Source: Lineus longissimus (lineage: Eukaryota > Nemertea > Pilidiophora > Heteronemertea > Lineidae). From it: a stretch of DNA of 64,000 bases. Below, piece by piece: positions 1 through 64,000 of the stretch (the first letter of the stretch is position 1; each line of letters opens with the position of its first letter). A program made the position numbers and the translations under genes. The stretch lies in the NCBI RefSeq assembly GCF_910592395.1, contig NC_088312.1:3782001-3846000 (forward strand), written 5' to 3'. Under the pieces are notes generated by a model. The model had not been told where the DNA came from. It searched no databases and was given only the letters and a program-made list of their open reading frames with translations.

Positions 1-331
1 GTAGACAATTTATCTTCAAAGAGAGGAGGGGCAAATCGCCATGTTGTTTTCAGCCTCCAAGACGGCGAGTTCCGATACAAATCTCTGTCCTCTCGCTTCG
101 ACTTAATCTGACGGTTAGATACGCCCTGTCCGTGCTAATCAAGCGAGTCAATAATAAAACTTGAATATAGGAAAATGTTTAAATGCTAATTCACCTGTAA
201 ATCTGCTTATTTTTAATGTTTTATGGGCAAAAACAGACACCACAACACCCACGAATAAACCCAAACAACCTTTTGTCGTAATGTTCCCGTAGTTCAGACA
301 TTTTGTCAGGTAAAGCCCATGCGCGGTACTC

Positions 332-376
332 TGACGTCATCAGCATTCAATCGGCGGTAAATTTAAATTTCCCGCC
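332..376. promoter_or_regulatory. CRE and E2F-like promoter patch
   Basis: A perfect CRE octamer TGACGTCA lies at 332-339. A near-perfect 24-bp palindrome at 353-376 runs from GGCGGTAAA to TTTCCCGCC with one mismatched pair; its right arm is an E2F-type TTTCCCGCC. Such combinations are usual in promoters of housekeeping or cell-cycle genes. The gene served is not in the window; an out-of-window gene to the left on the minus strand is the natural guess. Confidence 0.4.
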
Positions 377-1388
377 GTAAACTGACATCCACGACGAAAT
401 GTTGTTAGCGGGATTGCTGGCCCTGGGCTACAGAACCATGCCTTGAATATATATTGCTAAGGATGGAAATGCATGACTTCAGCGAAAACGCCTCAAGGAG
501 CAAGAACAGCGAACAGCAGTAGCCTACCACTAGAACAAAGCAGTTGCAGGAGTTGTTGCGAAACTGCATGCTGCCCACACCACGCTCCTTGTGGCTTGTG
601 TAGCTGGTAATCCCAGATCCAAGCATTTTGCCAAGCCTTCCTTACAGGATCAAAATATACCATTCTTCCATAGCAGCCTTTTTTCGATCGTTTCTTTGCA
701 CATGCAGTCCTGGTCATTGACCCTCAATGCATTGACATTGCTCATTCCAGACAACGCGCGTCAAGTATGCATGGGCGGAGGCTACGGAGGCAATACCACT
801 GAAAGTTCAGTATGAGTCCTGCTGAAACTGGATCTCGTGGTGGTCAGAACGCCATTGCCCAATCAGAGCTATAGTCCGTCGTCATTCTGATGCAAATCAT
901 ATCAAAGGAGACCGGATCACTCAGTTACACATATATTGTACATACTGCCTATCATGAAAATTGTGCTAACTTGTCCACCATAACTTGAATTCAATATTGC
1001 CTACATATTTTATCGCACTGAACGCAGGTCCATTTTCTTATTTGGCCACCGGCCGGGGCCAGAATAAATACATGTACATGTACATGTAATCAGTATAGGT
1101 TACTGGGTCAGCTCTGTTTAAAGTGCCTAACTGATGTTGTCCAGTGATATCTTAGGATGGGACAGTGGGGTGAAGCACATCGACATACATGCCATGATAT
1201 CATTAATTGAGTGAACCGTCATACTTCTGTCGGTCGTCAAGTGAATATGTTATCGCTATCCTCGAATATCGGAGGCAGTCGTATGCTTCTTCTCTCGCAC
1301 ACTTTGCGAGTGTTGGACCGAAGTTCAGGATGTGTAACCTTGGGAAATGAATAATAATCTAACGCATTTTCAATGTCAGTCGAGATAT

Positions 1389-1394
1389 TTTATT
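1389..1394 (-). terminator. Candidate poly(A) signal of the 13-finger gene
   Basis: TTTATT on the plus strand is AATAAA on the minus strand, about 700 bases after the stop codon at 2097-2099. It is the first canonical hexamer I found in that direction, so the 3'UTR would be about 0.7 kb. Confidence 0.4.
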
Positions 1395-2096
1395 CGCTCA
1401 AAAAACTACCAGAGTCGTAGAGCCCTCTGTATTGGCAATCAATGTAAAACATTCTCACGGTATACTGAGCACATTTTTCAACTTATTCCCGATACCTAAC
1501 ACTGTGTGTTCATTACCATGGCCAAAGCATGAAGCGTGCTATATTATTCTCTCTGGAGAATTATTGGGGCTGCGCCCCCCCCCCTGTCCTTGTTTAAGTT
1601 GAACACAACAATGCGATTTAGAACATACGATGAACTATAACGTAAGCGACGACGGCATATCATACACATCTGGAAAAAAATGAGATAGTTGTACTCTTTT
1701 CATCTCCATGAGATCAGTTGAGTTTCACTGGCATGATTAACACATTGGCCACATACTCTTAATGCCTGATTCTTCTCACCGTATAATATGGAGACAGATA
1801 TTGGTAGGCAAAATGTATGATGATCCCCACTGATCATCACTGTGTTCATCTGGTAACATGGACAAATGTCATCACATGCACTAAATTTCGAAGTAAATTT
1901 ACCGGCGGGACAAAAGTGAAAACAGAGTGTTCGTTGTTTTCGCACGTTGTGATTTCATCGTCATGGTTCCAAATCACCCTGATGTAACATGATTGCTCAT
2001 GCGTCATCGATCCGCTTTGGAAACGGTCTTCCCTTGACATTCGCCTTCAGTGAGGGAAACCTCACTATTGTCTGCAGTGTCACTGTACCTAAATCT

Positions 2097-5000
2097 TTAA
2101 ATAGGTGCATAATATTTCTCCTTCTCTTGCTTCTCAAATTCCACCATCTCATCAGGGTGCTCCCTATGCTGATGCTTCCTCAGCACATACCTGGTAGTGA
2201 AGGCCGCCTTGCACCACTGACACTTACAAGGCTTTTCTTTGGTATGGACCCGCGCGTGATTTAACAGAACTGATTTCCGTTTGAAGGCTTTCCCGCAAGT
2301 ATCACATTTAAACGGGGTCTCATTGGAATGTACCAAACCGTGGGCGACCAAACTACTCGGCCGTTGGAACTCCTTCCCGCACAAGTCGCACTTGTATTCC
2401 TTAACCCCTGTGTGGATCATTTCGTGTCGCCTCTGCACATGCGGATGTGTGAATTTTCGACCGCAGTGTCTGCAAACAAATGGTTTGATTCCCGCATGTT
2501 TATTTTGGTGTAACTTCAACATAGCTTCTCGGCAGAAGCGTTTACCGCAGTCTTTACAAGCCCATGGCTTGGGCGGGGGGGTCCTGTGGCGTTTCTGGTG
2601 ATTGTTCCGATACGCCTTGCTGTGGTAGCGTTTCCCACAGTAAAGACACTCAAAAGGCCTCTCTCCCGTATGTACCCTCAAATGTGTAATCAATGTGGTC
2701 TTAGAAACGTACGTTTTTCCACATTTGTCGCACTTGTACGGCTTGATACCTGCGTGCATTTTGAGGTGGTGATGAAGGGACGAACCGTGGATGAACTTTT
2801 TGCCGCAGACATGGCATTCTCGACAACCCTCGCGCTTGTGGATGATGGTGACGTGCTGCTTCAATGAGATCTTCCTCGGGAAGGATTTCCCGCATATGTC
2901 GCACTTCCAGGGCGTTTCCGTAGAGTGGGAAATGAGGTGACAATTCAAGGAGGTCGTCCGGATGAATCGCTTCCCGCAAAATTTGCACTCGAACGGTTTT
3001 TCGCCAGTATGAATACGTGTGTGACAGGTTAGAGTAGACTTCGTGGTGAACCTCTGATCACAGTACACGCATTTAAAATCTGTTTCCTGCGTATGTAAAA
3101 CCATGTGCTTATCCAGGATGGACTTCATCTTGCAGACTTTACCACAATATTTGCACGAGAAGCCAAGAACTGAACGTCCATTACTCAAATCTATTCCCGA
3201 AGTGATTGGCTTGACAGTTTCTGAAGATGCATTGGGATCATTTTGTAAAGCTTCGGATGTATGTCCAGTGCTATAATAAGGCCCTTTTGGGATAGGAAAT
3301 GTATTTCCTGACTCCTTTTCGGTTGGGCTTTCCTCGGTAGACGAAGTTCCAGTAGCGCCTATGCCATTCCTCGCGGCACAAAGTGATGACGCGGCTGTGT
3401 TTCCACGACCTTGAGTGGTATCCTTGGAGCTCTCCCCATGGGTATGAACAAGTCCATGTTGGATCAAAGACGACTTGCATGTAAATACCTTTCCACAATC
3501 TTTGCAGCCATAGATCTGTGAATTTCCTTGCTTTTCTTGGACTAACGATTGTGCCTGTCCTTTTTGAGACATGTCAGTAACTTCTCCAACCGAAAAAATC
3601 TTATCTGTTGGTTGCGGTTTTTTTAGACCTTGCCTTGGTTTATTCTTTAGGTAATGGTCCGTTTTCAAGGTTGCCTTCAAAATGTTATGTCCAAATAAGT
3701 AACTGCTACCTAACGGGCCGGCTCCTTTTACTCCAACAGCGTGACGACCAGTTAATGTGGATGACTGCGGTGTGTTGCTCGAGCCGCTTTTTTTAGTATG
3801 GCTACCATGTGATGTGCATTGCTTTGGCTTGTTGTTCGAGCCGCCTTCTCTTTTATGAGAACCATGCGATGTGGATGACTTTGCAGTTGATTTGTTGTTC
3901 GAGCTGCCTTCTCGGGTATGGCTACCATGTGATGTGGATTGCTTCGGTGTGTTGTTCGAGCCGCCTTCATCAGTATGGCCACCATGTGATTTGGATGGCT
4001 TTGCAGTTGATTTGTTGTTCGAGCTGCCTTCTCGGGTATGGCTACCATGTGATGTGGATTGCTTCGATTTGTTGTTCGAGCCGCCTTCTGTATGGCCACC
4101 ATGTGATGTGAATTGCTTCGATTTGTTGTTAGAGCCGCCTTCTCCAGTATGGCTACCATGTGATGGGGATGTCGTCGGTCTGTTGTTCAACTTCAAAGCA
4201 GATGGCTCCTTGAAGGTGTACTTTGACTTGTTCAATTCGACTGGTTCGTAGTCAGGGTCTAGGTCCTCATCGTCTGTTTCGTCATTGAGGTTATAACAAT
4301 CGTCATCGCTGTCAAACTCGACTGCCCGACAACTATCCTTTTGAGAATTCTTGGGAGTGCCAGAATAATCGTGATTTCTTTTTGGTTGTTTGGGTGACTG
4401 AGTTGGTGATTGACTGCGTTCGCCTCTCGGTCCATTCCCATCTTTGAACGAATCAGACATCACCCCAATGTTTCCTCTGCTTTTACCAGTATCGTTCTGC
4501 AGTCGGAGAAATTTGGAGTTTAGCAGGTCGTCACATCTCTTGAGGGAGATCACAGGAGATCGGACAGTTCTATTATTTGGTTCCGTCGTCTTTGAGCGTA
4601 ATGGATTCGACATTGTCAAAGGTTCCTTTGCTGCTTTGGCTTTTGAATTTGACACGCTCAAGTTGGTAGTTGATGCTTCTTCCACATTAATGGTTTTTGA
4701 AGTTACTGAATTCGATTTCGTCACATTGTCAGTTGGTTGACCCTTTGCTGGTGTCACTCTGTCATTATTTGTGTACGACATAGACGCGCTGGTATTACTG
4801 TTTGCTCTTGCAGTGTTTGAGCCTGAATCCAAGATGGTATTGAGCGTTTGAGGCGAATCCTTTCCTGGTAAGGCATTAGCACTGGTTTTCGAGTTGGACT
4901 GGGCACTCCCCAATGTATCAGCAGGAGTCAATGGTGTGCTGCTAGCTGTAAACAGAGATCCATCTTTAGCAAATGTAATATGTTTCTCGACATTAGACTG

Positions 5001-6257
5001 ATCATCACGCGTTCGTTTTATCGTATGTTTCGTTCTTGCAAACTTGGCGTTTGCGCGTCTTGATTTAACAAGGTCGTAGATTGATTCTTGTTCAGTCATC
5101 GATCCCTGGTTGTCAGCGCTAATCACGTCGAATTCGGTTCTCCTCTTTCGTTTTGTTTTATGGATGTCTCCACCAGCTGCACGGTTTCGTGTTTGGTCAG
5201 AGGTGGCTTTGTGTGTTGGTGTTTGGACACTACGTGGTGTGTTCTTCATTACGACTTCCCTGTCCTTGCTGGCACCTGTTGGAGCATCTGATGTGGTCTC
5301 ATCCTTTCGGGTCTCTGCTGATTTTTTATCGGCCGGAGGACCAGCAGCTGGTTCATTGGTAACTGGTTCGGAAGCTTCACTAGAATCATTGGTAAGGCTA
5401 GCACTTCCAGTAAGAGCCGTAGGTGAAGATGCCGAGGTTAATGGGAGAGACAGCTGGATGCTTTTCGAAGGTACTTTGTTCATTGTGCTGCTGACCCCAG
5501 CAACATTGAATCTACTTGTGGTAAGATTTGGTACTTCTGATGTAACTCTCCTGCTGATAGATGGAAATGGTGGCAACTCTGGTGAGGGCGATCGTGTGCT
5601 GTTCTCTTCGCCTGATGCAGAATCATTTTCTTGGTCAGATGCGGTATCGTTTTCTTGGCCTGATGCAGGATCGTTTTCTGGGTCAGATGCAGGATCACAT
5701 TCGTCGTCTGATGCAAGATCGTACCCGGTCTCCTCATCATCACTTATAGGGAACAATGTTCTCTCTTCTTCTTCTAATTGGATGTCGTGTTCTACAGAGT
5801 TAGAAGCTATATTTCTGTCTGGAGCATGAGAAACAGACTTGTTTTCATGGACTTGGTGTGCACGTGCTTCCTCCTTTGACCTTTCCGTGTTGTCGACCTG
5901 ACCTTCACTTTCACTTTCACCTGTAAATGACTCTGAAGTGGCCTCTGCTTCTTCCTCCACAGACCCAAAATGTGATGGTGAACCATCATCATCTCTCATC
6001 TCTGAAAATGCTGTTGCACGTGTACAACCCTGTGGAGTACTGGCAGGGGCTGTGACGAGCTCCTGGGCCCCAACTTGTTCGAAGGTGGCTTCATGTGGAA
6101 GTTCGATCTTGACGGTTTCGTTAGTCATGTTTATGATTTCAGCAGACGGCAGCTGCAGAACCGCCCCAGGTTTCATTCCTTTTATGTCGGAAATGACGAG
6201 CCTGTATTCGGTTGGCGCATTTCCAGTGGGATGTTGACTTGCTGCAGAAACGGATTG
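2097..6257 (-). CDS. Exon 2 of 13-finger C2H2 zinc-finger protein with disordered repeats
   Basis: Second and last coding exon of a probable nuclear DNA-binding protein. The exon starts after a CTTTTTCAG acceptor (minus strand; first exon base 6257) in phase 0, matching the phase-0 donor of exon 1 at 6927. It adds 1386 residues, giving about 1756 in total. The part before the fingers (about residues 371-1280 of the full protein) is low-complexity: an acidic SDPENDPAS-type repeat, Ser/Thr-rich stretches, basic KRKRR-like patches, and seven roughly 20-residue repeats of the TSHGSHTREGGSNN type (DNA 3775-4185). One isolated finger (YGCKDCGKVF) lies near residue 1284. Twelve more run from about 1401 to 1746, several joined by TGEKP-like linkers (TGEKPF, TGERPF, AGIKPY), followed by a short charged tail. 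All 13 keep C2H2 ligands. The internal ATG at 6176 is not the start. I cannot assign an orthologue; the fingers are of the common fast-evolving type. Confidence 0.9.
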   Translation of the reverse strand, partial: QSVSAASQHPTGNAPTEYRLVISDIKGMKPGAVLQLPSAEIINMTNETVKIELPHEATFEQVGAQELVTAPASTPQGCTRATAFSEMRDDDGSPSHFGSVEEEAEATSESFTGESESEGQVDNTERSKEEARAHQVHENKSVSHAPDRNIASNSVEHDIQLEEEERTLFPISDDEETGYDLASDDECDPASDPENDPASGQENDTASDQENDSASGEENSTRSPSPELPPFPSISRRVTSEVPNLTTSRFNVAGVSSTMNKVPSKSIQLSLPLTSASSPTALTGSASLTNDSSEASEPVTNEPAAGPPADKKSAETRKDETTSDAPTGASKDREVVMKNTPRSVQTPTHKATSDQTRNRAAGGDIHKTKRKRRTEFDVISADNQGSMTEQESIYDLVKSRRANAKFARTKHTIKRTRDDQSNVEKHITFAKDGSLFTASSTPLTPADTLGSAQSNSKTSANALPGKDSPQTLNTILDSGSNTARANSNTSASMSYTNNDRVTPAKGQPTDNVTKSNSVTSKTINVEEASTTNLSVSNSKAKAAKEPLTMSNPLRSKTTEPNNRTVRSPVISLKRCDDLLNSKFLRLQNDTGKSRGNIGVMSDSFKDGNGPRGERSQSPTQSPKQPKRNHDYSGTPKNSQKDSCRAVEFDSDDDCYNLNDETDDEDLDPDYEPVELNKSKYTFKEPSALKLNNRPTTSPSHGSHTGEGGSNNKSKQFTSHGGHTEGGSNNKSKQSTSHGSHTREGSSNNKSTAKPSKSHGGHTDEGGSNNTPKQSTSHGSHTREGSSNNKSTAKSSTSHGSHKREGGSNNKPKQCTSHGSHTKKSGSSNTPQSSTLTGRHAVGVKGAGPLGSSYLFGHNILKATLKTDHYLKNKPRQGLKKPQPTDKIFSVGEVTDMSQKGQAQSLVQEKQGNSQIYGCKDCGKVFTCKSSLIQHGLVHTHGESSKDTTQGRGNTAASSLCAARNGIGATGTSSTEESPTEKESGNTFPIPKGPYYSTGHTSEALQNDPNASSETVKPITSGIDLSNGRSVLGFSCKYCGKVCKMKSILDKHMVLHTQETDFKCVYCDQRFTTKSTLTCHTRIHTGEKPFECKFCGKRFIRTTSLNCHLISHSTETPWKCDICGKSFPRKISLKQHVTIIHKREGCRECHVCGKKFIHGSSLHHHLKMHAGIKPYKCDKCGKTYVSKTTLITHLRVHTGERPFECLYCGKRYHSKAYRNNHQKRHRTPPPKPWACKDCGKRFCREAMLKLHQNKHAGIKPFVCRHCGRKFTHPHVQRRHEMIHTGVKEYKCDLCGKEFQRPSSLVAHGLVHSNETPFKCDTCGKAFKRKSVLLNHARVHTKEKPCKCQWCKAAFTTRYVLRKHQHREHPDEMVEFEKQEKEKYYAPI
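3775..4185 (-). repeat. In-frame coding repeat, seven SHGSHT units
   Basis: Seven imperfect 57-66 bp units encode repeats of the form SHGSHT.EG.SNN(K/T), rich in His, Gly, Ser and Asn. Units differ by whole codons and keep the reading frame. Open frames in the other phases across this stretch are shadows of the repeat. Confidence 0.85.
5605..5730 (-). repeat. In-frame acidic coding repeat, 30-bp period
   Basis: About five 30-bp units encode decapeptides of the type ASDPENDPAS, ASGQENDTAS and ASDQENDSAS. This makes an acidic, Ser-rich, probably disordered segment about 150-190 residues into exon 2. Confidence 0.75.
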
Positions 6258-6926
6258 CTGAAAAAGAATGGATCAATTGTTTATATTTTTCAGTGTATTT
6301 GTGTGCTTTCTCGATGACTGCTCCAATCTAAAATGACTGTTCGAGTGACCTTCCCTAGTCAGCCCTACTGTAAAGGCAAAACGCAGTTTTAAGAAAATCA
6401 CGATTTTGTGACACTTGATTAATAGAAAACGTGAAGCTCGTGTCTATAGGAAGGGAACACAGACCAGCTTTCCTCATTATTAGGAACAGAACAGGGGCAG
6501 TGGTCACTCAAGTCAAACAACATGCATGGCTTCAAGTAAAAGCATTAGGAGTAACTCTGTTGTGGCAACAGCAAGGATGAATGTGAGAGAGGCAAGGAGG
6601 GTCATTTAGAGGAATACTAAGAAAGGGTCTAGAAAGGCCGTACCTTGAGCCAATGTAAGATTCAGACGAACATATTTTTATCGTTATCTCACTTTAACCA
6701 AAATGTATATCTCTGCCTTTTGCCTTAGGAGGGCAGCATTGTAAGGTGACGAATTAAGGTATGGTTTTATAGGACGTCTTAAGCATTCCCATACTTGAAT
6801 AGATTGACGAGTTGTTTGGTCGAATCATGAAACGTAGATCTGGGGTGCTAGAAAACTAGCAGGAATACATTCTCTTGGCAATCAAGCTGAATGATTTATT
6901 GAGGAGTAAAGAGATGGGTAACCTAC

Positions 6927-8036
6927 CTGAAGCTCAATGACATGCCCTCCACCTGGTTTGCCAGCTTCTTCCACCTCCATTGCGTCCCGCCTCAATTCCG
7001 ACTGCAGTTTCTCTAGCAGTTTGCCCTTAACGATGAGCTCTTCGGACATGACTGCCAAACTGGTCTTGAGTTCCGCCTCAGAGCCTTCCAAAGCGATTTG
7101 AATTTCCTCACCTTTCTTAAGCTTCACTTCGAGTTCCGAACGAATCTTTTCACTAATCTTAAGTTTCTCTTTAGATGCGCCAAGCTCAGTAGTCATGGCG
7201 CTTAGATTCTTCACAAGTTCCTCTTGAGAAGCTTTGAGTTCACTTCGAATGTGTTCAGCTTTGTTCAGCTCCTCGCGGGTAGGCCTAGAACCGAGTTCTG
7301 CGATCGCCTTCTTAAGTTCTTCTTGGGAAGTGGCAAGTTCCTCAGACACGACAGTCAAGTTTGTTTGAAGGAGTCCCTTAGAAGCTTTAAGTTCTTCCTT
7401 AGATGTTTGAAGTTCTTGACGCATTTTCTCGGCGTTCCTGAATTTTTCTTGGGCAGCTTTAAGTTCTTTCTCGGCTAGCCTGCATTCCTCGTAAACACTC
7501 TGAAGTTCCTTCTTAGTGGCTTGAAGTTCCGCACGAACGTTGGCAGCCTTCTTTAGCTCCGTTTGACAGGCCAGAAGCTCTTCTGACATGACTCTTAAAT
7601 TATTCTCAAGTCCCTCGCGACTTTTTCCATAATTCGCAAGGCTCTCTTTCACAGCACTGAGCTCATCAGCCATTGGGCCCATTCTCATTTGAAGTTCCTG
7701 TTTGGAAGTCTCGAGTTCGGCGCGAATCGCCGCAGCCTTTATGAGCTCCTCTTGGGTAGCTGCGAGTTCCTCACGAACACTTTTAAGTTCGTCCTCCAAG
7801 TTTCCTGTACATTCACCTCCCCTCCGATTAGAACGACCTCCATCCTCCCCTACTCGCCCTTCCTCCGCAGCCAATATCTCCGTCTCTTTTAGGGCCAGTT
7901 GTTCCTGGTACTCAACAATCAGGGTAAGAAGCTCCGACCAGATGTCCTTAAGATGACTGCCCTTATCCTCGATCTTGGACATCATGGCCTTCAGCACTGC
8001 CATGCCAGCTGGTAAACTGGCGGGGCCAGACATCAT
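6927..8036 (-). CDS. Exon 1 of 13-finger protein: coiled-coil N-terminal module
   Basis: First coding exon, 370 residues from the double Met at 8036 to a CAG|GTAGGT donor after base 6927 (phase 0). After a short leader comes the motif KGSHLKDIWSELLTLIVEYQ, shared with the cassette gene at 14474, then KE..I..AEE, then about 290 residues of heptad-rich coiled coil. The coiled coil is built from about five degenerate units of roughly 35-40 residues, each opening with (I/V/M)R.EL..(S/T/K)..EL and often containing M..EL..S.E.L. Without splicing the frame would run 14 more codons to a stop at 6882. A CTTCAG acceptor lies 11 bases upstream of the ATG (first exon base 8047), so a 5'UTR intron is likely. 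Expected role: self- or hetero-association of the zinc-finger protein (inference). Confidence 0.88.
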
Positions 8037-8047
8037 TGGTTATCGAT

Positions 8048-9300
8048 CTGAAGGAATAAAATCATTCCCCTATTACACAGAATTTAAGTAACTTCATCCA
8101 TTGAGCCAGCCCCTCAGTACATGTGTCCCAAAGTTTGATTATTGTAAAAAATGATATGCCAATAAGAATTTCAACCAACATGTATGTTCAACTGAAATCC
8201 GTGGACTCTTCTGTTTCATAGTGAGCATTATGAGGTTAAATTTGAAAATTTTCGTTACTTTTGCGTATTTCACTCAAAAACCAGGAACTTTGGAGCTTAA
8301 CGAGCAAAAGTCTAAAAATATCACAAAGCCCAACCGGACACTTAAATAATTCAAACCATTGTTGCTAGCTAATACAACAATAAACGGGAAAGTCCAATTG
8401 GGAACTTGAGGCAACTCCATTGATTTTCGTTACTTTTGCGTATTTCAATCAAAAACCAGGAACTTTGGAGCTTAACGAGCAAAAGTCTAAAAATATCACA
8501 AAGCCCAACCGGACACTTAAATAATTCAAACCATTGTTGCTAGCTAATACAACAATAAACGGGGAAGTCCAATTGGGAACTTGAGGCAACTCCATTGATT
8601 GTTATCAACTAATATTTAAAAGAATTAGGTGCATTTGAAATAAAGAAAATCATGAAGTTTCAGTCCAATTGGCCTACTTATGGTGTTCCCCGAACTTTAG
8701 AACCCCAAACCCTGATATTATCCAGCATAACGTACAACGAAAATTTCATGGTTTGACAGGCTAGGATAGGTACCGTCTATTTGGCTGTGAAAGTGTCCCT
8801 CTCTGTTGGTACGTCTCGTAAAAGGTTATGAGCATGTAGATAGCACCATTTAAAGTGGAAAACAGCTTGACACTTTATTGCAGGTGCGTGACCGAGAGGG
8901 GTGATCCCTATGCACATTCTTCGTACTTCGCAGCTCTGAGGGCCGCGAAACCTGCCTTATGCAAAGCTTACCAACAAGCAAGAGCAAGAAGAAGTGATGT
9001 TCAACCACTTTGAATTTTGGCTGCGCCCTACTCACCTAGATTTGGTACACTTGAAAACACATGTCATTTGTTTAATTTCCAGCAGAAAGTCCATATAATT
9101 CGCTTGTTTTTAATGTTTAATCCCAAATTTAGCACAACAATTGGTAAGAAAGTGCGGGGCTGCATATTCCCCTGCAAGCTTGAACGTGAATATCCGTCGA
9201 TTGTGATATCAGAAGTAGTCTCGGAACTAGTTTCGGAACCGAGTTCAGAACGTGTTCGGTATTTGAGCGATTGAATAGGCAATGTCACGAGCATTAGTCA
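8048..9300 (-). other. 5'UTR intron and candidate non-coding first exon of the 13-finger gene
   Basis: On the minus strand a consensus donor (CTAG|GTGAGT, last exon base 9036) pairs plausibly with the acceptor next to base 8047. This suggests a 5'UTR exon at about 9036-9300 and a 1-kb intron. The intron contains the 175-bp tandem duplication. No coding exon is visible in this stretch. The exon assignment is inference from splice consensus only. Confidence 0.35.
8249..8600. repeat. 175-bp tandem duplication, two nearly identical copies
   Basis: The segment beginning TTTCGTTACTTTTGCG recurs after exactly 175 bases with only a few substitutions. Copies are about 8249-8423 and 8424-8598. The near identity indicates a recent duplication. 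Confidence 0.9.
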
Positions 9301-9402
9301 TTCACTTGATAGGGTTAGATATCATCAGCTGATATCATACAAGTACTGCTGATGAAGTGTTTTGAAAATATTTGATTAAGCTTTGGAAAGGATGTCAGTC
9401 AC

Positions 9403-9781
9403 AATACTTGACTTGCCAAACTCAGAAATGCAGCGCCACTCGCGGACAAAGATAGAACAACTCGACAACTCGACGGACGAGAAAAACAACTGTTCTACAC
9501 GCAGTGAAAGCAAATTCACACAGGTAAACTGGTTATAACTGTGGTACGTCTGTTTCTTAACACGTAATAGTTATCAGATTGCTAAATTATCTTAAATCAT
9601 GAGCCTTAAAGAACTTTTTGAACTCTCAAAAACTTACACAAAACAAGTTCAGATTGCCGCCATTATTAGTTTCCGGATGGCTGGTACGCATGCGCAGCGA
9701 AAACCGGTGAAAAAAATGTCGAGTTGTTCTATCTTTGTCCGCGAGTGGCGCTGCATTTCTGAGTTTGGCAAGTCAAGTATT
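9403..9781. mobile_element. MITE-like element with perfect 64-bp terminal inverted repeats
   Basis: Bases 9403-9466 and 9718-9781 are exact reverse complements over 64 bases, separated by a 251-bp spacer with no protein-coding capacity. If the repeat is trimmed by four bases, each end reads TA followed by CTTGACTTGCC, compatible with a TA target duplication as in Tc1/mariner-type elements. Because AATA and TATT are themselves complementary, this cannot be proved from one copy. A simple inverted duplication is the alternative. Confidence 0.6.
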
Positions 9782-12420
9782 ACCATATGTCTTATCTGTT
9801 AAAGTATGACCTCGCTAAATATGCGCATTGCGAGTACACGTATTACTAGTGTGCGCCGAAATATAGTCTAGGGTATATAATTTAGATTTTAAAATATAAC
9901 TATTTCAGATTTCTTTGAAGTTTAGTTTTTGGTCTTCACCTCAAAAACAAACAGGATCTTTTCATTTTAGTATCCATGCTAACGAAAAATATTTTGATAT
10001 GCATTTGAGTAGGCCTACTTTGACGTAATGCATTTAATTCGGACATTTTCCGCTCTGTACGGTTTATTTCTCGACCAATCTGTTTCATGTGATTTTCTAT
10101 GTCCATCTACGCATGTACCAAGAATGAATGAGAGATATATCCAGAAACAAAATATGGCCTATCCAAGGGATGACCATTGGACTTCGCAGATTTTTTTATT
10201 TCTGCACGGAGGATGCTGAACCCGCCGAAAATTCTGCCTTTGGTTTGGAGGCAAGGATCAATAAAATAACCAAACGTCAAAGAAATTAGAGGAGTGTTTT
10301 TCCCTCCAGTGCCCCAAACACAGCAACCTACATTTACGGATGGCCTATAGGTAATTGCTTGTACTTGTTAATGGCCTTTACTTGGTATTGACATTCAATT
10401 TCTAATCATTTCATACTTGGCTGTGGAATTTATTAGTAATGGCACTTACCTGGGAAAAGCCTTTACTTGTTAATAGCCTTTACTTGGTAATAGCCTTTAC
10501 TTGGTAATAGCCTTACTTGGTAATAGCCTTTACTTGGTAATAGCCTTACTTGGTAAAGGCCTTTACTTGACAATGGTCTTTAGTTAGCAATTGCCTTCAT
10601 AGTACTTGCTATTATGTCATTTACTTGGTAGTGGCATTTACTTGGTAATGGCCTTTACTTGGTAATGACATTTGTATGGTACTTCTTGGTAATGGCATTT
10701 TCTTCCATCAACTTTAAAAGTCCAATTTACAAAGAACGATTTACATTAAGTAGGAAACTCTTACCTCGGTGTGTTTTAGTGGGTGGCACGCCCGCTCTCC
10801 AGGTTATACGAGATATCTTCATCGCCCTTATATCTAGTGAATGCATTCTGAAAATCGGATCTGTTAGACCATGCTCGAATGATGGGCACAATCATGTCAG
10901 AACTATTGTTGATAAATAGGTCGTGCATCAGAATAGTCTGCATTGAGGTATGCGCAATTGGTAGACGAGTTTTTCAATGTTGCAGACATACGCATGTTTT
11001 TTCATGGTCGTCTTATGATCACAAAACAAAACGGAAAAATCTTATGCTTTAGATTTGCGTTATATTGAACCACAACAGAGGTGATGAATTGACACATGCG
11101 CAACCTACAATTCCTGTCACTGCTGGACCGGCCTCTTTGCCCCGGGAATCCAGCGCAACCCTGCTACCCAGATATGCTTGCGGGGGGGGGGGGCTTCGGG
11201 GGCTTTGGGACTTGATTCATGTGGGACTTATTTATGGAATAGCTTATGCTATGCAAACACACCGAGGAATCGTGATTTTAGTCGTGGTTGGTCAGTCGTT
11301 TTGGGGTAGTTGAGCTCTTATCAACACGTGTCTGTGATTTGACCCGGCATATAATACCATGCCCCCGCCTTGTCCATCAATACCATTGTTTGATGAGCCG
11401 ATTTAGTAGGCATACTTCTTTTATCAAATATCCACCTTGTCGAAATATATTAACGAGTTGATAAATGACCTGAATTGAACAATTAAGTCTCCTAACCTTA
11501 TATTTAGTAGACCTAACCTAACGAAACAGGTCAGGTTTTTTTGTGTCAAAGCAGCAATGTTGTTCATGACTTTGTACTAATCAAAGTCCGTCAGGTCATC
11601 GACCTGAATGGAGACACGATCATAGCCGATATCCGATTATTCACAGTGTGCGTGTCAGGTCACATTAATTTTCGGTCAAAAGTATGGAAAAGTGCTTTAG
11701 TCGTGCCTTCATCTCAATCTGACCCGAATCTTTATCTCTAGAAACCTGCATGCCTTGTGTCCTGTCCTATATAATCACAATCAGAGTGTAGGAGCATAAT
11801 CCTTTTAGGCCTGAGCAAGGGCCCTGGATGTCATCATATCACAAACAAGCTATAGTCATTCTTGCAAAATCGACCGCGAACTAACCGGCCGCGAATCGGA
11901 CATATCATAGCTTGATAGCGAGCCTGCTGATATAGAGCATCACGCTGTCTCAGACCTGCCCTAATCTTAATCTAATCAATGTCCAATCAGGACATCCTTC
12001 GAACCTCAGTGGCCCTTCTATTCCTCTCCTACATATGTCACCGCCCGAATTATAGTGGCAGAAATGTGTACATCTAAGGAGTAATGTACTAGCAGTCCTT
12101 GATTGTGCAAGAATATGGCTGATATATGATCGAATATGGCCTCCTCCCGGGAGGTTGTGACTTAGTCTTCAACCACCAAATGTCTCCATGAAATTACTCA
12201 ACAATGAAAAGGATGATTTGTTATGTCTTTTGATTACAACAGGGACAGGAATGGGGTGGGAGGACTTTCTGTATCCAGAGACTGGGTTTTCAAGGAATAA
12301 CACAAATCTACCAAATTAAATGCAATATTTCTTACAAAAATAACTAAAAAATTATAAACACAGTAATCTTCTGACAAACCAAACACTATTCTACATCTAG
12401 CAATCCTGCCAAAGTGAACC
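9782..12420. other. Intergenic, no gene recognised
   Basis: Only short unsupported open frames occur here. The stretch contains the TTACTTGGTAAT minisatellite (10360-10695) and a G-run at about 11181-11190. The 3' end of TCEANC2 begins just to its right. Confidence 0.5.
10360..10695. repeat. Minisatellite, 16-17 bp unit TTTACTTGGTAATAGCC
   Basis: At least ten copies of a 16-17 bp motif (TTTACTTGGTAATAGCC and variants with GGCC) occur, regular in 10450-10560 and degenerate on both sides. There is no coding potential. Confidence 0.85.
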
Positions 12421-12466
12421 TACATTTGCTAAATCATTCCAACAAAAGACTGATTTTCTCACAGAC

Positions 12467-12472
12467 TTTATT
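12467..12472 (-). terminator. Poly(A) signal of TCEANC2
   Basis: AATAAA on the minus strand, about 150 bases after the TCEANC2 stop codon at 12621-12623. Confidence 0.6.
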
Positions 12473-12620
12473 ATCGAGATCCATGCATTATCATTTTGAG
12501 ATCTATCCATTGTTTCAATCAAGTACATAGATAGTCACAAAGATTGACTTTTTCATATAAAAGAGTTCATCAAGTATCCAATAAGTTACATCAATCACAC
12601 AGAAACGCTAACAATTCTGG

Positions 12621-13747
12621 CTATATCTCTCCTTTCTTTGCATATTTTTTAACTAAAAATGTTACTGGCAGAGTTCCATTGAGAATGTCATTCTTCATTT
12701 CATTGTCACTTTTTGCTTTTAGAATGATAGTCCTTAGGGCACGGTTGTAAATGTGCATGGATACCTTTTTACACAGATTGAATGCCTCCTTCTCTATTCC
12801 TGTGACAAGGTTATGAGTTTCCTGAAAGAAAAGAAATAGGACAATTTGTTACCATTGATTCAAACATATACTAATCAACTCGAAGAGTTTTCCAGATTGA
12901 CTGTGTTGAGGGACAATTTATCAAAGGTAAAATTCTTTGCTTGAAATGGGTAGGTTAATTTGGTGCCATTTTGAGACCTCTGTGATACATGCTGCTGCCA
13001 TGAGAGAATAACATTTTCATTTCATGCTGAAAAAAGTTTTCCATTTTCTCAAAATAACTAGAAATAATCTGTCTTTATGCTTGTATTCACCTGAACACCC
13101 AAGGCAATTGCTAAATGCTTCCTAGCTTTTATCCTCAAGGATTCCGTCTTTGCATCATACTTGACTTCAATTGGCTTCAGCTTTGATCTTTCTGCGTAAA
13201 AGTTCTTCCACTTATGATAGATTGCCTTGGCTTGTTTCGCCACGTCCTCATCATCATGCCGAACTAGCTTCCTCACAATCTGACCTATGATAAAAGTGGA
13301 AAGACTTTTTAACTTTGTTGTTAAACGAGTTTTGGGCAAGGGCATACAATAATGAATTCAGTTAAGTATTGTAAGGTAAGGTACATATACAGGCATATTC
13401 ATGAATAAATATACTTGCCTATTTTCGTTTCCATGATGATTTCTTTCGACGGAATCTTTTCACCCAGCTCTTTCAAAGCTTTTGCTAAATCTTCATTTGA
13501 GGTCTGTTTGTTAACCAGGATTTCCTTTATTTTCTTGATATCATCAACAACAACAACTCTCTGAAACATAAAATAGATTACATTTATCATGCACTCACTG
13601 TTTGAATATTTTTGACACACCCTGTATAAAATCTCAACTAACCGTGAGAGATTTGATTGTGACTTGTTTTAGGCCTTTTCCCTTGGATTTCGACGGCCAA
13701 TTGCTTGCTGTCGAAGGCCCTGGTAATTTCACGACATATTTGTCCAT
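12621..13747 (-). CDS. TCEANC2: TCEANC2: TFIIS N-terminal and central domain-containing protein 2
   Basis: Complete four-exon gene for 213 residues (human protein about 208). Exons on the minus strand: 13643-13747, 13419-13560, 13091-13284, 12621-12821. Exon 1 starts MDKYVVKLPGP (human starts MDKFVVRTP). Exon 2 encodes RVVVVDDIKKIKEIL and ALKELGEKIPSKEI, close to human RVVVVEDIKRWK and ALQELKKKIPSRE; exon 3 encodes the rest of the TFIIS N-terminal (LW) helical bundle (IGQIVRKLVRHDD...LAREVY-like AKQAKAIYHKWK). Exon 4 carries the partial central-domain region with YNRALRTIILKAKSD and the NGTLPV motif. There is no C-terminal zinc ribbon, as expected for this family. The junction between exons 2 and 3 needs a GC-AG intron (G|GCAAGT) to restore TKIGQIV. 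Likely a nuclear factor related to elongation; its detailed role is poorly known. The start codon lies about 700 bases from the cassette gene's first known exon, so the two may share a divergent promoter. Confidence 0.93.
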
Positions 13748-14473
13748 GTTCCAGAGTCAATAAAGGTCAAATAAACTCAGAAAAGGCGATTTTGTTCATC
13801 ATTTAAGAGAACCCTTTAACGTTGACAATAGCGCCGTCTATGAGTGCTTGGACGAAACTCTTGTTTTTCCTCGGTGTCATCATTGCTCTCTTTTATCATC
13901 ATTTTTACATTGTAGGAGCAAAATAAGGCTCAATAATTTAGTTCGTTACTTCATTGGTTATTTTATGCATATATAGAACTAATTGATTGTCAAAAACAAA
14001 GTGCAGTTTGATGGTAAGCAGTTCATAACGTTAGCCGCAAAAAAGCCAGCCACCATTTTCCTTTGTGCTCTATGTACACACTAAGCCAATACATTGTTGC
14101 AGGGGTGTGTTGGCCAGCGCCAGTGGCCTTGTGTAGATCAAAATGCATGGAACTGATGTATGTTGGGGGAATGCTGGTCAGTTGGCCTGAGTGAGAATAT
14201 AGGATTAGAAAATGTAAAGAGGAATTTTGTGGAGAGTGACAAAGTTCCGTATAACGTGGTAACCTGTGACGTTACTGCGGCCAGTGTGGGTCATCCTTCA
14301 CCTAATTCGTGATCAACAAAAGAAACCAGAAATCTTTAGTCTGAAAATGCTACATTTGCTCCATATGATAATCATTTATCTTTAGTCTATACTCCCGTTT
14401 TGCAGAAATGCTTCATTTCACTTTCTCGTTTCAGTGTGATCCTCTCTAAAGATCGCTCGAGACCAGTTGAGTT
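13748..14473. promoter_or_regulatory. Divergent intergenic region and 5'UTR of the cassette gene
   Basis: About 0.7 kb separates the TCEANC2 start (minus) from the cassette gene's ATG (plus). A TTTCTCGTTTCAG acceptor places the start of the ATG-bearing exon at 14435. The 5'UTR exon must lie upstream; ATG|GTAAGC with last base 14013 is one possible donor. A motif reading AAAATGGTGGC on the minus strand at about 14050 resembles a YY1 site. Promoter function is inferred from position. Confidence 0.45.
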
Positions 14474-15166
14474 ATGATGAGGGATGAAATTATGCAGGAT
14501 TCAACTGAAATGGCTGAAGAAGAGGATCAGAATCAATCGGAGCCAGTCACCCGAAACTCAAGTCCCAGTCCTTTCATCAACATGCAGACTGAGCTACACA
14601 GCAAGGGGGCTGTGCTTACAAAAGCGTGGTCTGATCTGTTCAGTTTTATAACCAAGTACCAAGCAGAGCTAATGGTGAAGGAAAATACAATTGAAATTGC
14701 AGAGAAAGAAATTGACGTTCGTAAAAAGCAACTCCAGGAGTTGAAACCTGCTGTCTCGGCTGGAAATGAGGAAATTTCCCGACTACAGGAGGAGATAAAT
14801 ACAAAAGAACGATTATTATCTAAAGCTCAAATTGAACTCTCGGTGAAGGAACAGATGTTACAAAGGGTACAATCAGATTTGTCGAGTCACAAGGGACATT
14901 TAGATAGATCCAGATCGGAACTTTTTGAAAAACAGGGCGATCTTATACGTCATCGAAGTGATTTAGAACGATTAAAATCTGAATTGACAATAAAGGAAGA
15001 ACAGATTCAAATTAAGGACAATCTATTGAAAAAGTTACAGACGCAGCTTATGAGAGAGAATGCGGAGTTGAAAGAACAATTAGAATTGGAGAAACGGAAT
15101 GCGCAGTTGAGTTTGGAAGCAGAGAGACGTGCCCATGAAATGACCAAACGTTCACTTCGCCAAAAA
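14474..15166 (+). CDS. Cassette gene, constant exon 1: coiled-coil module
   Basis: Constant N-terminal exon of an alternatively spliced zinc-finger gene; 231 residues from the double Met at 14474 to the donor AAA|GTAAGT (last base 15166), ending in phase 0. The leader is acidic. It is followed by HSKGAVLTKAWSDLFSFITK and YQAELMVKE, the same motif as in the minus-strand paralogue (KG..L...WS.L...I..YQ..L..KE), then about 170 residues of uninterrupted heptad-type coiled coil rich in Glu, Lys, Leu and Gln. A repeated pattern L..(A/V)(Q/R)(I/S)(E/D)L...(K/E) is visible. Reading through the donor would add 16 codons and a stop at 15217. There is no BTB, SCAN or KRAB domain. Expected role: dimerisation or partner choice for all isoforms (inference). 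Confidence 0.9.
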
Positions 15167-15423
15167 GTAAGTAGGTTAGAAGAGACCACCATGTGTGTAT
15201 CCTGCCCGTCCTGCTGACGAAGTAATTTAGTTTTTGAAGGCAATCACAATCAAATATGTTGTTGGATGAGGAATGCCCAATTGTAACATCTAGTTAGCCC
15301 AGCTGCAATTGTTCTGCTTCCTGTTAAAACATCTTGTAGAAGTGGGTACATGTAGTTATGGTTCATTCTCCTCTCCTAGAGATCGAGTGTTCAATTCTCT
15401 CACTCTCTCACTTCCATTTTCAG

Positions 15424-16044
15424 AAAACCACCACAAGTGCCAATGTGATAGAAATACCGGATTCACCTCCTACTCTAGATCTATCCGTGGAAAATGCCGA
15501 CTTCGGACTCTCAAATATCATTTCGATGACAGATTCCCGCAGCCAAGCCATGGAACAAGACCATTCTCACATGAGGTTGTCTCATGAGCCGTCTTTTTCT
15601 CAGCTATCAAACACTGCCAGTTCTCTATCAGAACTTTCTAGGAGATTCTCAAATTCACAGTCTAGCATGTCACAGTCACACGAACAATCGTCATGGCGGA
15701 CACCGCCAAAAGTGACGCCAACGATGTCATCATCACCAATAAAACATCCAGAAACAGTCCGAAAGATTGAGTCCTCCTTTGTTGAGGGAGCAGCAGCTTC
15801 AACATCTAGTGACATTTTTTTCCCTCTTAGTGTCTCGGCTGAAGATTCCTTGAGTGAACTTGACAATTCCACAATGCTCACTGATTCTGGTGACATGAAA
15901 GGCCAGTTTTCCCCGTCAGGCCGAATGCCAGGGACGCCTGGTTCTAGTGACAGTAATCAAGGACCTGTCCCAATATCGGGGCCGATCCCTATTTCTGCTG
16001 GGATGTCGCCAGGTGGCAGCACAGAAGGTGGTGGAGATGGAAAG
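15424..16044 (+). CDS. Cassette gene, constant exon 2: Ser/Thr/Pro-rich linker
   Basis: Starts after CTTCCATTTTCAG and ends at AAAG|GTAGGG (last base 16044), 207 codons, phase 0 at both ends. It encodes a probably disordered segment rich in Ser, Thr and Pro with a SPSFSQLSNTASSLSELS-type stretch and a Gly-rich end (GGSTEGGGDGK). No domain is recognised; candidate phosphorylation or activation region. If the intron is retained, translation stops at 16138-16140, giving a fingerless protein of about 470 residues. The ATG at 15358 lies in the preceding intron and is not a start. Confidence 0.85.
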
Positions 16045-17650
16045 GTAGGGATCGAATCTTTTGGCCATTTCACTTACAAAATGCTGAAAGCCTTTTCAAA
16101 TGGGAAGATAGATCAGGATATTCATGATATTGGTCATTGACCTTGGTGTAAAAAATGCAGAAAATTTAAATGCGATTTAAGTTACAGAAAGACCAGCTTT
16201 ACCTCCCATGAAACCTTTTATTTTACTCCATGACATATTTGAGTCAGGTATCTAGTAATATTGTAAGAGTGAGTCCACGGACTGTTCTTGACGGTGTAAA
16301 CGGATCATGTCATTTCTTAAGGGGAAACTACAATCATGTAGGCAGGAGTCTGTTGGGTCAGATTAGGTTACACAAAGTCGCATATAGGCAATATAGGGGT
16401 CACCTGTCTTACAGTCACAGTATCATAACTAATCAGGCCTTCATGAGGAAATATCCCCTGTGCTTCTTTTCATTTTAAAAGGCTTTCAACAAGTAGGTTT
16501 ATGGTATGGCATGGAATAGGGTGTTCAAGTACAGCATGAACAAACAGTTTTAAGCTGTAAAATTACTAGGCAGATTGAAAAACTGAACATAGGACATGGT
16601 TGAGAGCCTTAATCTTGCCATGCCATAGACATTTTCTTCCGCATTCGCCAACACCCACTTCCCTCAAGCAGTAAATTGGGTATTAGCCAATCAGGTGTCA
16701 ATATTATGCCTGAATGGGGCTGAAAACATAGCGTTGGTTGAGTTCTGGGCAATACCTTATCAGTCATCCCCAATCACTGCTTGAGGAAAGTGGTGAATAG
16801 GCTGGGCCACATCCCATAGACACATTAGAACAGATTTTGATCATACCAGACCTGCCTGAGAGCATTCAACTTCAAATTCTTTCATGATTCAATTATTAGG
16901 GGGGGAAAAGATATTTCTGGTGTTTGGCTCGGTTTGTGTCAGTTTGATGTGGCCCATGGTAGTTTTAAAAAAGGTAAAGTAGTTTAAATCAGAGTCAATT
17001 GTTTTGGAAACCTCTGCTTGTTATGCAGTGTGTATGTTTTTTCGCAAGACATGTTAGACAAACATATATTGTAGAGACGTGAAAAATAAGGGGATTCATT
17101 TACAGCTAAGGTCATGTATATAATGGGGTTTACGATTTCATTTATAGTCTGAAAGTCCAGCTTGTCATCTCAGTGGACCAGACATCTCCAATATTACCTC
17201 ATTTGCCTGATTGGGGAACAATTTTCATTCAATGATTGTCAAGTGGTCTTGCCAAGAAATCATCTCTCTGCATGATGTATGTGACTGTCTACATCGTAGG
17301 GGTTGGCTTGCTAATGCCAGTTCTTACCATAGTTTGTCCTTTGTCTAAGCAGGTTGTAGAGATAAGGCTGATGGTAGCTTTTCAAGCCATGATAGTCTGG
17401 TAAAAGAAGGAATAATGAAAGGTGGAATAAAGTATTTATTCTTTCTTTACGACTTTAGATTCCAAATAGAAGAATCTCCATCCGATTTTAAAATAATGAA
17501 AATGTGTTTTTTTCAGGAAGGAAAAGTTTTCATTTTTGTTACAGACATGACAGAAAAGCATAGTGCATGCATGGAATACTACAAACCAGATATCTTCTCT
17601 ATTCTTCAGAAATTGAATGTAATAAACAAGAAACTTCTTTTCTTTTTCAG
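16045..17650 (+). other. Intron between the constant region and the cassette array
   Basis: No intact finger-encoding exon found. It contains an imperfect inverted repeat (about 16652-16672 with 16776-16795, CCTCAAGCAGT against ACTGCTTGAGG) and a TTTTTTTCAG acceptor with an open phase-0 frame at 17517-17750 that encodes no finger motif. Confidence 0.5.
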
Positions 17651-17800
17651 ATCTTTATGCAAAGCTTTGATGAGAATTTTGAATGTCCCATATGTCGCCA
17701 AATATTTCCATTCAAAGAATTACTTTGTAGTCATTTTGTCCTACGTGTGAAAGAATCTTTTCTGTCCAATTTTTCATTGCAGTTCTTCGAGATTATTTAG
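17651..17800 (+). pseudogene. Degenerate cassette: one incomplete finger
   Basis: After CTTTTCTTTTTCAG the phase-0 frame reads IFMQSFDENFECPICRQIF and continues to a finger-like core with C..C, the hydrophobic positions and the first His (LLCSH). The second His is missing and the frame runs into a hydrophobic tail and a stop at 17798-17800. This is the first cassette-like exon after the constant region. It looks like a decayed cassette; a zinc-free isoform tail is the alternative. Confidence 0.5.
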
Positions 17801-17877
17801 TTAAGGTGACCAGATGTGTGATAAAAGTTTTAACTGCTTTGCACTCCTGCTAATTGGGTGCCTCTCTATTTTTTCAG

Positions 17878-18186
17878 GATTTCAATGTTCGTTTAGCTGA
17901 GGAAAGTAGCAAATTGTCGTATCAGTCATGTCCGTACTGTAATGAAAGATTTCGTACAAAGGAGGCGCTCTATCACCATGCAAGAATGCGGCATTCGCAG
18001 ATCCTTAGAAAACCATACTCGTGTCAATATTGTGATTTGAACTTTGCGCAGAAAATTCACCTCGTGCGACATATTCGTAAACATACTGGAGAAAGGCCGT
18101 TTGTCTGCAGCATTTGTAATAAAACTTTTGCTCGGGATGATAGTAGAAAGAACCATGAGAGATTTGTCCATAAAAAGATGTCTTGA
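17878..18186 (+). CDS. Cassette A: alternative 3' exon with three C2H2 fingers
   Basis: Starts after CTATTTTTTCAG in phase 0 and ends with TGA at 18184-18186; 102 residues. Fingers: CPYCNERF..., CQYCDLNF... and CSICNKTF.... The first has H-X4-H spacing (HARMRH). The TGERPF linker joins fingers 2 and 3. Helix contact positions (-1, 2, 3, 6) are T-E-A-H, Q-I-H-R and R-D-S-N; the last finger has the FAR.D form shared by many cassettes. An AATAAA at 18312 can end the transcript. Confidence 0.9.
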   Translation, partial: DFNVRLAEESSKLSYQSCPYCNERFRTKEALYHHARMRHSQILRKPYSCQYCDLNFAQKIHLVRHIRKHTGERPFVCSICNKTFARDDSRKNHERFVHKKMS

Positions 18187-18311
18187 CCGACGAGAGAACT
18201 TTAAAAACTGGCGTCATTGGAGTAGATGTCGCCACTTTAAGATCTTAACCACCGGGTCTCTTGTCTCAATTGTTACTGATGAGGCCAGCATTGTTATGGA
18301 CCATGGACAGT

Positions 18312-18317
18312 AATAAA
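18312..18317 (+). terminator. Poly(A) signal after cassette A
   Basis: AATAAA 126 bases past the cassette A stop codon and before the cassette B acceptor, so A can be a true 3'-terminal exon. Confidence 0.55.
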
Positions 18318-18551
18318 ATACAGACACAGTGTCAGTGACACTAAACTAAAGTCCTTGATACATTTTGTCATCGATGGTTTTACTGCCTCTCTGATTTGCT
18401 ATCAGAGCAGAGCTGGGTGTGAGAGAAACAGTGCAACATGCAGGATCTAGAAATTTAAATTTGGTGTCAATTTTGCCTTATTACCCATTTCTCCCAAAAT
18501 AAAAAGAGGTTAAGGTCCAAAATTGTCAATTCTGTTTCTTGACTTTTGCAG

Positions 18552-18848
18552 AATTGGTGCAGATCTGTTCATGAGGATGATGGGGAAAGCAACGCAGATA
18601 TGTCAAACTTCGGTCGACCTGATCATTTCATGCCACATCATTTTAATACACAAAAGGATAATAAGTGTGTTCACTGTGGGAGAAGCTTTACACATAAAAG
18701 TGACCTCCGTCGCCATGTCAGGATACACACAGGAGAAAAGCCATTCATGTGTACATACTGCAAAAAATCATTCAGTCGTTCTGACGCGCTTAATTCACAT
18801 CTTGGATTTGTCCATAAAGTAGTAGTGAGGGGAAGGCCTGGGACTTGA
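18552..18848 (+). CDS. Cassette B: alternative 3' exon with two C2H2 fingers
   Basis: Starts after GACTTTTGCAG in phase 0 and ends with TGA at 18846-18848; 98 residues. A 40-residue acidic and His-rich leader precedes two fingers, CVHCGRSF... and CTYCKKSF..., joined by TGEKPF. Helix contacts are H-S-D-R and R-D-A-S. The second finger ends HLGFVH (H-X4-H). The tail is basic (VVVRGRPGT). Confidence 0.9.
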
Positions 18849-19314
18849 AATTGAGGGCTGTTGTTTCACTGACAATTGGAGTCAAAACTGATTGGTGCGA
18901 ATGGAAAATGTATCTTCCGTGAAAAACGGTTAAGATGGGGTACGCTAGACAATGTCAACTGGTGCAGTCTCCTGGACGCTTTACGTTCTTTATAGTCCTA
19001 TGGGTTTATGATTTTGATGATGGGTTGATGACGAATTTGATAAACATCTTCTTTCCACTCTGGTCAATGACTGGATAAACTCTGTTCTCGGCAGAAGAAT
19101 GCTACTTCCAATCCAAGTATGGAAAGATAGCCTGCCCCACCATACACCTGCATGAACTCTCTTTTGAGAGGGAGTCCCCATTACTTTTGCAGGATATGGG
19201 TTTGGATTACTTAATAGTAAATGGACAAGTTCTGAAATCTGTGTTCCAAATCTCTCAAAGGAAAGATATAGAATTCGAGTTTCATTGTCTCAAAATCCTG
19301 TTGTCTCTTTGCAG

Positions 19315-19683
19315 AGCGTGTTTACTTGTCACCTCTGCAACACAGGATGGGCATCCGTAGAATTCCTACACAGCCATATGCGATCAAGCCATAAAAACCT
19401 CGGACAAGCTTCGGACGTTTCAAAACCGATACAGTGTTCAGAATGTGGGAAAACGTTTGCAGTGCAGCGTAATCTACGGAGACACATGCTGTTGCATTCT
19501 GGGGAAAGACCATTCGTTTGTGATATTTGTGGAAAAGCATACAGTCGACAAGATTCACTGCGAAAACATATGATTATGACACATTCTGGTTTTGATCCTC
19601 AGTCTGCCATGCAGGCTTTGGAAGACTCGGGCGATTGTAAAAAAGAGGCGGTGAATTTCGTCTTCCTCTCTCCCACCCCTTAG
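19315..19683 (+). CDS. Cassette C: alternative 3' exon with three C2H2 fingers
   Basis: Starts after GTCTCTTTGCAG in phase 0 and ends with TAG at 19681-19683; 122 residues. Fingers: CHLCNTGW... (Trp where Phe is usual, H-X4-H), CSECGKTF... and CDICGKAY..., with a long linker between the first two and SGERPF between the last two. Helix contacts are S-E-F-S, V-R-N-R and R-D-S-K. A 31-residue tail follows. Only 112 bases separate its stop from the cassette D acceptor and no AATAAA is seen there. Confidence 0.9.
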   Translation, partial: SVFTCHLCNTGWASVEFLHSHMRSSHKNLGQASDVSKPIQCSECGKTFAVQRNLRRHMLLHSGERPFVCDICGKAYSRQDSLRKHMIMTHSGFDPQSAMQALEDSGDCKKEAVNFVFLSPTP

Positions 19684-19795
19684 GAAATCTCCTTAGCCTG
19701 GCATTTGTATTTGTGCTGCGTTGTGCTAGGACCATGTAGTCCAGAGTGTCTTCTTAAATCTGCCTCTCTCATTATGATATTACGTATCTTTGCAG

Positions 19796-20161
19796 ACAGA
19801 GGCCTGGGAATGCAATGGTAATTCTGATTGGGAGACATCGGTTCGAAAGAAACCTCGGAACCAAACCCGCCATAAAATTCCTCAATGTTCAGTTTGCGGG
19901 ACAACGTTTGCTCGAAATCGTAACCTACAGCGACATATGCTTATTCACACAGGAGAGAAACCATATTCGTGTAATCTCTGTTCCAAATCATTCAGTCGCC
20001 AGGACAGGTTTCGAAGTCATATGTTACTACAACATGCAATGGCATCGCAGTATGATTCGGGAGAAAGTGCATTTGTTTGTAGTGTTTGTAATGTGGGTTT
20101 CAGTGACTTGGATTCCTTTCAAGAACATAATGTTATGCACGCAAAACAGGAAGACATCTAA
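19796..20161 (+). CDS. Cassette D: alternative 3' exon with three C2H2 fingers
   Basis: Starts after CGTATCTTTGCAG in phase 0 and ends with TAA at 20159-20161; 121 residues. A basic leader (RKKPRNQTRHK) may act as a nuclear signal. Fingers: CSVCGTTF..., CNLCSKSF... and CSVCNVGF..., TGEKPY between the first two. Helix contacts are R-R-N-R, R-D-R-S and D-D-S-E. Its first two fingers resemble fingers 2 and 3 of cassette C (RNLRRHML/RNLQRHML), pointing to duplication of neighbouring exons. Confidence 0.9.
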   Translation, partial: TEAWECNGNSDWETSVRKKPRNQTRHKIPQCSVCGTTFARNRNLQRHMLIHTGEKPYSCNLCSKSFSRQDRFRSHMLLQHAMASQYDSGESAFVCSVCNVGFSDLDSFQEHNVMHAKQEDI

Positions 20162-20385
20162 TCTGGTGTGTGTGCGTCAGATGGTTGATGCTATTCTTGA
20201 AATTTGAATTGAATCGTTCTTCTTATAGCATTCTGAACTTTTGAGATGCAAGCTCAGTCTATTTTCAGTAACAAAGTCACAGGTAACTTCCTCAACGAAT
20301 CAAATGCAAACTGGGGGAAATCAATATTCAAAACTGGTTGCCACAACTGAAGTCTAGTATTGATTTCCTTCTTTCTGTCTTGCAG

Positions 20386-20724
20386 ATAACTGATGCCCCT
20401 GGGGAGAAAGGCCAGAACCATCACTGCCATTCATGTAACCGGCTATTCCCCTCTTGGAACACATTACTGGCTCACCATGTACGAACCCACAACTTCAATT
20501 TAAAGGGGCAAAATCCTGCTGGCTTCCAGAGACCATACAAGTGTCAACAATGTGGTCAAACCTATTTACATAAACATCACTTAGATAGACATAAGAGGCA
20601 ACATACTGGTGAAAATATCAGCATTTGTGTTGTGTGTAAAAAGGAGTTCAGCCGGCCTGATTCTCTCAAGAGGCATCAGTTACTCATGCATAAAGACATA
20701 CTCGTAACACAGAAGTCTAGCTAG
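20386..20724 (+). CDS. Cassette E: alternative 3' exon with three C2H2 fingers
   Basis: Starts after TTTCTGTCTTGCAG in phase 0 and ends with TAG at 20722-20724; 112 residues. Fingers: CHSCNRLF... (extra His, LLAHHVRTH), CQQCGQTY... and CVVCKKEF.... Helix contacts are S-N-T-A, H-H-H-R and R-D-S-R. The linker between fingers 2 and 3 is TGENIS, not TGEKP. A clear AATAAA follows at 20968. Confidence 0.9.
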   Translation: MTDAPGEKGQNHHCHSCNRLFPSWNTLLAHHVRTHNFNLKGQNPAGFQRPYKCQQCGQTYLHKHHLDRHKRQHTGENISICVVCKKEFSRPDSLKRHQLLMHKDILVTQKSS

Positions 20725-20967
20725 TCAGACTTAGCATTACAATGGTAAAGGCAGTAACTCCAAATTGCTATGAAAGGACAGGACTGGTTGGCCTGCCTGA
20801 TTCCTGCTAATCTGGGGAAGAGATTCTCCAGGGTGTTCATGGATATGCCCTTGTGCGTTTTCTTTATTGTCATGCCTTCATTCTGGTGCAATACATTATA
20901 TCATTTATGGCTTTGTGTTTGTGAACTATTCTTTTATATTGATGTTAAAGTTGTCAATCTCAATTGA

Positions 20968-20973
20968 AATAAA
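20968..20973 (+). terminator. Poly(A) signal after cassette E
   Basis: AATAAA 244 bases after the cassette E stop, followed by AT-rich and T/G-rich sequence. Confidence 0.55.
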
Positions 20974-21479
20974 CCTTTATCAAAATAATCCTTATTTCCT
21001 TGTGGTTACTGTGCACTGTATAACATTTCCGAACTGTTAGTACTGAGCAACATGGATTACAGGAAAAGCACAAAAAATGTCATTTTGTGTTTGTATTGCC
21101 TACTTAATATGAAGAAATGCACATGGAAATGACAGGAGATAAAAATGAGACTGAGTGGCGGTCAAACCCAACCCTGCATTTACATGAAGACTACCTCAAA
21201 AGATATCCTCGATCGTCTTGACCTACAAAATTTAACTCAAGAGCTTATGCAGGATACAAGTCTTTGTGGCATGACCTCTGCAGATGCAGCCCTAAGATGC
21301 CCTCAACTTGCTTTACACCAAGCCTTATGATGCCAAGTGTAACGAGTTAACGTTTTCTGCTTTCCGAGTCCTACACCATGGACCATCTCCCATTATGAAG
21401 GTCCACGAATGTGGCACTCTCATGAGCCTTTGGAAGACAATTTGGCTTGACTTTAATACTGGACATCTTATTCTTGCAG

Positions 21480-21752
21480 ATTACCAGTAAATCCAACAAA
21501 TATGTTTGCAAGTTCTGCCATCGGCTGTGTTCATGCAATCGGCAGTTGTTACATCACTTGAGGACTCACACGGGAGAACGACCGCATAAGTGTCCTCACT
21601 GTCCGCTCACATTCTCGCAGGAGGTCAACTTGGAACGACATTTCAGAAAACATACAGGAGAAAAACCTTATAAATGTCTTGTCTGTGGCAAGGCTTTTAG
21701 TCGACCAGACTATCTAAAGTGCCATAAGATAAAAGCTCATACCATGAAGTGA
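21480..21752 (+). CDS. Cassette F: alternative 3' exon with three C2H2 fingers
   Basis: Starts after CTTATTCTTGCAG in phase 0 and ends with TGA at 21750-21752; 90 residues with almost no leader. Fingers: CKFCHRLC..., CPHCPLTF... and CLVCGKAF..., linked by TGERPH and TGEKPY. The first finger has Cys where the core Phe is usual. Helix contacts are C-R-Q-H, Q-V-N-R and R-D-Y-C. The last finger has H-X4-H spacing. Confidence 0.9.
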   Translation: MTSKSNKYVCKFCHRLCSCNRQLLHHLRTHTGERPHKCPHCPLTFSQEVNLERHFRKHTGEKPYKCLVCGKAFSRPDYLKCHKIKAHTMK

Positions 21753-22190
21753 GGCTTTGGTCGGACTCATTGATTCATCCTCATGATGACTGTAAAGTGC
21801 CATTGATAAGATGAGATGAGGCTTTGGCTGGTGAACTCTCGAACAAACTGAGTCATCATGGTCATCTGCTGGTCCCGAAATGAAGATTTGTGACGCTCTT
21901 TTTGGTAATTTTGTTCATGAACCAACCGGGTTCACTTGTGTTTGAAACCAGGGACCTATTCAAGGACGGACCTATTCGATATGACAATTAGATCTGGCAT
22001 GGTATGACTTGGAATTGATGTGGGTGTCGGTTGTGATTTGTGTCATGCCAAGAGGATGAGAGGTTACTTCTGGCATGCGTATTCATTCCCTTAAAGTAAA
22101 CTGTATAAATACGACAGCAGTAGTCATTGTATGCTTATGGTTTAGAATATTCCTCGGTCTTGAAAGATTTTTTTCCGTTCCTGATTTCAG

Positions 22191-22580
22191 GCCATTGTAC
22201 ACCAAACAGGAAACCTAAAAGCTGCCCAGTTATTCTACAAGAAGCTAATAGAGTCAAATCACTTATCTTTTCAGTTCGTATTATTTAAAGCCGGGAAACT
22301 CCTCGAGACAAAATCAGGTCGACCAATGAATGTCTATCAGTGTGACTACTGCCTGCGGATTTGTCCGTCAAGAGCGTCGCTGAGGATACATGTGCGATCT
22401 CATACAAAAGAACGCCCTCATGTTTGCAAGATTTGCCAAATGGCGTTTCCGATAACGAACAGTTTGACTCGGCATATGAGGATACACACAGGAGAAAAAC
22501 CATATAAATGTGACCTATGTGGTGCGACGTTTTCTCGCTTGGATAAACTCAATTTGCATAAAGCTAGAGTGCATGAGTAA
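22191..22580 (+). CDS. Cassette G: alternative 3' exon with three C2H2 fingers, two possible acceptors
   Basis: Two good acceptors exist, both phase 0: TTTTCCGTTCCTGATTTCAG (exon from 22191, 129 residues) and CTTATCTTTTCAG (exon from 22275, 101 residues). The stop is TAA at 22578-22580. Fingers: CDYCLRIC..., CKICQMAF... and CDLCGATF..., linked by TKERPH and TGEKPY. Helix contacts are S-A-S-I, I-N-S-R and R-D-K-L. It matches cassette F in having Cys at the Phe position of finger 1, so the two are probably duplicates. Confidence 0.88.
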   Translation, partial: AIVHQTGNLKAAQLFYKKLIESNHLSFQFVLFKAGKLLETKSGRPMNVYQCDYCLRICPSRASLRIHVRSHTKERPHVCKICQMAFPITNSLTRHMRIHTGEKPYKCDLCGATFSRLDKLNLHKARVHE

Positions 22581-22935
22581 CCCATCTTGAACTTGAAGTG
22601 AAGTTTTAAATACACAATGCTGTAGTGCAGTTACCATGCACATTTGCTGAAACTTTGTATTAACAATAACAGTATTTATGTGTTGTCTGTCTACACACTG
22701 GCAAAGTTTGTTACCATTTTACTATTAGGAGTTTGGGATCCAGTGGACATCATCATCATCATTGGGTCTTTTCATTTCTAGAATAGTATTCATCAATCGT
22801 TTCTTCCACTCAGGAATTCTGCCGACAAGGACATTCAGAGTTGACACTTTCCAAGTGGTGGTAGCATTTACACAGCATAAGTCATTATAAGCCAATATGC
22901 CTATGGAGTAACTCCCTCTTTTTGTCTTCTTACAG

Positions 22936-23280
22936 TTACAGTTCCTGCTCGGCCAACTTCCTAGGCGTTTTTTTGCCGCGAGCATCAAGTGTCGTTTCTG
23001 TGATAAACTATTCAGTCCGGTGCATAAGTACGATTTGAAGAAGCATGAGAGGATCCACACAGGAGAAAAACCATATTCTTGTGAAATTTGTGGTCGGCGT
23101 TTTAGCGACCCGTCGTCCAAAGCGCGGCACAGACGGACTCATTTCCGAGACAAACAGGACGTTCTTGAGAATAGATATATGTCCTTTTCTGAAAGAGGCG
23201 CTTCGGTTCAGAATGCAGACAGTTCATTTCAAAACATTGGGACTTCAAATGCATTTCAAAGAAAAGACAACCATTCCTAG
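22936..23280 (+). CDS. Cassette H: alternative 3' exon with two C2H2 fingers
   Basis: Starts after CTTTTTGTCTTCTTACAG in phase 0 (a second CAG six bases on is also phase 0) and ends with TAG at 23278-23280; 114 residues. Finger 1, CRFCDKLF..., has 14 instead of 12 residues between the second Cys and first His. Finger 2 is CEICGRRF... with contacts D-S-S-R. The linker is TGEKPY. A 40-residue Ser/Asn-rich tail follows. Confidence 0.88.
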
Positions 23281-23501
23281 CCGTTTTCATTTGCCAAGTT
23301 TATAAAACTAGGATGTCTTTTACTATGTTTTTTTTACATACAGAAAGTGCTCCTCTTGTTCGTTTACTTTGATTGACTTGCAGTCAGAATTCATCGGTGA
23401 GCAACAAATGGAGGACAGGCAAGGACTATAAAAGAATGATTAGTGCAGTATGATTAGTTGTACAGGCTTTTAACATGTTTCCAACTCTTTTTTTCTTGCA
23501 G

Positions 23502-23765
23502 TTTAAAAACGGGAGCATTAGACCGCAGACTCGAGCAGGAAGAGTTGGAAACAGCGCTACCTATCTTGCAAACTTTCGCTTCTTGTGCCGTTATTGTGGA
23601 AAAAGGTTCCATCGCAAAGATAATTATGAAAAGCACGTGAGAGTTCACACAGGAGAGATGCCATATGCATGTCCATGCTGTAACAAGAGATATAGTGACA
23701 AGTCAAACCTGAATAAACATGTGAAACGTCATCAATCGGATTTGATACTTCCGTCTATTGTTTAG
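23502..23765 (+). CDS. Cassette I: alternative 3' exon with two C2H2 fingers
   Basis: Starts after CTCTTTTTTTCTTGCAG in phase 0 and ends with TAG at 23763-23765; 87 residues. Fingers: CRYCGKRF... and CPCCNKRY..., linked by TGEMPY, with contacts R-D-N-K and D-S-N-K. A basic leader (RPQTRAGR) precedes them. The second finger shares the (F/Y)SD.S form with cassette H, its left neighbour. Confidence 0.9.
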   Translation, partial: FKNGSIRPQTRAGRVGNSATYLANFRFLCRYCGKRFHRKDNYEKHVRVHTGEMPYACPCCNKRYSDKSNLNKHVKRHQSDLILPSIV

Positions 23766-23854
23766 GAGGATTCACAGTTAAAGGATGTTTTAAGGCCATG
23801 AGCGTGTATGGAGATACCGTGTACAGACCAACACAGTATTTGCTTCATTTTCAG

Positions 23855-24048
23855 ACAGCTTGGAAAAGTCACCTGCCTTCTTCCACCGATTGTATTGGAA
23901 TCAGTTCAGTTCTTTTCTGTTTGGTGCTTGTGGAAGCGTCCTTGCACAGCTATCCCATCTGTCTCAAAGGTATCTCCTCGGAACCTCTCCAGTTGCGTTT
24001 GTGGGAACCAAGTTCGTTGAGGGTCAATATCTCCAGCTGTTTGAATAA
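23855..24048 (+). pseudogene. Degenerate cassette between I and J
   Basis: A TTCATTTTCAG acceptor precedes sequence that still looks like broken fingers in two frames: ACGSVLAQLSHLSQ in one and CVCGNQVR in another. A two-base insertion between the first two Cys codons and loss of His codons would explain it. It lies immediately before the cassette J acceptor. Reads as a decayed cassette; it cannot encode a working finger as it stands. Confidence 0.4.
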
Positions 24049-24072
24049 GTTCTGTCGCTTTTTGTCTTCCAG

Positions 24073-24405
24073 CGTGCTCGGATGGCCATGCCCTTTCTCG
24101 CACAGAAAGTACTTCAGAATCTGCACTTTCCATTTTGCTGTCGCTGGTGTGGGAAAGTGTGTTCATCGATGATCAGTTTAAAACAACATGAACGAGTCCA
24201 CACAGGGGAACGCCCTTTCAAATGCAGCCAATGTGAAAAAACATTTGCCCAAACTTCGAACTTGAAAAAACACTTTGGTCGTGTTCATAGCGGAGAAAGA
24301 CCGTTCGTTTGTCAATTCTGCGATAAAGCCTTCAGTGTGAATGTTGATCTTGAGCGCCACATGCGTACAAGGAATTGCCCAAAGTTGAAATTGAACCCGA
24401 ACTGA
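24073..24405 (+). CDS. Cassette J: alternative 3' exon with three fingers, last one C2HC
   Basis: Starts after GCTTTTTGTCTTCCAG in phase 0 and ends with TGA at 24403-24405; 110 residues. Fingers: CRWCGKVC..., CSQCEKTF... (H-X4-H) and CQFCDKAF.... The third ends HMRTRNC, so Cys replaces the last His. Linkers are TGERPF and SGERPF. Helix contacts are S-I-S-Q (approximate, finger 1), Q-S-N-K and V-V-D-R. AATAAA lies at 24593. Confidence 0.9.
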   Translation, partial: RARMAMPFLAQKVLQNLHFPFCCRWCGKVCSSMISLKQHERVHTGERPFKCSQCEKTFAQTSNLKKHFGRVHSGERPFVCQFCDKAFSVNVDLERHMRTRNCPKLKLNPN

Positions 24406-24592
24406 TAATGTCACTGTGAAAAAAACGTTTTCCCAAGAGCACTTTGACAATGAAGCATTCGAACCAAAGCTGTTCCAGAACGACGCATGTGTATGAGGAA
24501 TTGTCCAACTTGTAGGAAGGGCTTCATGCAGTATCATTGTGTTCTTTGACTGTATTCAATGCATATTACTCTGTGTATAATGTTCAGTTTCC

Positions 24593-24598
24593 AATAAA
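24593..24598 (+). terminator. Poly(A) signal after cassette J
   Basis: AATAAA 188 bases after the cassette J stop, 147 bases before the cassette K acceptor. Confidence 0.55.
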
Positions 24599-24744
24599 AA
24601 GTTCAGAATATCACCAAAATTTTATCTATATGTCCAATTCCATTGGAAATGATACTATGATTCAGTGATTTGCCACGATTTCATTCACCAAATTTTGAAG
24701 TCTACTGCCAAGAATGTAATCCAGTCCTAATATTGATCTTGCAG

Positions 24745-25071
24745 GGTCGAGCAGTGTGGATCAAGGAGATGCTGGATGATTTGATTGGCCGCCCCTGCAG
24801 TGCTAGCTTCGTCTGCAAGTTGTGCTCAACTGCTTTGGGATCCAGGAAAAGTTTGATTCGACATATGCGTATTCACACAGGAGAAAAACCATATGCTTGC
24901 AAATTTTGTGATAGGAAATTCTCGAGAGAGAGCTCTATGAAAAGACACTCAAAGATTCACACAGGAGAGAGGCCTCATGTTTGCCAGATCTGTGGCAGAG
25001 GATTCACTCGGCTAGACTCGCTCAGGACGCACATAATGCAAGCGCATGCAGATTCAGTTACAGACTTGTGA
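24745..25071 (+). CDS. Cassette K: alternative 3' exon with three C2H2 fingers
   Basis: Starts after ATTGATCTTGCAG in phase 0 and ends with TGA at 25069-25071; 108 residues. Fingers: CKLCSTAL..., CKFCDRKF... and CQICGRGF..., linked by TGEKPY and TGERPH. The third has contacts R-D-S-T and H-X4-H spacing. The consensus linkers and lack of odd residues make it one of the most canonical cassettes. AATAAA lies at 25146. Confidence 0.9.
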   Translation, partial: GRAVWIKEMLDDLIGRPCSASFVCKLCSTALGSRKSLIRHMRIHTGEKPYACKFCDRKFSRESSMKRHSKIHTGERPHVCQICGRGFTRLDSLRTHIMQAHADSVTDL

Positions 25072-25145
25072 TCAAGGAGTTGAGGTTGACGAGAACTGAG
25101 AGGCCTGCTTCATTTCATTTTGATGGATTAATCTTTTGACAAGTT

Positions 25146-25151
25146 AATAAA
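25146..25151 (+). terminator. Poly(A) signal after cassette K
   Basis: AATAAA 75 bases after the cassette K stop. Confidence 0.5.
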
Positions 25152-25254
25152 TACCTCACAGTATTGATGAAGCATGATGTGGACTCCCCATTGAGTCTTT
25201 TGAGTATGATTATTCAGCTGAACTCTCACAAAACTTAACTGATTTATCTTGCAG

Positions 25255-25314
25255 TTGACAGAACATTCCCAAGAAGGGAAAGACAACAAGTCAAAGACTG
25301 TGAATGGTTTGTGA
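25255..25314 (+). pseudogene. Decayed duplicate of the 5' part of cassette L
   Basis: The acceptor and first ~50 bases (TTAACTGATTTATCTTGCAG, then LTEHSQEGKDNKSKTVNGL and a stop) align with the start of cassette L 142 bases downstream (TTAACTGATTTCTATTCCAG, LMAYSLEGRDKRTKTADI). Further on, TCATGCACATGC recurs at the matching finger-1 position. It is a relic of tandem duplication of this exon and now opens a 19-codon finger-free terminal exon at most. Confidence 0.7.
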
Positions 25315-25396
25315 TATCCAGCATATCCAAGCATGGCTCAGTCATGCACATGCATTTTGATATAGTCTCATGAAAATTAACTGATTTCTATTCCAG

Positions 25397-25714
25397 TTAA
25401 TGGCATATTCCCTAGAGGGACGGGACAAAAGGACGAAGACTGCGGACATCCGGTGCAAGGTTTGTGGGGTGTGCCTGACGTCCAAACAAGGATTGGTCAT
25501 GCACATGCGGCGTCACACCGGTGAAAGACCTTTCAAATGTCAATATTGTAGTAAGGATTTCCCGCATGAATACACATTACGTCGGCATGTCCTATTACAT
25601 ACAGGAGAAAGGCCGTACAAGTGCACCCTCTGCGGGAAAGGATTCGTACAGTCGTCGACGCTGAAAATACATATCATGGACAAACATAGAGGAGGTCTGA
25701 ACCAAAATAGATAA
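25397..25714 (+). CDS. Cassette L: alternative 3' exon with three C2H2 fingers
   Basis: Starts after GATTTCTATTCCAG in phase 0 and ends with TAG or TAA at 25712-25714; 105 residues. Fingers: CKVCGVCL..., CQYCSKDF... and CTLCGKGF..., linked by TGERPF and TGERPY. It is clearly paralogous to cassette M (CGV.L in finger 1, FPH in finger 2, GFIQ/GFVQ in finger 3, HRGG/HRGI after the last His). Confidence 0.9.
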   Translation, partial: LMAYSLEGRDKRTKTADIRCKVCGVCLTSKQGLVMHMRRHTGERPFKCQYCSKDFPHEYTLRRHVLLHTGERPYKCTLCGKGFVQSSTLKIHIMDKHRGGLNQNR

Positions 25715-25997
25715 CAAAATACTGTACTTGTAGTAACACCTGCTAGCCCACCCTTGGCTGCTCGGAAGACGTGTTGATGGGCAGACCAGACCGACAATGT
25801 AGAAACTGAGGATACTCCACGGCCATGCCGGTGACAGAGGGGTAGGCCTAAATTACAAGAATAATCTGACCAGCAAGTGCAGGAATATTCATTTCACACA
25901 TTGTATTTTTCAAAGCTGTATCTGATGAGAAAGATCCACTTCCACACCAAATGCACCAAGGAACGATCGTTAATAGTCAGTCAAACTTTATCATATT

Positions 25998-26265
25998 TGC
26001 GGGGGCCGCGCTATCACACGTGGTTGCTATCGTCTGCACTGTAGTTCTACCCGTTGCCGCCACAGTGATTTTGGTGGCGCTGCTGGTCGCCTTGCGCATG
26101 CATTAGCGGCTAGTTTCCCGCTCGCTTCGTTGCCATGGAGTCTCCGGTCACGAGTTCCTCGAATCGTTCGTTGATTTGCTAGTCTCAGTACTGGCGGGCT
26201 GCCATTCTCGCACTTGTTACTGTGGGCTGGGTCGGCCCAAAGATGGACAAACAGTCGGCATGACT
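25998..26265. promoter_or_regulatory. CpG-dense island inside the cassette array
   Basis: About 25 CpG dinucleotides occur in roughly 270 bases between cassettes L and M, in a locus where CpG is otherwise sparse. It contains GCGCATGC, several GCCGC/GGCGC runs and CCGCTCGCTTCGTTGCC. There is no finger exon in it. A candidate internal promoter or insulator; function is inference. Confidence 0.35.
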
Positions 26266-26515
26266 ATCAGAGCTGACTCAATATGGCTAAAAGTGACAGC
26301 CACTTGGCTAAAAAGTGGCTAGGAGGAAAAAATTCACAGAGCCAACCCTGCCATGCTAGTGAAAAATTCATCTGAAAGTTTTCTCCAGGTAGCTTCAGCA
26401 ATGATCACGAGTGTTCTCCCTAGTGCATTGACCAAGTAGCCATAGAAATGGCCAAGTTACAAAGGAAAGGCAGTAACATTTCCCTGCTCATCGTATTTTA
26501 TGTTATATTTTGCAG

Positions 26516-26872
26516 TTGCGAGACACTGGCCAGTTTCCACTGCAACGACCAATGCAAACGAAATCCTGGAAGGATCTCCCAGCTAGGAAATTTCAACCTT
26601 ATGTCTGCAAGATCTGTGGTGTCACACTCCGCGCAAGCCATGGTCTTAAAATGCACATGAGGAGACACACTGGTGAAAAACCATATGTGTGTCCGCAGTG
26701 TGATCGGGCGTTTCCTCATAAGAACTCTCTTCAGAGACATGTCAGGCTACATGGACAGACTCCATATAAATGTCCAACATGTGGCATGGGATTCATCCAG
26801 GCAATTTCTTTGAGACAACATCAGATTGATCAACATCGTGGAATATTTGACCCAACTGACTTGAACCTTTGA
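26516..26872 (+). CDS. Cassette M: alternative 3' exon with three C2H2 fingers
   Basis: Starts after TATGTTATATTTTGCAG in phase 0 and ends with TGA at 26870-26872; 118 residues. Fingers: CKICGVTL..., CPQCDRAF... and CPTCGMGF..., linked by TGEKPY and a shortened GQTPY. Paralogue of cassette L. AATAAA lies at 27213. Confidence 0.9.
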   Translation: MRDTGQFPLQRPMQTKSWKDLPARKFQPYVCKICGVTLRASHGLKMHMRRHTGEKPYVCPQCDRAFPHKNSLQRHVRLHGQTPYKCPTCGMGFIQAISLRQHQIDQHRGIFDPTDLNL

Positions 26873-27212
26873 AAATGAATGCTACATTTTCAGTTCAAAT
26901 AATGAAAGTACTTATTAGAACCTGTGATTGAACTGTTTTATACCTCTGAATACTGATGCATGCTTTCTTCAAATTGAGACGTTATTGCTTTTAACTTTTT
27001 CCGAGTCATTTTGCAGTAACAGTACTGATGATTATCTTCCATTGTACTCAACTCCAGTTTTGGTGCAAAATCATTTGTTTTCATTCAGTTTTAACTCAAG
27101 TGAGGTCAGGTCTGTAGAAAACACTGCCTGTGTTGCATTCTAAAGGTGTTCACCAATGGGAGCTCCTTTGTTCTGCATCTTCTGTATTGATTGTTTTGTC
27201 GGACTAAAAAAT

Positions 27213-27218
27213 AATAAA
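27213..27218 (+). terminator. Poly(A) signal between cassettes M and N
   Basis: AATAAA 341 bases after the cassette M stop and 46 bases before the cassette N acceptor. Confidence 0.4.
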
Positions 27219-27263
27219 AGCACACAATAATTGGCTGTAATCTTGTACTCTGTCTCGTTGCAG

Positions 27264-27575
27264 ACTAGACCAGGTGATCCAAATTTAGCATTTCGTGGAG
27301 TGTCTGGGCCACCATACTACTGCAGTGTATGTAACTATGGTGCAGCAACGCCCGCAAATCTGAGGGTCCACATGAGAAAACACACAGGGGACCGTCCATT
27401 TAAGTGTGACCAGTGCAGCCGGTCTTTTAGCAACATGTCAAACTTGTACCGTCATGTGCGAACTCACACTTGCGCTGGTTTTCCTTGTGAATTCTGTGGG
27501 AAAAGTTTTGAGAAGAAACGTTTGCTGCAGGATCATTTGACGGTGCATTATGAACTGGTCAAGAACAAGGCATGA
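27264..27575 (+). CDS. Cassette N: alternative 3' exon with three C2H2 fingers
   Basis: Starts after CTCTGTCTCGTTGCAG in phase 0 and ends with TGA at 27573-27575; 103 residues. Fingers: CSVCNYGA... , CDQCSRSF... and CEFCGKSF.... The TGDRPF linker joins fingers 1 and 2; TCAGFP joins 2 and 3. Helix contacts are N-S-N-R for finger 2 and K-R-L-D for finger 3. Paralogous to cassette O, which has the same S.SF...SNL.RH finger 2 and a (K/E)(K/R)..LL..H finger 3. Confidence 0.9.
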   Translation, partial: TRPGDPNLAFRGVSGPPYYCSVCNYGAATPANLRVHMRKHTGDRPFKCDQCSRSFSNMSNLYRHVRTHTCAGFPCEFCGKSFEKKRLLQDHLTVHYELVKNKA

Positions 27576-27800
27576 CAGATATAAGACATTGTCATCTTGA
27601 TGTTGTGAGTTAGATTTCAGTTAATGCAGAAGAATTGTTGCAATGGGAAGAGCTTGTTGTGTCAAATGGGGCTAATTTTCATTTCAAATAAGAAGAGAGG
27701 TTATGTGATTTTCATAAAATCAAGAGGCGAGGTACAGTAAAGGTTTTTAAAATACTCCAGAAGATAGGTAATTTTCACTAAAATCAAGAATGCAAATTAT

Positions 27801-27806
27801 AATAAA
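27801..27806 (+). terminator. Poly(A) signal after cassette N
   Basis: AATAAA 226 bases after the cassette N stop. Confidence 0.45.
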
Positions 27807-27850
27807 TACGTTTTTATGAGAAATAAGAATCTTTTTGACTTTTTTCTCAG

Positions 27851-27940
27851 CGTCCACAACTCTCTCAGGACAAAGATGCCAATGTTGTCATCCATTTCCC
27901 AGCTTCTGAGACTAGCAACACCATGGTCAAAGACAGATAA
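27851..27940 (+). other. Possible finger-free terminal exon
   Basis: A strong acceptor (GACTTTTTTCTCAG) opens a phase-0 frame of 29 residues (RPQLSQDKDANVVIHF...) ending in TAA at 27938-27940. No Cys/His motif is present. If used it would give a fingerless isoform able to dimerise but not bind DNA; equally it may be a decayed cassette or chance. Confidence 0.25.
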
Positions 27941-28238
27941 AGTGGCAACTCTCTTAGCTGATATGTCTACTAGCCAGCACTGATTCAGGTCCTGGTTTCA
28001 TGGGAATTTTCAATCTCGATACTGTGAGGAAGGCATTTGTAACTCACTGACACCCCCTCCAATGCAAACAAGTGGTACTGCCACCTGCAAATATAATCAC
28101 TGCAATGTGCGACCAAATAATTGCTTTTCAGTTCCCATCACAGAAATACTCAAATCATAGCAAACCAATTAATTTCAGAATAAGTCACTGAATCATTGCA
28201 TATCTTCACATTAAAATGGACTGTTTGTGTCATTGCAG

Positions 28239-28547
28239 AGCACACCAAGTAGTCCGTGGCTGGCCAAGCTAACCTGCTCAATCTGCAGTAAGGTGCTGAA
28301 GACAACCGGAGGCTACGAGACCCATATGAGGACGCACACGGGAGAGAGACCATTCCGCTGTCTAATATGTGGAAGTAGCTTTACTCATCCTTCAAATCTA
28401 CTGCGTCATAAAAAACAACATTATCGTGCCTTTGTAACCGAATGTAAAATTTGTGGCGAGCGTTTCACTGAAAAGCATTTGCTGCATCAACATCTTAGAA
28501 AGTTTCATTGTTCTGCTATGATTGATGCAGCTAGACGGTCTAGGTAA
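28239..28547 (+). CDS. Cassette O: last intact alternative 3' exon, three C2H2 fingers
   Basis: Starts after GTTTGTGTCATTGCAG in phase 0 and ends with TAA at 28545-28547; 102 residues. Fingers: CSICSKVL..., CLICGSSF... and CKICGERF.... The TGERPF linker joins 1 and 2; YRAFVT joins 2 and 3. Helix contact positions include H-S-N-R in finger 2. The tail is basic (ARRSR). Confidence 0.9.
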   Translation, partial: STPSSPWLAKLTCSICSKVLKTTGGYETHMRTHTGERPFRCLICGSSFTHPSNLLRHKKQHYRAFVTECKICGERFTEKHLLHQHLRKFHCSAMIDAARRSR

Positions 28548-28732
28548 CTAAGGATTAGCCTAACAAGTAACTGGAACTTGTGGAGTAAAATGACTAACTG
28601 CGTCATGGAACTTTAGACCCCTGGTTTAGGTCGTGCCTTTATTGAAAGTTTGTCAACTGTCCAAATTTTGAAAAAGTAAATATATACTTTCAATAACCGT
28701 TTTGAGATAAGTCTGCTGTGTCATTTCTTTAG

Positions 28733-29014
28733 GAAGAGGTGTCTCTCCAAGAGTTGCCCATCACCTCCAAGCTAGAATCCAGCCTCCGATTCAAGGCTTC
28801 CTCTGAGCTGGGCTCACTGTTTCCTCTTTGTCTTGGGGCTGTTCCAGGACACACAAGGAGCTATTTTGAGGTTTCCAAGCTGATGTTGCACATCTGGCCT
28901 CGGCATTTGAACGAGAAAAACAGTTTGATTGTAAGCCCTTATTTCTCTCGTACCTGGTACTCTGCATTTTCCATTCAAACGCTGAAGCCACACAGAGGTG
29001 CAACATCATTTTGA
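28733..29014 (+). pseudogene. Degenerate cassette after O
   Basis: After TCATTTCTTTAG a phase-0 frame of 93 codons stays open to a stop at 29012-29014, but the finger ligands are lost. At about 28883-28920 the DNA still aligns with a finger: TGCACATCTGGCCTCGGCATTT resembles the cassette K sequence TGCCAGATCTGTGGCAGAGG with single-base gaps. CACACAAGGAGC upstream resembles an HTGE linker. It looks like a frameshifted, decaying cassette. Confidence 0.4.
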
Positions 29015-29589
29015 AAATTTAAAAATTGCTCCTTGGGTCTCCCTGCTTAGTATCATTAATACATTATTTCACAAGGACATTGTCACAACCACCTCAGCAC
29101 TATAGTATAAGATGTGCCTGCACTTGTTTTGGAGACTAAACAAGTTGTTCTACCCGCAGAATTCTCCAAGGTTGTGACTGTCTTCAAACTAGATGTGTCG
29201 TCTTACAAAGAGACATAAACCGACGATAGATGCCTTGTAAGACCCCTTTTCTAACTAAGACCCAGGCCACCACCATCACCATCCATATACCTAAGGCTCT
29301 GATATTGTCTCCACTACATGTGATGTTTGTCTCTCTGGTCAGGTATTGCCTGTCTTGAAGAGAACGTCAAAGAGACAGCGGCTCTATGAACTACAGTAAC
29401 AAGCTCCATGGATGAAAATCACATCAGCATAACATTATTGTCAACCTCCGTACTTCATGGGACATTCGGAAATGAGGATAGTTACGGTATCCAGCTTTAC
29501 TTCTACTATTCTACACTTGGAAATAAGGGCCAGCTTGAGGAACAACACGAGTCTTGTAATGACAGAGCTGCTCCCTCATTCATAGGTTC

Positions 29590-31760
29590 ATAGGTAAGTC
29601 TATTTGGCCATTGACGTTCTCTTGAAGACAGTCACAAAATAGTCACAGAGAAAATGTCAAGTGTACTGGAGACAACATCGGTTCCTGCAATCTCATTGTG
29701 CTCTTAAAAACTGTCACAAGCAGCAATGGAGACGATGTCAAAGCCATACAGTAATGAAAGAGCTGTTGTCGCATCGTCTTCTTTAAAAGAGTCGCGCGGC
29801 AACCTGACCATGGAGACAATGCCACATGTAATGGGGACAGCACTAGGACCTTCTTTAATGGAAAGAGTTCCTGTCGCATTGTCCGCTTTAACAGAGCCAC
29901 AACCTGACCATGGAGACAACGCCACATGTACTGAGGACAGCACGAGGACGTACTTTAATGGATAGAGGTCCTGTCGCATTGTCCGCTTTAACAGAGTCAC
30001 AACCTGACCATGGAGACAACGCCACATATACTGAGGACAGCACGAGGACGTACTTTAATGGATAGAGGTCCTGTCGCATTGTCCGCTTTAACAGAGTCAC
30101 AACCTGACCATGGAGACAACGCCACATGTACTGGGGACAGCACTAGGACGTACTTTAATGGATAGAGGTCCTGTCGCATTGTCCGCTTTAACAGAGTCAC
30201 AACCTGGCCATGGAGACAACGCCACATGTACTGGGGACAGCACTAGGACGTACTTTAAGTGATAGAGGTCCTGTCGCATTGTCCGCTTAAACAGAGTCAC
30301 AACCTGGCCATGGAGACAACGCCACATGTACTGGGGACAGCACTAGGACGTACTTTAAATGATAGAGCTCCTGTCGCATTGTCCGCTTTAACAGAGTCAC
30401 AACCAGACCATGGAGACAACGACACATGTAATGGGGACAGCACATGACAGCACAGCGATATCCATAACTTACTGAAATGGATAGCGCTTTTGCCTCATAG
30501 ATGTTCTGGAAGACAGTCAAAACGTGGTCATGGAGACATTGCCACATATACTGGAGACAACCCCATGGCCTCCTGTTATCATTATCGAATACAAGGGTCA
30601 GTCGTATTCTCCACCCCTCGTGCGTACACGTTACCGAGAATCAGCTCGGGCATTCGTGCCGCCGAGTGAAGGCTCTCAAGTTCAGGATAACTAGTGGATC
30701 GAGCTGCTGTCGTATTGACAGGCTCTTGCAGACAGTCACAACCAGGTCCTTGAGAACTGGAGACATCATCAGGGCTTGATAACGGACAGAGCTACTTCTT
30801 CATTGACGCGCTCATGAAGACAGTCTGACTATAGAGAGGACACGTGTACTGGCCGGGGACAACATCATGGCCAGACAGTCAAACCTGACCTACAGAGACA
30901 AACATCACATGAAAAGGGGCGAACACGTGGCGTTGATTTTTGGCCATATTGTGATTGTCCTCACGTGCGCAATGAGACAGCAGCGCTATCCAACGCAGCA
31001 GGCCCTGCAACGAGGAAAGGACAGAGCATAAGCTCGGTCATTTGTGCCGAGTAAAGGCTCTCAAATTCAGGATAACTAGTGGATAGAGCTACTATCGTAT
31101 TGATGCTCTCTTAAAGACAATCACAACCTGGCCACAGGGACAACGTCATGCGAACTAGGGGGCAACAACAGGACTGTCTCTAATGGAGAAAATCACATCT
31201 ACTGCGGACAGCAGCACGGCCAACTGCATTGGATAGCATTGCTGTCTCGTTGTGCACGTGAGGACAACCTGGCCAAAAATCAACACCACGTGTTCTAAAA
31301 ACACACCATAGCCTCCTGTATATGTAATGGACATCGGCATGCTCATGTTCGAAGACAACATCAGGGCCGACAGTAATGGTGGCTATGAGTCTTCTCCTTG
31401 ATTTATATTCTGGCCATGAAATGACTTAGAGGACAGAGAGCCAACGTCACATGAACTGGAGACCGCATCAGGGTCTACCGTAATGAATAAAGCTGTTGTC
31501 GCATGTGCTCTGGAAGACAGTCCCACCTTGGCAATAGAGACAACGGCATACAATCCAGCCGGGGACAACGATAATAAGGGTGACTGTAACAAATGGAGCT
31601 GCTGTCTCATTGACCCCTCTTGAAGATAGACACAGCATTGCCGTAGATGCAATGTCTCATGTATTGTATACAAGAGGAGGGCATGTATATTGTGGATAAA
31701 GCTACTCCCTTACTGTACTTTCGAAGACAGTCGTCACATCTCGGCCATAAATGGTGAATG
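29590..31760. repeat. Long minisatellite, 100-bp unit
   Basis: Between about 29765 and 30450 the unit recurs with an exact 100-bp period (GTCCGCTTTA at 29881, 29981, 30081, 30181; variants at 30281 and 30381). It includes ACAACCTGACCATGGAGACAA and CCACATGTACTGGGGACAGC. Divergent copies with GAAGACAGTCACAACC and ACTGGAGACAAC continue on both sides, to about 29590 and 31760. Minus-strand open frames beginning MWRCLHGQVV are artefacts of the repeat. Confidence 0.9.
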
Positions 31761-31946
31761 TGTGCCTACTACCGGAGATCCTTTCCTCGGCGTTGCGACC
31801 ACTAACTATGGATGGGCCTGATTTTGTATTACAGGTTCCAAACAGTTCCAGAGATCGCGTTGGGAATTGGGACAGTGATCCATAATACATTGACCGAGCT
31901 TACCATTGTATCCCTGGTAACAGGACTATCTCTAGGCAAGTTGCAG

Positions 31947-32093
31947 TTTTTTAAAGCATGTTTCGGATGTCACCGGTGGATTTCCAACGTGGAGTTCTTC
32001 GACTGTAATTGTGGGGAGAAGTTTGAAATCCAAGTTGCCTTGGATGATCATCAAGAGGGGGAGCGAACCTGGGAGTTGCCCAGGTTTATCTGA
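31947..32093 (+). pseudogene. Distant degenerate cassette with one finger-like motif
   Basis: Beyond the minisatellite, a TTGCAG acceptor opens a phase-0 frame of 48 residues ending in TGA at 32091-32093. It contains CFGCHRW and then DCNCGEKFEIQVALDDHQ, a finger-like core with one residue between the Cys pair and no second His. It may be the decayed last cassette, now separated from the array by the minisatellite. Chance resemblance is possible. Confidence 0.35.
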
Positions 32094-33900
32094 TGTCGCT
32101 CTTGGGCGAGTTGAGTTGTTTCCAGGCTGTCGAGTGCTTGATATTATCCTTGGTTTCTTTTGCTTACTACCTTAAACAGACGGTTGTTACCTGCCTCTGT
32201 ATATCTCCATCCTCGCCAATGGTCCTTGTGTCCGTCACAATCGACCGCTTCTATCTACATCTTCTGGTTTCTCCATATGCTCCGTTTCTCACCCATCTCC
32301 TATATAGATGCCATATCATTTAGATGGTACCTGACACTTGGTTAACCACTTTGCTGTCAAGGTCAACACTTCTGTTGATTTTGTCGAAATCAACGTTAGA
32401 TCTGGCGATGCTGTTGTAAGCCTTGTCAAGGCTCATGAGCACAGCGTCTGATCGGAACCTCATTATATCAGCGTCATGCAGGGAAATTGATATAGAGGAT
32501 AGTATCTCATCAAATGACCATCATGAATCCAGCCAGAGACCTTACACAGAATTTGGTTGTACAGCACTCATACCAAATTGGGCTGGTCAGTACCCATGTT
32601 CATTGACCTGATCATCTTTAGAATGTACGAGACATTGATGCCAGTCCGATTGTGACTGCACAAAGGGGAGGAGGCACACCCTGACAGACCTGGTTGTTCC
32701 AGACACAATTTGAGTGATGACATAACCATTATCTCCTTCAGTTAAGGCCAATCAAGCCACCAGCTATTTGTAAGTAATTTGTTAAGAGCAACAAGGCCCA
32801 AAAAGGTTGTGTCCAAAATTTGTCCTCTGGTTGTTCCAGACAAAATTTGAGTGACGACATGACCATTATCTCCTTCAGTTAAGGCCAATCAAGCCACCAG
32901 CTGTATGTAAGTAATTTGTTAAGAGCAATAAGGCCCAAAAAGGTTGTGTCCAAAATTTGTCCTCAACTGTGAGTGGGCCCTTCTTAAATTGTCATAAAGT
33001 ATGCAAACAATAAACTAGATTGTGAATTAAAACATTTATTTGATAAGTGCAGTACTAATTCAAAAATATACACATGCGACCTTTTACAACATTGTGATTT
33101 TTATCCACAGACAGACAGACATCAAACAGTTCTAACAAAAAATACTTTTAAACAAGAAGCTTTGCAGACCCAAGATGTAAAAAGAGGTGGCACTCCAGTT
33201 GGTAGGAGTCGTATCACTGTGTAGTGTCAAATGTTCCAAAGGGAGAGGAGTCCTTCCGGGTTAAGGAATAGCTCTGAAGAGAAGCGTGACCGTATATACG
33301 TCAGTGTTTAAAATCACATAATATTAGTAGAGACCTTTGTCCCCAGGATACTCTCATCCTGGGTCATTGTTACACCTTTTCATTCTTATTTCGATCAGTA
33401 GTATTAGTCCAGATTTCTTAGTGTCTCCGCGGCCGTCTTTTCCTAGGTAGGAATAAGGACGAGTGCTTGTTTACTTCGATGTGCGAGTACTGGCGTCAGC
33501 GGTAGGGGAGCAGTCAATCGATGGCCTTGAAGAGATAACTAAATAAACATGTTTTAGAGGAAGTGTCTCAGAAAGAAGCTCTTCCAATTCTATTATTTAT
33601 ATTGTGTTTGGTTGATAATCCTTTTAGTGTCACATTGGTTTTCAACTGGTGTCAAACGAGCAGATTTTTGTGAACTGAAACATTTAGTAAACCGTCATTT
33701 GCGATTGGTAGTCTAGAGTCTCTATCGCTCTGAATTTGCTTTGGGCTACAGTTCACTTGTTGCGTGTACCACTATGGCTGAGCACAAGTTATAGTTTCTG
33801 CCCGAAGACTTCATTTTACAATTTATGATAACACTACTTCAGGTGCAAGTCATCTTTACGATTTCTACTTACTCCTCTTTTCAAACTGGAGTGCTGCCAT
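32094..33900. other. Non-coding region with tandem duplication and a late poly(A) signal
   Basis: No supported exon. It contains the 137-bp tandem duplication at 32690-32964 and an AATAAA at 33009-33014 that could be the distal end of the cassette transcription unit. Confidence 0.45.
32690..32964. repeat. 137-bp tandem duplication
   Basis: CTGGTTGTTCCAGACA starts at 32690 and again at 32827. Two copies of 137-138 bp differ at only a few positions. Confidence 0.9.
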
Positions 33901-34205
33901 CTCGTCATTATGAAGACTGACACAGAATCCTCATCAGTCTTGCTTTCCAAGCTCATGCGACAAAACTACTGAAATTATAAGACAGATCGTGTTCATTGTC
34001 AGGGCCAGTGTCAAGATCATAATAGCATGGCCGCTAAAGGTCTATCAGAATAAAACCAGGTAGCAAATACTATGTCCTTTCATGAATAAACAAATTGGCT
34101 AACAAAAATACAAGTTATAGCAGTCAGTTAGATATTTATTGGGACTGGTGTAGAAGGTGACTCCTGCTGAAGTGGAACATTTCACTGCTTTAACTTCAGT
34201 AGGAT

Positions 34206-34710
34206 CCGAGACTAAATGACTAACACATTGTATTTTACCTGCATTCATTTAGCAGTCGTCTTATTAGATACCAATGTTTATGCCTTAAAATCAGAGGAGG
34301 CACAATACATGGTACTGTTTAGACAAGAAGTATCTCCAACGGCCCCAAGAATATTGGATAGAACGTCACTGTACTGGGTCCCAATAATAAATATTGCCAT
34401 AAAGACATATGATATTGTTTTGGGACTTATGTAAGATCAGTTTTCTCCGCCAAACCCAAGACTGAAAGATTAACACCTTGTGTTTAACCTGCTTTCATTC
34501 ATTAGTACCACTGTATGCCTTAGAGGGGGCAGAATGGTACTGTTTAGACAAGAAGTCTCTCTAACAGCCCCAAGAATATTGGATAGAACGTCACTGTACT
34601 GGGTCCCAATAATAAATATTGCCATAAAGACATATGATATTGTTTTGGGACTTATGTAAGATCAGTTTTCTCCGCCAAACCCGAGACTGAAGGATTAAAA
34701 TCTTGTGTTT
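34206..34710. repeat. Tandem duplication, about 225-250 bp unit
   Basis: A block starting GA(G/A)ACTAAATGACTAACAC and containing GTACTGGGTCCCAATAATAA is repeated; the latter motif lies at 34371 and 34596 (225 bases apart). Copies differ by a 28-bp indel near their left ends, and a third partial start lies at about 34682. No coding capacity. Confidence 0.88.
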
Positions 34711-35609
34711 AGAGGCTAACAAATGCAAACACTTCCAAATGAACCCCCTACAAGAGAAGAGTGGCTCTTCTTCTCTCCGACTTTGACACCCTGCTACGAA
34801 CATATCAATAGATCAGCCAGCGGTCCTTGGTGTCGCCGCGTGGGTTGCGTCCAGTGAATGTGTTTGCAAATGTCAGGGAACCACGATCTGACATCCATAA
34901 CCAGCGTATTCCCTATTCATGCCAGTTATAGTCGGGTGCTGCACCACAGTCGGGATAGTGGAGCCACGTGAATGACTTAAATTTAAGACAAGCCTCACTT
35001 GGAGGGAATATCAAACTGCTCGGTAAATATTTACCAAAATGGCTGCCGGTCAGAAACCCTAATCGCGAGTCATTCGAAGCCAAAGGCATCCAGAGAAACC
35101 ATCATCATTATCATATTCGGCTTCGTGGCACCTTTTCGATTGTTTACAGCAAACGGTACTTGATGAGTGATGGCAATTAAAATCGCCTATGTTCATACAC
35201 ATGGTGATGTACATAATCTGCGAAGTGACTGAAATTTCTAAATGCGCAGTTTGACTGCATGACTATTGCTGCACCAAAAAGTGGTGGAAACCAATCCAGA
35301 CCAATGACAAGCATAGAAATGGGTCCTACCTTCTCCTGTTAGCAGCTTGGATTTGATATCGAAGACATTTTTTTCACGTGAAATCGGAGAAAGTCTGTGT
35401 TACTTCAACGTTCTTCGTCCAAACACCAACTGACTGGCGTTCAAATCAACCGCGACCGATCATGACCAAAGACAATACATTTTAGGTCACACCATCCGGG
35501 CCCTACCCCACCGGTGGCGTCTCCTACCACTCCGCGAAGGGCTAAACTTGCGCATTATGTTTATTCGCCCATGAAGTTCTTTTGTTTGGTTATTGGATTA
35601 GTTGACAGG

Positions 35610-35810
35610 TGTAAAAGTAATCCAGGTCCTACCTAGCTGGAGTCCGCCGGACTCTATTTAAATTCCTAGGAATCGAAGTCCTACGGTCCTGGACGACTAG
35701 GAGCTGGAGTCCTAGGAATTAGGTTACTAGCAACCAATGGACCGTGACTCCTTAGGAATGTAGGTCCAAAATCAAGTAATCGGCATCCTAGGCGGACTTT
35801 CTTTTCTATC
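35610..35810. mobile_element. MITE-like element, family of the 36341 copy
   Basis: The left end TGTAAAAGTAATCCAGGTCC resembles the left end of the element at 36341. The interior is full of CCTAGGAATC/TCCTAGGA palindromic pieces and the right side has GGCGGACTTTCTTTTCT. The right end is less well preserved, so the boundary is approximate. Confidence 0.45.
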
Positions 35811-36134
35811 AATCTAACTCCCCCAGACCTTCTTTCCTAGGAATCCAAGTCCAAGCTTACCTTGAATTTGTTCTTTGGTGCTCGGCGGATTGACCGCTTC
35901 CTCGAGATACTGCAACGAGCTGAATAGGCATGGTCCCGCTGAGAGCGAAAAATAACGTTTGGGTCATGAACTGTTCTTTCGGTAGACAAGTTTCCACGTG
36001 CGTTTTATAGGCCAAGAAAGCAGGCTAGACTGATGATCATGGTTTGAAAGTGATCGACCCATTCCTTTATTGATGAAGCAGTCGAATGATTGTAATCGAT
36101 CATGCAAAAGGTGACGATGAAAAAAAGAAAAAGT

Positions 36135-36207
36135 GTAGACCGAGTGGGACTCGAACGCGCAGTTCTTGCTCACTAGGCAGGGACCATGACCACTACACTA
36201 CGAGTGA
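36135..36207 (-). repeat. tRNA-derived SINE head (tRNA pseudogene)
   Basis: On the minus strand an A box (TAGTGTAGTGG, 36190-36200) and a B box (GTTCGAGTCC, 36147-36156) lie at tRNA-like spacing. The T stem and acceptor stem do not pair, so it is not a functional tRNA. Downstream on the same strand a T-rich run and unrelated body sequence follow, as in tRNA-derived SINEs. Confidence 0.6.
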
Positions 36208-36340
36208 TTGGCTGGACGACACCCCAAAACCTTAGATATTTGAACGCATGTTCTATTATTCGCCATAGTACATTCTATTGTGTATGCAATTTAAATGGGT
36301 ACGGACATTGGTTACGGGGGACTTTAATTTCTGTCACTGC

Positions 36341-36519
36341 TGTAAAAGAAATCTAAGTCCCCCAGAAATCAGCGTCCTACCTTTTATATAGGAATCGTAG
36401 CCCAGCAACGGAAGTCCGGGTAGGACAACCTTACCTAAGGAATGGAGGTCCGTATCCCATTCCTTAGGAACCAAGATCCGTAGGACCTTGGTTCCGGGCG
36501 GACTTGCATTTCTTTTACA
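36341..36519. mobile_element. MITE-like element with 20-bp terminal inverted repeats
   Basis: The left end TGTAAAAGAAATCTAAGTCC and right end GGACTTGCATTTCTTTTACA are inverted repeats with two mismatches. The 179-bp element has no coding capacity and an interior of imperfect palindromes (CCTAAGGAATGG, CATTCCTTAGGAACC). No clear target-site duplication is visible. Confidence 0.65.
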
Positions 36520-36949
36520 CTGGCATTGTCAAAAATGAGGGACTGGGCAATAGCACACTTGTACATACATGCACTGATCTAGTCTGGTCTAGTCAAACAA
36601 TTTTCAACGTTACATCTCACTTTAATACCACCCTTGGATGTCCCTAGTCGGCTCTATAAGGCATTCACGGCCAGTCCCGACTCGGATCTCTGTATTCCTG
36701 ACTAGATGGAATTGCAAACCCCTTCGGATCCAAAGGTGTCTAGACGTCCTTCGTCAACCCGGATGAACGCCCATGTCTCGGATCGAGCAGCTGCTACACA
36801 TGACAGTGGTGTTAGCGAGGTCCCATTCGGTCTGGTTGCGACTTTCTCATTGATCTCACAGCTATGACGAGACGGTGGATCGGTCTAGCCCGATTATGCC
36901 TAATTGTGACTGTCTCAATGAGACAGTAGACCGGCCTGGCCCTTCCCTC

Positions 36950-37400
36950 CAATGGATGTTCCATTTTGCTACTGCCTACCTGGTGTGCCTTGTCCCCCCC
37001 CCCCCCACAATGATGTGCCATTGCTCTCATCTGCAGGGTGTGTCGGGTTCTACATCGTCTGGATGTGCCCATCCCTCTTCATAGCGCCCCATGTTACTAC
37101 AGGATGTGCCATGCCCCTTTACTAGGCACGCGTACTCTGCCTGATCTGGATATGTACTCCCCCAACAAACTGACCATGCTTCTACAGGGTGGACCATGTC
37201 TCTACTGAATGTATCATTTCTCTACAGGGTGTGCCAGATTTTTAATAATGTTCTATTGCAGGCGGGTGTGCCATATCCTACAGGGGGTACGATGGTTCTA
37301 CTGGATGAGCTTTGTCTATGCGGGGTGTGATATGTATCTACAGAGTGTACCATGTCTCGGTTCGATGTGCCATCTCTACTGTGTCTGTCATGCCTGATGA
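36950..37400. repeat. Degenerate minisatellite, 25-30 bp unit
   Basis: Variants of CTACAGGGTGTGCCATGTCT recur about 12 times with irregular spacing. A C-run of 12 or more lies at about 36994-37007. Confidence 0.6.
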
Positions 37401-37429
37401 CTAACAAGCTGTGATAACACCAGAGGCTT

Positions 37430-37740
37430 CTGTAATGGATATAAATCGAGGTGCTGTCTCATTGTGTGCTTGAAGACAATCACATCCTGACATCAGCATC
37501 ATTGCACTAAGGACAACACCAGGGTCAATGACAACGACATATTCTATAAGACAGTCGCAACCTGACCATAGAGACATTCGGTGATATGAATAAAGACCAG
37601 CAAATGCTTTTATCTAAACCTCCATGTACATTTACACTAGGCCTTTATGTACAAAATCGAAGTAAAAGCATTTGCTAGTCTTTATTCATATCACCCAGTG
37701 TCATATTTACTGGGGACAACACTATGCCCCCAAGAAAAGA
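37430..37740. repeat. Stray copies of the 100-bp unit interrupted by a hairpin element
   Basis: Sequence such as TGAAGACAATCACATCCTGAC, ACAGTCGCAACCTGACCATA and ACTGGGGACAACACTATG matches the 29.6-31.8 kb minisatellite unit. The last unit is split by the 116-bp hairpin at 37580-37695. Confidence 0.7.
37580..37695. mobile_element. Hairpin MITE, 33-bp inverted repeats
   Basis: GGTGATATGAATAAAGACC... at 37580-37612 and its reverse complement at 37663-37695 match over 33 bases with one mismatch, around a 50-bp loop. It sits inside a copy of the 100-bp minisatellite unit, which marks it as an insertion. Confidence 0.7.
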
Positions 37741-37933
37741 CAGGCCGGGCAGGGCAGTCCTTTTTATCATCCTGTAACTTCTGTCTTCTCTTCAGAGGGA
37801 TATGTCAGGCCGACTTAACTTCCAATCCCTTCTTTAGTTACAATGGATCAATCCCCTTATTCCAGGACCTGAGAACTGAGAGAGGACACAGATAGAAAAG
37901 ACGACTGGAACTACTAAAGAATATACATGTACA

Positions 37934-37939
37934 TTTATT
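37934..37939 (-). terminator. Poly(A) signal of SUPT3H
   Basis: AATAAA on the minus strand about 290 bases past the SUPT3H stop codon. Confidence 0.6.
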
Positions 37940-38229
37940 TTCTTTCAAGAAAAATCTGGAAAAACTGGTACACATCACTTGTTTCCAATGGCTGGAGAAT
38001 CAATAAAAAATCTGACAATGAAAAATGACTTATAGCTTACAGTAAACTCAAAGACAACATATATGTCAGTGAAAAGGGTGACCCACCCAAGTAAAGTCTT
38101 TTTCTTCGAAGGAAGCTATTACACAGGAAAATAAGAAAAATAAGTCATAAATTGCACTTTCTGAAAGCAGTCCCAGAATGGCTATTGATCAAATAAGTGT
38201 TCATATTGATAACTTCTGCCTGGTGTCCC

Positions 38230-41200
38230 TTATAAGGAAAGTATCTTCTGCTTCATGTTCATAGAAGCGGGTTTCTGAAATATATGAGAAAGGAGATTAT
38301 TCAAGGCTTTGCACCACCAGAAACAGGAATATTGCAATCAACAAACATTTTAAACCATTTCAATCTAAAAGACACTTCATAAACATCCCTTACGAAAACA
38401 GATCTCAGATTCACCATGGTAAAATCTGAATTCATCCCATAACAACACCCTGATCCCTTCCCCCAATTTGTTCACTTTATTCCCTGATAACGATTTGAAT
38501 TGTTGGTAGCTCATGCAAAAGATGATGATGAAAATGTAAAAAATATTAATCATACCGAGAATGCTCCAAATGGCCCAATCAAATAGCCATATGTTCTCAT
38601 AGCTTCTCTAATCTCTCCAGGCTGTATTGCTAGCGTACTCATCTCAAGGCTCGTCGCTGATCCACTCTAAAATGATATCAAAGCCTCAATCTACGTTTAG
38701 TTTTGAAAACTTTTTTTTTTAAATGTTCGGTTAAGTGCTCTACCTATTTTGACCATTTTAATGACCAATTTAAAATTTTGAATGGAGCCAGTTTAAATCA
38801 CAGGTACCTAAACTAAATGAAAACTATTCATGCAGCATTCCAACATTCTGTGTGGTCTATAAACCGCATAATTTTCCCAGGCATAAACATGCTGACCTTC
38901 TTGCGCTTTTTAGCCTTGGGTTTCCCGGTACTTGAACAGGGGGTCGGTGTCAGTGGTACTGGCTGGCTGTAACCATGCTGTGAGTTGGGGGTAGAGGGGG
39001 TAGAAGGTGGACTCTGTAACACAATGTGTTAATATAGAAATTAATAAACAAAGCATGCACAGGTTAATAGTTACTGGTTTATGTCAAACATTTTTTGCAG
39101 GAAATGGGCCCATTTTTCTCACAAATAATGGCAAAATACAACTGACCATGATGCCAATGCCTGTGAAATACATGCACGGTATAAAAGGCAAACAATATTA
39201 GGTCAACCTGTGCATTTAATTTTGCTACCCTGTTCTAAACATGCCATGCCAATTTCTGGGAAAAAGAATAAAAAATCAAAGAGTAAGCATACATGATCCT
39301 CGAGAAAACATCCACACTGGCATCAATCAACATAAAAAAGTGAATATGTTGACCAAAGTCATTGGTCTTATCCGTCGTTTGCAATGGTCTTCAACCCATC
39401 GTTTGCCATGCTACGGGAACCCAAGTTCAAGTGACACTGGCAAGGTGGCAGCAGCAGAGGACATTCTAGAAAGATACCTCCCCATCTCCCCGCTAATCAG
39501 CAGTCTCTGCTTTGTCCAGAATGCAGAAGTCAGGTTAAGCAATGCTGTTTTCGTTATTGGTCCTCTAGTGAGATAATCTGGAACCAGTCTTAGTAACAGT
39601 GACATACAGGTAAAATAGGCATCACTCACTAAGGTAGGTGAGGTCCCACCAAGAGGTTCCTTCTTCACGGATGCAGTCTGTGACTTTGACTTAGTTTGAT
39701 TGATAAACTCAAATGGATCATGGCTCATATAGATGTGCGGCATTGCCCGAGTTATCGGATCATCTGTTTTGGTGATGCTGTCTTTTTTTACCAGTAAGGA
39801 CAGGTCGACAACCTGAAATGAAAGAACAGCACTAAATGTCTCTCTCATATATGTGACACTATCCATGGAATGGCATGTTAACATCAGATTCATATTGTCA
39901 TGTCTCACTTGTCACAAGCATGTTTGTTCCTTGACTGCGTTCTTGAAAACAATTGACATGAGGGTGAAAAGTTACATGTGAAGGCTGATCTAACCTGCTC
40001 TTTGAAAACAACTGAGCTTTTAATGTCTTATGTGAAATTTGAAAGTGATATGTGAGATTATGATCTATCTGAAAACCTGGCCAGAAGGAGCGTCCATGTT
40101 TCCAAGTAATGTTACTTGGTATAAACGATACTTTTCCTTCTCGCTCAAGAAAAAACGATGACGATCTGCAGGAGAACGGCTCACATTTTGAGGGTTGATT
40201 TCAAAGTGTATCAGCAGAAATGGTGTATTATCAAACAAAGAAAGGAAAACAAGTATAAGGAATGCATCATAACGTCTTTTGGCTCAGGTTATCACGTCAT
40301 CATGTTGTGGGGTTAACTTTTGAGCCCCAAAGGGAAATAGGCAAACCAGTAAACACAAGAAATGACAATTTCAACTCTTTCACAGTGACATGAAAAAGCC
40401 AGTTCCCAATATCACAGGGTTCACTGTAAACCACGTTTTTGCACCAATTTCTTTTTGTTTTTTCCAATAAAAATGTTTGTCAAATCTAGGTTACTGACAA
40501 AATACGTGAAAATGAAACGCCTGCTAACATTTTGCAATTTACAGTACAATATCACAAGCCACCTGTATGGCCACTGACAGCCCTAGCTAAAAGCCAATGT
40601 TATTTTAACGAAAACTCAGTTTTGGAAAATCTATAGAATTGATCGCAAAACAACTGACAGGATGGCAATTACTGCGAGAACTGAGAGTGAATAAATGGAC
40701 TTGGATTATAGTTTTTAAACAATCTGTGAAAAATCAATGGTACAATATAACACCTGAGGAAGACTACCATTGAAAACAGAGGGAGACGAAAATGTTTGAG
40801 GTCCCTTGTTCTCTCTTGGTAACCACATCACCGAAATACAAAAAGAGGTTACACAAATTGGATGGGGGTGGGGGAATACATCGGCTACCCTGTTTAAAGC
40901 GTGTAGGGCTATCTGTTTTTTACGTAAGGTGGTTGACCCAGATATGGAGATGTTCTATATTGCCCCTGACTTTTCAAGCTTGGACATCCAAGCCCAAAAA
41001 TGATACTGGCACTTAACGGGAGAACAAAGCCACATTATTTTGCAAGCGCCCACATTTTTGGTATATTTATTGAAGGCCAAAGGGGCGGTTGGGGGTGGGA
41101 AAGATGATCCAAACCAAAATGATAAAAGAGTACACAGAAGAGGCTTATATTTCCGTGGTAATAATACAGTGACCTTTGGCCACTCCTCGCCTGACATTAT

Positions 41201-44200
41201 CACACAGATCAATTTTATCCATATGACTTTTTCCACATAAACGATTGATATCTTCACAAAGAACAAAGCTTGACATTAAGTGTCAGAAAAATGGTGTTGG
41301 TTGGGATTGTTATTTCTTGATTTCATTGCAAATTACGCGTGGATCAAAAGGACACTTCAATCAAAATTGAAGTGTTTTGGTGTCAGAGTCGCAGGATATA
41401 ATATTAGACATTATCAAAAACTTGTAAATATTTGGCAATACGAGGGTGCTCTGTAGGAAAGAAATAGCCTAGGTGTGAGCAGCGGATAGATATATCCCTA
41501 AAATACATCGTTAGAGAAATTTTTCCGTCCCTTCCACAGGTTGTATTTAGCAACCTTTACCATGTTTACCCGAGTTGGCTCCATCCTACGCAAGTACATA
41601 AGATGATGGAAGATTACTTGAGAATGATGTTACTTTGATATGAATTTTCATACAATTCAAATGTGTCTTTTATATCATAAGTACAAAGTTTCCAAAAAGC
41701 TTTAAATCATCCTACAACTTCCCTCTCATACAGGTTGTTGAAAAGTAAACAACATGAACCACTAGATCCGATGATTTCTAAATCCCACACATAAAAAGCA
41801 ATAGAAGACTGATCAGTTTTGACAGCATGTTTTCAGCAGAACATTGAACTGTTAATAGTAGACTAATCAAACTGTGTTATAAACTGAAATATAAAGAGGC
41901 TGAGTACATTGAAAACTCTGGTTATACAAGGATGTATGCAACTCTGATCACGTTCTTGACAGCCTCAATCTCTGAAGACAAGTTTTTTACTGGAGCCAAA
42001 TAGAACCGTGTTGTTTTACAGAGGAGTACTAAACCTTTGGTAGGAAGCAGGCGCGAGAGGAGCTTCCTCATCAAAGCTGAGATTAGGGTAAAAAAGACCA
42101 CAAAAGGTATCATGATCAAAGGGTATTATCAAAGGAGGGAGGGATCATGCTTATCTCCACCAGAAAATTCACAGATATACCCGCGCCAATTTTTACCAAA
42201 AAACCCTCTTGACGCTATAGTAGGAGTGTATACAAGTTGTATGCCAGTGTCAAGTCAATGCCATCCTGTCATATGATATTTGTCATCGAAAATTACCAAT
42301 CGTGTAATGGTAATCTGCAATCATCTACCAAAATGATGCCCATATTAGAAAAAGACAGCTGATTTAATGGCGACAACTCTTGTCAATTGCGCACTTACTT
42401 CGAAAAAGTCTGTAATCTTCTCGACTATTCCTCGGCAACGCCCAAAAACAAACAGCGACAGAAAGAATCAATACCAAATTTGGTAAATCCACATAACCCT
42501 GGAGAGCCTCGATGGCAAACCATTACAAGCAGATATTGAAAAATACAAAACGATTCAAAGGATCGACACTTAAAATAAACTGGTAAATAATCAACACTTA
42601 AGTAAATTATAGTACAAGATAGCGGCACCCTGTTTGTCATTTTGTAATAGATGCAGAATTGTGATATTCACGGCCCCAGGGCACGAATATTCCACAATCA
42701 ACTCTGTTATTCTTCATATTGTAGGGTTTGCCGGGTATGATTTTGTCATAAAAGACTTTGAAATTTATTTTTTTCAAAGATATATGTAAACGTTTAATCC
42801 CATTTTAAGATTTTGAAAACTGATAGAACCCTGGGTGACAAGTTTGAAGCCCACTTGAAAATGATTCAATCTAGAATAGGGGATTAAGCACTTGAACTGG
42901 AATGCTCACTTGGAAGAATGCTTTACGTTCTTTCCTCTTGGCTCCACTAATGGGTTGGTCAGGGACCAGCAATGGATTGTAGAGAAGACACATCGGTTTT
43001 TCCTGATACTAGTACCCCTCAAACTCAATAGAAGTGTAAAGATGCAATGGAATTTTGAGAAAAAAGAAGAGGGAAAAATAATCTGAAATTGAAGCATACA
43101 TATTAGAGACTAAAGTGCCTCAAGCTGCATTGTTCAGGAAACACATTCCTAACCTTTCAAGCAAAAACAAAATGGTTCAGAAAAATTAACACAAAATTGT
43201 TATCGATATCAAGCCCATATCACTCGCAGCAATTTTTATCAGTGATACATCAAATTCCAATAGTCCAATAATGCGGACTTCATATACGAGACGTTTCTCT
43301 CCTCTCTCGGGAACCTGATGTGCGTAATATTGGTTTAACAATACTACACCAAAATACAGATTGAGTTACACAAGTGGACATACACCATTTTTTGGGAAAG
43401 TTCTTCCTTTATTGGTTTGACCCTTTGCAACAACAATGACACAATTATCCATATAAAACACTCTAGATTATGATTTCAAGCCTTTTTCTCTATCAGATGC
43501 CTTACAAATTACAGGATTGGAGTACAGCCATCGAGAGGTGTCAAAGGTGGTCCCCCAATTGAAGCCAATGCAACTAACTGGCCCAAACAATCCTAAATGA
43601 CCTCGTATAGTGCTAACACCTTCCCTGACTTTCAAGCTATATCAAGCATGCTGGACTGAGCTAAAATCCTAGCCTGCATTCACAGTGGCTTCCTCATATA
43701 GTAAGTGTCACTTTAGGTGAGAGAGGGTTAAGTTTACCTTCCCACTTTCAATAAACAACGGAGGCCAAATTGTATCTCGTCTGTGAAAAATACTTTCGAC
43801 AATTATCGCTTATGACTGCCGGCAAAATTTACCAAAGCCTGCTATTGGAATACTAATCATATCAATTAAACCCCCCCCCGACAAAAAATAAAAGGTAAAA
43901 GCACAATAATTAAGTGCGTAGCCTGGATGCAGAAATTATAGTTTTTCTTGCATGAAAACAAAGGTTCGACCAAACAAAAATTCATGAAAAATTGATGATC
44001 CTAAATTAACATGCTTTCATTATCGATATCATATATTGAATATCAAAGCAATCAATTAGTTCGGTCAATAACTGTTAACCGCTTGTGCTCGATAGACACC
44101 AAATTTTGCCCACATTCGATTTTTTTAAAATTTACGGAACATAATTTTAGGACAAACTGGTACTGACCTGAGCGACTGTTTCATATGCTAGATAACTGAG

Positions 44201-47200
44201 CACCTCCATGGCTAAAGGATTGGGCTTTATCTCCAGGTTTATGCCAGCAACCAACCATTCTCGGAACCGCTGAGATTTATACTTCCGACCTGTAAAAGAA
44301 AAGCAACAAAGTGAACTACCTGTACAGTGGAACCTCTCTCAACTGACACCTCTGTTAAGCAGGACACCAATACCTTCAACTAAGAAGTGGTCAGAAATTT
44401 GTGTTTGAACTTGTTTGTGAAAAGTTTGAAACAATAAAACTTACTAAAAGATGCCTGGCGTGCCTCATTGAATTCTTTATACTTCTGTTCATCCATGTTT
44501 CTTGCTTGTATATCTGCCCGCTGAAAGTTGAAATGAAAAGTTGTGAATGAGGAAAGATTGGTAAACCTCCAAGTTTAAACATTGCAAGATTTCAAAGTTT
44601 CAGCCAAATTAGGTTACTCTTGAACATGCTGTGCAATTATAATTATAATCACAATCCATATCCTTGGCATTCACTATCATCAAAGAACTAATTGCAAATG
44701 ACTCAAAAACAACATTTTAAAAAAAATTCGGTTCACGAAAGCTGTTGCCAGTGTTGGCCGCTTGTGCTTATTGCCCCTTCAACCATTGACAAATAACACC
44801 TTGTCCCACTCCAAAAAATAACAGAACATTGTTTCCAAACAAGAATTTTTCCAGAGGTAATTACTGAAAAACCGACGAGTCTTGTTTGTACCTCAAAGGA
44901 ACCGATTACCAACAAAACTACCTTAGGCATCGGCAGATCAGCTATCATGATGTCCTGGAGGAAAAAAATCATGCCAGTACTCTGTGTGCCGACTTACCAC
45001 GCTCCTTTGAAATTTGATTTCATCGACTGAATCATCGTCAAATAAGGCAATCAGCTCTCCTAGAAACAAAGGAATATGTATGTACTAATTAGACGAATGA
45101 GACAAGCTGTCAAATGCCGGCTTAAAAGTATGCCTTTGTGTCGTTTGGGAAAAATAGCAGGGTGTACGAGTGACAACATGTCAAAGTGTCGCTTTCCTGT
45201 GATAAGAAATAGACTTGGTAAGCGATTGTAAACAACGTCTGTTGGCAGCAAATAAAAGGTTACCCTTAGCACTAAAATTGTTCGGCAAGTTATTAACACT
45301 TTGGGTGCCAATGGGTTTTTAAAAATAGTTGTCTTGGTGCCTGCATTTCACCACTTTTTACCACTTTGTAAAAAACGAAAAAAGGTACTAGCTTTTTTGG
45401 CGAGAGATCCCCCAATCCCGTAGCTTTCAATAGAAACAAAGACTTCATATATCTTCAATATCAACTCCGACCATCAACCTGAAGTACTAAATCTATATGC
45501 AGAAATTCAATCAAAGATGGTGAGACACTACAACAAAGGAACCATGTTGTTAGCCAGACAATCTGACAGAATATCAGAAAACACTTCAAACCAATATCCA
45601 CACAGATGAGACAATGTCAGGAATTATCACAAACACAATTTCTAGGATGAACTAAGTGGCATACAAAAGCAGGCAAACTGGAGACTCCCTTGGTAGGCCA
45701 GATAACACAAGTAACCACTGCTAAGGAGATATCGCCAATAAACTATTGAAAATCCTGGCAACAGCAACCAACTGAGAGCAGAACTGACTGAAACCTTTGG
45801 AGACCCGACTCCCAACGGATGGAAAGAAAGGGTGGTAGGCCAAATATCCAAAGTGGTAACTGCTAAGATGAGAAAAGTCAATGGTGTATTGGAAACAAAC
45901 AGAACAATACTAGAAGATGTACTGTGAACCTATTTGCAATAAAGTCCAATCTCTCTTCATAGTGCCCAAGCAGGAGATTCTGATAGGTGTTTTCCAAAGG
46001 CCAGAGAAGTTACCATCTTCATTTCAATATCTCTATTAGCTGTTGGCTGCTACATCCTTTTGAGAAAAATCAGACTATCTGTCTGATCCGATCATCATCT
46101 GTGCTGGTGACTGCTGACCTCGACCCCTTATCCAGCAATATCTCCTTCGTTCAAGGTGTTCGCATTTTATGTCTCCCTTAGGACTACTTTCCTGGTAAGA
46201 TGATCGACACTGCTGTCCATTTTTCGTCAAGCTTGTGGCTGCTCGCAATACAATGCGCTTATCTTGATCTCCTGGGAGAAGAACTGAACCAAACCCCGAC
46301 AGAAGTTTCTAGAACTTTTTCCCTCCGATGGTGGTGTGGTACATTGACCACTTCATAGCTTTGCCAGATTGTTGATTACTTTTTCTTGGTTGCTGCTGGT
46401 ATAAAGAGACCTTCCTAGACCAAGTTTTCTCCAGTGGGAGCAGTAATGTGAGCACCTTGTGTATCATAATTTTTCCTTGTCCTTGCGGCTGACCTACAAT
46501 GTCATCTTCCTATTCCCAAGGCTGATACAAGCGAGGATGTTCATGGCATTTTTTCTCCCAGCTGGTGGTTGCTGTGGGGAATGCACTTTTTCTTTCCTGC
46601 AACCTTTTCTTCTTTAATAAGAGAATCTGTCCTATGGGTGTTCAAAAGTCAGTCTTTCAGAAAAGAAGTGCAACAAGCTGTCCTTCACAGGTGATCTCCA
46701 CATGCACTTTGATCACTTGAATGTGGCCACAGCGTTCGCAATATTGTTCAACATCTTTTGTGTTGCAGTGGGAAAGAAGAAAGGTAGCAAAGCTGGAAAA
46801 AAGCACTGCTTTTAAAACAACCTTCAGACGAAAATGTCAAAGATACTAATAGCAGAATTTGGTCGATTCGTGAAGTGTAATACGCATTTTTGAGAATGCT
46901 TTGGAGCACATGACAGTGTAGAGTGATCACATAGCGGCTATTTTTGATGAAATAAAAAGGACACTCCTGACTAGTGAAGAAACAACAATGAGTTCTAAAG
47001 ACATAAAACATGTCATTAATTGGTGGAACTAGGATTTGAAAACAGATGACAGTATGTTCTGAAATGGATGCTAGAAGTACCACATATACCTAATGCAATC
47101 TGATACCTTCGACATGTTTGGCAACTGATAATTTTTTCAGGAGAGAAAATGTCTTGGCAAGGTTTGTGCGTGACCAAGGACATCTGTGGGTTTCCTGTGT

Positions 47201-50200
47201 CATACCATAATCATCACATTACAAACCAAAGACCAAAGACAGTGTGGTATACCTACCTGAACCCCATTTCAGTATAAGACAGACACATAATATTCGGTTC
47301 TTTTCTACAAACGTATTTCCATTAAAAAGGAGTCAATGAGACCTTGTGCATGTAGAAACTACTTCTTCTTTTTTTAAGATGTCCTTTTTTTGCATAGGCC
47401 TAAATGCAAGACCCTCCACGGGGTGAGAACTAGCGACATCTTTCTCGACTTAACTTTTTTCTTGTAGCTCAGAACAGAGCATCTCGGCTGACTTTGCATT
47501 ATTTTCGATCCCTCAGCCATTTCTCTCATGATGTCACACTGCCTGAGGTCGCCTGCCATGATTTGGGTGTTGCAGGAGCAACCCGACTTTTGAGGTGAAA
47601 TTTTTGAGGAATTTGTGGGAATATCACAAGACCATGTTTTGTATTTGATAAAATGGTATGAAGAGACGATTGATCCAATTTTTCATGATTATGTTTTATG
47701 TCTAGATATACCTGGTAAAAATCAACACTCCTCGAAGAACAAGGGCTGCACGAACAAGGGAGTTTCCAGTAACAAATAGAATAAGCTTCCAATATATAGG
47801 AAAATCCCCACAGCTCTTCTCGCTGGGAATAGCAATTCTTCTAGTCACATGACTACGAAGAAACAGGATATTCTAGTCAGCGCAGTCATGTCCTATAGCA
47901 TGAAAGTCACAAACGCACACGGAAAAACCTTTTATATTATCTAACGGACCATTTTCAGCTAATGAACTAGCTAATAAATTTTGTTTCACAGAGGTAAGGT
48001 TGCCCCATAATCAGGCACCAGAATCGGATACGGCTACTTATATCAAGAGTTACTCTCCACAACAAACTGAGCAAACATGACTGGGGTTGCATTGAAGATG
48101 AGAAAATGGTTCTTTTCCCTCTGGAGATAAGGTTGATATCGTTATTCAGAAAACAAAAATAGAAATGGCCATCGTTTTCTATCACACTCTTATCTGTGAT
48201 ACTGGTAGCTGCTGATCAAAACCTTCACCGGCACGAGATAAGTTGGGTTGATGTTTTCAAAGTAGTTTTAATGTACACCTCAAAGTTCAGAGTAAGTGTC
48301 CCTGTTTTCCGAGTTGTCCCTTTGACTGCAGGAGTCACTCACCAGTCTGATCAATCGAGCTTAGGAAATCATAGCAGATCTTTCTTCTCCTTGATCGTGG
48401 ATAGGATGAACTTGATGACTTTGTTGCCTCTCCACCTGCAAGGAAAATAGACAATTCAATACTGCAAACCTGTAAACTTTTGCACGGCAAATATTTGCTT
48501 GTTTACAATGATGATTACATGTGTATGAAGTTGAAATCTGATGTATATATCATGGTAACAGGATTGTCAAAGAAACTTTTTAATATTTTTCTTACAAGCA
48601 TATCCATCACCATTCTTTCAACCTTCAGTCCACTCTAGCTAGTGAATATTTTTAGGCAGCAGGTGTAACAAACTTTGGGTTTTACGTTTCATTGGAAAAT
48701 GAAGCCGTGTAGGTCAAGGTGTCTTGCTCAAGACAACAGAGATAAAACAGCAACAATCCTTCCAAATGTTGAATCCATGACCATCCAATGTTAACCAAGC
48801 TCTAACCACTGGGCACTGGTCTCACTATCTACATGACTCGAGACAGGTGAGTCCATCAAGACAAAAAGATGTGATAAATCTTCAAATATCAAACGTTCAC
48901 ACTTGCAGAATGACAGCAACCCCAGGTAGCGAGCTTACGGTTAAACCAAAGCAGCAAAAAAACAACAGATTCCAATGACAGTGGTATATGTGTACAAACA
49001 GTCTTTATTATATCAATATCTTAATCTTTGGGGAGATTCCTCAGCTCAAATATTCAAAATAGAAGCGGCACATTTTTATTGTATTTTCTAAAGCCGCCGC
49101 CCCAATCTCTCACCTGCAACCAAATACAACTAAGAAAAAGCGTCCTATTGAAGCCTTTCGTATTGAAACCGAATGGAGCCAATCCGCTGGGAACAGGCAT
49201 ATTGGTTTTCGTTCGGCAAACTACAACACAAGCTACCGCTGGAAATCTTATTGTAATAGTACTCCCACAAAGGTGAAGTTCCAATGGTTTTTTGCCATCT
49301 CCACGTGACATTTGATTGACTCTTGTGTACAATTTTACCTGATGGAAAAAGAGCTTTTTTATCCAAGCAAATATTTCCAAGCTTAGGATGACACATTCAA
49401 TCTCATTTTGCAATACATATAAGTGATGATTTTCTTTCTTTTAACAAAACAGACAGCCCAACATTTAGCACCAATTTGAGCATTATGAATTGGATTAGAT
49501 ACATTTTGATAACCTAACTTTATTCTGTCTATTTACGCTCATGAACTGGATACAATAAATCTGATTGACTGCAGAGTATCTGAGGAGTGGATGCAAAGAT
49601 TTCTTGGCCAGGAACAAACCAGAAGCATGTCAGAATGCCCACCACACATTCTTATGGTTAGTCAATGAATGAGAGTGGTCTCCAAAGGCTTCCCGGTTAC
49701 TGAATGTGACTCTCTCAGGTCCCATTTGCAATCTATGAAAATCTTTTCAAAATTGACCGACTTTCCGGCTTTTTCTAAAGCCCCCATACGTGTATTAATC
49801 AACTAAAACAAGAGTAGTATTCCATTAAACACTGCCGTGAGAAGGGTGGCTTAAGAGATAATTACACCATAACCACAAGAACCTTTCACCCCACCCGATG
49901 TAGTAAGCTTTGTTACCATCGAGATGTGACACCCTTTCTTTCTCAAAACCCTCATCCAGACTTACCTTGCTCAGACTGCTCTTCCTGATCCCCCATGGTC
50001 TTCAAGGCCTGACTCTTAAGATCCTTCACCTCCATGTAGCGTAGAAACCGCCGCAGTTTCACCTTGTCTCTTCTGAGTAAGAACAGAAAATCTTCCAAAC
50101 CGAGGAACCGTGCATTTCTCACACTGTTAGCTTCGATGGCTTGTTGGAGCTGAAAAGAGGATGGCGCCTTAATTTTCATGTTGGATGAACGGACTTCAAC

Positions 50201-50348
50201 AGCAAATTTCAGGTTTAAGCAAGGTAATTACTACAGGTGATAAGTCCCCTCACACACACTTACCACTGTTGATAGCTGCTGGTGGACGATCTTTTCAATA
50301 ATGGCTGCTGATTCTTGAAGGGGTTTTCTGCAATCGCCAAACCCATGC
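38230..50348 (-). CDS. SUPT3H: SUPT3H (SPT3 homologue, SAGA subunit), ten exons, 5' exon missing
   Basis: SPT3 is the histone-fold subunit of SAGA that contacts TBP. Minus-strand exons in transcript order: 50264-50348, 49966-50149, 48343-48435, 44998-45059, 44445-44520, 44168-44289, 39630-39812, 38897-39013, 38556-38666, 38230-38274 (stop at 38230-38232). All junctions have GT-AG ends and phases fit. They give 358 residues. The N-terminal histone fold is [13 protein letters not shown]... and [20 protein letters not shown] (human LEDLLFLMRKDKKKLRRL-like). [19 protein letters not shown] matches human [39 protein letters not shown] follows. The C-terminal histone fold is [30 protein letters not shown] and [10 protein letters not shown]. 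The tail is Pro/Ser-rich, then basic (KPKAKKRKK), then [14 protein letters not shown]. The first in-window exon begins with the last base of a codon, so at least one coding exon lies further upstream; I could not place it. Confidence 0.94.
39813..44167 (-). other. SUPT3H intron (4.4 kb)
   Basis: No additional exon or strong repeat recognised. Short open frames lack splice context. A run of C at about 43869 is the only simple sequence noted. Confidence 0.6.
45060..48342 (-). other. SUPT3H intron (3.3 kb)
   Basis: No coding exon seen. A weak internal repetition (GGTAGGCCA...CTGCTAAG) occurs at about 45690-45730 and 45835-45870. Confidence 0.6.
48436..49965 (-). other. SUPT3H intron (1.5 kb)
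   Basis: No additional exon recognised between exons 48343-48435 and 49966-50149; short open frames have no protein motif. Confidence 0.6.
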
Positions 50349-53300
50349 CTGCAAAGATACGGTCATAACGATTGCTGATACTTTCATCTAAGAAACTGTC
50401 AATTATTTGTAGTGTGTAGTGTGGAACATAGAGTTGAGGTTTTAGCTACTGCAAATAGAGAACAGTGTAGGAACAGGGAACGTTGTGTTAATACAGACCT
50501 TTTCCTACTATAGCAAAACTGAATGACAAAGTCCTATGATACATGTTTTAGATGCCATCTCTAAATCCTAGGTGGCGTATACTTCAAAAAGGTCATAGGG
50601 AATCGGCAAGCACTCAACCAGCATGCCTGTCTCAACCAGCGTCCAAGGAAGCAGAGAAATCGGAGCACAAGCACAGCTTCATGCTGACACATACGCCACT
50701 GGTTAAAAATGCTCGCCCTGCAGCATCATGTTTCAAGTAAATCTTGGAATTAGGACATTCCTTTCAGGTAGCCAAGAAAGTTGCAAAAGGTTGCTCTATT
50801 CATTACCTAAATACCAAAAGATTATCTATGATGTCTCAAAACTTTCACAAACTTTGCAAACTTTCCATAAAAATCTTATCAACAGAGGCTTAATTGTAAG
50901 CCAATAGGCCTTAAACATTTAGTCATCATGGTAAGAAAACAAGCGTTAAAAAGATACTTTTCCAATAATTACAACAAAAGCCAAGGCAGTGAAAGCCGGA
51001 TACAAAGCAAGGAGTTAATCAGGGGTAAAAAATCATGTAATCTTCTTTTAAGTCTAATAAGTCCATCTTACACGGCTAGGCCCCTTCAACAAGGGATCTA
51101 TCATATTCCTCAATAAACAAGATCAAGTTGAATGTAATGAAAACATCTTGCGATAACTTGCTTAGTCATCCGGCACTAGTATCAAATATATCGCAAGGGC
51201 ATCTCTTCTGTCGCGTTGATAGTTTGAACGTGTCTTTGTAACTGTGTAAAAACTGCTCAGTCTTTGCCATTAAAGCGTCTTATATTCTCCACCGATCCCC
51301 AGATAATAACAACAGGATTTCAGATAACCGAAGGAAAGGTGATAGGTCACACGCTGGCCAAATCCCCCTACCGAAGGTAATCCACACTCGGCAAGGTGGG
51401 AGTCGCTAAGGACAATAGGCATAACATTCGCGACCCGAGCTCGCTGAATGGTAGTGTCAAATCTCAACGTCGCTAAGAACATTGTCAGCGCCGAACACCC
51501 GAGACCTGTAATAGTGATAATTTCGCGAGAATATGACATGCAAACAGAGATACGAAAGTAGATTATCCCCATCCCTAGGTGTAGATTCAGGGTGAGGATT
51601 TTGCTAATAATGTCACAATGTGTAAAGAATTGACGACGTTTTATAGAATTGTATCACCACTTTCAGCACACCGGGGTCTCATGAACAGGAGCGTTGAATA
51701 TCTACAGCAAAGTTTACACTATACTGGTGATGTTAACATTTTAAGATTAACCCTTTTATTCATATCAATAATGTTACACCACCAGCAAATAACTGACAAC
51801 CATTTATAAGATAATGTTGCAACTTTCACTGTAAAGGAGTGCCACAAATGGAAGTGTAAATACCTACAACTAACTTGACACTCTCGTATGGTTATTTCAT
51901 TTAAGGGTTTAACCCTTATCGTTTTTAACCAAAAACTGAAAGGCAGCCTCTGATCGACAGTTCCAAATTCCTGCTTGAGCTAAATGGCAAATGAAAGCTG
52001 TATTTCCTTTGCCAGACCCACTCCCTAAAATCATGCCATCGCCAAACCTTGCTAAATATCTATTCCAGGGTAGCGTAATCTTTTCCAAATTAGGGAAAAT
52101 GTTTAGGCAGGTAAGTTAAAACACGCATTTAATAAAGTACAAAACGTATCCAGGCACTGTTTTAACAGATTTACCATGTACAATATGAAGAAATTAAATC
52201 CCTTTTTTAACAGAAGGTTTGCAGCAGAGATTGACTCCAAGTTAAACTTTTTGGAACGGTAAATCTCTGACAATAACATCGGAGCAGAATCACATAAATG
52301 TAGAGTTACGACATCAACAAGATAAGTGGTACATTACGGTAACAATTTTGTAAACATTTTTTATGCAAAGATGGCACAGGTTTCGCTAGATTTCAATACA
52401 ACTTTTTCCTCTAAGCAGATGATAATGTTAAAAGTGGAAAAAATGGTACGGTGCATATAAAAATCATGCACATCTTATTCAAAATATTTGAAAAGGAATT
52501 ACATTTCTTACGCGAACTTATGTCACGGTAAGAAATGTGACTGTCGACTAGCATTTTGTCATCTATTGTCCCTCAAAAGATGAAAGAGGACTAAAGCCGG
52601 AATCTTCTTCATGCAAAGCAAAATATGACTGCGATCATATTTTTCTACAATCTTTGCTAAGCCCCACTGGTCCCTGTGGTATTGTAATGATGTGTAATCA
52701 TTCAAATGGGACAGCAAGGGAAGCAACCGTTCTGAACCGTTCACCGGTATCTGGAATCCTTCCTCAAACGATGAACCTTTGGTAACGTTAGACCTATTGA
52801 AATTGCACCGGTACGGTTCCCGATCAGGGATTATCCGATGCGGTGGATAAAAATATAATCTGTTGATGAATTCTAAACGCCAGCATCGTGTGATGTCACT
52901 GTTTAAGTTATGAATGGGAGTAGAGATCAGTTGATAATACAACTATTCCACCCTAAAGTCAAAGAGTTCTGAAAACACTCTGCATTTTAGTACATAAGTA
53001 CATGGAAGTACAGGGAATTCCTGTAAACCAAGCCAGAACCATCATTCCGAACAAACAGGAACTGGTGCACCATTTGTTGGCTTGAATAATTAATAAGTCG
53101 GCCTTTGTCATCTTCTTTTTTGTATCATTAATCATTTGCCAAATTTCAACTTTTCTCCTGATGAAATTTCATCCCATCTCAGACGTGCCAAGATCAGAAA
53201 AGCGTTAAAACCTTCTCCCTAATCTTGGTGAACAACATTTGGCCAGGAAAGCTGTGTTCTGCCGAAGAAGATTATTTCCAACCCAAGCGCACCCTGTTAA

Positions 53301-56300
53301 GTCTACTTCCAGGTCAGTCACATCCTGTGGTCATTGGCCAACCTTCCGGTCCGACCCTGTAAGACCCCACCAATCATAAGCCCATTTCCCCCAATCAGGG
53401 ACAGCCTACTACCCGATGTTTCACCTTGAATAGGCAAAACCCACTAGTACATTTAGTAAAGCACATTGCACTGGATGCACAGGAACACTTAACTGGGAAT
53501 ACACTCAACCAACGATTTCTCTTATATGAGGAGAAAAATTCCAAAGATACACCAATAAAAGCCATCTGAAGTAGCTCCATTGTTGCCAAAGCAAATCATC
53601 TCCCAAAGAGAATAAGACAAAGCCATATAAAAGCTCTTGGGCATTATTTGTCGACATAATACCATGTCAACAAACATCATCCTCACTCTCGACAACGACG
53701 ACTGCGCCTTATGACATATTTACAGAGGTTTCTGAAATCTTCACTGAGAGATCCCATTGGCTTTACTTCATCCTTTAGAAGACTTTGAACGCTGGTTGAG
53801 AACGGGGATTAGCGTCAACTAACGATTTCTCGTAATACCTCTAACGTTCCTCGCGTTTGCTCTTAAGAGGTACAGCGACGACGATATTCGACTACAGCAT
53901 TCTGCGAAATTGATACGGAGGATAAGAATTATTGTTCGTAAGTGGTTCCATTCAGGTGGCTTAATTTAAAGAGCTCTGCTTTGTACCTGCCTGGGCACAT
54001 ATTCATAAGCCACGATGTTTAACTTAAACTTTAAACTTAAAAATAACAAGACTCTATTAAGTAATCCGTTACACAAGGAAAACATGGATTGTCTCAAAAA
54101 CTAAAGACGTTGGATTATGCGTGCAACAGCCTAAGGTTAACAAGACTGCCTTTAGTTGAAGTAATAGTACCTTTTGAAAGTTTTGTTAAACTTTGAAAAG
54201 TTCAATTTTTCTTGACACTAAGCCTTTAACTTTCAGTAAAGTTCAGGTCCCATATGAACTTTTGGGCTGCAAGTAATCTGAGTTTTCTGTAGATTAGGAC
54301 CTAGCCCCTATATATCAGACACTCAGCTCTATATTGAGAACTTTGCAATAGAGAATCACTCAAAAATCTAAAAGCAAAAGTGGTCAGTGTTATGCTTAAC
54401 ATGTGGACTGGGCCAGAGAGGGCCCTAGAGGTTGCTGTTACTAGCACACAAGCTGACAAACTCTTCAAGGACGGCACTGCTCAAACCTTCTGGGTAGAAT
54501 CTGTGCTGACCTAGCATAAACTGGTCGGACACAGATCTCCCGATAGACCAACTCCATCGTCCACAACAAGGCCAAAGGCTTATGTGAGGAACTGATTGCG
54601 GCCTCAGGATTTCATTCATCAAATACAGCTGCAGCACGAATTTATTTATCATGCTTAGCAGTTCTAACGACAGAGTTGTGAGACTCCTCAGATGCTGTCC
54701 GAAAGCAACAGAGGAAGAAAAGGAACTACTGTTTGATAGCTTTTTCAGCAAACAAACTAAATACAACATCAGTTATATTTCCTGGTATACCTTTTATTTC
54801 ACACCAGAATTTCAGTGGTTGCCACTCAGACACCAGCTATAAGAAAAATGTTTAGGAACTACTTCATTTTAGATCATAGAGCAGAGTCTATTATGAGAGA
54901 GAAGTTTCTAGAATGTCAAAACAAAGAGGCAAATTCAATCAGAACTGAATGAGATGCTCCATTTGGTATGTTGTGTGGAATCGATGGCAATGTCGGGTAT
55001 ACTTTTAAGATAGGCAAGGCTACAACATTAGATATGTACAAGTACCACTTAGCGCATCTAAAGGCCTGAATTCAGTACATCAAAAAACCATTGTTTAGCC
55101 ACGTTCATAGGATTTTGTTGTAAGTTATAATTGTCAAGCCAAACACTCACTTGATTTTATGCATGTGAAAGCCTCCGAGTTTCCTGGTTTGCAGCTGTAG
55201 TGGAAACAGGTCTATAAGTGAGGAACTTTAGCTTCACAAAAGTGACAACAAAGTGCAAGTAACCCCGATGAGACTGACCAATAACAACAGAAGAAACATC
55301 ACCCAACCAAAAAAAACACAAAGACTGAAGAATTCACTAACAGATAGTTTGGATCAGTCGAGAGGAAATCCAAAAGGAAATATCGCATCAAGTTGACAAA
55401 ACATCTTCCCTAGAAAGACCACCAGAAGTTGGAGAACCTGGTAGATAAAGTGGCACAAAAGAACATATCTTAAGACAAACAAAGAAAAGGTTGGTTTATT
55501 AGGATGCTGAGCTGAAATCAATGCTATTAATAACAAACTCATGGTTACAGACCGTTATATAACAGTCAACATTACAAAGCATCAGCAGGAAAAAAAAATC
55601 AGACACGCGGCTAAGGTAGATCAAAAGTCTGAAAAATCAAGCCAGGTTGTCTAGACAAATTGATCAGACAAAACATTGGTAAGTTTTTTCTGTGGTATAG
55701 TATTATGATGAGTTGGGAGAGCTCTGTGGCATGTATTGTATGCCAAGGGTAAGGCAATAAGTATGGTGACAAAAAGACTGATGATGCTATCCCCATCCCC
55801 GCAGGCCCTTCACCAGAATCAATGAAAAGATGCCATGGCCATTTCAGCTAGCTTGCTAAAAGTCTATGGTTAACAAAGGAAACTTCTACAGAATGATTGG
55901 CTCAAATTTCAAGAAGATCTCATACCACAACACTTTTTTACAGTCGATCATCCTTTTGAACCGTCCTGCAACAAGTCTAGATAGTTAGCAGGATGAATCC
56001 CAAGATATATCTCAACTTATCAGCAGACAAAGCGCACATCAGAGTTTTGAAACTGAATACTTGGGCAATTTATAATGCAACAATTATCGACAGTTAAGTA
56101 GGAAATTACGAAAAGCCCACAATGGGAGGTTCCTCAATTTATATGCTTTTACTGTTAACAAGATCCAGTGTGAAAAGAACTGGTGAAGCCTGAGGCAGTC
56201 ATTCTATAAACAATATCACCACCACTGCTGTATTTATCAAGTAAAGTAATCCCCTTTGATTCGCCATACCTTATTACATCCGATAAACTATACATGTTGT

Positions 56301-59300
56301 TTTGTGAGTCAATCTAATTCGATTCAAGATGCGATTACAGTTGTGAAATACTAATATTACAAACCATTTGGGAAAATACCATGATTACACAAGGGAAACT
56401 ACCATGATTACATTTGGGAAAATACCATTATCAACTGTCTTTGCCACTGTCCCTCCAACATCATACCAGTACATATGACCATAAAAATCGACCAATCAAG
56501 CCTCCTTGATGGAAACAATGTGAAACTGAATGCAATATGGTTTGACTATTTTCAAACCGAAACCAACCCAAATCACATGACCATCACTGTTTATCAAATT
56601 ATATACTCATCGATTGACAATCTATAATCATACAGTACAACCTGTGAATTTCTACGTGCAACCATCAATATCGATTAATCATAGCCAACTCAAAGGAACT
56701 CTGTTTGAAAGTGGACCCGTTCACACACATTCGAAACCATCATTACTGCTATAATTTTTCAAAAATTGTACAAGATCAAAAACAATTCAGCCCATTCTCA
56801 TTGGTTCGCACTGATTTTCAAACTTGGATTATTGATCTGGTTTATTGATTTTGACAATGATATTCTACAATAAGGTGTCAATACTGCAAATAAGAATTTG
56901 AAAATTGAAGTATACAAACAAAGCAATCAAACAAACATCAAAAGAGCTATTTTTCTCTGAACAAAATCAGATACATTAAATACCAAGATCCTCTTTTCAC
57001 ATTCAAATAATTATCATTAATAAGTTACATGGTGATCAAATTGATTTGTAGGTGAGCCACAGACTCTTGGCACATTCCTCCCACCTGTTCCCATCAACTT
57101 CCTGACACGTTCCTATCACCTTTTCAAAACATTCCCATCCTATCATGTTAACGTCAGGAAGCAGAACGATCACCCGCATCATGGATGATATAATCACCAT
57201 ACAAAGAGAAATTTGAACTTCTCACCAAAACCAAGAAAACCAGGAAAACCAGGCAAAATGAGCTATCGTTGGACTTACGTGCCATCACTCAAAATTCCAT
57301 CGATCAGGATAACAATGTCATATGAACTTTGGGTGTATATAGTCAAAACACTCGATTTTTTAAAAATTTCCATTCTAAAAAATCGATTGAGGCATTGAAC
57401 CCATTGTCGAAAGATCAAAGTCGAAATCAAAAATTCATTCAATTTTATCGAAAGTGCCATCAGATTGTTCCAGAATAAGCAGGGGCAAATACTGGCAGCC
57501 CAGAAGCATATTCTAATTAACTTCACTTTTGTTTTCATATATTTCAGTTTCAGGCATTCTTTCTTCAATTTTTTTTATGTTTGATGAAAGGAATGTCATT
57601 GGGAACGATAGATTGACTTGTTCAACAGACTGCAAGGGAAAAACTGCCACCATCAGAGAAGCCATTAATTTGGAACCAGCAACCTTATCAATATGTCTCT
57701 GATTAGCTTGCAGCTACCAATATAATTGTTACATAAACTATTGTTCATGGATACACAAATATATCTTCAGTAAAAGTGAGACAACATCTATTGAAAATCT
57801 TATTACATTTGTATCAACCCTTCAATGAAACTGGTGAAATAAATAATTCCCAACACAACTCCTGTGGTTTAATAAAAGAGAAGTTGATAATTTATTCCCC
57901 ATCCTCTCACATTTCAATGCTTCTAGATGATTCTATACAACTACCAAACGTATGATGTCAGACTGACTAAATTCGATCAATGCCTATGGGCAAATTAATG
58001 GTTTGACGAACTTAACAACTTCTGGATAATTCGAAATAAAAAACTCTGACACTTCAACCAGGAAATTGTCCTCGGGGTCTATCCGCTATGCTATGACCTC
58101 GTGCTACAAGTTAGCATAGATGTCTACAGGAATTGCAGCACATAGCACAACTTGTTGTCATTGAATTCTGAAAGAATGTTCTGGAAATTATATACAAAAT
58201 CATTGAAATCAATACATTGCATTTAGAATTGAGTGTAGCTACGGATGGATCGGTAACTGACTGCTCAATGCGGCGAGTGAGATTTCTAACTTCGTTCCCG
58301 GGTCTGCATAACAATTGCCCAACCAGGGAGCTCACGGATGGTGGTTTATGGGTAAACTCACATAAAGTCACCAACCGGCCTCTAGTATCCATGGATATCG
58401 TGAAACGTGACTTTCCCTTCTCTAGTGAGAGACCGGCGTTGGCTTGACATACTCATCATTCTCTGTGTGTGCAGATTACACCAATATACGCAAAATGACG
58501 TGGAGATACACCGGAGCTCCAGCCTTCCCCTTGCCGTTTTATTTCTTTGCAAGTAAGTGACAGCTATTTTTTCTATTGCCGTTGTCCGGTGTCAGTGTTA
58601 ACCCTCTCAGGTGAATTGTTTTTTCCCAACCTTGTGTTAATTTCATCCAAATCATAAACAACTTATTTGCTTTTGTTCCGAGGCATGAAAATTCTGTTTG
58701 AAGACCTCTGACCTCTGCTTAGTGGCCTTTAGGACCCTACCAATGGAGTACATTTTTTATCTTTAATAGGTCTATATTATCTGAATTCATGGATGATGGG
58801 ACTAATTTATCTGGTTTGTTGGTTTCTCACTTCAAGTTCTTTGTGCTCTGTTCTCTGGTAGAAGTATTCCCTTGAAACGAAAGGTTGTCAGAAAGAAAAT
58901 ATTTGTCTCATACGGAAACCTGCTAATCAATTGCCAAAAAAACCTCAACAAGTGTTAAGGTTCTAGAAAATTCCTAACCGATTTTAGAAGAATGCTAAAA
59001 ATGACATGACAATATGTAATGTATCTTCACCAACATGGCTTTTAAGGCCATTGTTCGTACCTTGCCTCAGGGATTCCATCTTACTGAACTAATGTTGATA
59101 TGATTAATTTAAGAGAAGAGTAAGGGGAAACAGGGTAAAAAATAAGCCACACATTTGTGCAAATAGTGGAATTGGGCCCTTTGAAATTTAATAATTCAGA
59201 TTTGGTGATAGATGTTCTACAATTTTAGTATTTTGGTCAATTCTGTTTTTGCAAATCTCAGTTAAGACTAAAAAGGAGTTAATTTTCTCTTAAATCTCAG

Positions 59301-62300
59301 TAAATGTTTGGCAATAGCTTTTCTCACTTTTGACGGGCAATGTTTGGTGTCATATGTAAGTAAGTAAGGTAAGGTAGTGTAATTACAGCCTCAGTAGAAT
59401 GATAAAACAGCCTTTTTCTACTGTATAAGCTATAAATGTACTGGGGCTATAATTGTATCAGTCCACCTTCTTGCTTAGTGATAAATCTCTACCGAGTTTC
59501 CGTGTGTCTGGTGATTGCTAGGTTTCAAATCCGAGTGGGAACTTGGTGATGTTTTTCTCCAAATCTCAGCAAATGTATGAGACTAGTTTCTTTCAATGCT
59601 GTGGTGAAAATGCAAACTTCCAAATCCACTGACAGGTATGGCCTGGCCAATGGACACAATACATCACTTTTAGATATTTCAGGGTAGCAGAGAATTGTGG
59701 CAGAGATTTAAGGCTTCAGTATTTGCAAGAGACAAAAAAGTAATACAAGGAATAACTTAAAGTGAAAGAAATATCCACTGACAAGTTAAATGCTGGTATA
59801 GAACACCATAATATTGCCATTTCTACAACAAAATAATAAATTTATTAGGATTACTGAAAACAAAAATTGGTGAATAGACCCGAGAGTTTGATGCAACCTC
59901 CCAGGAAAGCCCTGGACCGATAAACAACCACACAGTTTATTGTTGTGCATAACCATTGCGTAGGCCCAGTGTCAATGAAACCTCTGGCAATATCGTCAAC
60001 CCTACATCACATTTCTCATCAATTATGTACCGATCAAACTCATACGATGTGTACATTCAATGGGATATCATTAAAAATCAGTATATATTCAGAGTTTACA
60101 ATACATTCAGTGTACGTAGAGAATAAGACTAACATTTGATGTTAATCCATATTTTAAAACCTTAAGGTGCCACAAGAATTTAGCATTCACCACGATAGTT
60201 GAGTATATCTTTACAAAAGACTCAAGACAGTGGTCCGCTGGCCACAAATGGGTAAACAACTCGATTATTTATAACTTTTGAAATTGTGCCAATATTGTAA
60301 TGTTTTGTAGTATACTATTTAGAACAAATTATCAAAATCTATATCATTAGTTTGACAAGTGTTTTCCCAGCACCTATTGTTGGCATTGTGTCATTGAAAA
60401 TCAGAGGAGTTCTGATTAACGAGTTTACACTGACATGCTAGAACATAAGGACAAAAAACTGATTTGTTTCGAGATGCAATTATGTGATATGATAATCCTA
60501 CTATGAAACTGCTGAATGGACCTCTCTTTTTCTTTGTATTCAACAACAGCATCGAGACAACTAACTGGACCGAAAAGTAAAATTGTCCATGACTGGGCCT
60601 CTGAACTGAGGAAGTGTGTCTAATGAAACCATTCATTCCACTTATTCAGGGGAAAAAATTTACATGCAATAAATTTCTCTCGGTTGAATTCATAAATCTT
60701 TGAATGCACTGCAGCCTCCGTAGATCCTGATCATTGGATTTCCCAGATCTCTGTTTTCTCTAAGAATCTCTCAAATGAACTGTGTAGGTTGACATCTCCA
60801 GTGTAAATGTGACTGGCTCTTTTGACTTTTCTTGACTGTCCAGGAATGATCGCTCAGACTGTGACCTGAAAAAACTTCAGACTCTTAACAAAAACTACAA
60901 CTACACTAGACTGAAGCTACATTTAAAGGGTTAAATGCTCACAGCTATATCAATATGAATCTGATAGTCATATGCCTTGAGGTCAACAATCAAATCATGG
61001 CCACTTACACCACAGACAATCCCGACAACAACTACTGTCACATGAACCAAAAACTAGTGAAATCGGATGAGATTTATCGGAATGCATCGCATTATTGATC
61101 GTGGATCATTTTCATTAAAATTAGCATTATAATAATCGTTTTTGATATTGACTCTCCAGGAAGATGGTTTGGCCTTTAAAGATCTGAGGCTGGAGTGGGG
61201 TTTTATTGTAAACAAAGGGTACTCTGAAATGATACAAGCAGTTGATTTCAAGGCGTGGATTTGGACATCAGGAAGTATAATTCGTTATAGCAATAGATAA
61301 ACAACTCTCATTATTCGTATCGATTCTCTTAGAAGATTGTTTGTCCTTTAAAAATCTGAGGCCGCAGTGGGGTTTTACGAGAAACAAAGGATTTTATTAA
61401 TATGATACAATATGATACCAGCAGATTATTTTTCTGTTATGCTTAGGCACTTATTTCACCTTACCTGTGGTTATCTTAAGACTTTGTCACAGTACTTTGG
61501 ACGGCAGAACAAGCTAGTAACGCTTTGGCATTTACTTCATCTTTCTTATGGTTATGCTAATACGTTGTCAATATAATTCTGAAAGTAGAAATGTCACAGT
61601 TAGTATACATCAGGTCAAAGCAGATATATTAGTCTTGGTCCTGTATTCGCATAATGATAAACAAATGCTTTGGGATTTATTTAATCTTTTTTGTGGTTAT
61701 CCTTATACTTCATCTTTATACTTCTGAAGCAGAAATATCAGGTCAAGAACCGAATATTCTACCCATGTATCAAGATCATGACAGTAAGAGTAATTTTTTC
61801 TGGCAAATGGACAATGACACATCCAATTGAACAAGATGATTCAAGGGTCACTATAAGGAGAGCAATCGTTTTTCTCTGTTTGTCACAAGATATTCAGGAA
61901 TAACACAGCAGTACCATTGTTCTCAGTTACAAAGACGTACCTGCCTCACAAGTATTCCTAAATTGATCGACCTGGCATCCCTTACCGCAGCGCGTCGGAC
62001 CCTCTGTCGCTCTTCTGTCACTCTAATGGGCTAATGTATTTCGATCTTCTACCTTCACTTTTTCTTTCTGAATTCCGAACGGGGTAATTAAGACGCTGGT
62101 TCTTCACACAGCATGACTCCGGAAAACGTGTAATATAATACTAAATACAGTGTAATCGTTTCGCGCGATGACATGCGAGAGCAAACTGATAAATACAAGA
62201 TTTGTTTTGTCCCTCAAGAACCAATTTTGTTGTAACATGAATTTCGACATTTTTTCTCTAAGAATCAGAAGACTGAACGGAAGTGATCCAACTTGCACAC

Positions 62301-64000
62301 ACCAAGACTAGCTAGATCTGTAACCTCGTTCCAATCTCACCAATGGCCAATGTGGATCATCCTAGTTCTTGAACATATCTTGATGATATACGATGTCGGT
62401 GATTAATATACAAAGACGATATTTTTACAGACACTTTAACCAGCAATGAGAGAAGTACACAGCAAGTTCGAGCAATTTTGCAGTCCTACTTGGCCAAGAA
62501 AATGTTAAATGAGGCTGCCCTAAAGCCAGCTACTACATTTATTTCTTGATTTCAATAAATTACCATGTACACACCCCTTCCCTGACATGACAAGATCATA
62601 AACGGCCATCATGCCAAACCCACCAAGTCCAACGAAAAGTCTAAACATAAAACATATTGATGTTATCGCCTAGGGATACAAACAGTGTGTCATGAAAAGA
62701 ATATTTTTCCAAACGCAATTACTGGGTAGTTGATGCACACAACAGTAAAACCTGCCTTCTGGAATGTTCCGTCGAAAACGTGCTATGGTATTCGAAGAGA
62801 TATCACCGAAGGTTTTGTCGAAACAAAGTATAAATCCACATCAACCTGGATGAAAAAAATATACTGGAGTATGACACTTTGCACAGAGAATGCACATGGG
62901 ATTTTGTTCCAAATTAAGGAGAGATGAACTGTCATATAGTTGGCTATAGATGCAAAGACACACACTAAAATTGGCTATGTTGGTTGGCAAGACAAAAGCT
63001 TACAAACATTTCGATATCTTCCATTTGGATCTGCCATTTGTTTAAAAAGAGCTAGGGCAGATTCAGATGCCTGCCCTGGCAACCCCTGAGAGGCCGACAC
63101 TCCTCCCATCACACAACCAGAAGCCAAGCCAGAGAAACCCAATATTTACCACTCCCAAAGTTCAACACAACCATTAAGCGAAAAACTAAGTCAATAAAAT
63201 CAAGGCTGGGGATTCCAATGATTTGCATCCACCCCGATGACAATCTATGGTGGAAAGGCTCCTATTCACTTCATTATAGTGCTTTCTATATTTGCCAAAA
63301 ATCAACCATTTGCGCAATGATAATTCTAAAATCTTCACACTTTATACCTCTGATCAGTTTTGAAGCAACCAGCAACCAGTTGAAAATGTGTATTAATCTC
63401 AATGGTTCAAAACAGAATTGTGTAAAACATCGGTCCTGAAGGCAGGCTTATCAAAAAACATGAATTTCACCCCATTTGAGATTGCGGATTTGAACCCATT
63501 CCAATCTAAACCTCAATTATTCCAGCTATCCCATGGCATGCCAGGAAATGCAGCATTATTCACCATACAACCCCAAAGCAAAGATAACTCAGGACAGCTT
63601 TCAACCTCAAGAATTCTCATTCGAAAACAATTCAAATGTTAAGTCCCTATTTTACAGCGGCTTTATCCACGTCCAATTTTAAACTTTTTTTTGCCGGTTT
63701 TGCATGGACTACCACAGTCACACCAGAACAGAGCGATAGTCATTTTTTGCGCTGATCAAAATGGCTTTTAAAACCATCAGAAGTCAAAGTCCTCTTTCCT
63801 CTTCTTGACAGTGGCATTTAAATCCATAGCTGTTTTTAAAAGCTTTTTAATAGCTTACCTTACTGCTGAGAAGAACAATAAATGGAAAAATTTACAGCTA
63901 GTTTTGGGGAGAGTTTACCGAGAACTTGAGAATTCAGATTATTCACTTCGGCTTTTCTAGCGCTAACAGGCAGTAAATTATCACAATGTTTATTACAAGC
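50349..64000. other. Upstream part of SUPT3H or intergenic; no secure gene
   Basis: The missing 5' exon of SUPT3H must lie here or beyond the window. I see scattered exon-like pieces (58471-58552 plus; 62564-62640 and about 63008-63113 minus) but no recognisable protein family. Small repeats: three copies of a GGGAAAATACCATGATTACA-like motif at 56368-56430, and a diverged pair at about 61150-61220 and 61326-61400. Confidence 0.5.
58471..58552 (+). other. Possible 5' coding exon of an unidentified gene
   Basis: After a TGTGTGTGCAG acceptor, the sequence has an ATG at 58494-58496 and an open frame MTWRYTGAPAFPLPFYFFA ending at a consensus donor (GCAA|GTAAGT). The hydrophobic end could begin a membrane segment. 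I do not recognise the protein and found no partner exon, so this is a weak call. Confidence 0.25.

Follow-up and report, generated by a model that had tools for sequence, protein, structure and literature searches.

The insect loci lola and mod(mdg4) are, to our knowledge, known as single loci. In Drosophila lola, a constant N-terminal part is combined with one of about 20 C-terminal parts, most of which bear zinc fingers that differ in specificity, and yeast two-hybrid assays show that isoforms are able to heterodimerise (PMC5127561). Similarly, D. melanogaster mod(mdg4) has constant 5' exons and at least 31 alternative 3' parts, the majority encoding a zinc-binding module, and related modules are often tandem exon repeats (PMC4667647). 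The locus of the ribbon worm Lineus longissimus analysed here appears to share with lola the joining of one constant N-terminal part to many alternative zinc-finger ends, and the analogy with both insect loci, drawn in an earlier sequence-only reading, agrees with the architecture: in the sequence and in NCBI models, constant 5' exons of fixed phase precede alternative 3' exons, of which 15/15 carry a zinc-binding module by pattern. In contrast to lola, with its BTB constant part and one locus, Lineus has a predicted long coiled coil, two to three fingers per cassette and, by sequence likeness, at least 44 loci; whereas mod(mdg4) combines BTB and FLYWCH modules with trans-splicing and exons on both strands, the Lineus modules are C2H2 fingers and the two-finger cassettes lie on one strand only. 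The Lineus locus works like lola and mod(mdg4) but, because no BTB domain was detected, stands outside that class.

Large local multiplication of modules is likewise seen in the tandem C2H2 expansions of cephalopods and vertebrates, which are separate genes, whereas the Lineus modules are exons with one common constant part. Dscam1-type arrays also hold many alternatives, of which one is chosen per mRNA; these are internal exons, whereas the Lineus alternatives are terminal, carry stops and display no selector-like motif by k-mer contrast. A survey of cephalopod C2H2 genes reduced each gene to its longest protein (PMC12513265), and a constant/variable exon architecture would therefore be hidden there. 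No description of the Lineus coiled-coil/zinc-finger family is apparent among the papers listed in searches of the PMC open literature, and the terms Lineus, nemertea, isoform, alternative splicing and coiled are all absent from the main text of PMC10547256.

The window, that is, the whole stretch of 64,000 nucleotides that was analysed, is located on the L. longissimus contig that fits chromosome 5 (C5); Rfam and tRNA scans of the window found nothing, and the locus comprises the following features:

14474..15166, + strand: constant exon 1; start codon, 32 disordered residues, predicted 198-residue helix (coiled coil), phase-0 end, donor GTAAGT
15424..16044, + strand: constant exon 2; linker that carries the motifs of the family, IEIPDSPPTLDLS, FFPLSVS and PVPISGPIP; phase-0 end
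16045..16053, + strand: choice-point donor GTAGGGATC; GTAGG at 10/10 exon-2 ends
17651..17800, + strand: probable relic cassette; 49 aa with half a finger behind a phase-0 acceptor
17878..18186, + strand: cassette 1; 3 fingers
18552..18848, + strand: cassette 2; 2 fingers
19315..19683, + strand: cassette 3; 3 fingers; reciprocal best match is cassette 4
19796..20161, + strand: cassette 4; 3 fingers; present in NCBI isoform P0004
20386..20724, + strand: cassette 5; 3 fingers; present in NCBI isoform P0003
21480..21752, + strand: cassette 6; 3 fingers; reciprocal best match is cassette 7
22191..22580, + strand: cassette 7; 3 fingers; another in-frame acceptor at 22275
22936..23280, + strand: cassette 8; 2 fingers, one with C-x14-H; present in NCBI isoform P0001
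23502..23765, + strand: cassette 9; 2 fingers
24073..24405, + strand: cassette 10; 3 fingers
24745..25071, + strand: cassette 11; 3 fingers
25255..25350, + strand: probable relic cassette; cassette 12 copied in tandem together with its acceptor, now decayed
25397..25714, + strand: cassette 12; 3 fingers; reciprocal best match is cassette 13
26516..26872, + strand: cassette 13; 3 fingers
27264..27575, + strand: cassette 14; 3 fingers
28239..28547, + strand: cassette 15; 3 fingers; present in NCBI isoform P0002

Recomputation bears out the two constant exons of 438 residues in the sequence-only reading (231 codons in exon 1 and 207 in exon 2, each exon ending in phase 0). The cassette array described there is confirmed: 15 exons on the same strand each have a verified phase-0 acceptor (YAG and in frame with the fingers in 15/15), two to three C2H2 fingers by pattern (Pfam was run on cassette 1 alone) and their own stop, within ~12.5 kb between the donor and the last stop. 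The count of 42 fingers holds, with 41 fitting the spacing pattern applied and one, in the cassette at 22936, being C-x14-H, and the contact quadruplets differ among all 42/42. When acceptors in the 200 nt that precede the first finger were ranked blind by score, the top one was in phase 0 in 14/15 cassettes (binomial p = 2e-6 at 1/3), the exception being the cassette at 28239, where a phase-2 site scores 16.5 versus 14.0 for the phase-0 site. As had been proposed, no downstream donor appears to be needed, with a simple consensus scan finding strong donors neither in the cassettes themselves nor in the 100 nt that follow them (0/15), and several cassettes lack a Met before the first finger: 9/15 between acceptor and finger, and 8/15 anywhere in the open frame. 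AATAAA follows window cassettes in 8 sense cases versus 1 antisense control, whereas no enrichment is observed across arrays (46 sense versus 43 antisense control of 138).

The evidence for junctions comes from NCBI isoform-X models, which are not reads and can rest partly on prediction. Isoforms P0001–P0004 have residues 1–438 in common and then continue at 22936, 28239, 20386 and 19796, respectively, with the junction from residue 438 to cassettes 4, 5, 8 and 15 being exact. These models bear out the proposed joining of base 16044 to four of the cassettes, and the other 11 of the 15 were not seen in the NCBI isoform records; cluster counts sum to 12 member sequences for the window locus. At the window and paralogous loci, where 30 records had a candidate home and 20 tails could be placed, 19/20 tails start exactly at a phase-0 acceptor; the departures from a single terminal exon are P0020, whose tail is spread over two exons, and P0040, which carries a further junction. 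The phase-0 end of exon 2 before GTAGGG stood up to recomputation, and GTAGG recurs at 10/10 exon-2 ends, nine of which read GTAGGRATH and the tenth, at the locus on chromosome 11 (C11), GTAGGCATC. The sequence-only reading had advised searching related genomes for the same array, and in a second source, probably nemertean, V-G-I follows exon 2 in 8/8 exon-2 ORFs. On C5, 16/20 matches to GGNAARGTAGGRATH have an exon-1 relative in the same orientation less than 2.5 kb upstream of them, and an exact match to the donor pattern is absent at 27/43 C5 loci and at the C11 locus. Contrasting k-mers of 140 acceptors with 480 background stretches yielded no shared docking or selector motif upstream of the acceptors, only pyrimidine-rich and low-count words.

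The coiled coil ascribed earlier to the constant part is backed by prediction. The single-chain AF2 model of exon 1 consists of a single helix spanning residues 33–230 (198 residues; mean pLDDT 88, pTM 0.43), and the heptad contrast (0.459) exceeds all 2000 shuffles (maximum 0.368), supporting the presence of a long continuous helix with the heptad hydrophobic pattern of a coiled coil. We suggest that this helix most likely forms a coiled-coil dimer. Pfam detected no BTB domain in exon 1 nor in seven whole proteins of paralogous loci, its one match in exon 1 being a sub-threshold RACo_linker, and Foldseek searches against the PDB matched nothing at E <= 0.001.

Exon-1 relatives are found at 43 places on C5, including the window, and at one on C11; by sequence likeness, the family to which the window locus belongs numbers at least 44 loci, with 43 on chromosome 5, a larger scale than the single locus first described. 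Cassettes follow the constant exons at 11/12 loci examined, and at C5:1790383 there are no fingers and no exon-2 motif within the first 10 kb. A survey of ORFs in eight whole stretches (216.5 kb) identified 145 two-finger ORFs in sense and 0 in antisense orientation, with an in-frame phase-0 acceptor for 144/145; blind choice gave phase 0 in 134/145, phase 2 in 7 and phase 1 in 4, and 68/145 lack a Met before the first finger. With one-finger ORFs added, the totals are 162 sense and 4 antisense, 144 in phase 0 and 156 with an in-frame acceptor. The linker pattern has 1032 matches in the genome and 0 for the reversed control, and 69 of 150 scored zf-C2H2 matches (of 3919 candidates) lie on C5, which constitutes 6.1% of the assembly. 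The proteins recovered by searches with the constant part (438 aa, residues 32–100, or a profile) all come from L. longissimus or JGI metagenomes; no relative outside nemerteans was present among the candidates sharing exact words (7992, 86 and 7997 scored), a procedure that distant relatives may escape, and none of 76 pattern matches in IMG/VR is a relative.

We consider it very probable that the window holds one transcription unit encoding a family of transcription factors, each with the constant coiled-coil part and one of at least 15 terminal zinc-finger exons, and that its locus belongs to a family of at least 44, shaped by local cassette duplication and, apparently, gene conversion. Exons 1 and 2 would supply the long helix and disordered linker, and cis-splicing would connect the donor at 16045 with a single terminal exon out of at least 15, all of them putative complete DNA-binding modules of two to three fingers; because these exons end in their own stop, each mRNA would carry one module. 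For the earlier proposal of one dimerisation module with at least 15 DNA-binding modules, the architecture and the four annotated junctions agree, with dimerisation and DNA binding being presumed from the predicted helix and the finger pattern.

Tandem C2H2 clusters are common in animals, and the cassettes could instead be separate small zinc-finger genes next to an unrelated coiled-coil gene, the isoform models then being annotation artefacts. The cephalopod expansions (PMC12513265) would offer a precedent, but 8/15 cassettes here and 68/145 ORFs in the eight stretches lack any Met ahead of the first finger in their open frame, so that a start codon for each finger array is not observed; moreover, phase 0 prevails in 14/15 and 134/145 blind choices and cassettes follow constant exons at 11/12 loci. 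This explanation is strongly disfavoured, and we give it very little credence. Another scenario is that the cassettes have their own promoters and are joined in trans to the constant exons, as documented for parts of mod(mdg4) and lola in flies, which are trans-spliced with a shared 5' part (PMC4667647), and cassettes without a start codon do need a 5' partner. We regard trans-joining as unlikely, since the array is only ~12.5 kb from donor to last stop and 145/145 two-finger ORFs in the eight stretches are sense, whereas mod(mdg4) has some of its acceptors on the other strand (PMC4667647).

Cassettes of the single cis-spliced unit would multiply by local tandem duplication and then decay. Reciprocal best cassette pairs within the same stretch are neighbours in 11/13 cases, and the relic at 25255 aligns with the cassette at 25397 with a local score of 89 (maximum of 500 shuffles, 33). 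Cassette 8 shares 71% identity over 51 aa with a cassette of the 6996649 locus. No excess change is seen at the DNA-contact residues of close cassette pairs (36/72 contact versus 53/108 other variable positions). In two locus pairs, the two examined base by base, the constant exons are 96–99% identical, yet intron 1 and the upstream DNA are unalignable, which suggests that gene conversion keeps the constant exons alike between some loci; the dimerisation surface would thereby be shared across loci. Selection or recent exon copying could also confine identity to exons, in keeping with the sample of two pairs and with the weaker similarity that pair 11400004/11599694 retains deeper in intron 2 (local score 195 versus at most 46 for shuffles). 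We consider this rather doubtful, because synonymous sites would not be preserved by selection acting on the protein, and pair 22477428/22474131 has only 11 synonymous-different codons in 428 while the scores of its intron 1 and upstream DNA do not exceed those of shuffled sequence.

Whether gene conversion of the constant exons is part of a chromosome-scale constant/variable system, in which several hundred single-use cassettes are spread over more than 40 loci, the weak choice-point donor is conserved, the constant exons are homogenised and products can pair across loci, we judge to be evenly balanced. In some records a Tc5/CENP-B-type helix-turn-helix is plugged in as the other module, and the constant part would therefore be a general adaptor for DNA-binding domains. 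A ribbon worm thus seems to have arrived at lola-type logic by way of another dimerisation module and to have multiplied it to dozens of loci, and the DNA-binding proteins with similar front halves in a single worm may number several hundred. If true, a sizeable share of the zinc-finger repertoire of L. longissimus would reside in exons that are invisible to surveys of one isoform per gene. The family would also provide natural experiments on how a single donor picks one acceptor out of 15 or more, and on the seemingly concerted evolution of constant parts while the variable parts turn over.

The array gene comprises two constant exons, both ending in phase 0 and together encoding 438 amino acids, followed on the same strand by 15 terminal exons (cassettes), each of which combines a phase-0 YAG acceptor with two to three C2H2 fingers and a stop. 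This organization, proposed in the sequence-only reading, is seen directly, and the exon coordinates listed there were right when re-read in the sequence; two probable relic cassettes are added here.

Features of the array gene and its surroundings
14474-15166, + strand: constant exon 1, phase-0 end
15424-16044, + strand: constant exon 2, phase-0 end
17651-17800, + strand: probable relic cassette
25255-25350, + strand: probable relic cassette, a decayed copy of cassette 12, acceptor included
8248-8600: tandem repeat, 175-bp unit x 2
10350-10667: tandem repeat, 17-bp unit x 18
29800-30443: tandem repeat, 100-bp unit x 6.4, 95% matches
32690-32964: tandem repeat, 137-bp unit x 2

When the best-scoring acceptor within 200 nt before the first finger was chosen blind, it lay in phase 0 in 14/15 window cassettes (p = 2e-6), the exception being cassette 28239, where a phase-2 site scores 16.5 versus 14.0 for the phase-0 site. 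The contact quadruplet, the putative DNA-contact residues of a finger, differs in all 42 window fingers. We note that nine cassettes (1-7, 9, 11) contain one finger with R at -1 and D at 2, perhaps a common ancestral finger, the other fingers being variable. Just upstream of the array gene, in divergent orientation, minus-strand exons at about 13001-13750 resemble, from their sequence, a small gene encoding a TFIIS-type N domain.

The constant part is identical to that of Lineus longissimus protein records, and the proposed joining of base 16044 to cassettes is present in NCBI isoform-X models, a name taken to denote automatic models usually built with RNA reads. Residues 1-438 are common to the representative records P0001, P0002, P0003 and P0004, which continue at 22936, 28239, 20386 and 19796, respectively; these four clusters hold 12 member sequences, the junctions being those of the representatives only. 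Across eight DNA stretches holding family loci, 30 of the 68 Lineus clusters share a 50-residue exon-1 word with a stretch; 20 tails could be placed, and in 19 of them the sequence after ...GK, where exon 2 ends, resumes exactly at a phase-0 acceptor. P0040 has one further junction. Of the ten tails not placed, that of P0020 is split over two exons of stretch 4 and that of P0039 reaches the end of its stretch; those of P0041, P0021 and P0022 were not found within the stretches examined. P0028-P0031 and P0033 match stretch 6 in their exon-1 word, but P0028, the one compared, differs there in exon 2, and thus this group probably belongs to another locus.

Over the eight whole stretches (216.5 kb, window included), open reading frames (ORFs) that contain at least two strictly spaced fingers number 145 in sense and 0 in antisense orientation; blind choice gives phase 0 for 134, phase 2 for 7 and phase 1 for 4, and 144/145 have some in-frame phase-0 acceptor. 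Adding one-finger ORFs yields 162 sense and 4 antisense; blind choice falls in phase 0 for 144, and an in-frame acceptor is available to 156, single-finger ORFs making up five of the six that lack one. A set of 140 cassettes, all with an acceptor, takes stretches 2 and 5 to 26 kb only and omits five two-finger ORFs, including the one without an acceptor; the cross-stretch results below for AATAAA, cassette pairs and contact residues rest on it. It contains 24, 23, 22, 17, 15, 14 (window), 14 (stretch 6, two loci) and 11 cassettes per stretch, and several stretches stop inside an array; window cassette 22936 was scored as one strict finger.

The exon-1 search of the assembly returned 46 matches: one on C1 (a 31-residue fragment with a stop), one on C11 and 44 on C5, which represent 43 loci, window included, since two are halves of one interrupted copy. 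At C5:6737047-6737778 an exon-1 relative lies in two pieces with a TGA inside the first, apparently a broken family member. The window occupies C5:3782001-3846000 on the + strand. Chromosome 5 spans 23.94 Mb in the published assembly, and zinc fingers are not mentioned in the available excerpts of that paper (PMC8593623). Loci cluster at 11.34-11.60 Mb (10), 22.37-22.58 Mb (7), 5.66-5.77 Mb (5) and 6.96-7.00 Mb (4), and six pairs less than 6 kb apart stand head to head (1.3-3.7 kb; for example 22474131(-)/22477428(+) and 9217236(-)/9219202(+)), an arrangement suggestive of bidirectional promoters or inverted duplication. The protein records represent 26 different constant parts, and for 23 of these there are at least two member sequences. 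Cassettes are present at 11 of 12 loci examined (the window, seven other loci, two neighbours in stretches 2 and 6, the C11 locus and C5:1790383): the first 10 kb of the C11 locus holds eight, with blind choice in phase 0 for 7/8, and that of C5:1790383 shows neither fingers nor the exon-2 motif. Extrapolation from these loci, a minority of the 44, would give several hundred cassettes in the whole family.

On the minus strand at 2097-8039 lies a relative of the constant part that is absent from the 46 matches but has the same W, YQ, L and KE positions; its first exon runs to 6927, and a phase-0 donor, CAG|GTAGGTTAC, precedes a single giant exon (about 6257-2097) in which 13 C2H2 fingers match strictly. 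Its sequence suggests a single-cassette form adjoining the array gene.

Seventeen JGI metagenome proteins each represent one constant exon, 1 or 2, of close relatives; we infer that their source is a nemertean, and a single species. Five of nine exon-1 proteins each pair 1:1 with one Lineus locus with a bootstrap of 100 (P0066/P0078, P0024/P0067, P0053/P0068, P0071/P0077 and P0061/P0076), and the remaining four have no such partner; the family was thus at least partly divided into loci before the two sources separated.

Window exon 2 ends AAG|GTAGGGATC. Among ten exon-2 ends read as DNA, nine carry GTAGGRATH and the C11 locus GTAGGCATC, with divergence beyond, and V-G-I follows the donor in 8/8 metagenome exon-2 ORFs. 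The GGNAARGTAGGRATH pattern has 42 genome matches versus 33 for a reversed control; of the 20 on C5, 16 lie less than 2.5 kb downstream of a same-strand exon-1 relative, and exact matches are absent from the remaining 27 C5 loci. The donor consensus is GTRAGT, from which the family departs at the fourth intron base; a weak donor facing many acceptors would plausibly be a device for open competition.

Exon 1 is predicted to form one helix (residues 33-230, mean pLDDT 88, pTM 0.43), whose heptad pattern exceeds all 2000 shuffles, and the predicted structure matched no PDB fold (Foldseek, E <= 0.001). Exon 2 is a linker in which IEIPDSPPTLDLS, FFPLSVS and PVPISGPIP are kept at most loci; we take IEIPDSPPTLDLS to resemble a SUMO-interacting stretch and, after it, a PxDLS-type corepressor motif, and one locus has PLDLS. 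In place of fingers, P0020 (constant part of 11400004+) and P0026 (11599694-) carry Tc5/CENP-B-type helix-turn-helix cassettes, inside their own arrays behind exon 2, perhaps captured from a transposase-like gene.

Of the 22 reciprocal best pairs among the 140 cassettes, 9 join different stretches and 13 fall in the same stretch, 11 of the latter being adjacent cassettes. Constant parts follow another pattern. Loci 22477428+ and 22474131- are 99.2% identical in exon 1 and 98.6% in exon 2 (ungapped columns), and of 428 codons 11 differ synonymously and 3 nonsynonymously, whereas intron 1 and 435 bases upstream score no higher than shuffled sequence. Similarly, 11400004+ and 11599694- are 95.6% and 95.9% identical; of 443 codons 25 differ synonymously and 26 nonsynonymously, and their intron 1 and upstream DNA are likewise no better than shuffled. 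In both pairs high identity reaches 53-75 bases into intron 2, with weaker similarity further in, most in 11400004+/11599694-. Reciprocal best cassettes of partner loci are 60-66% identical, and the 22477428+/22474131- arrays share DNA segments of 107 bases (95% identity) and 140 bases (87%). The simplest reading of these sequences would be gene conversion between constant exons of family loci. Close cassette pairs show no excess divergence at contact residues (36/72 versus 53/108 other variable positions).

AATAAA occurs 8 times in sense versus 1 in antisense in the window array, and shows no enrichment after cassettes of the eight stretches (46 sense versus 43 antisense of 138). Splicing in cis is favoured because the cassettes are on the same strand and the array is compact. 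The suggested analogy with lola and mod(mdg4), for which about 20 isoforms (PMC5127561) and 31 or more alternatives (PMC4667647), respectively, are reported, holds in architecture, namely a constant part with alternative 3' exons. Scale, strand arrangement and module differ, however, and membership of either family is rejected, as the BTB that defines both was not found in exon 1 of the ribbon-worm gene or in seven whole proteins of paralogous loci. Rather, we file it as a gene of the constant-plus-alternative-3'-exon kind belonging to neither, which may serve in mobile-element repression or cell-identity control.
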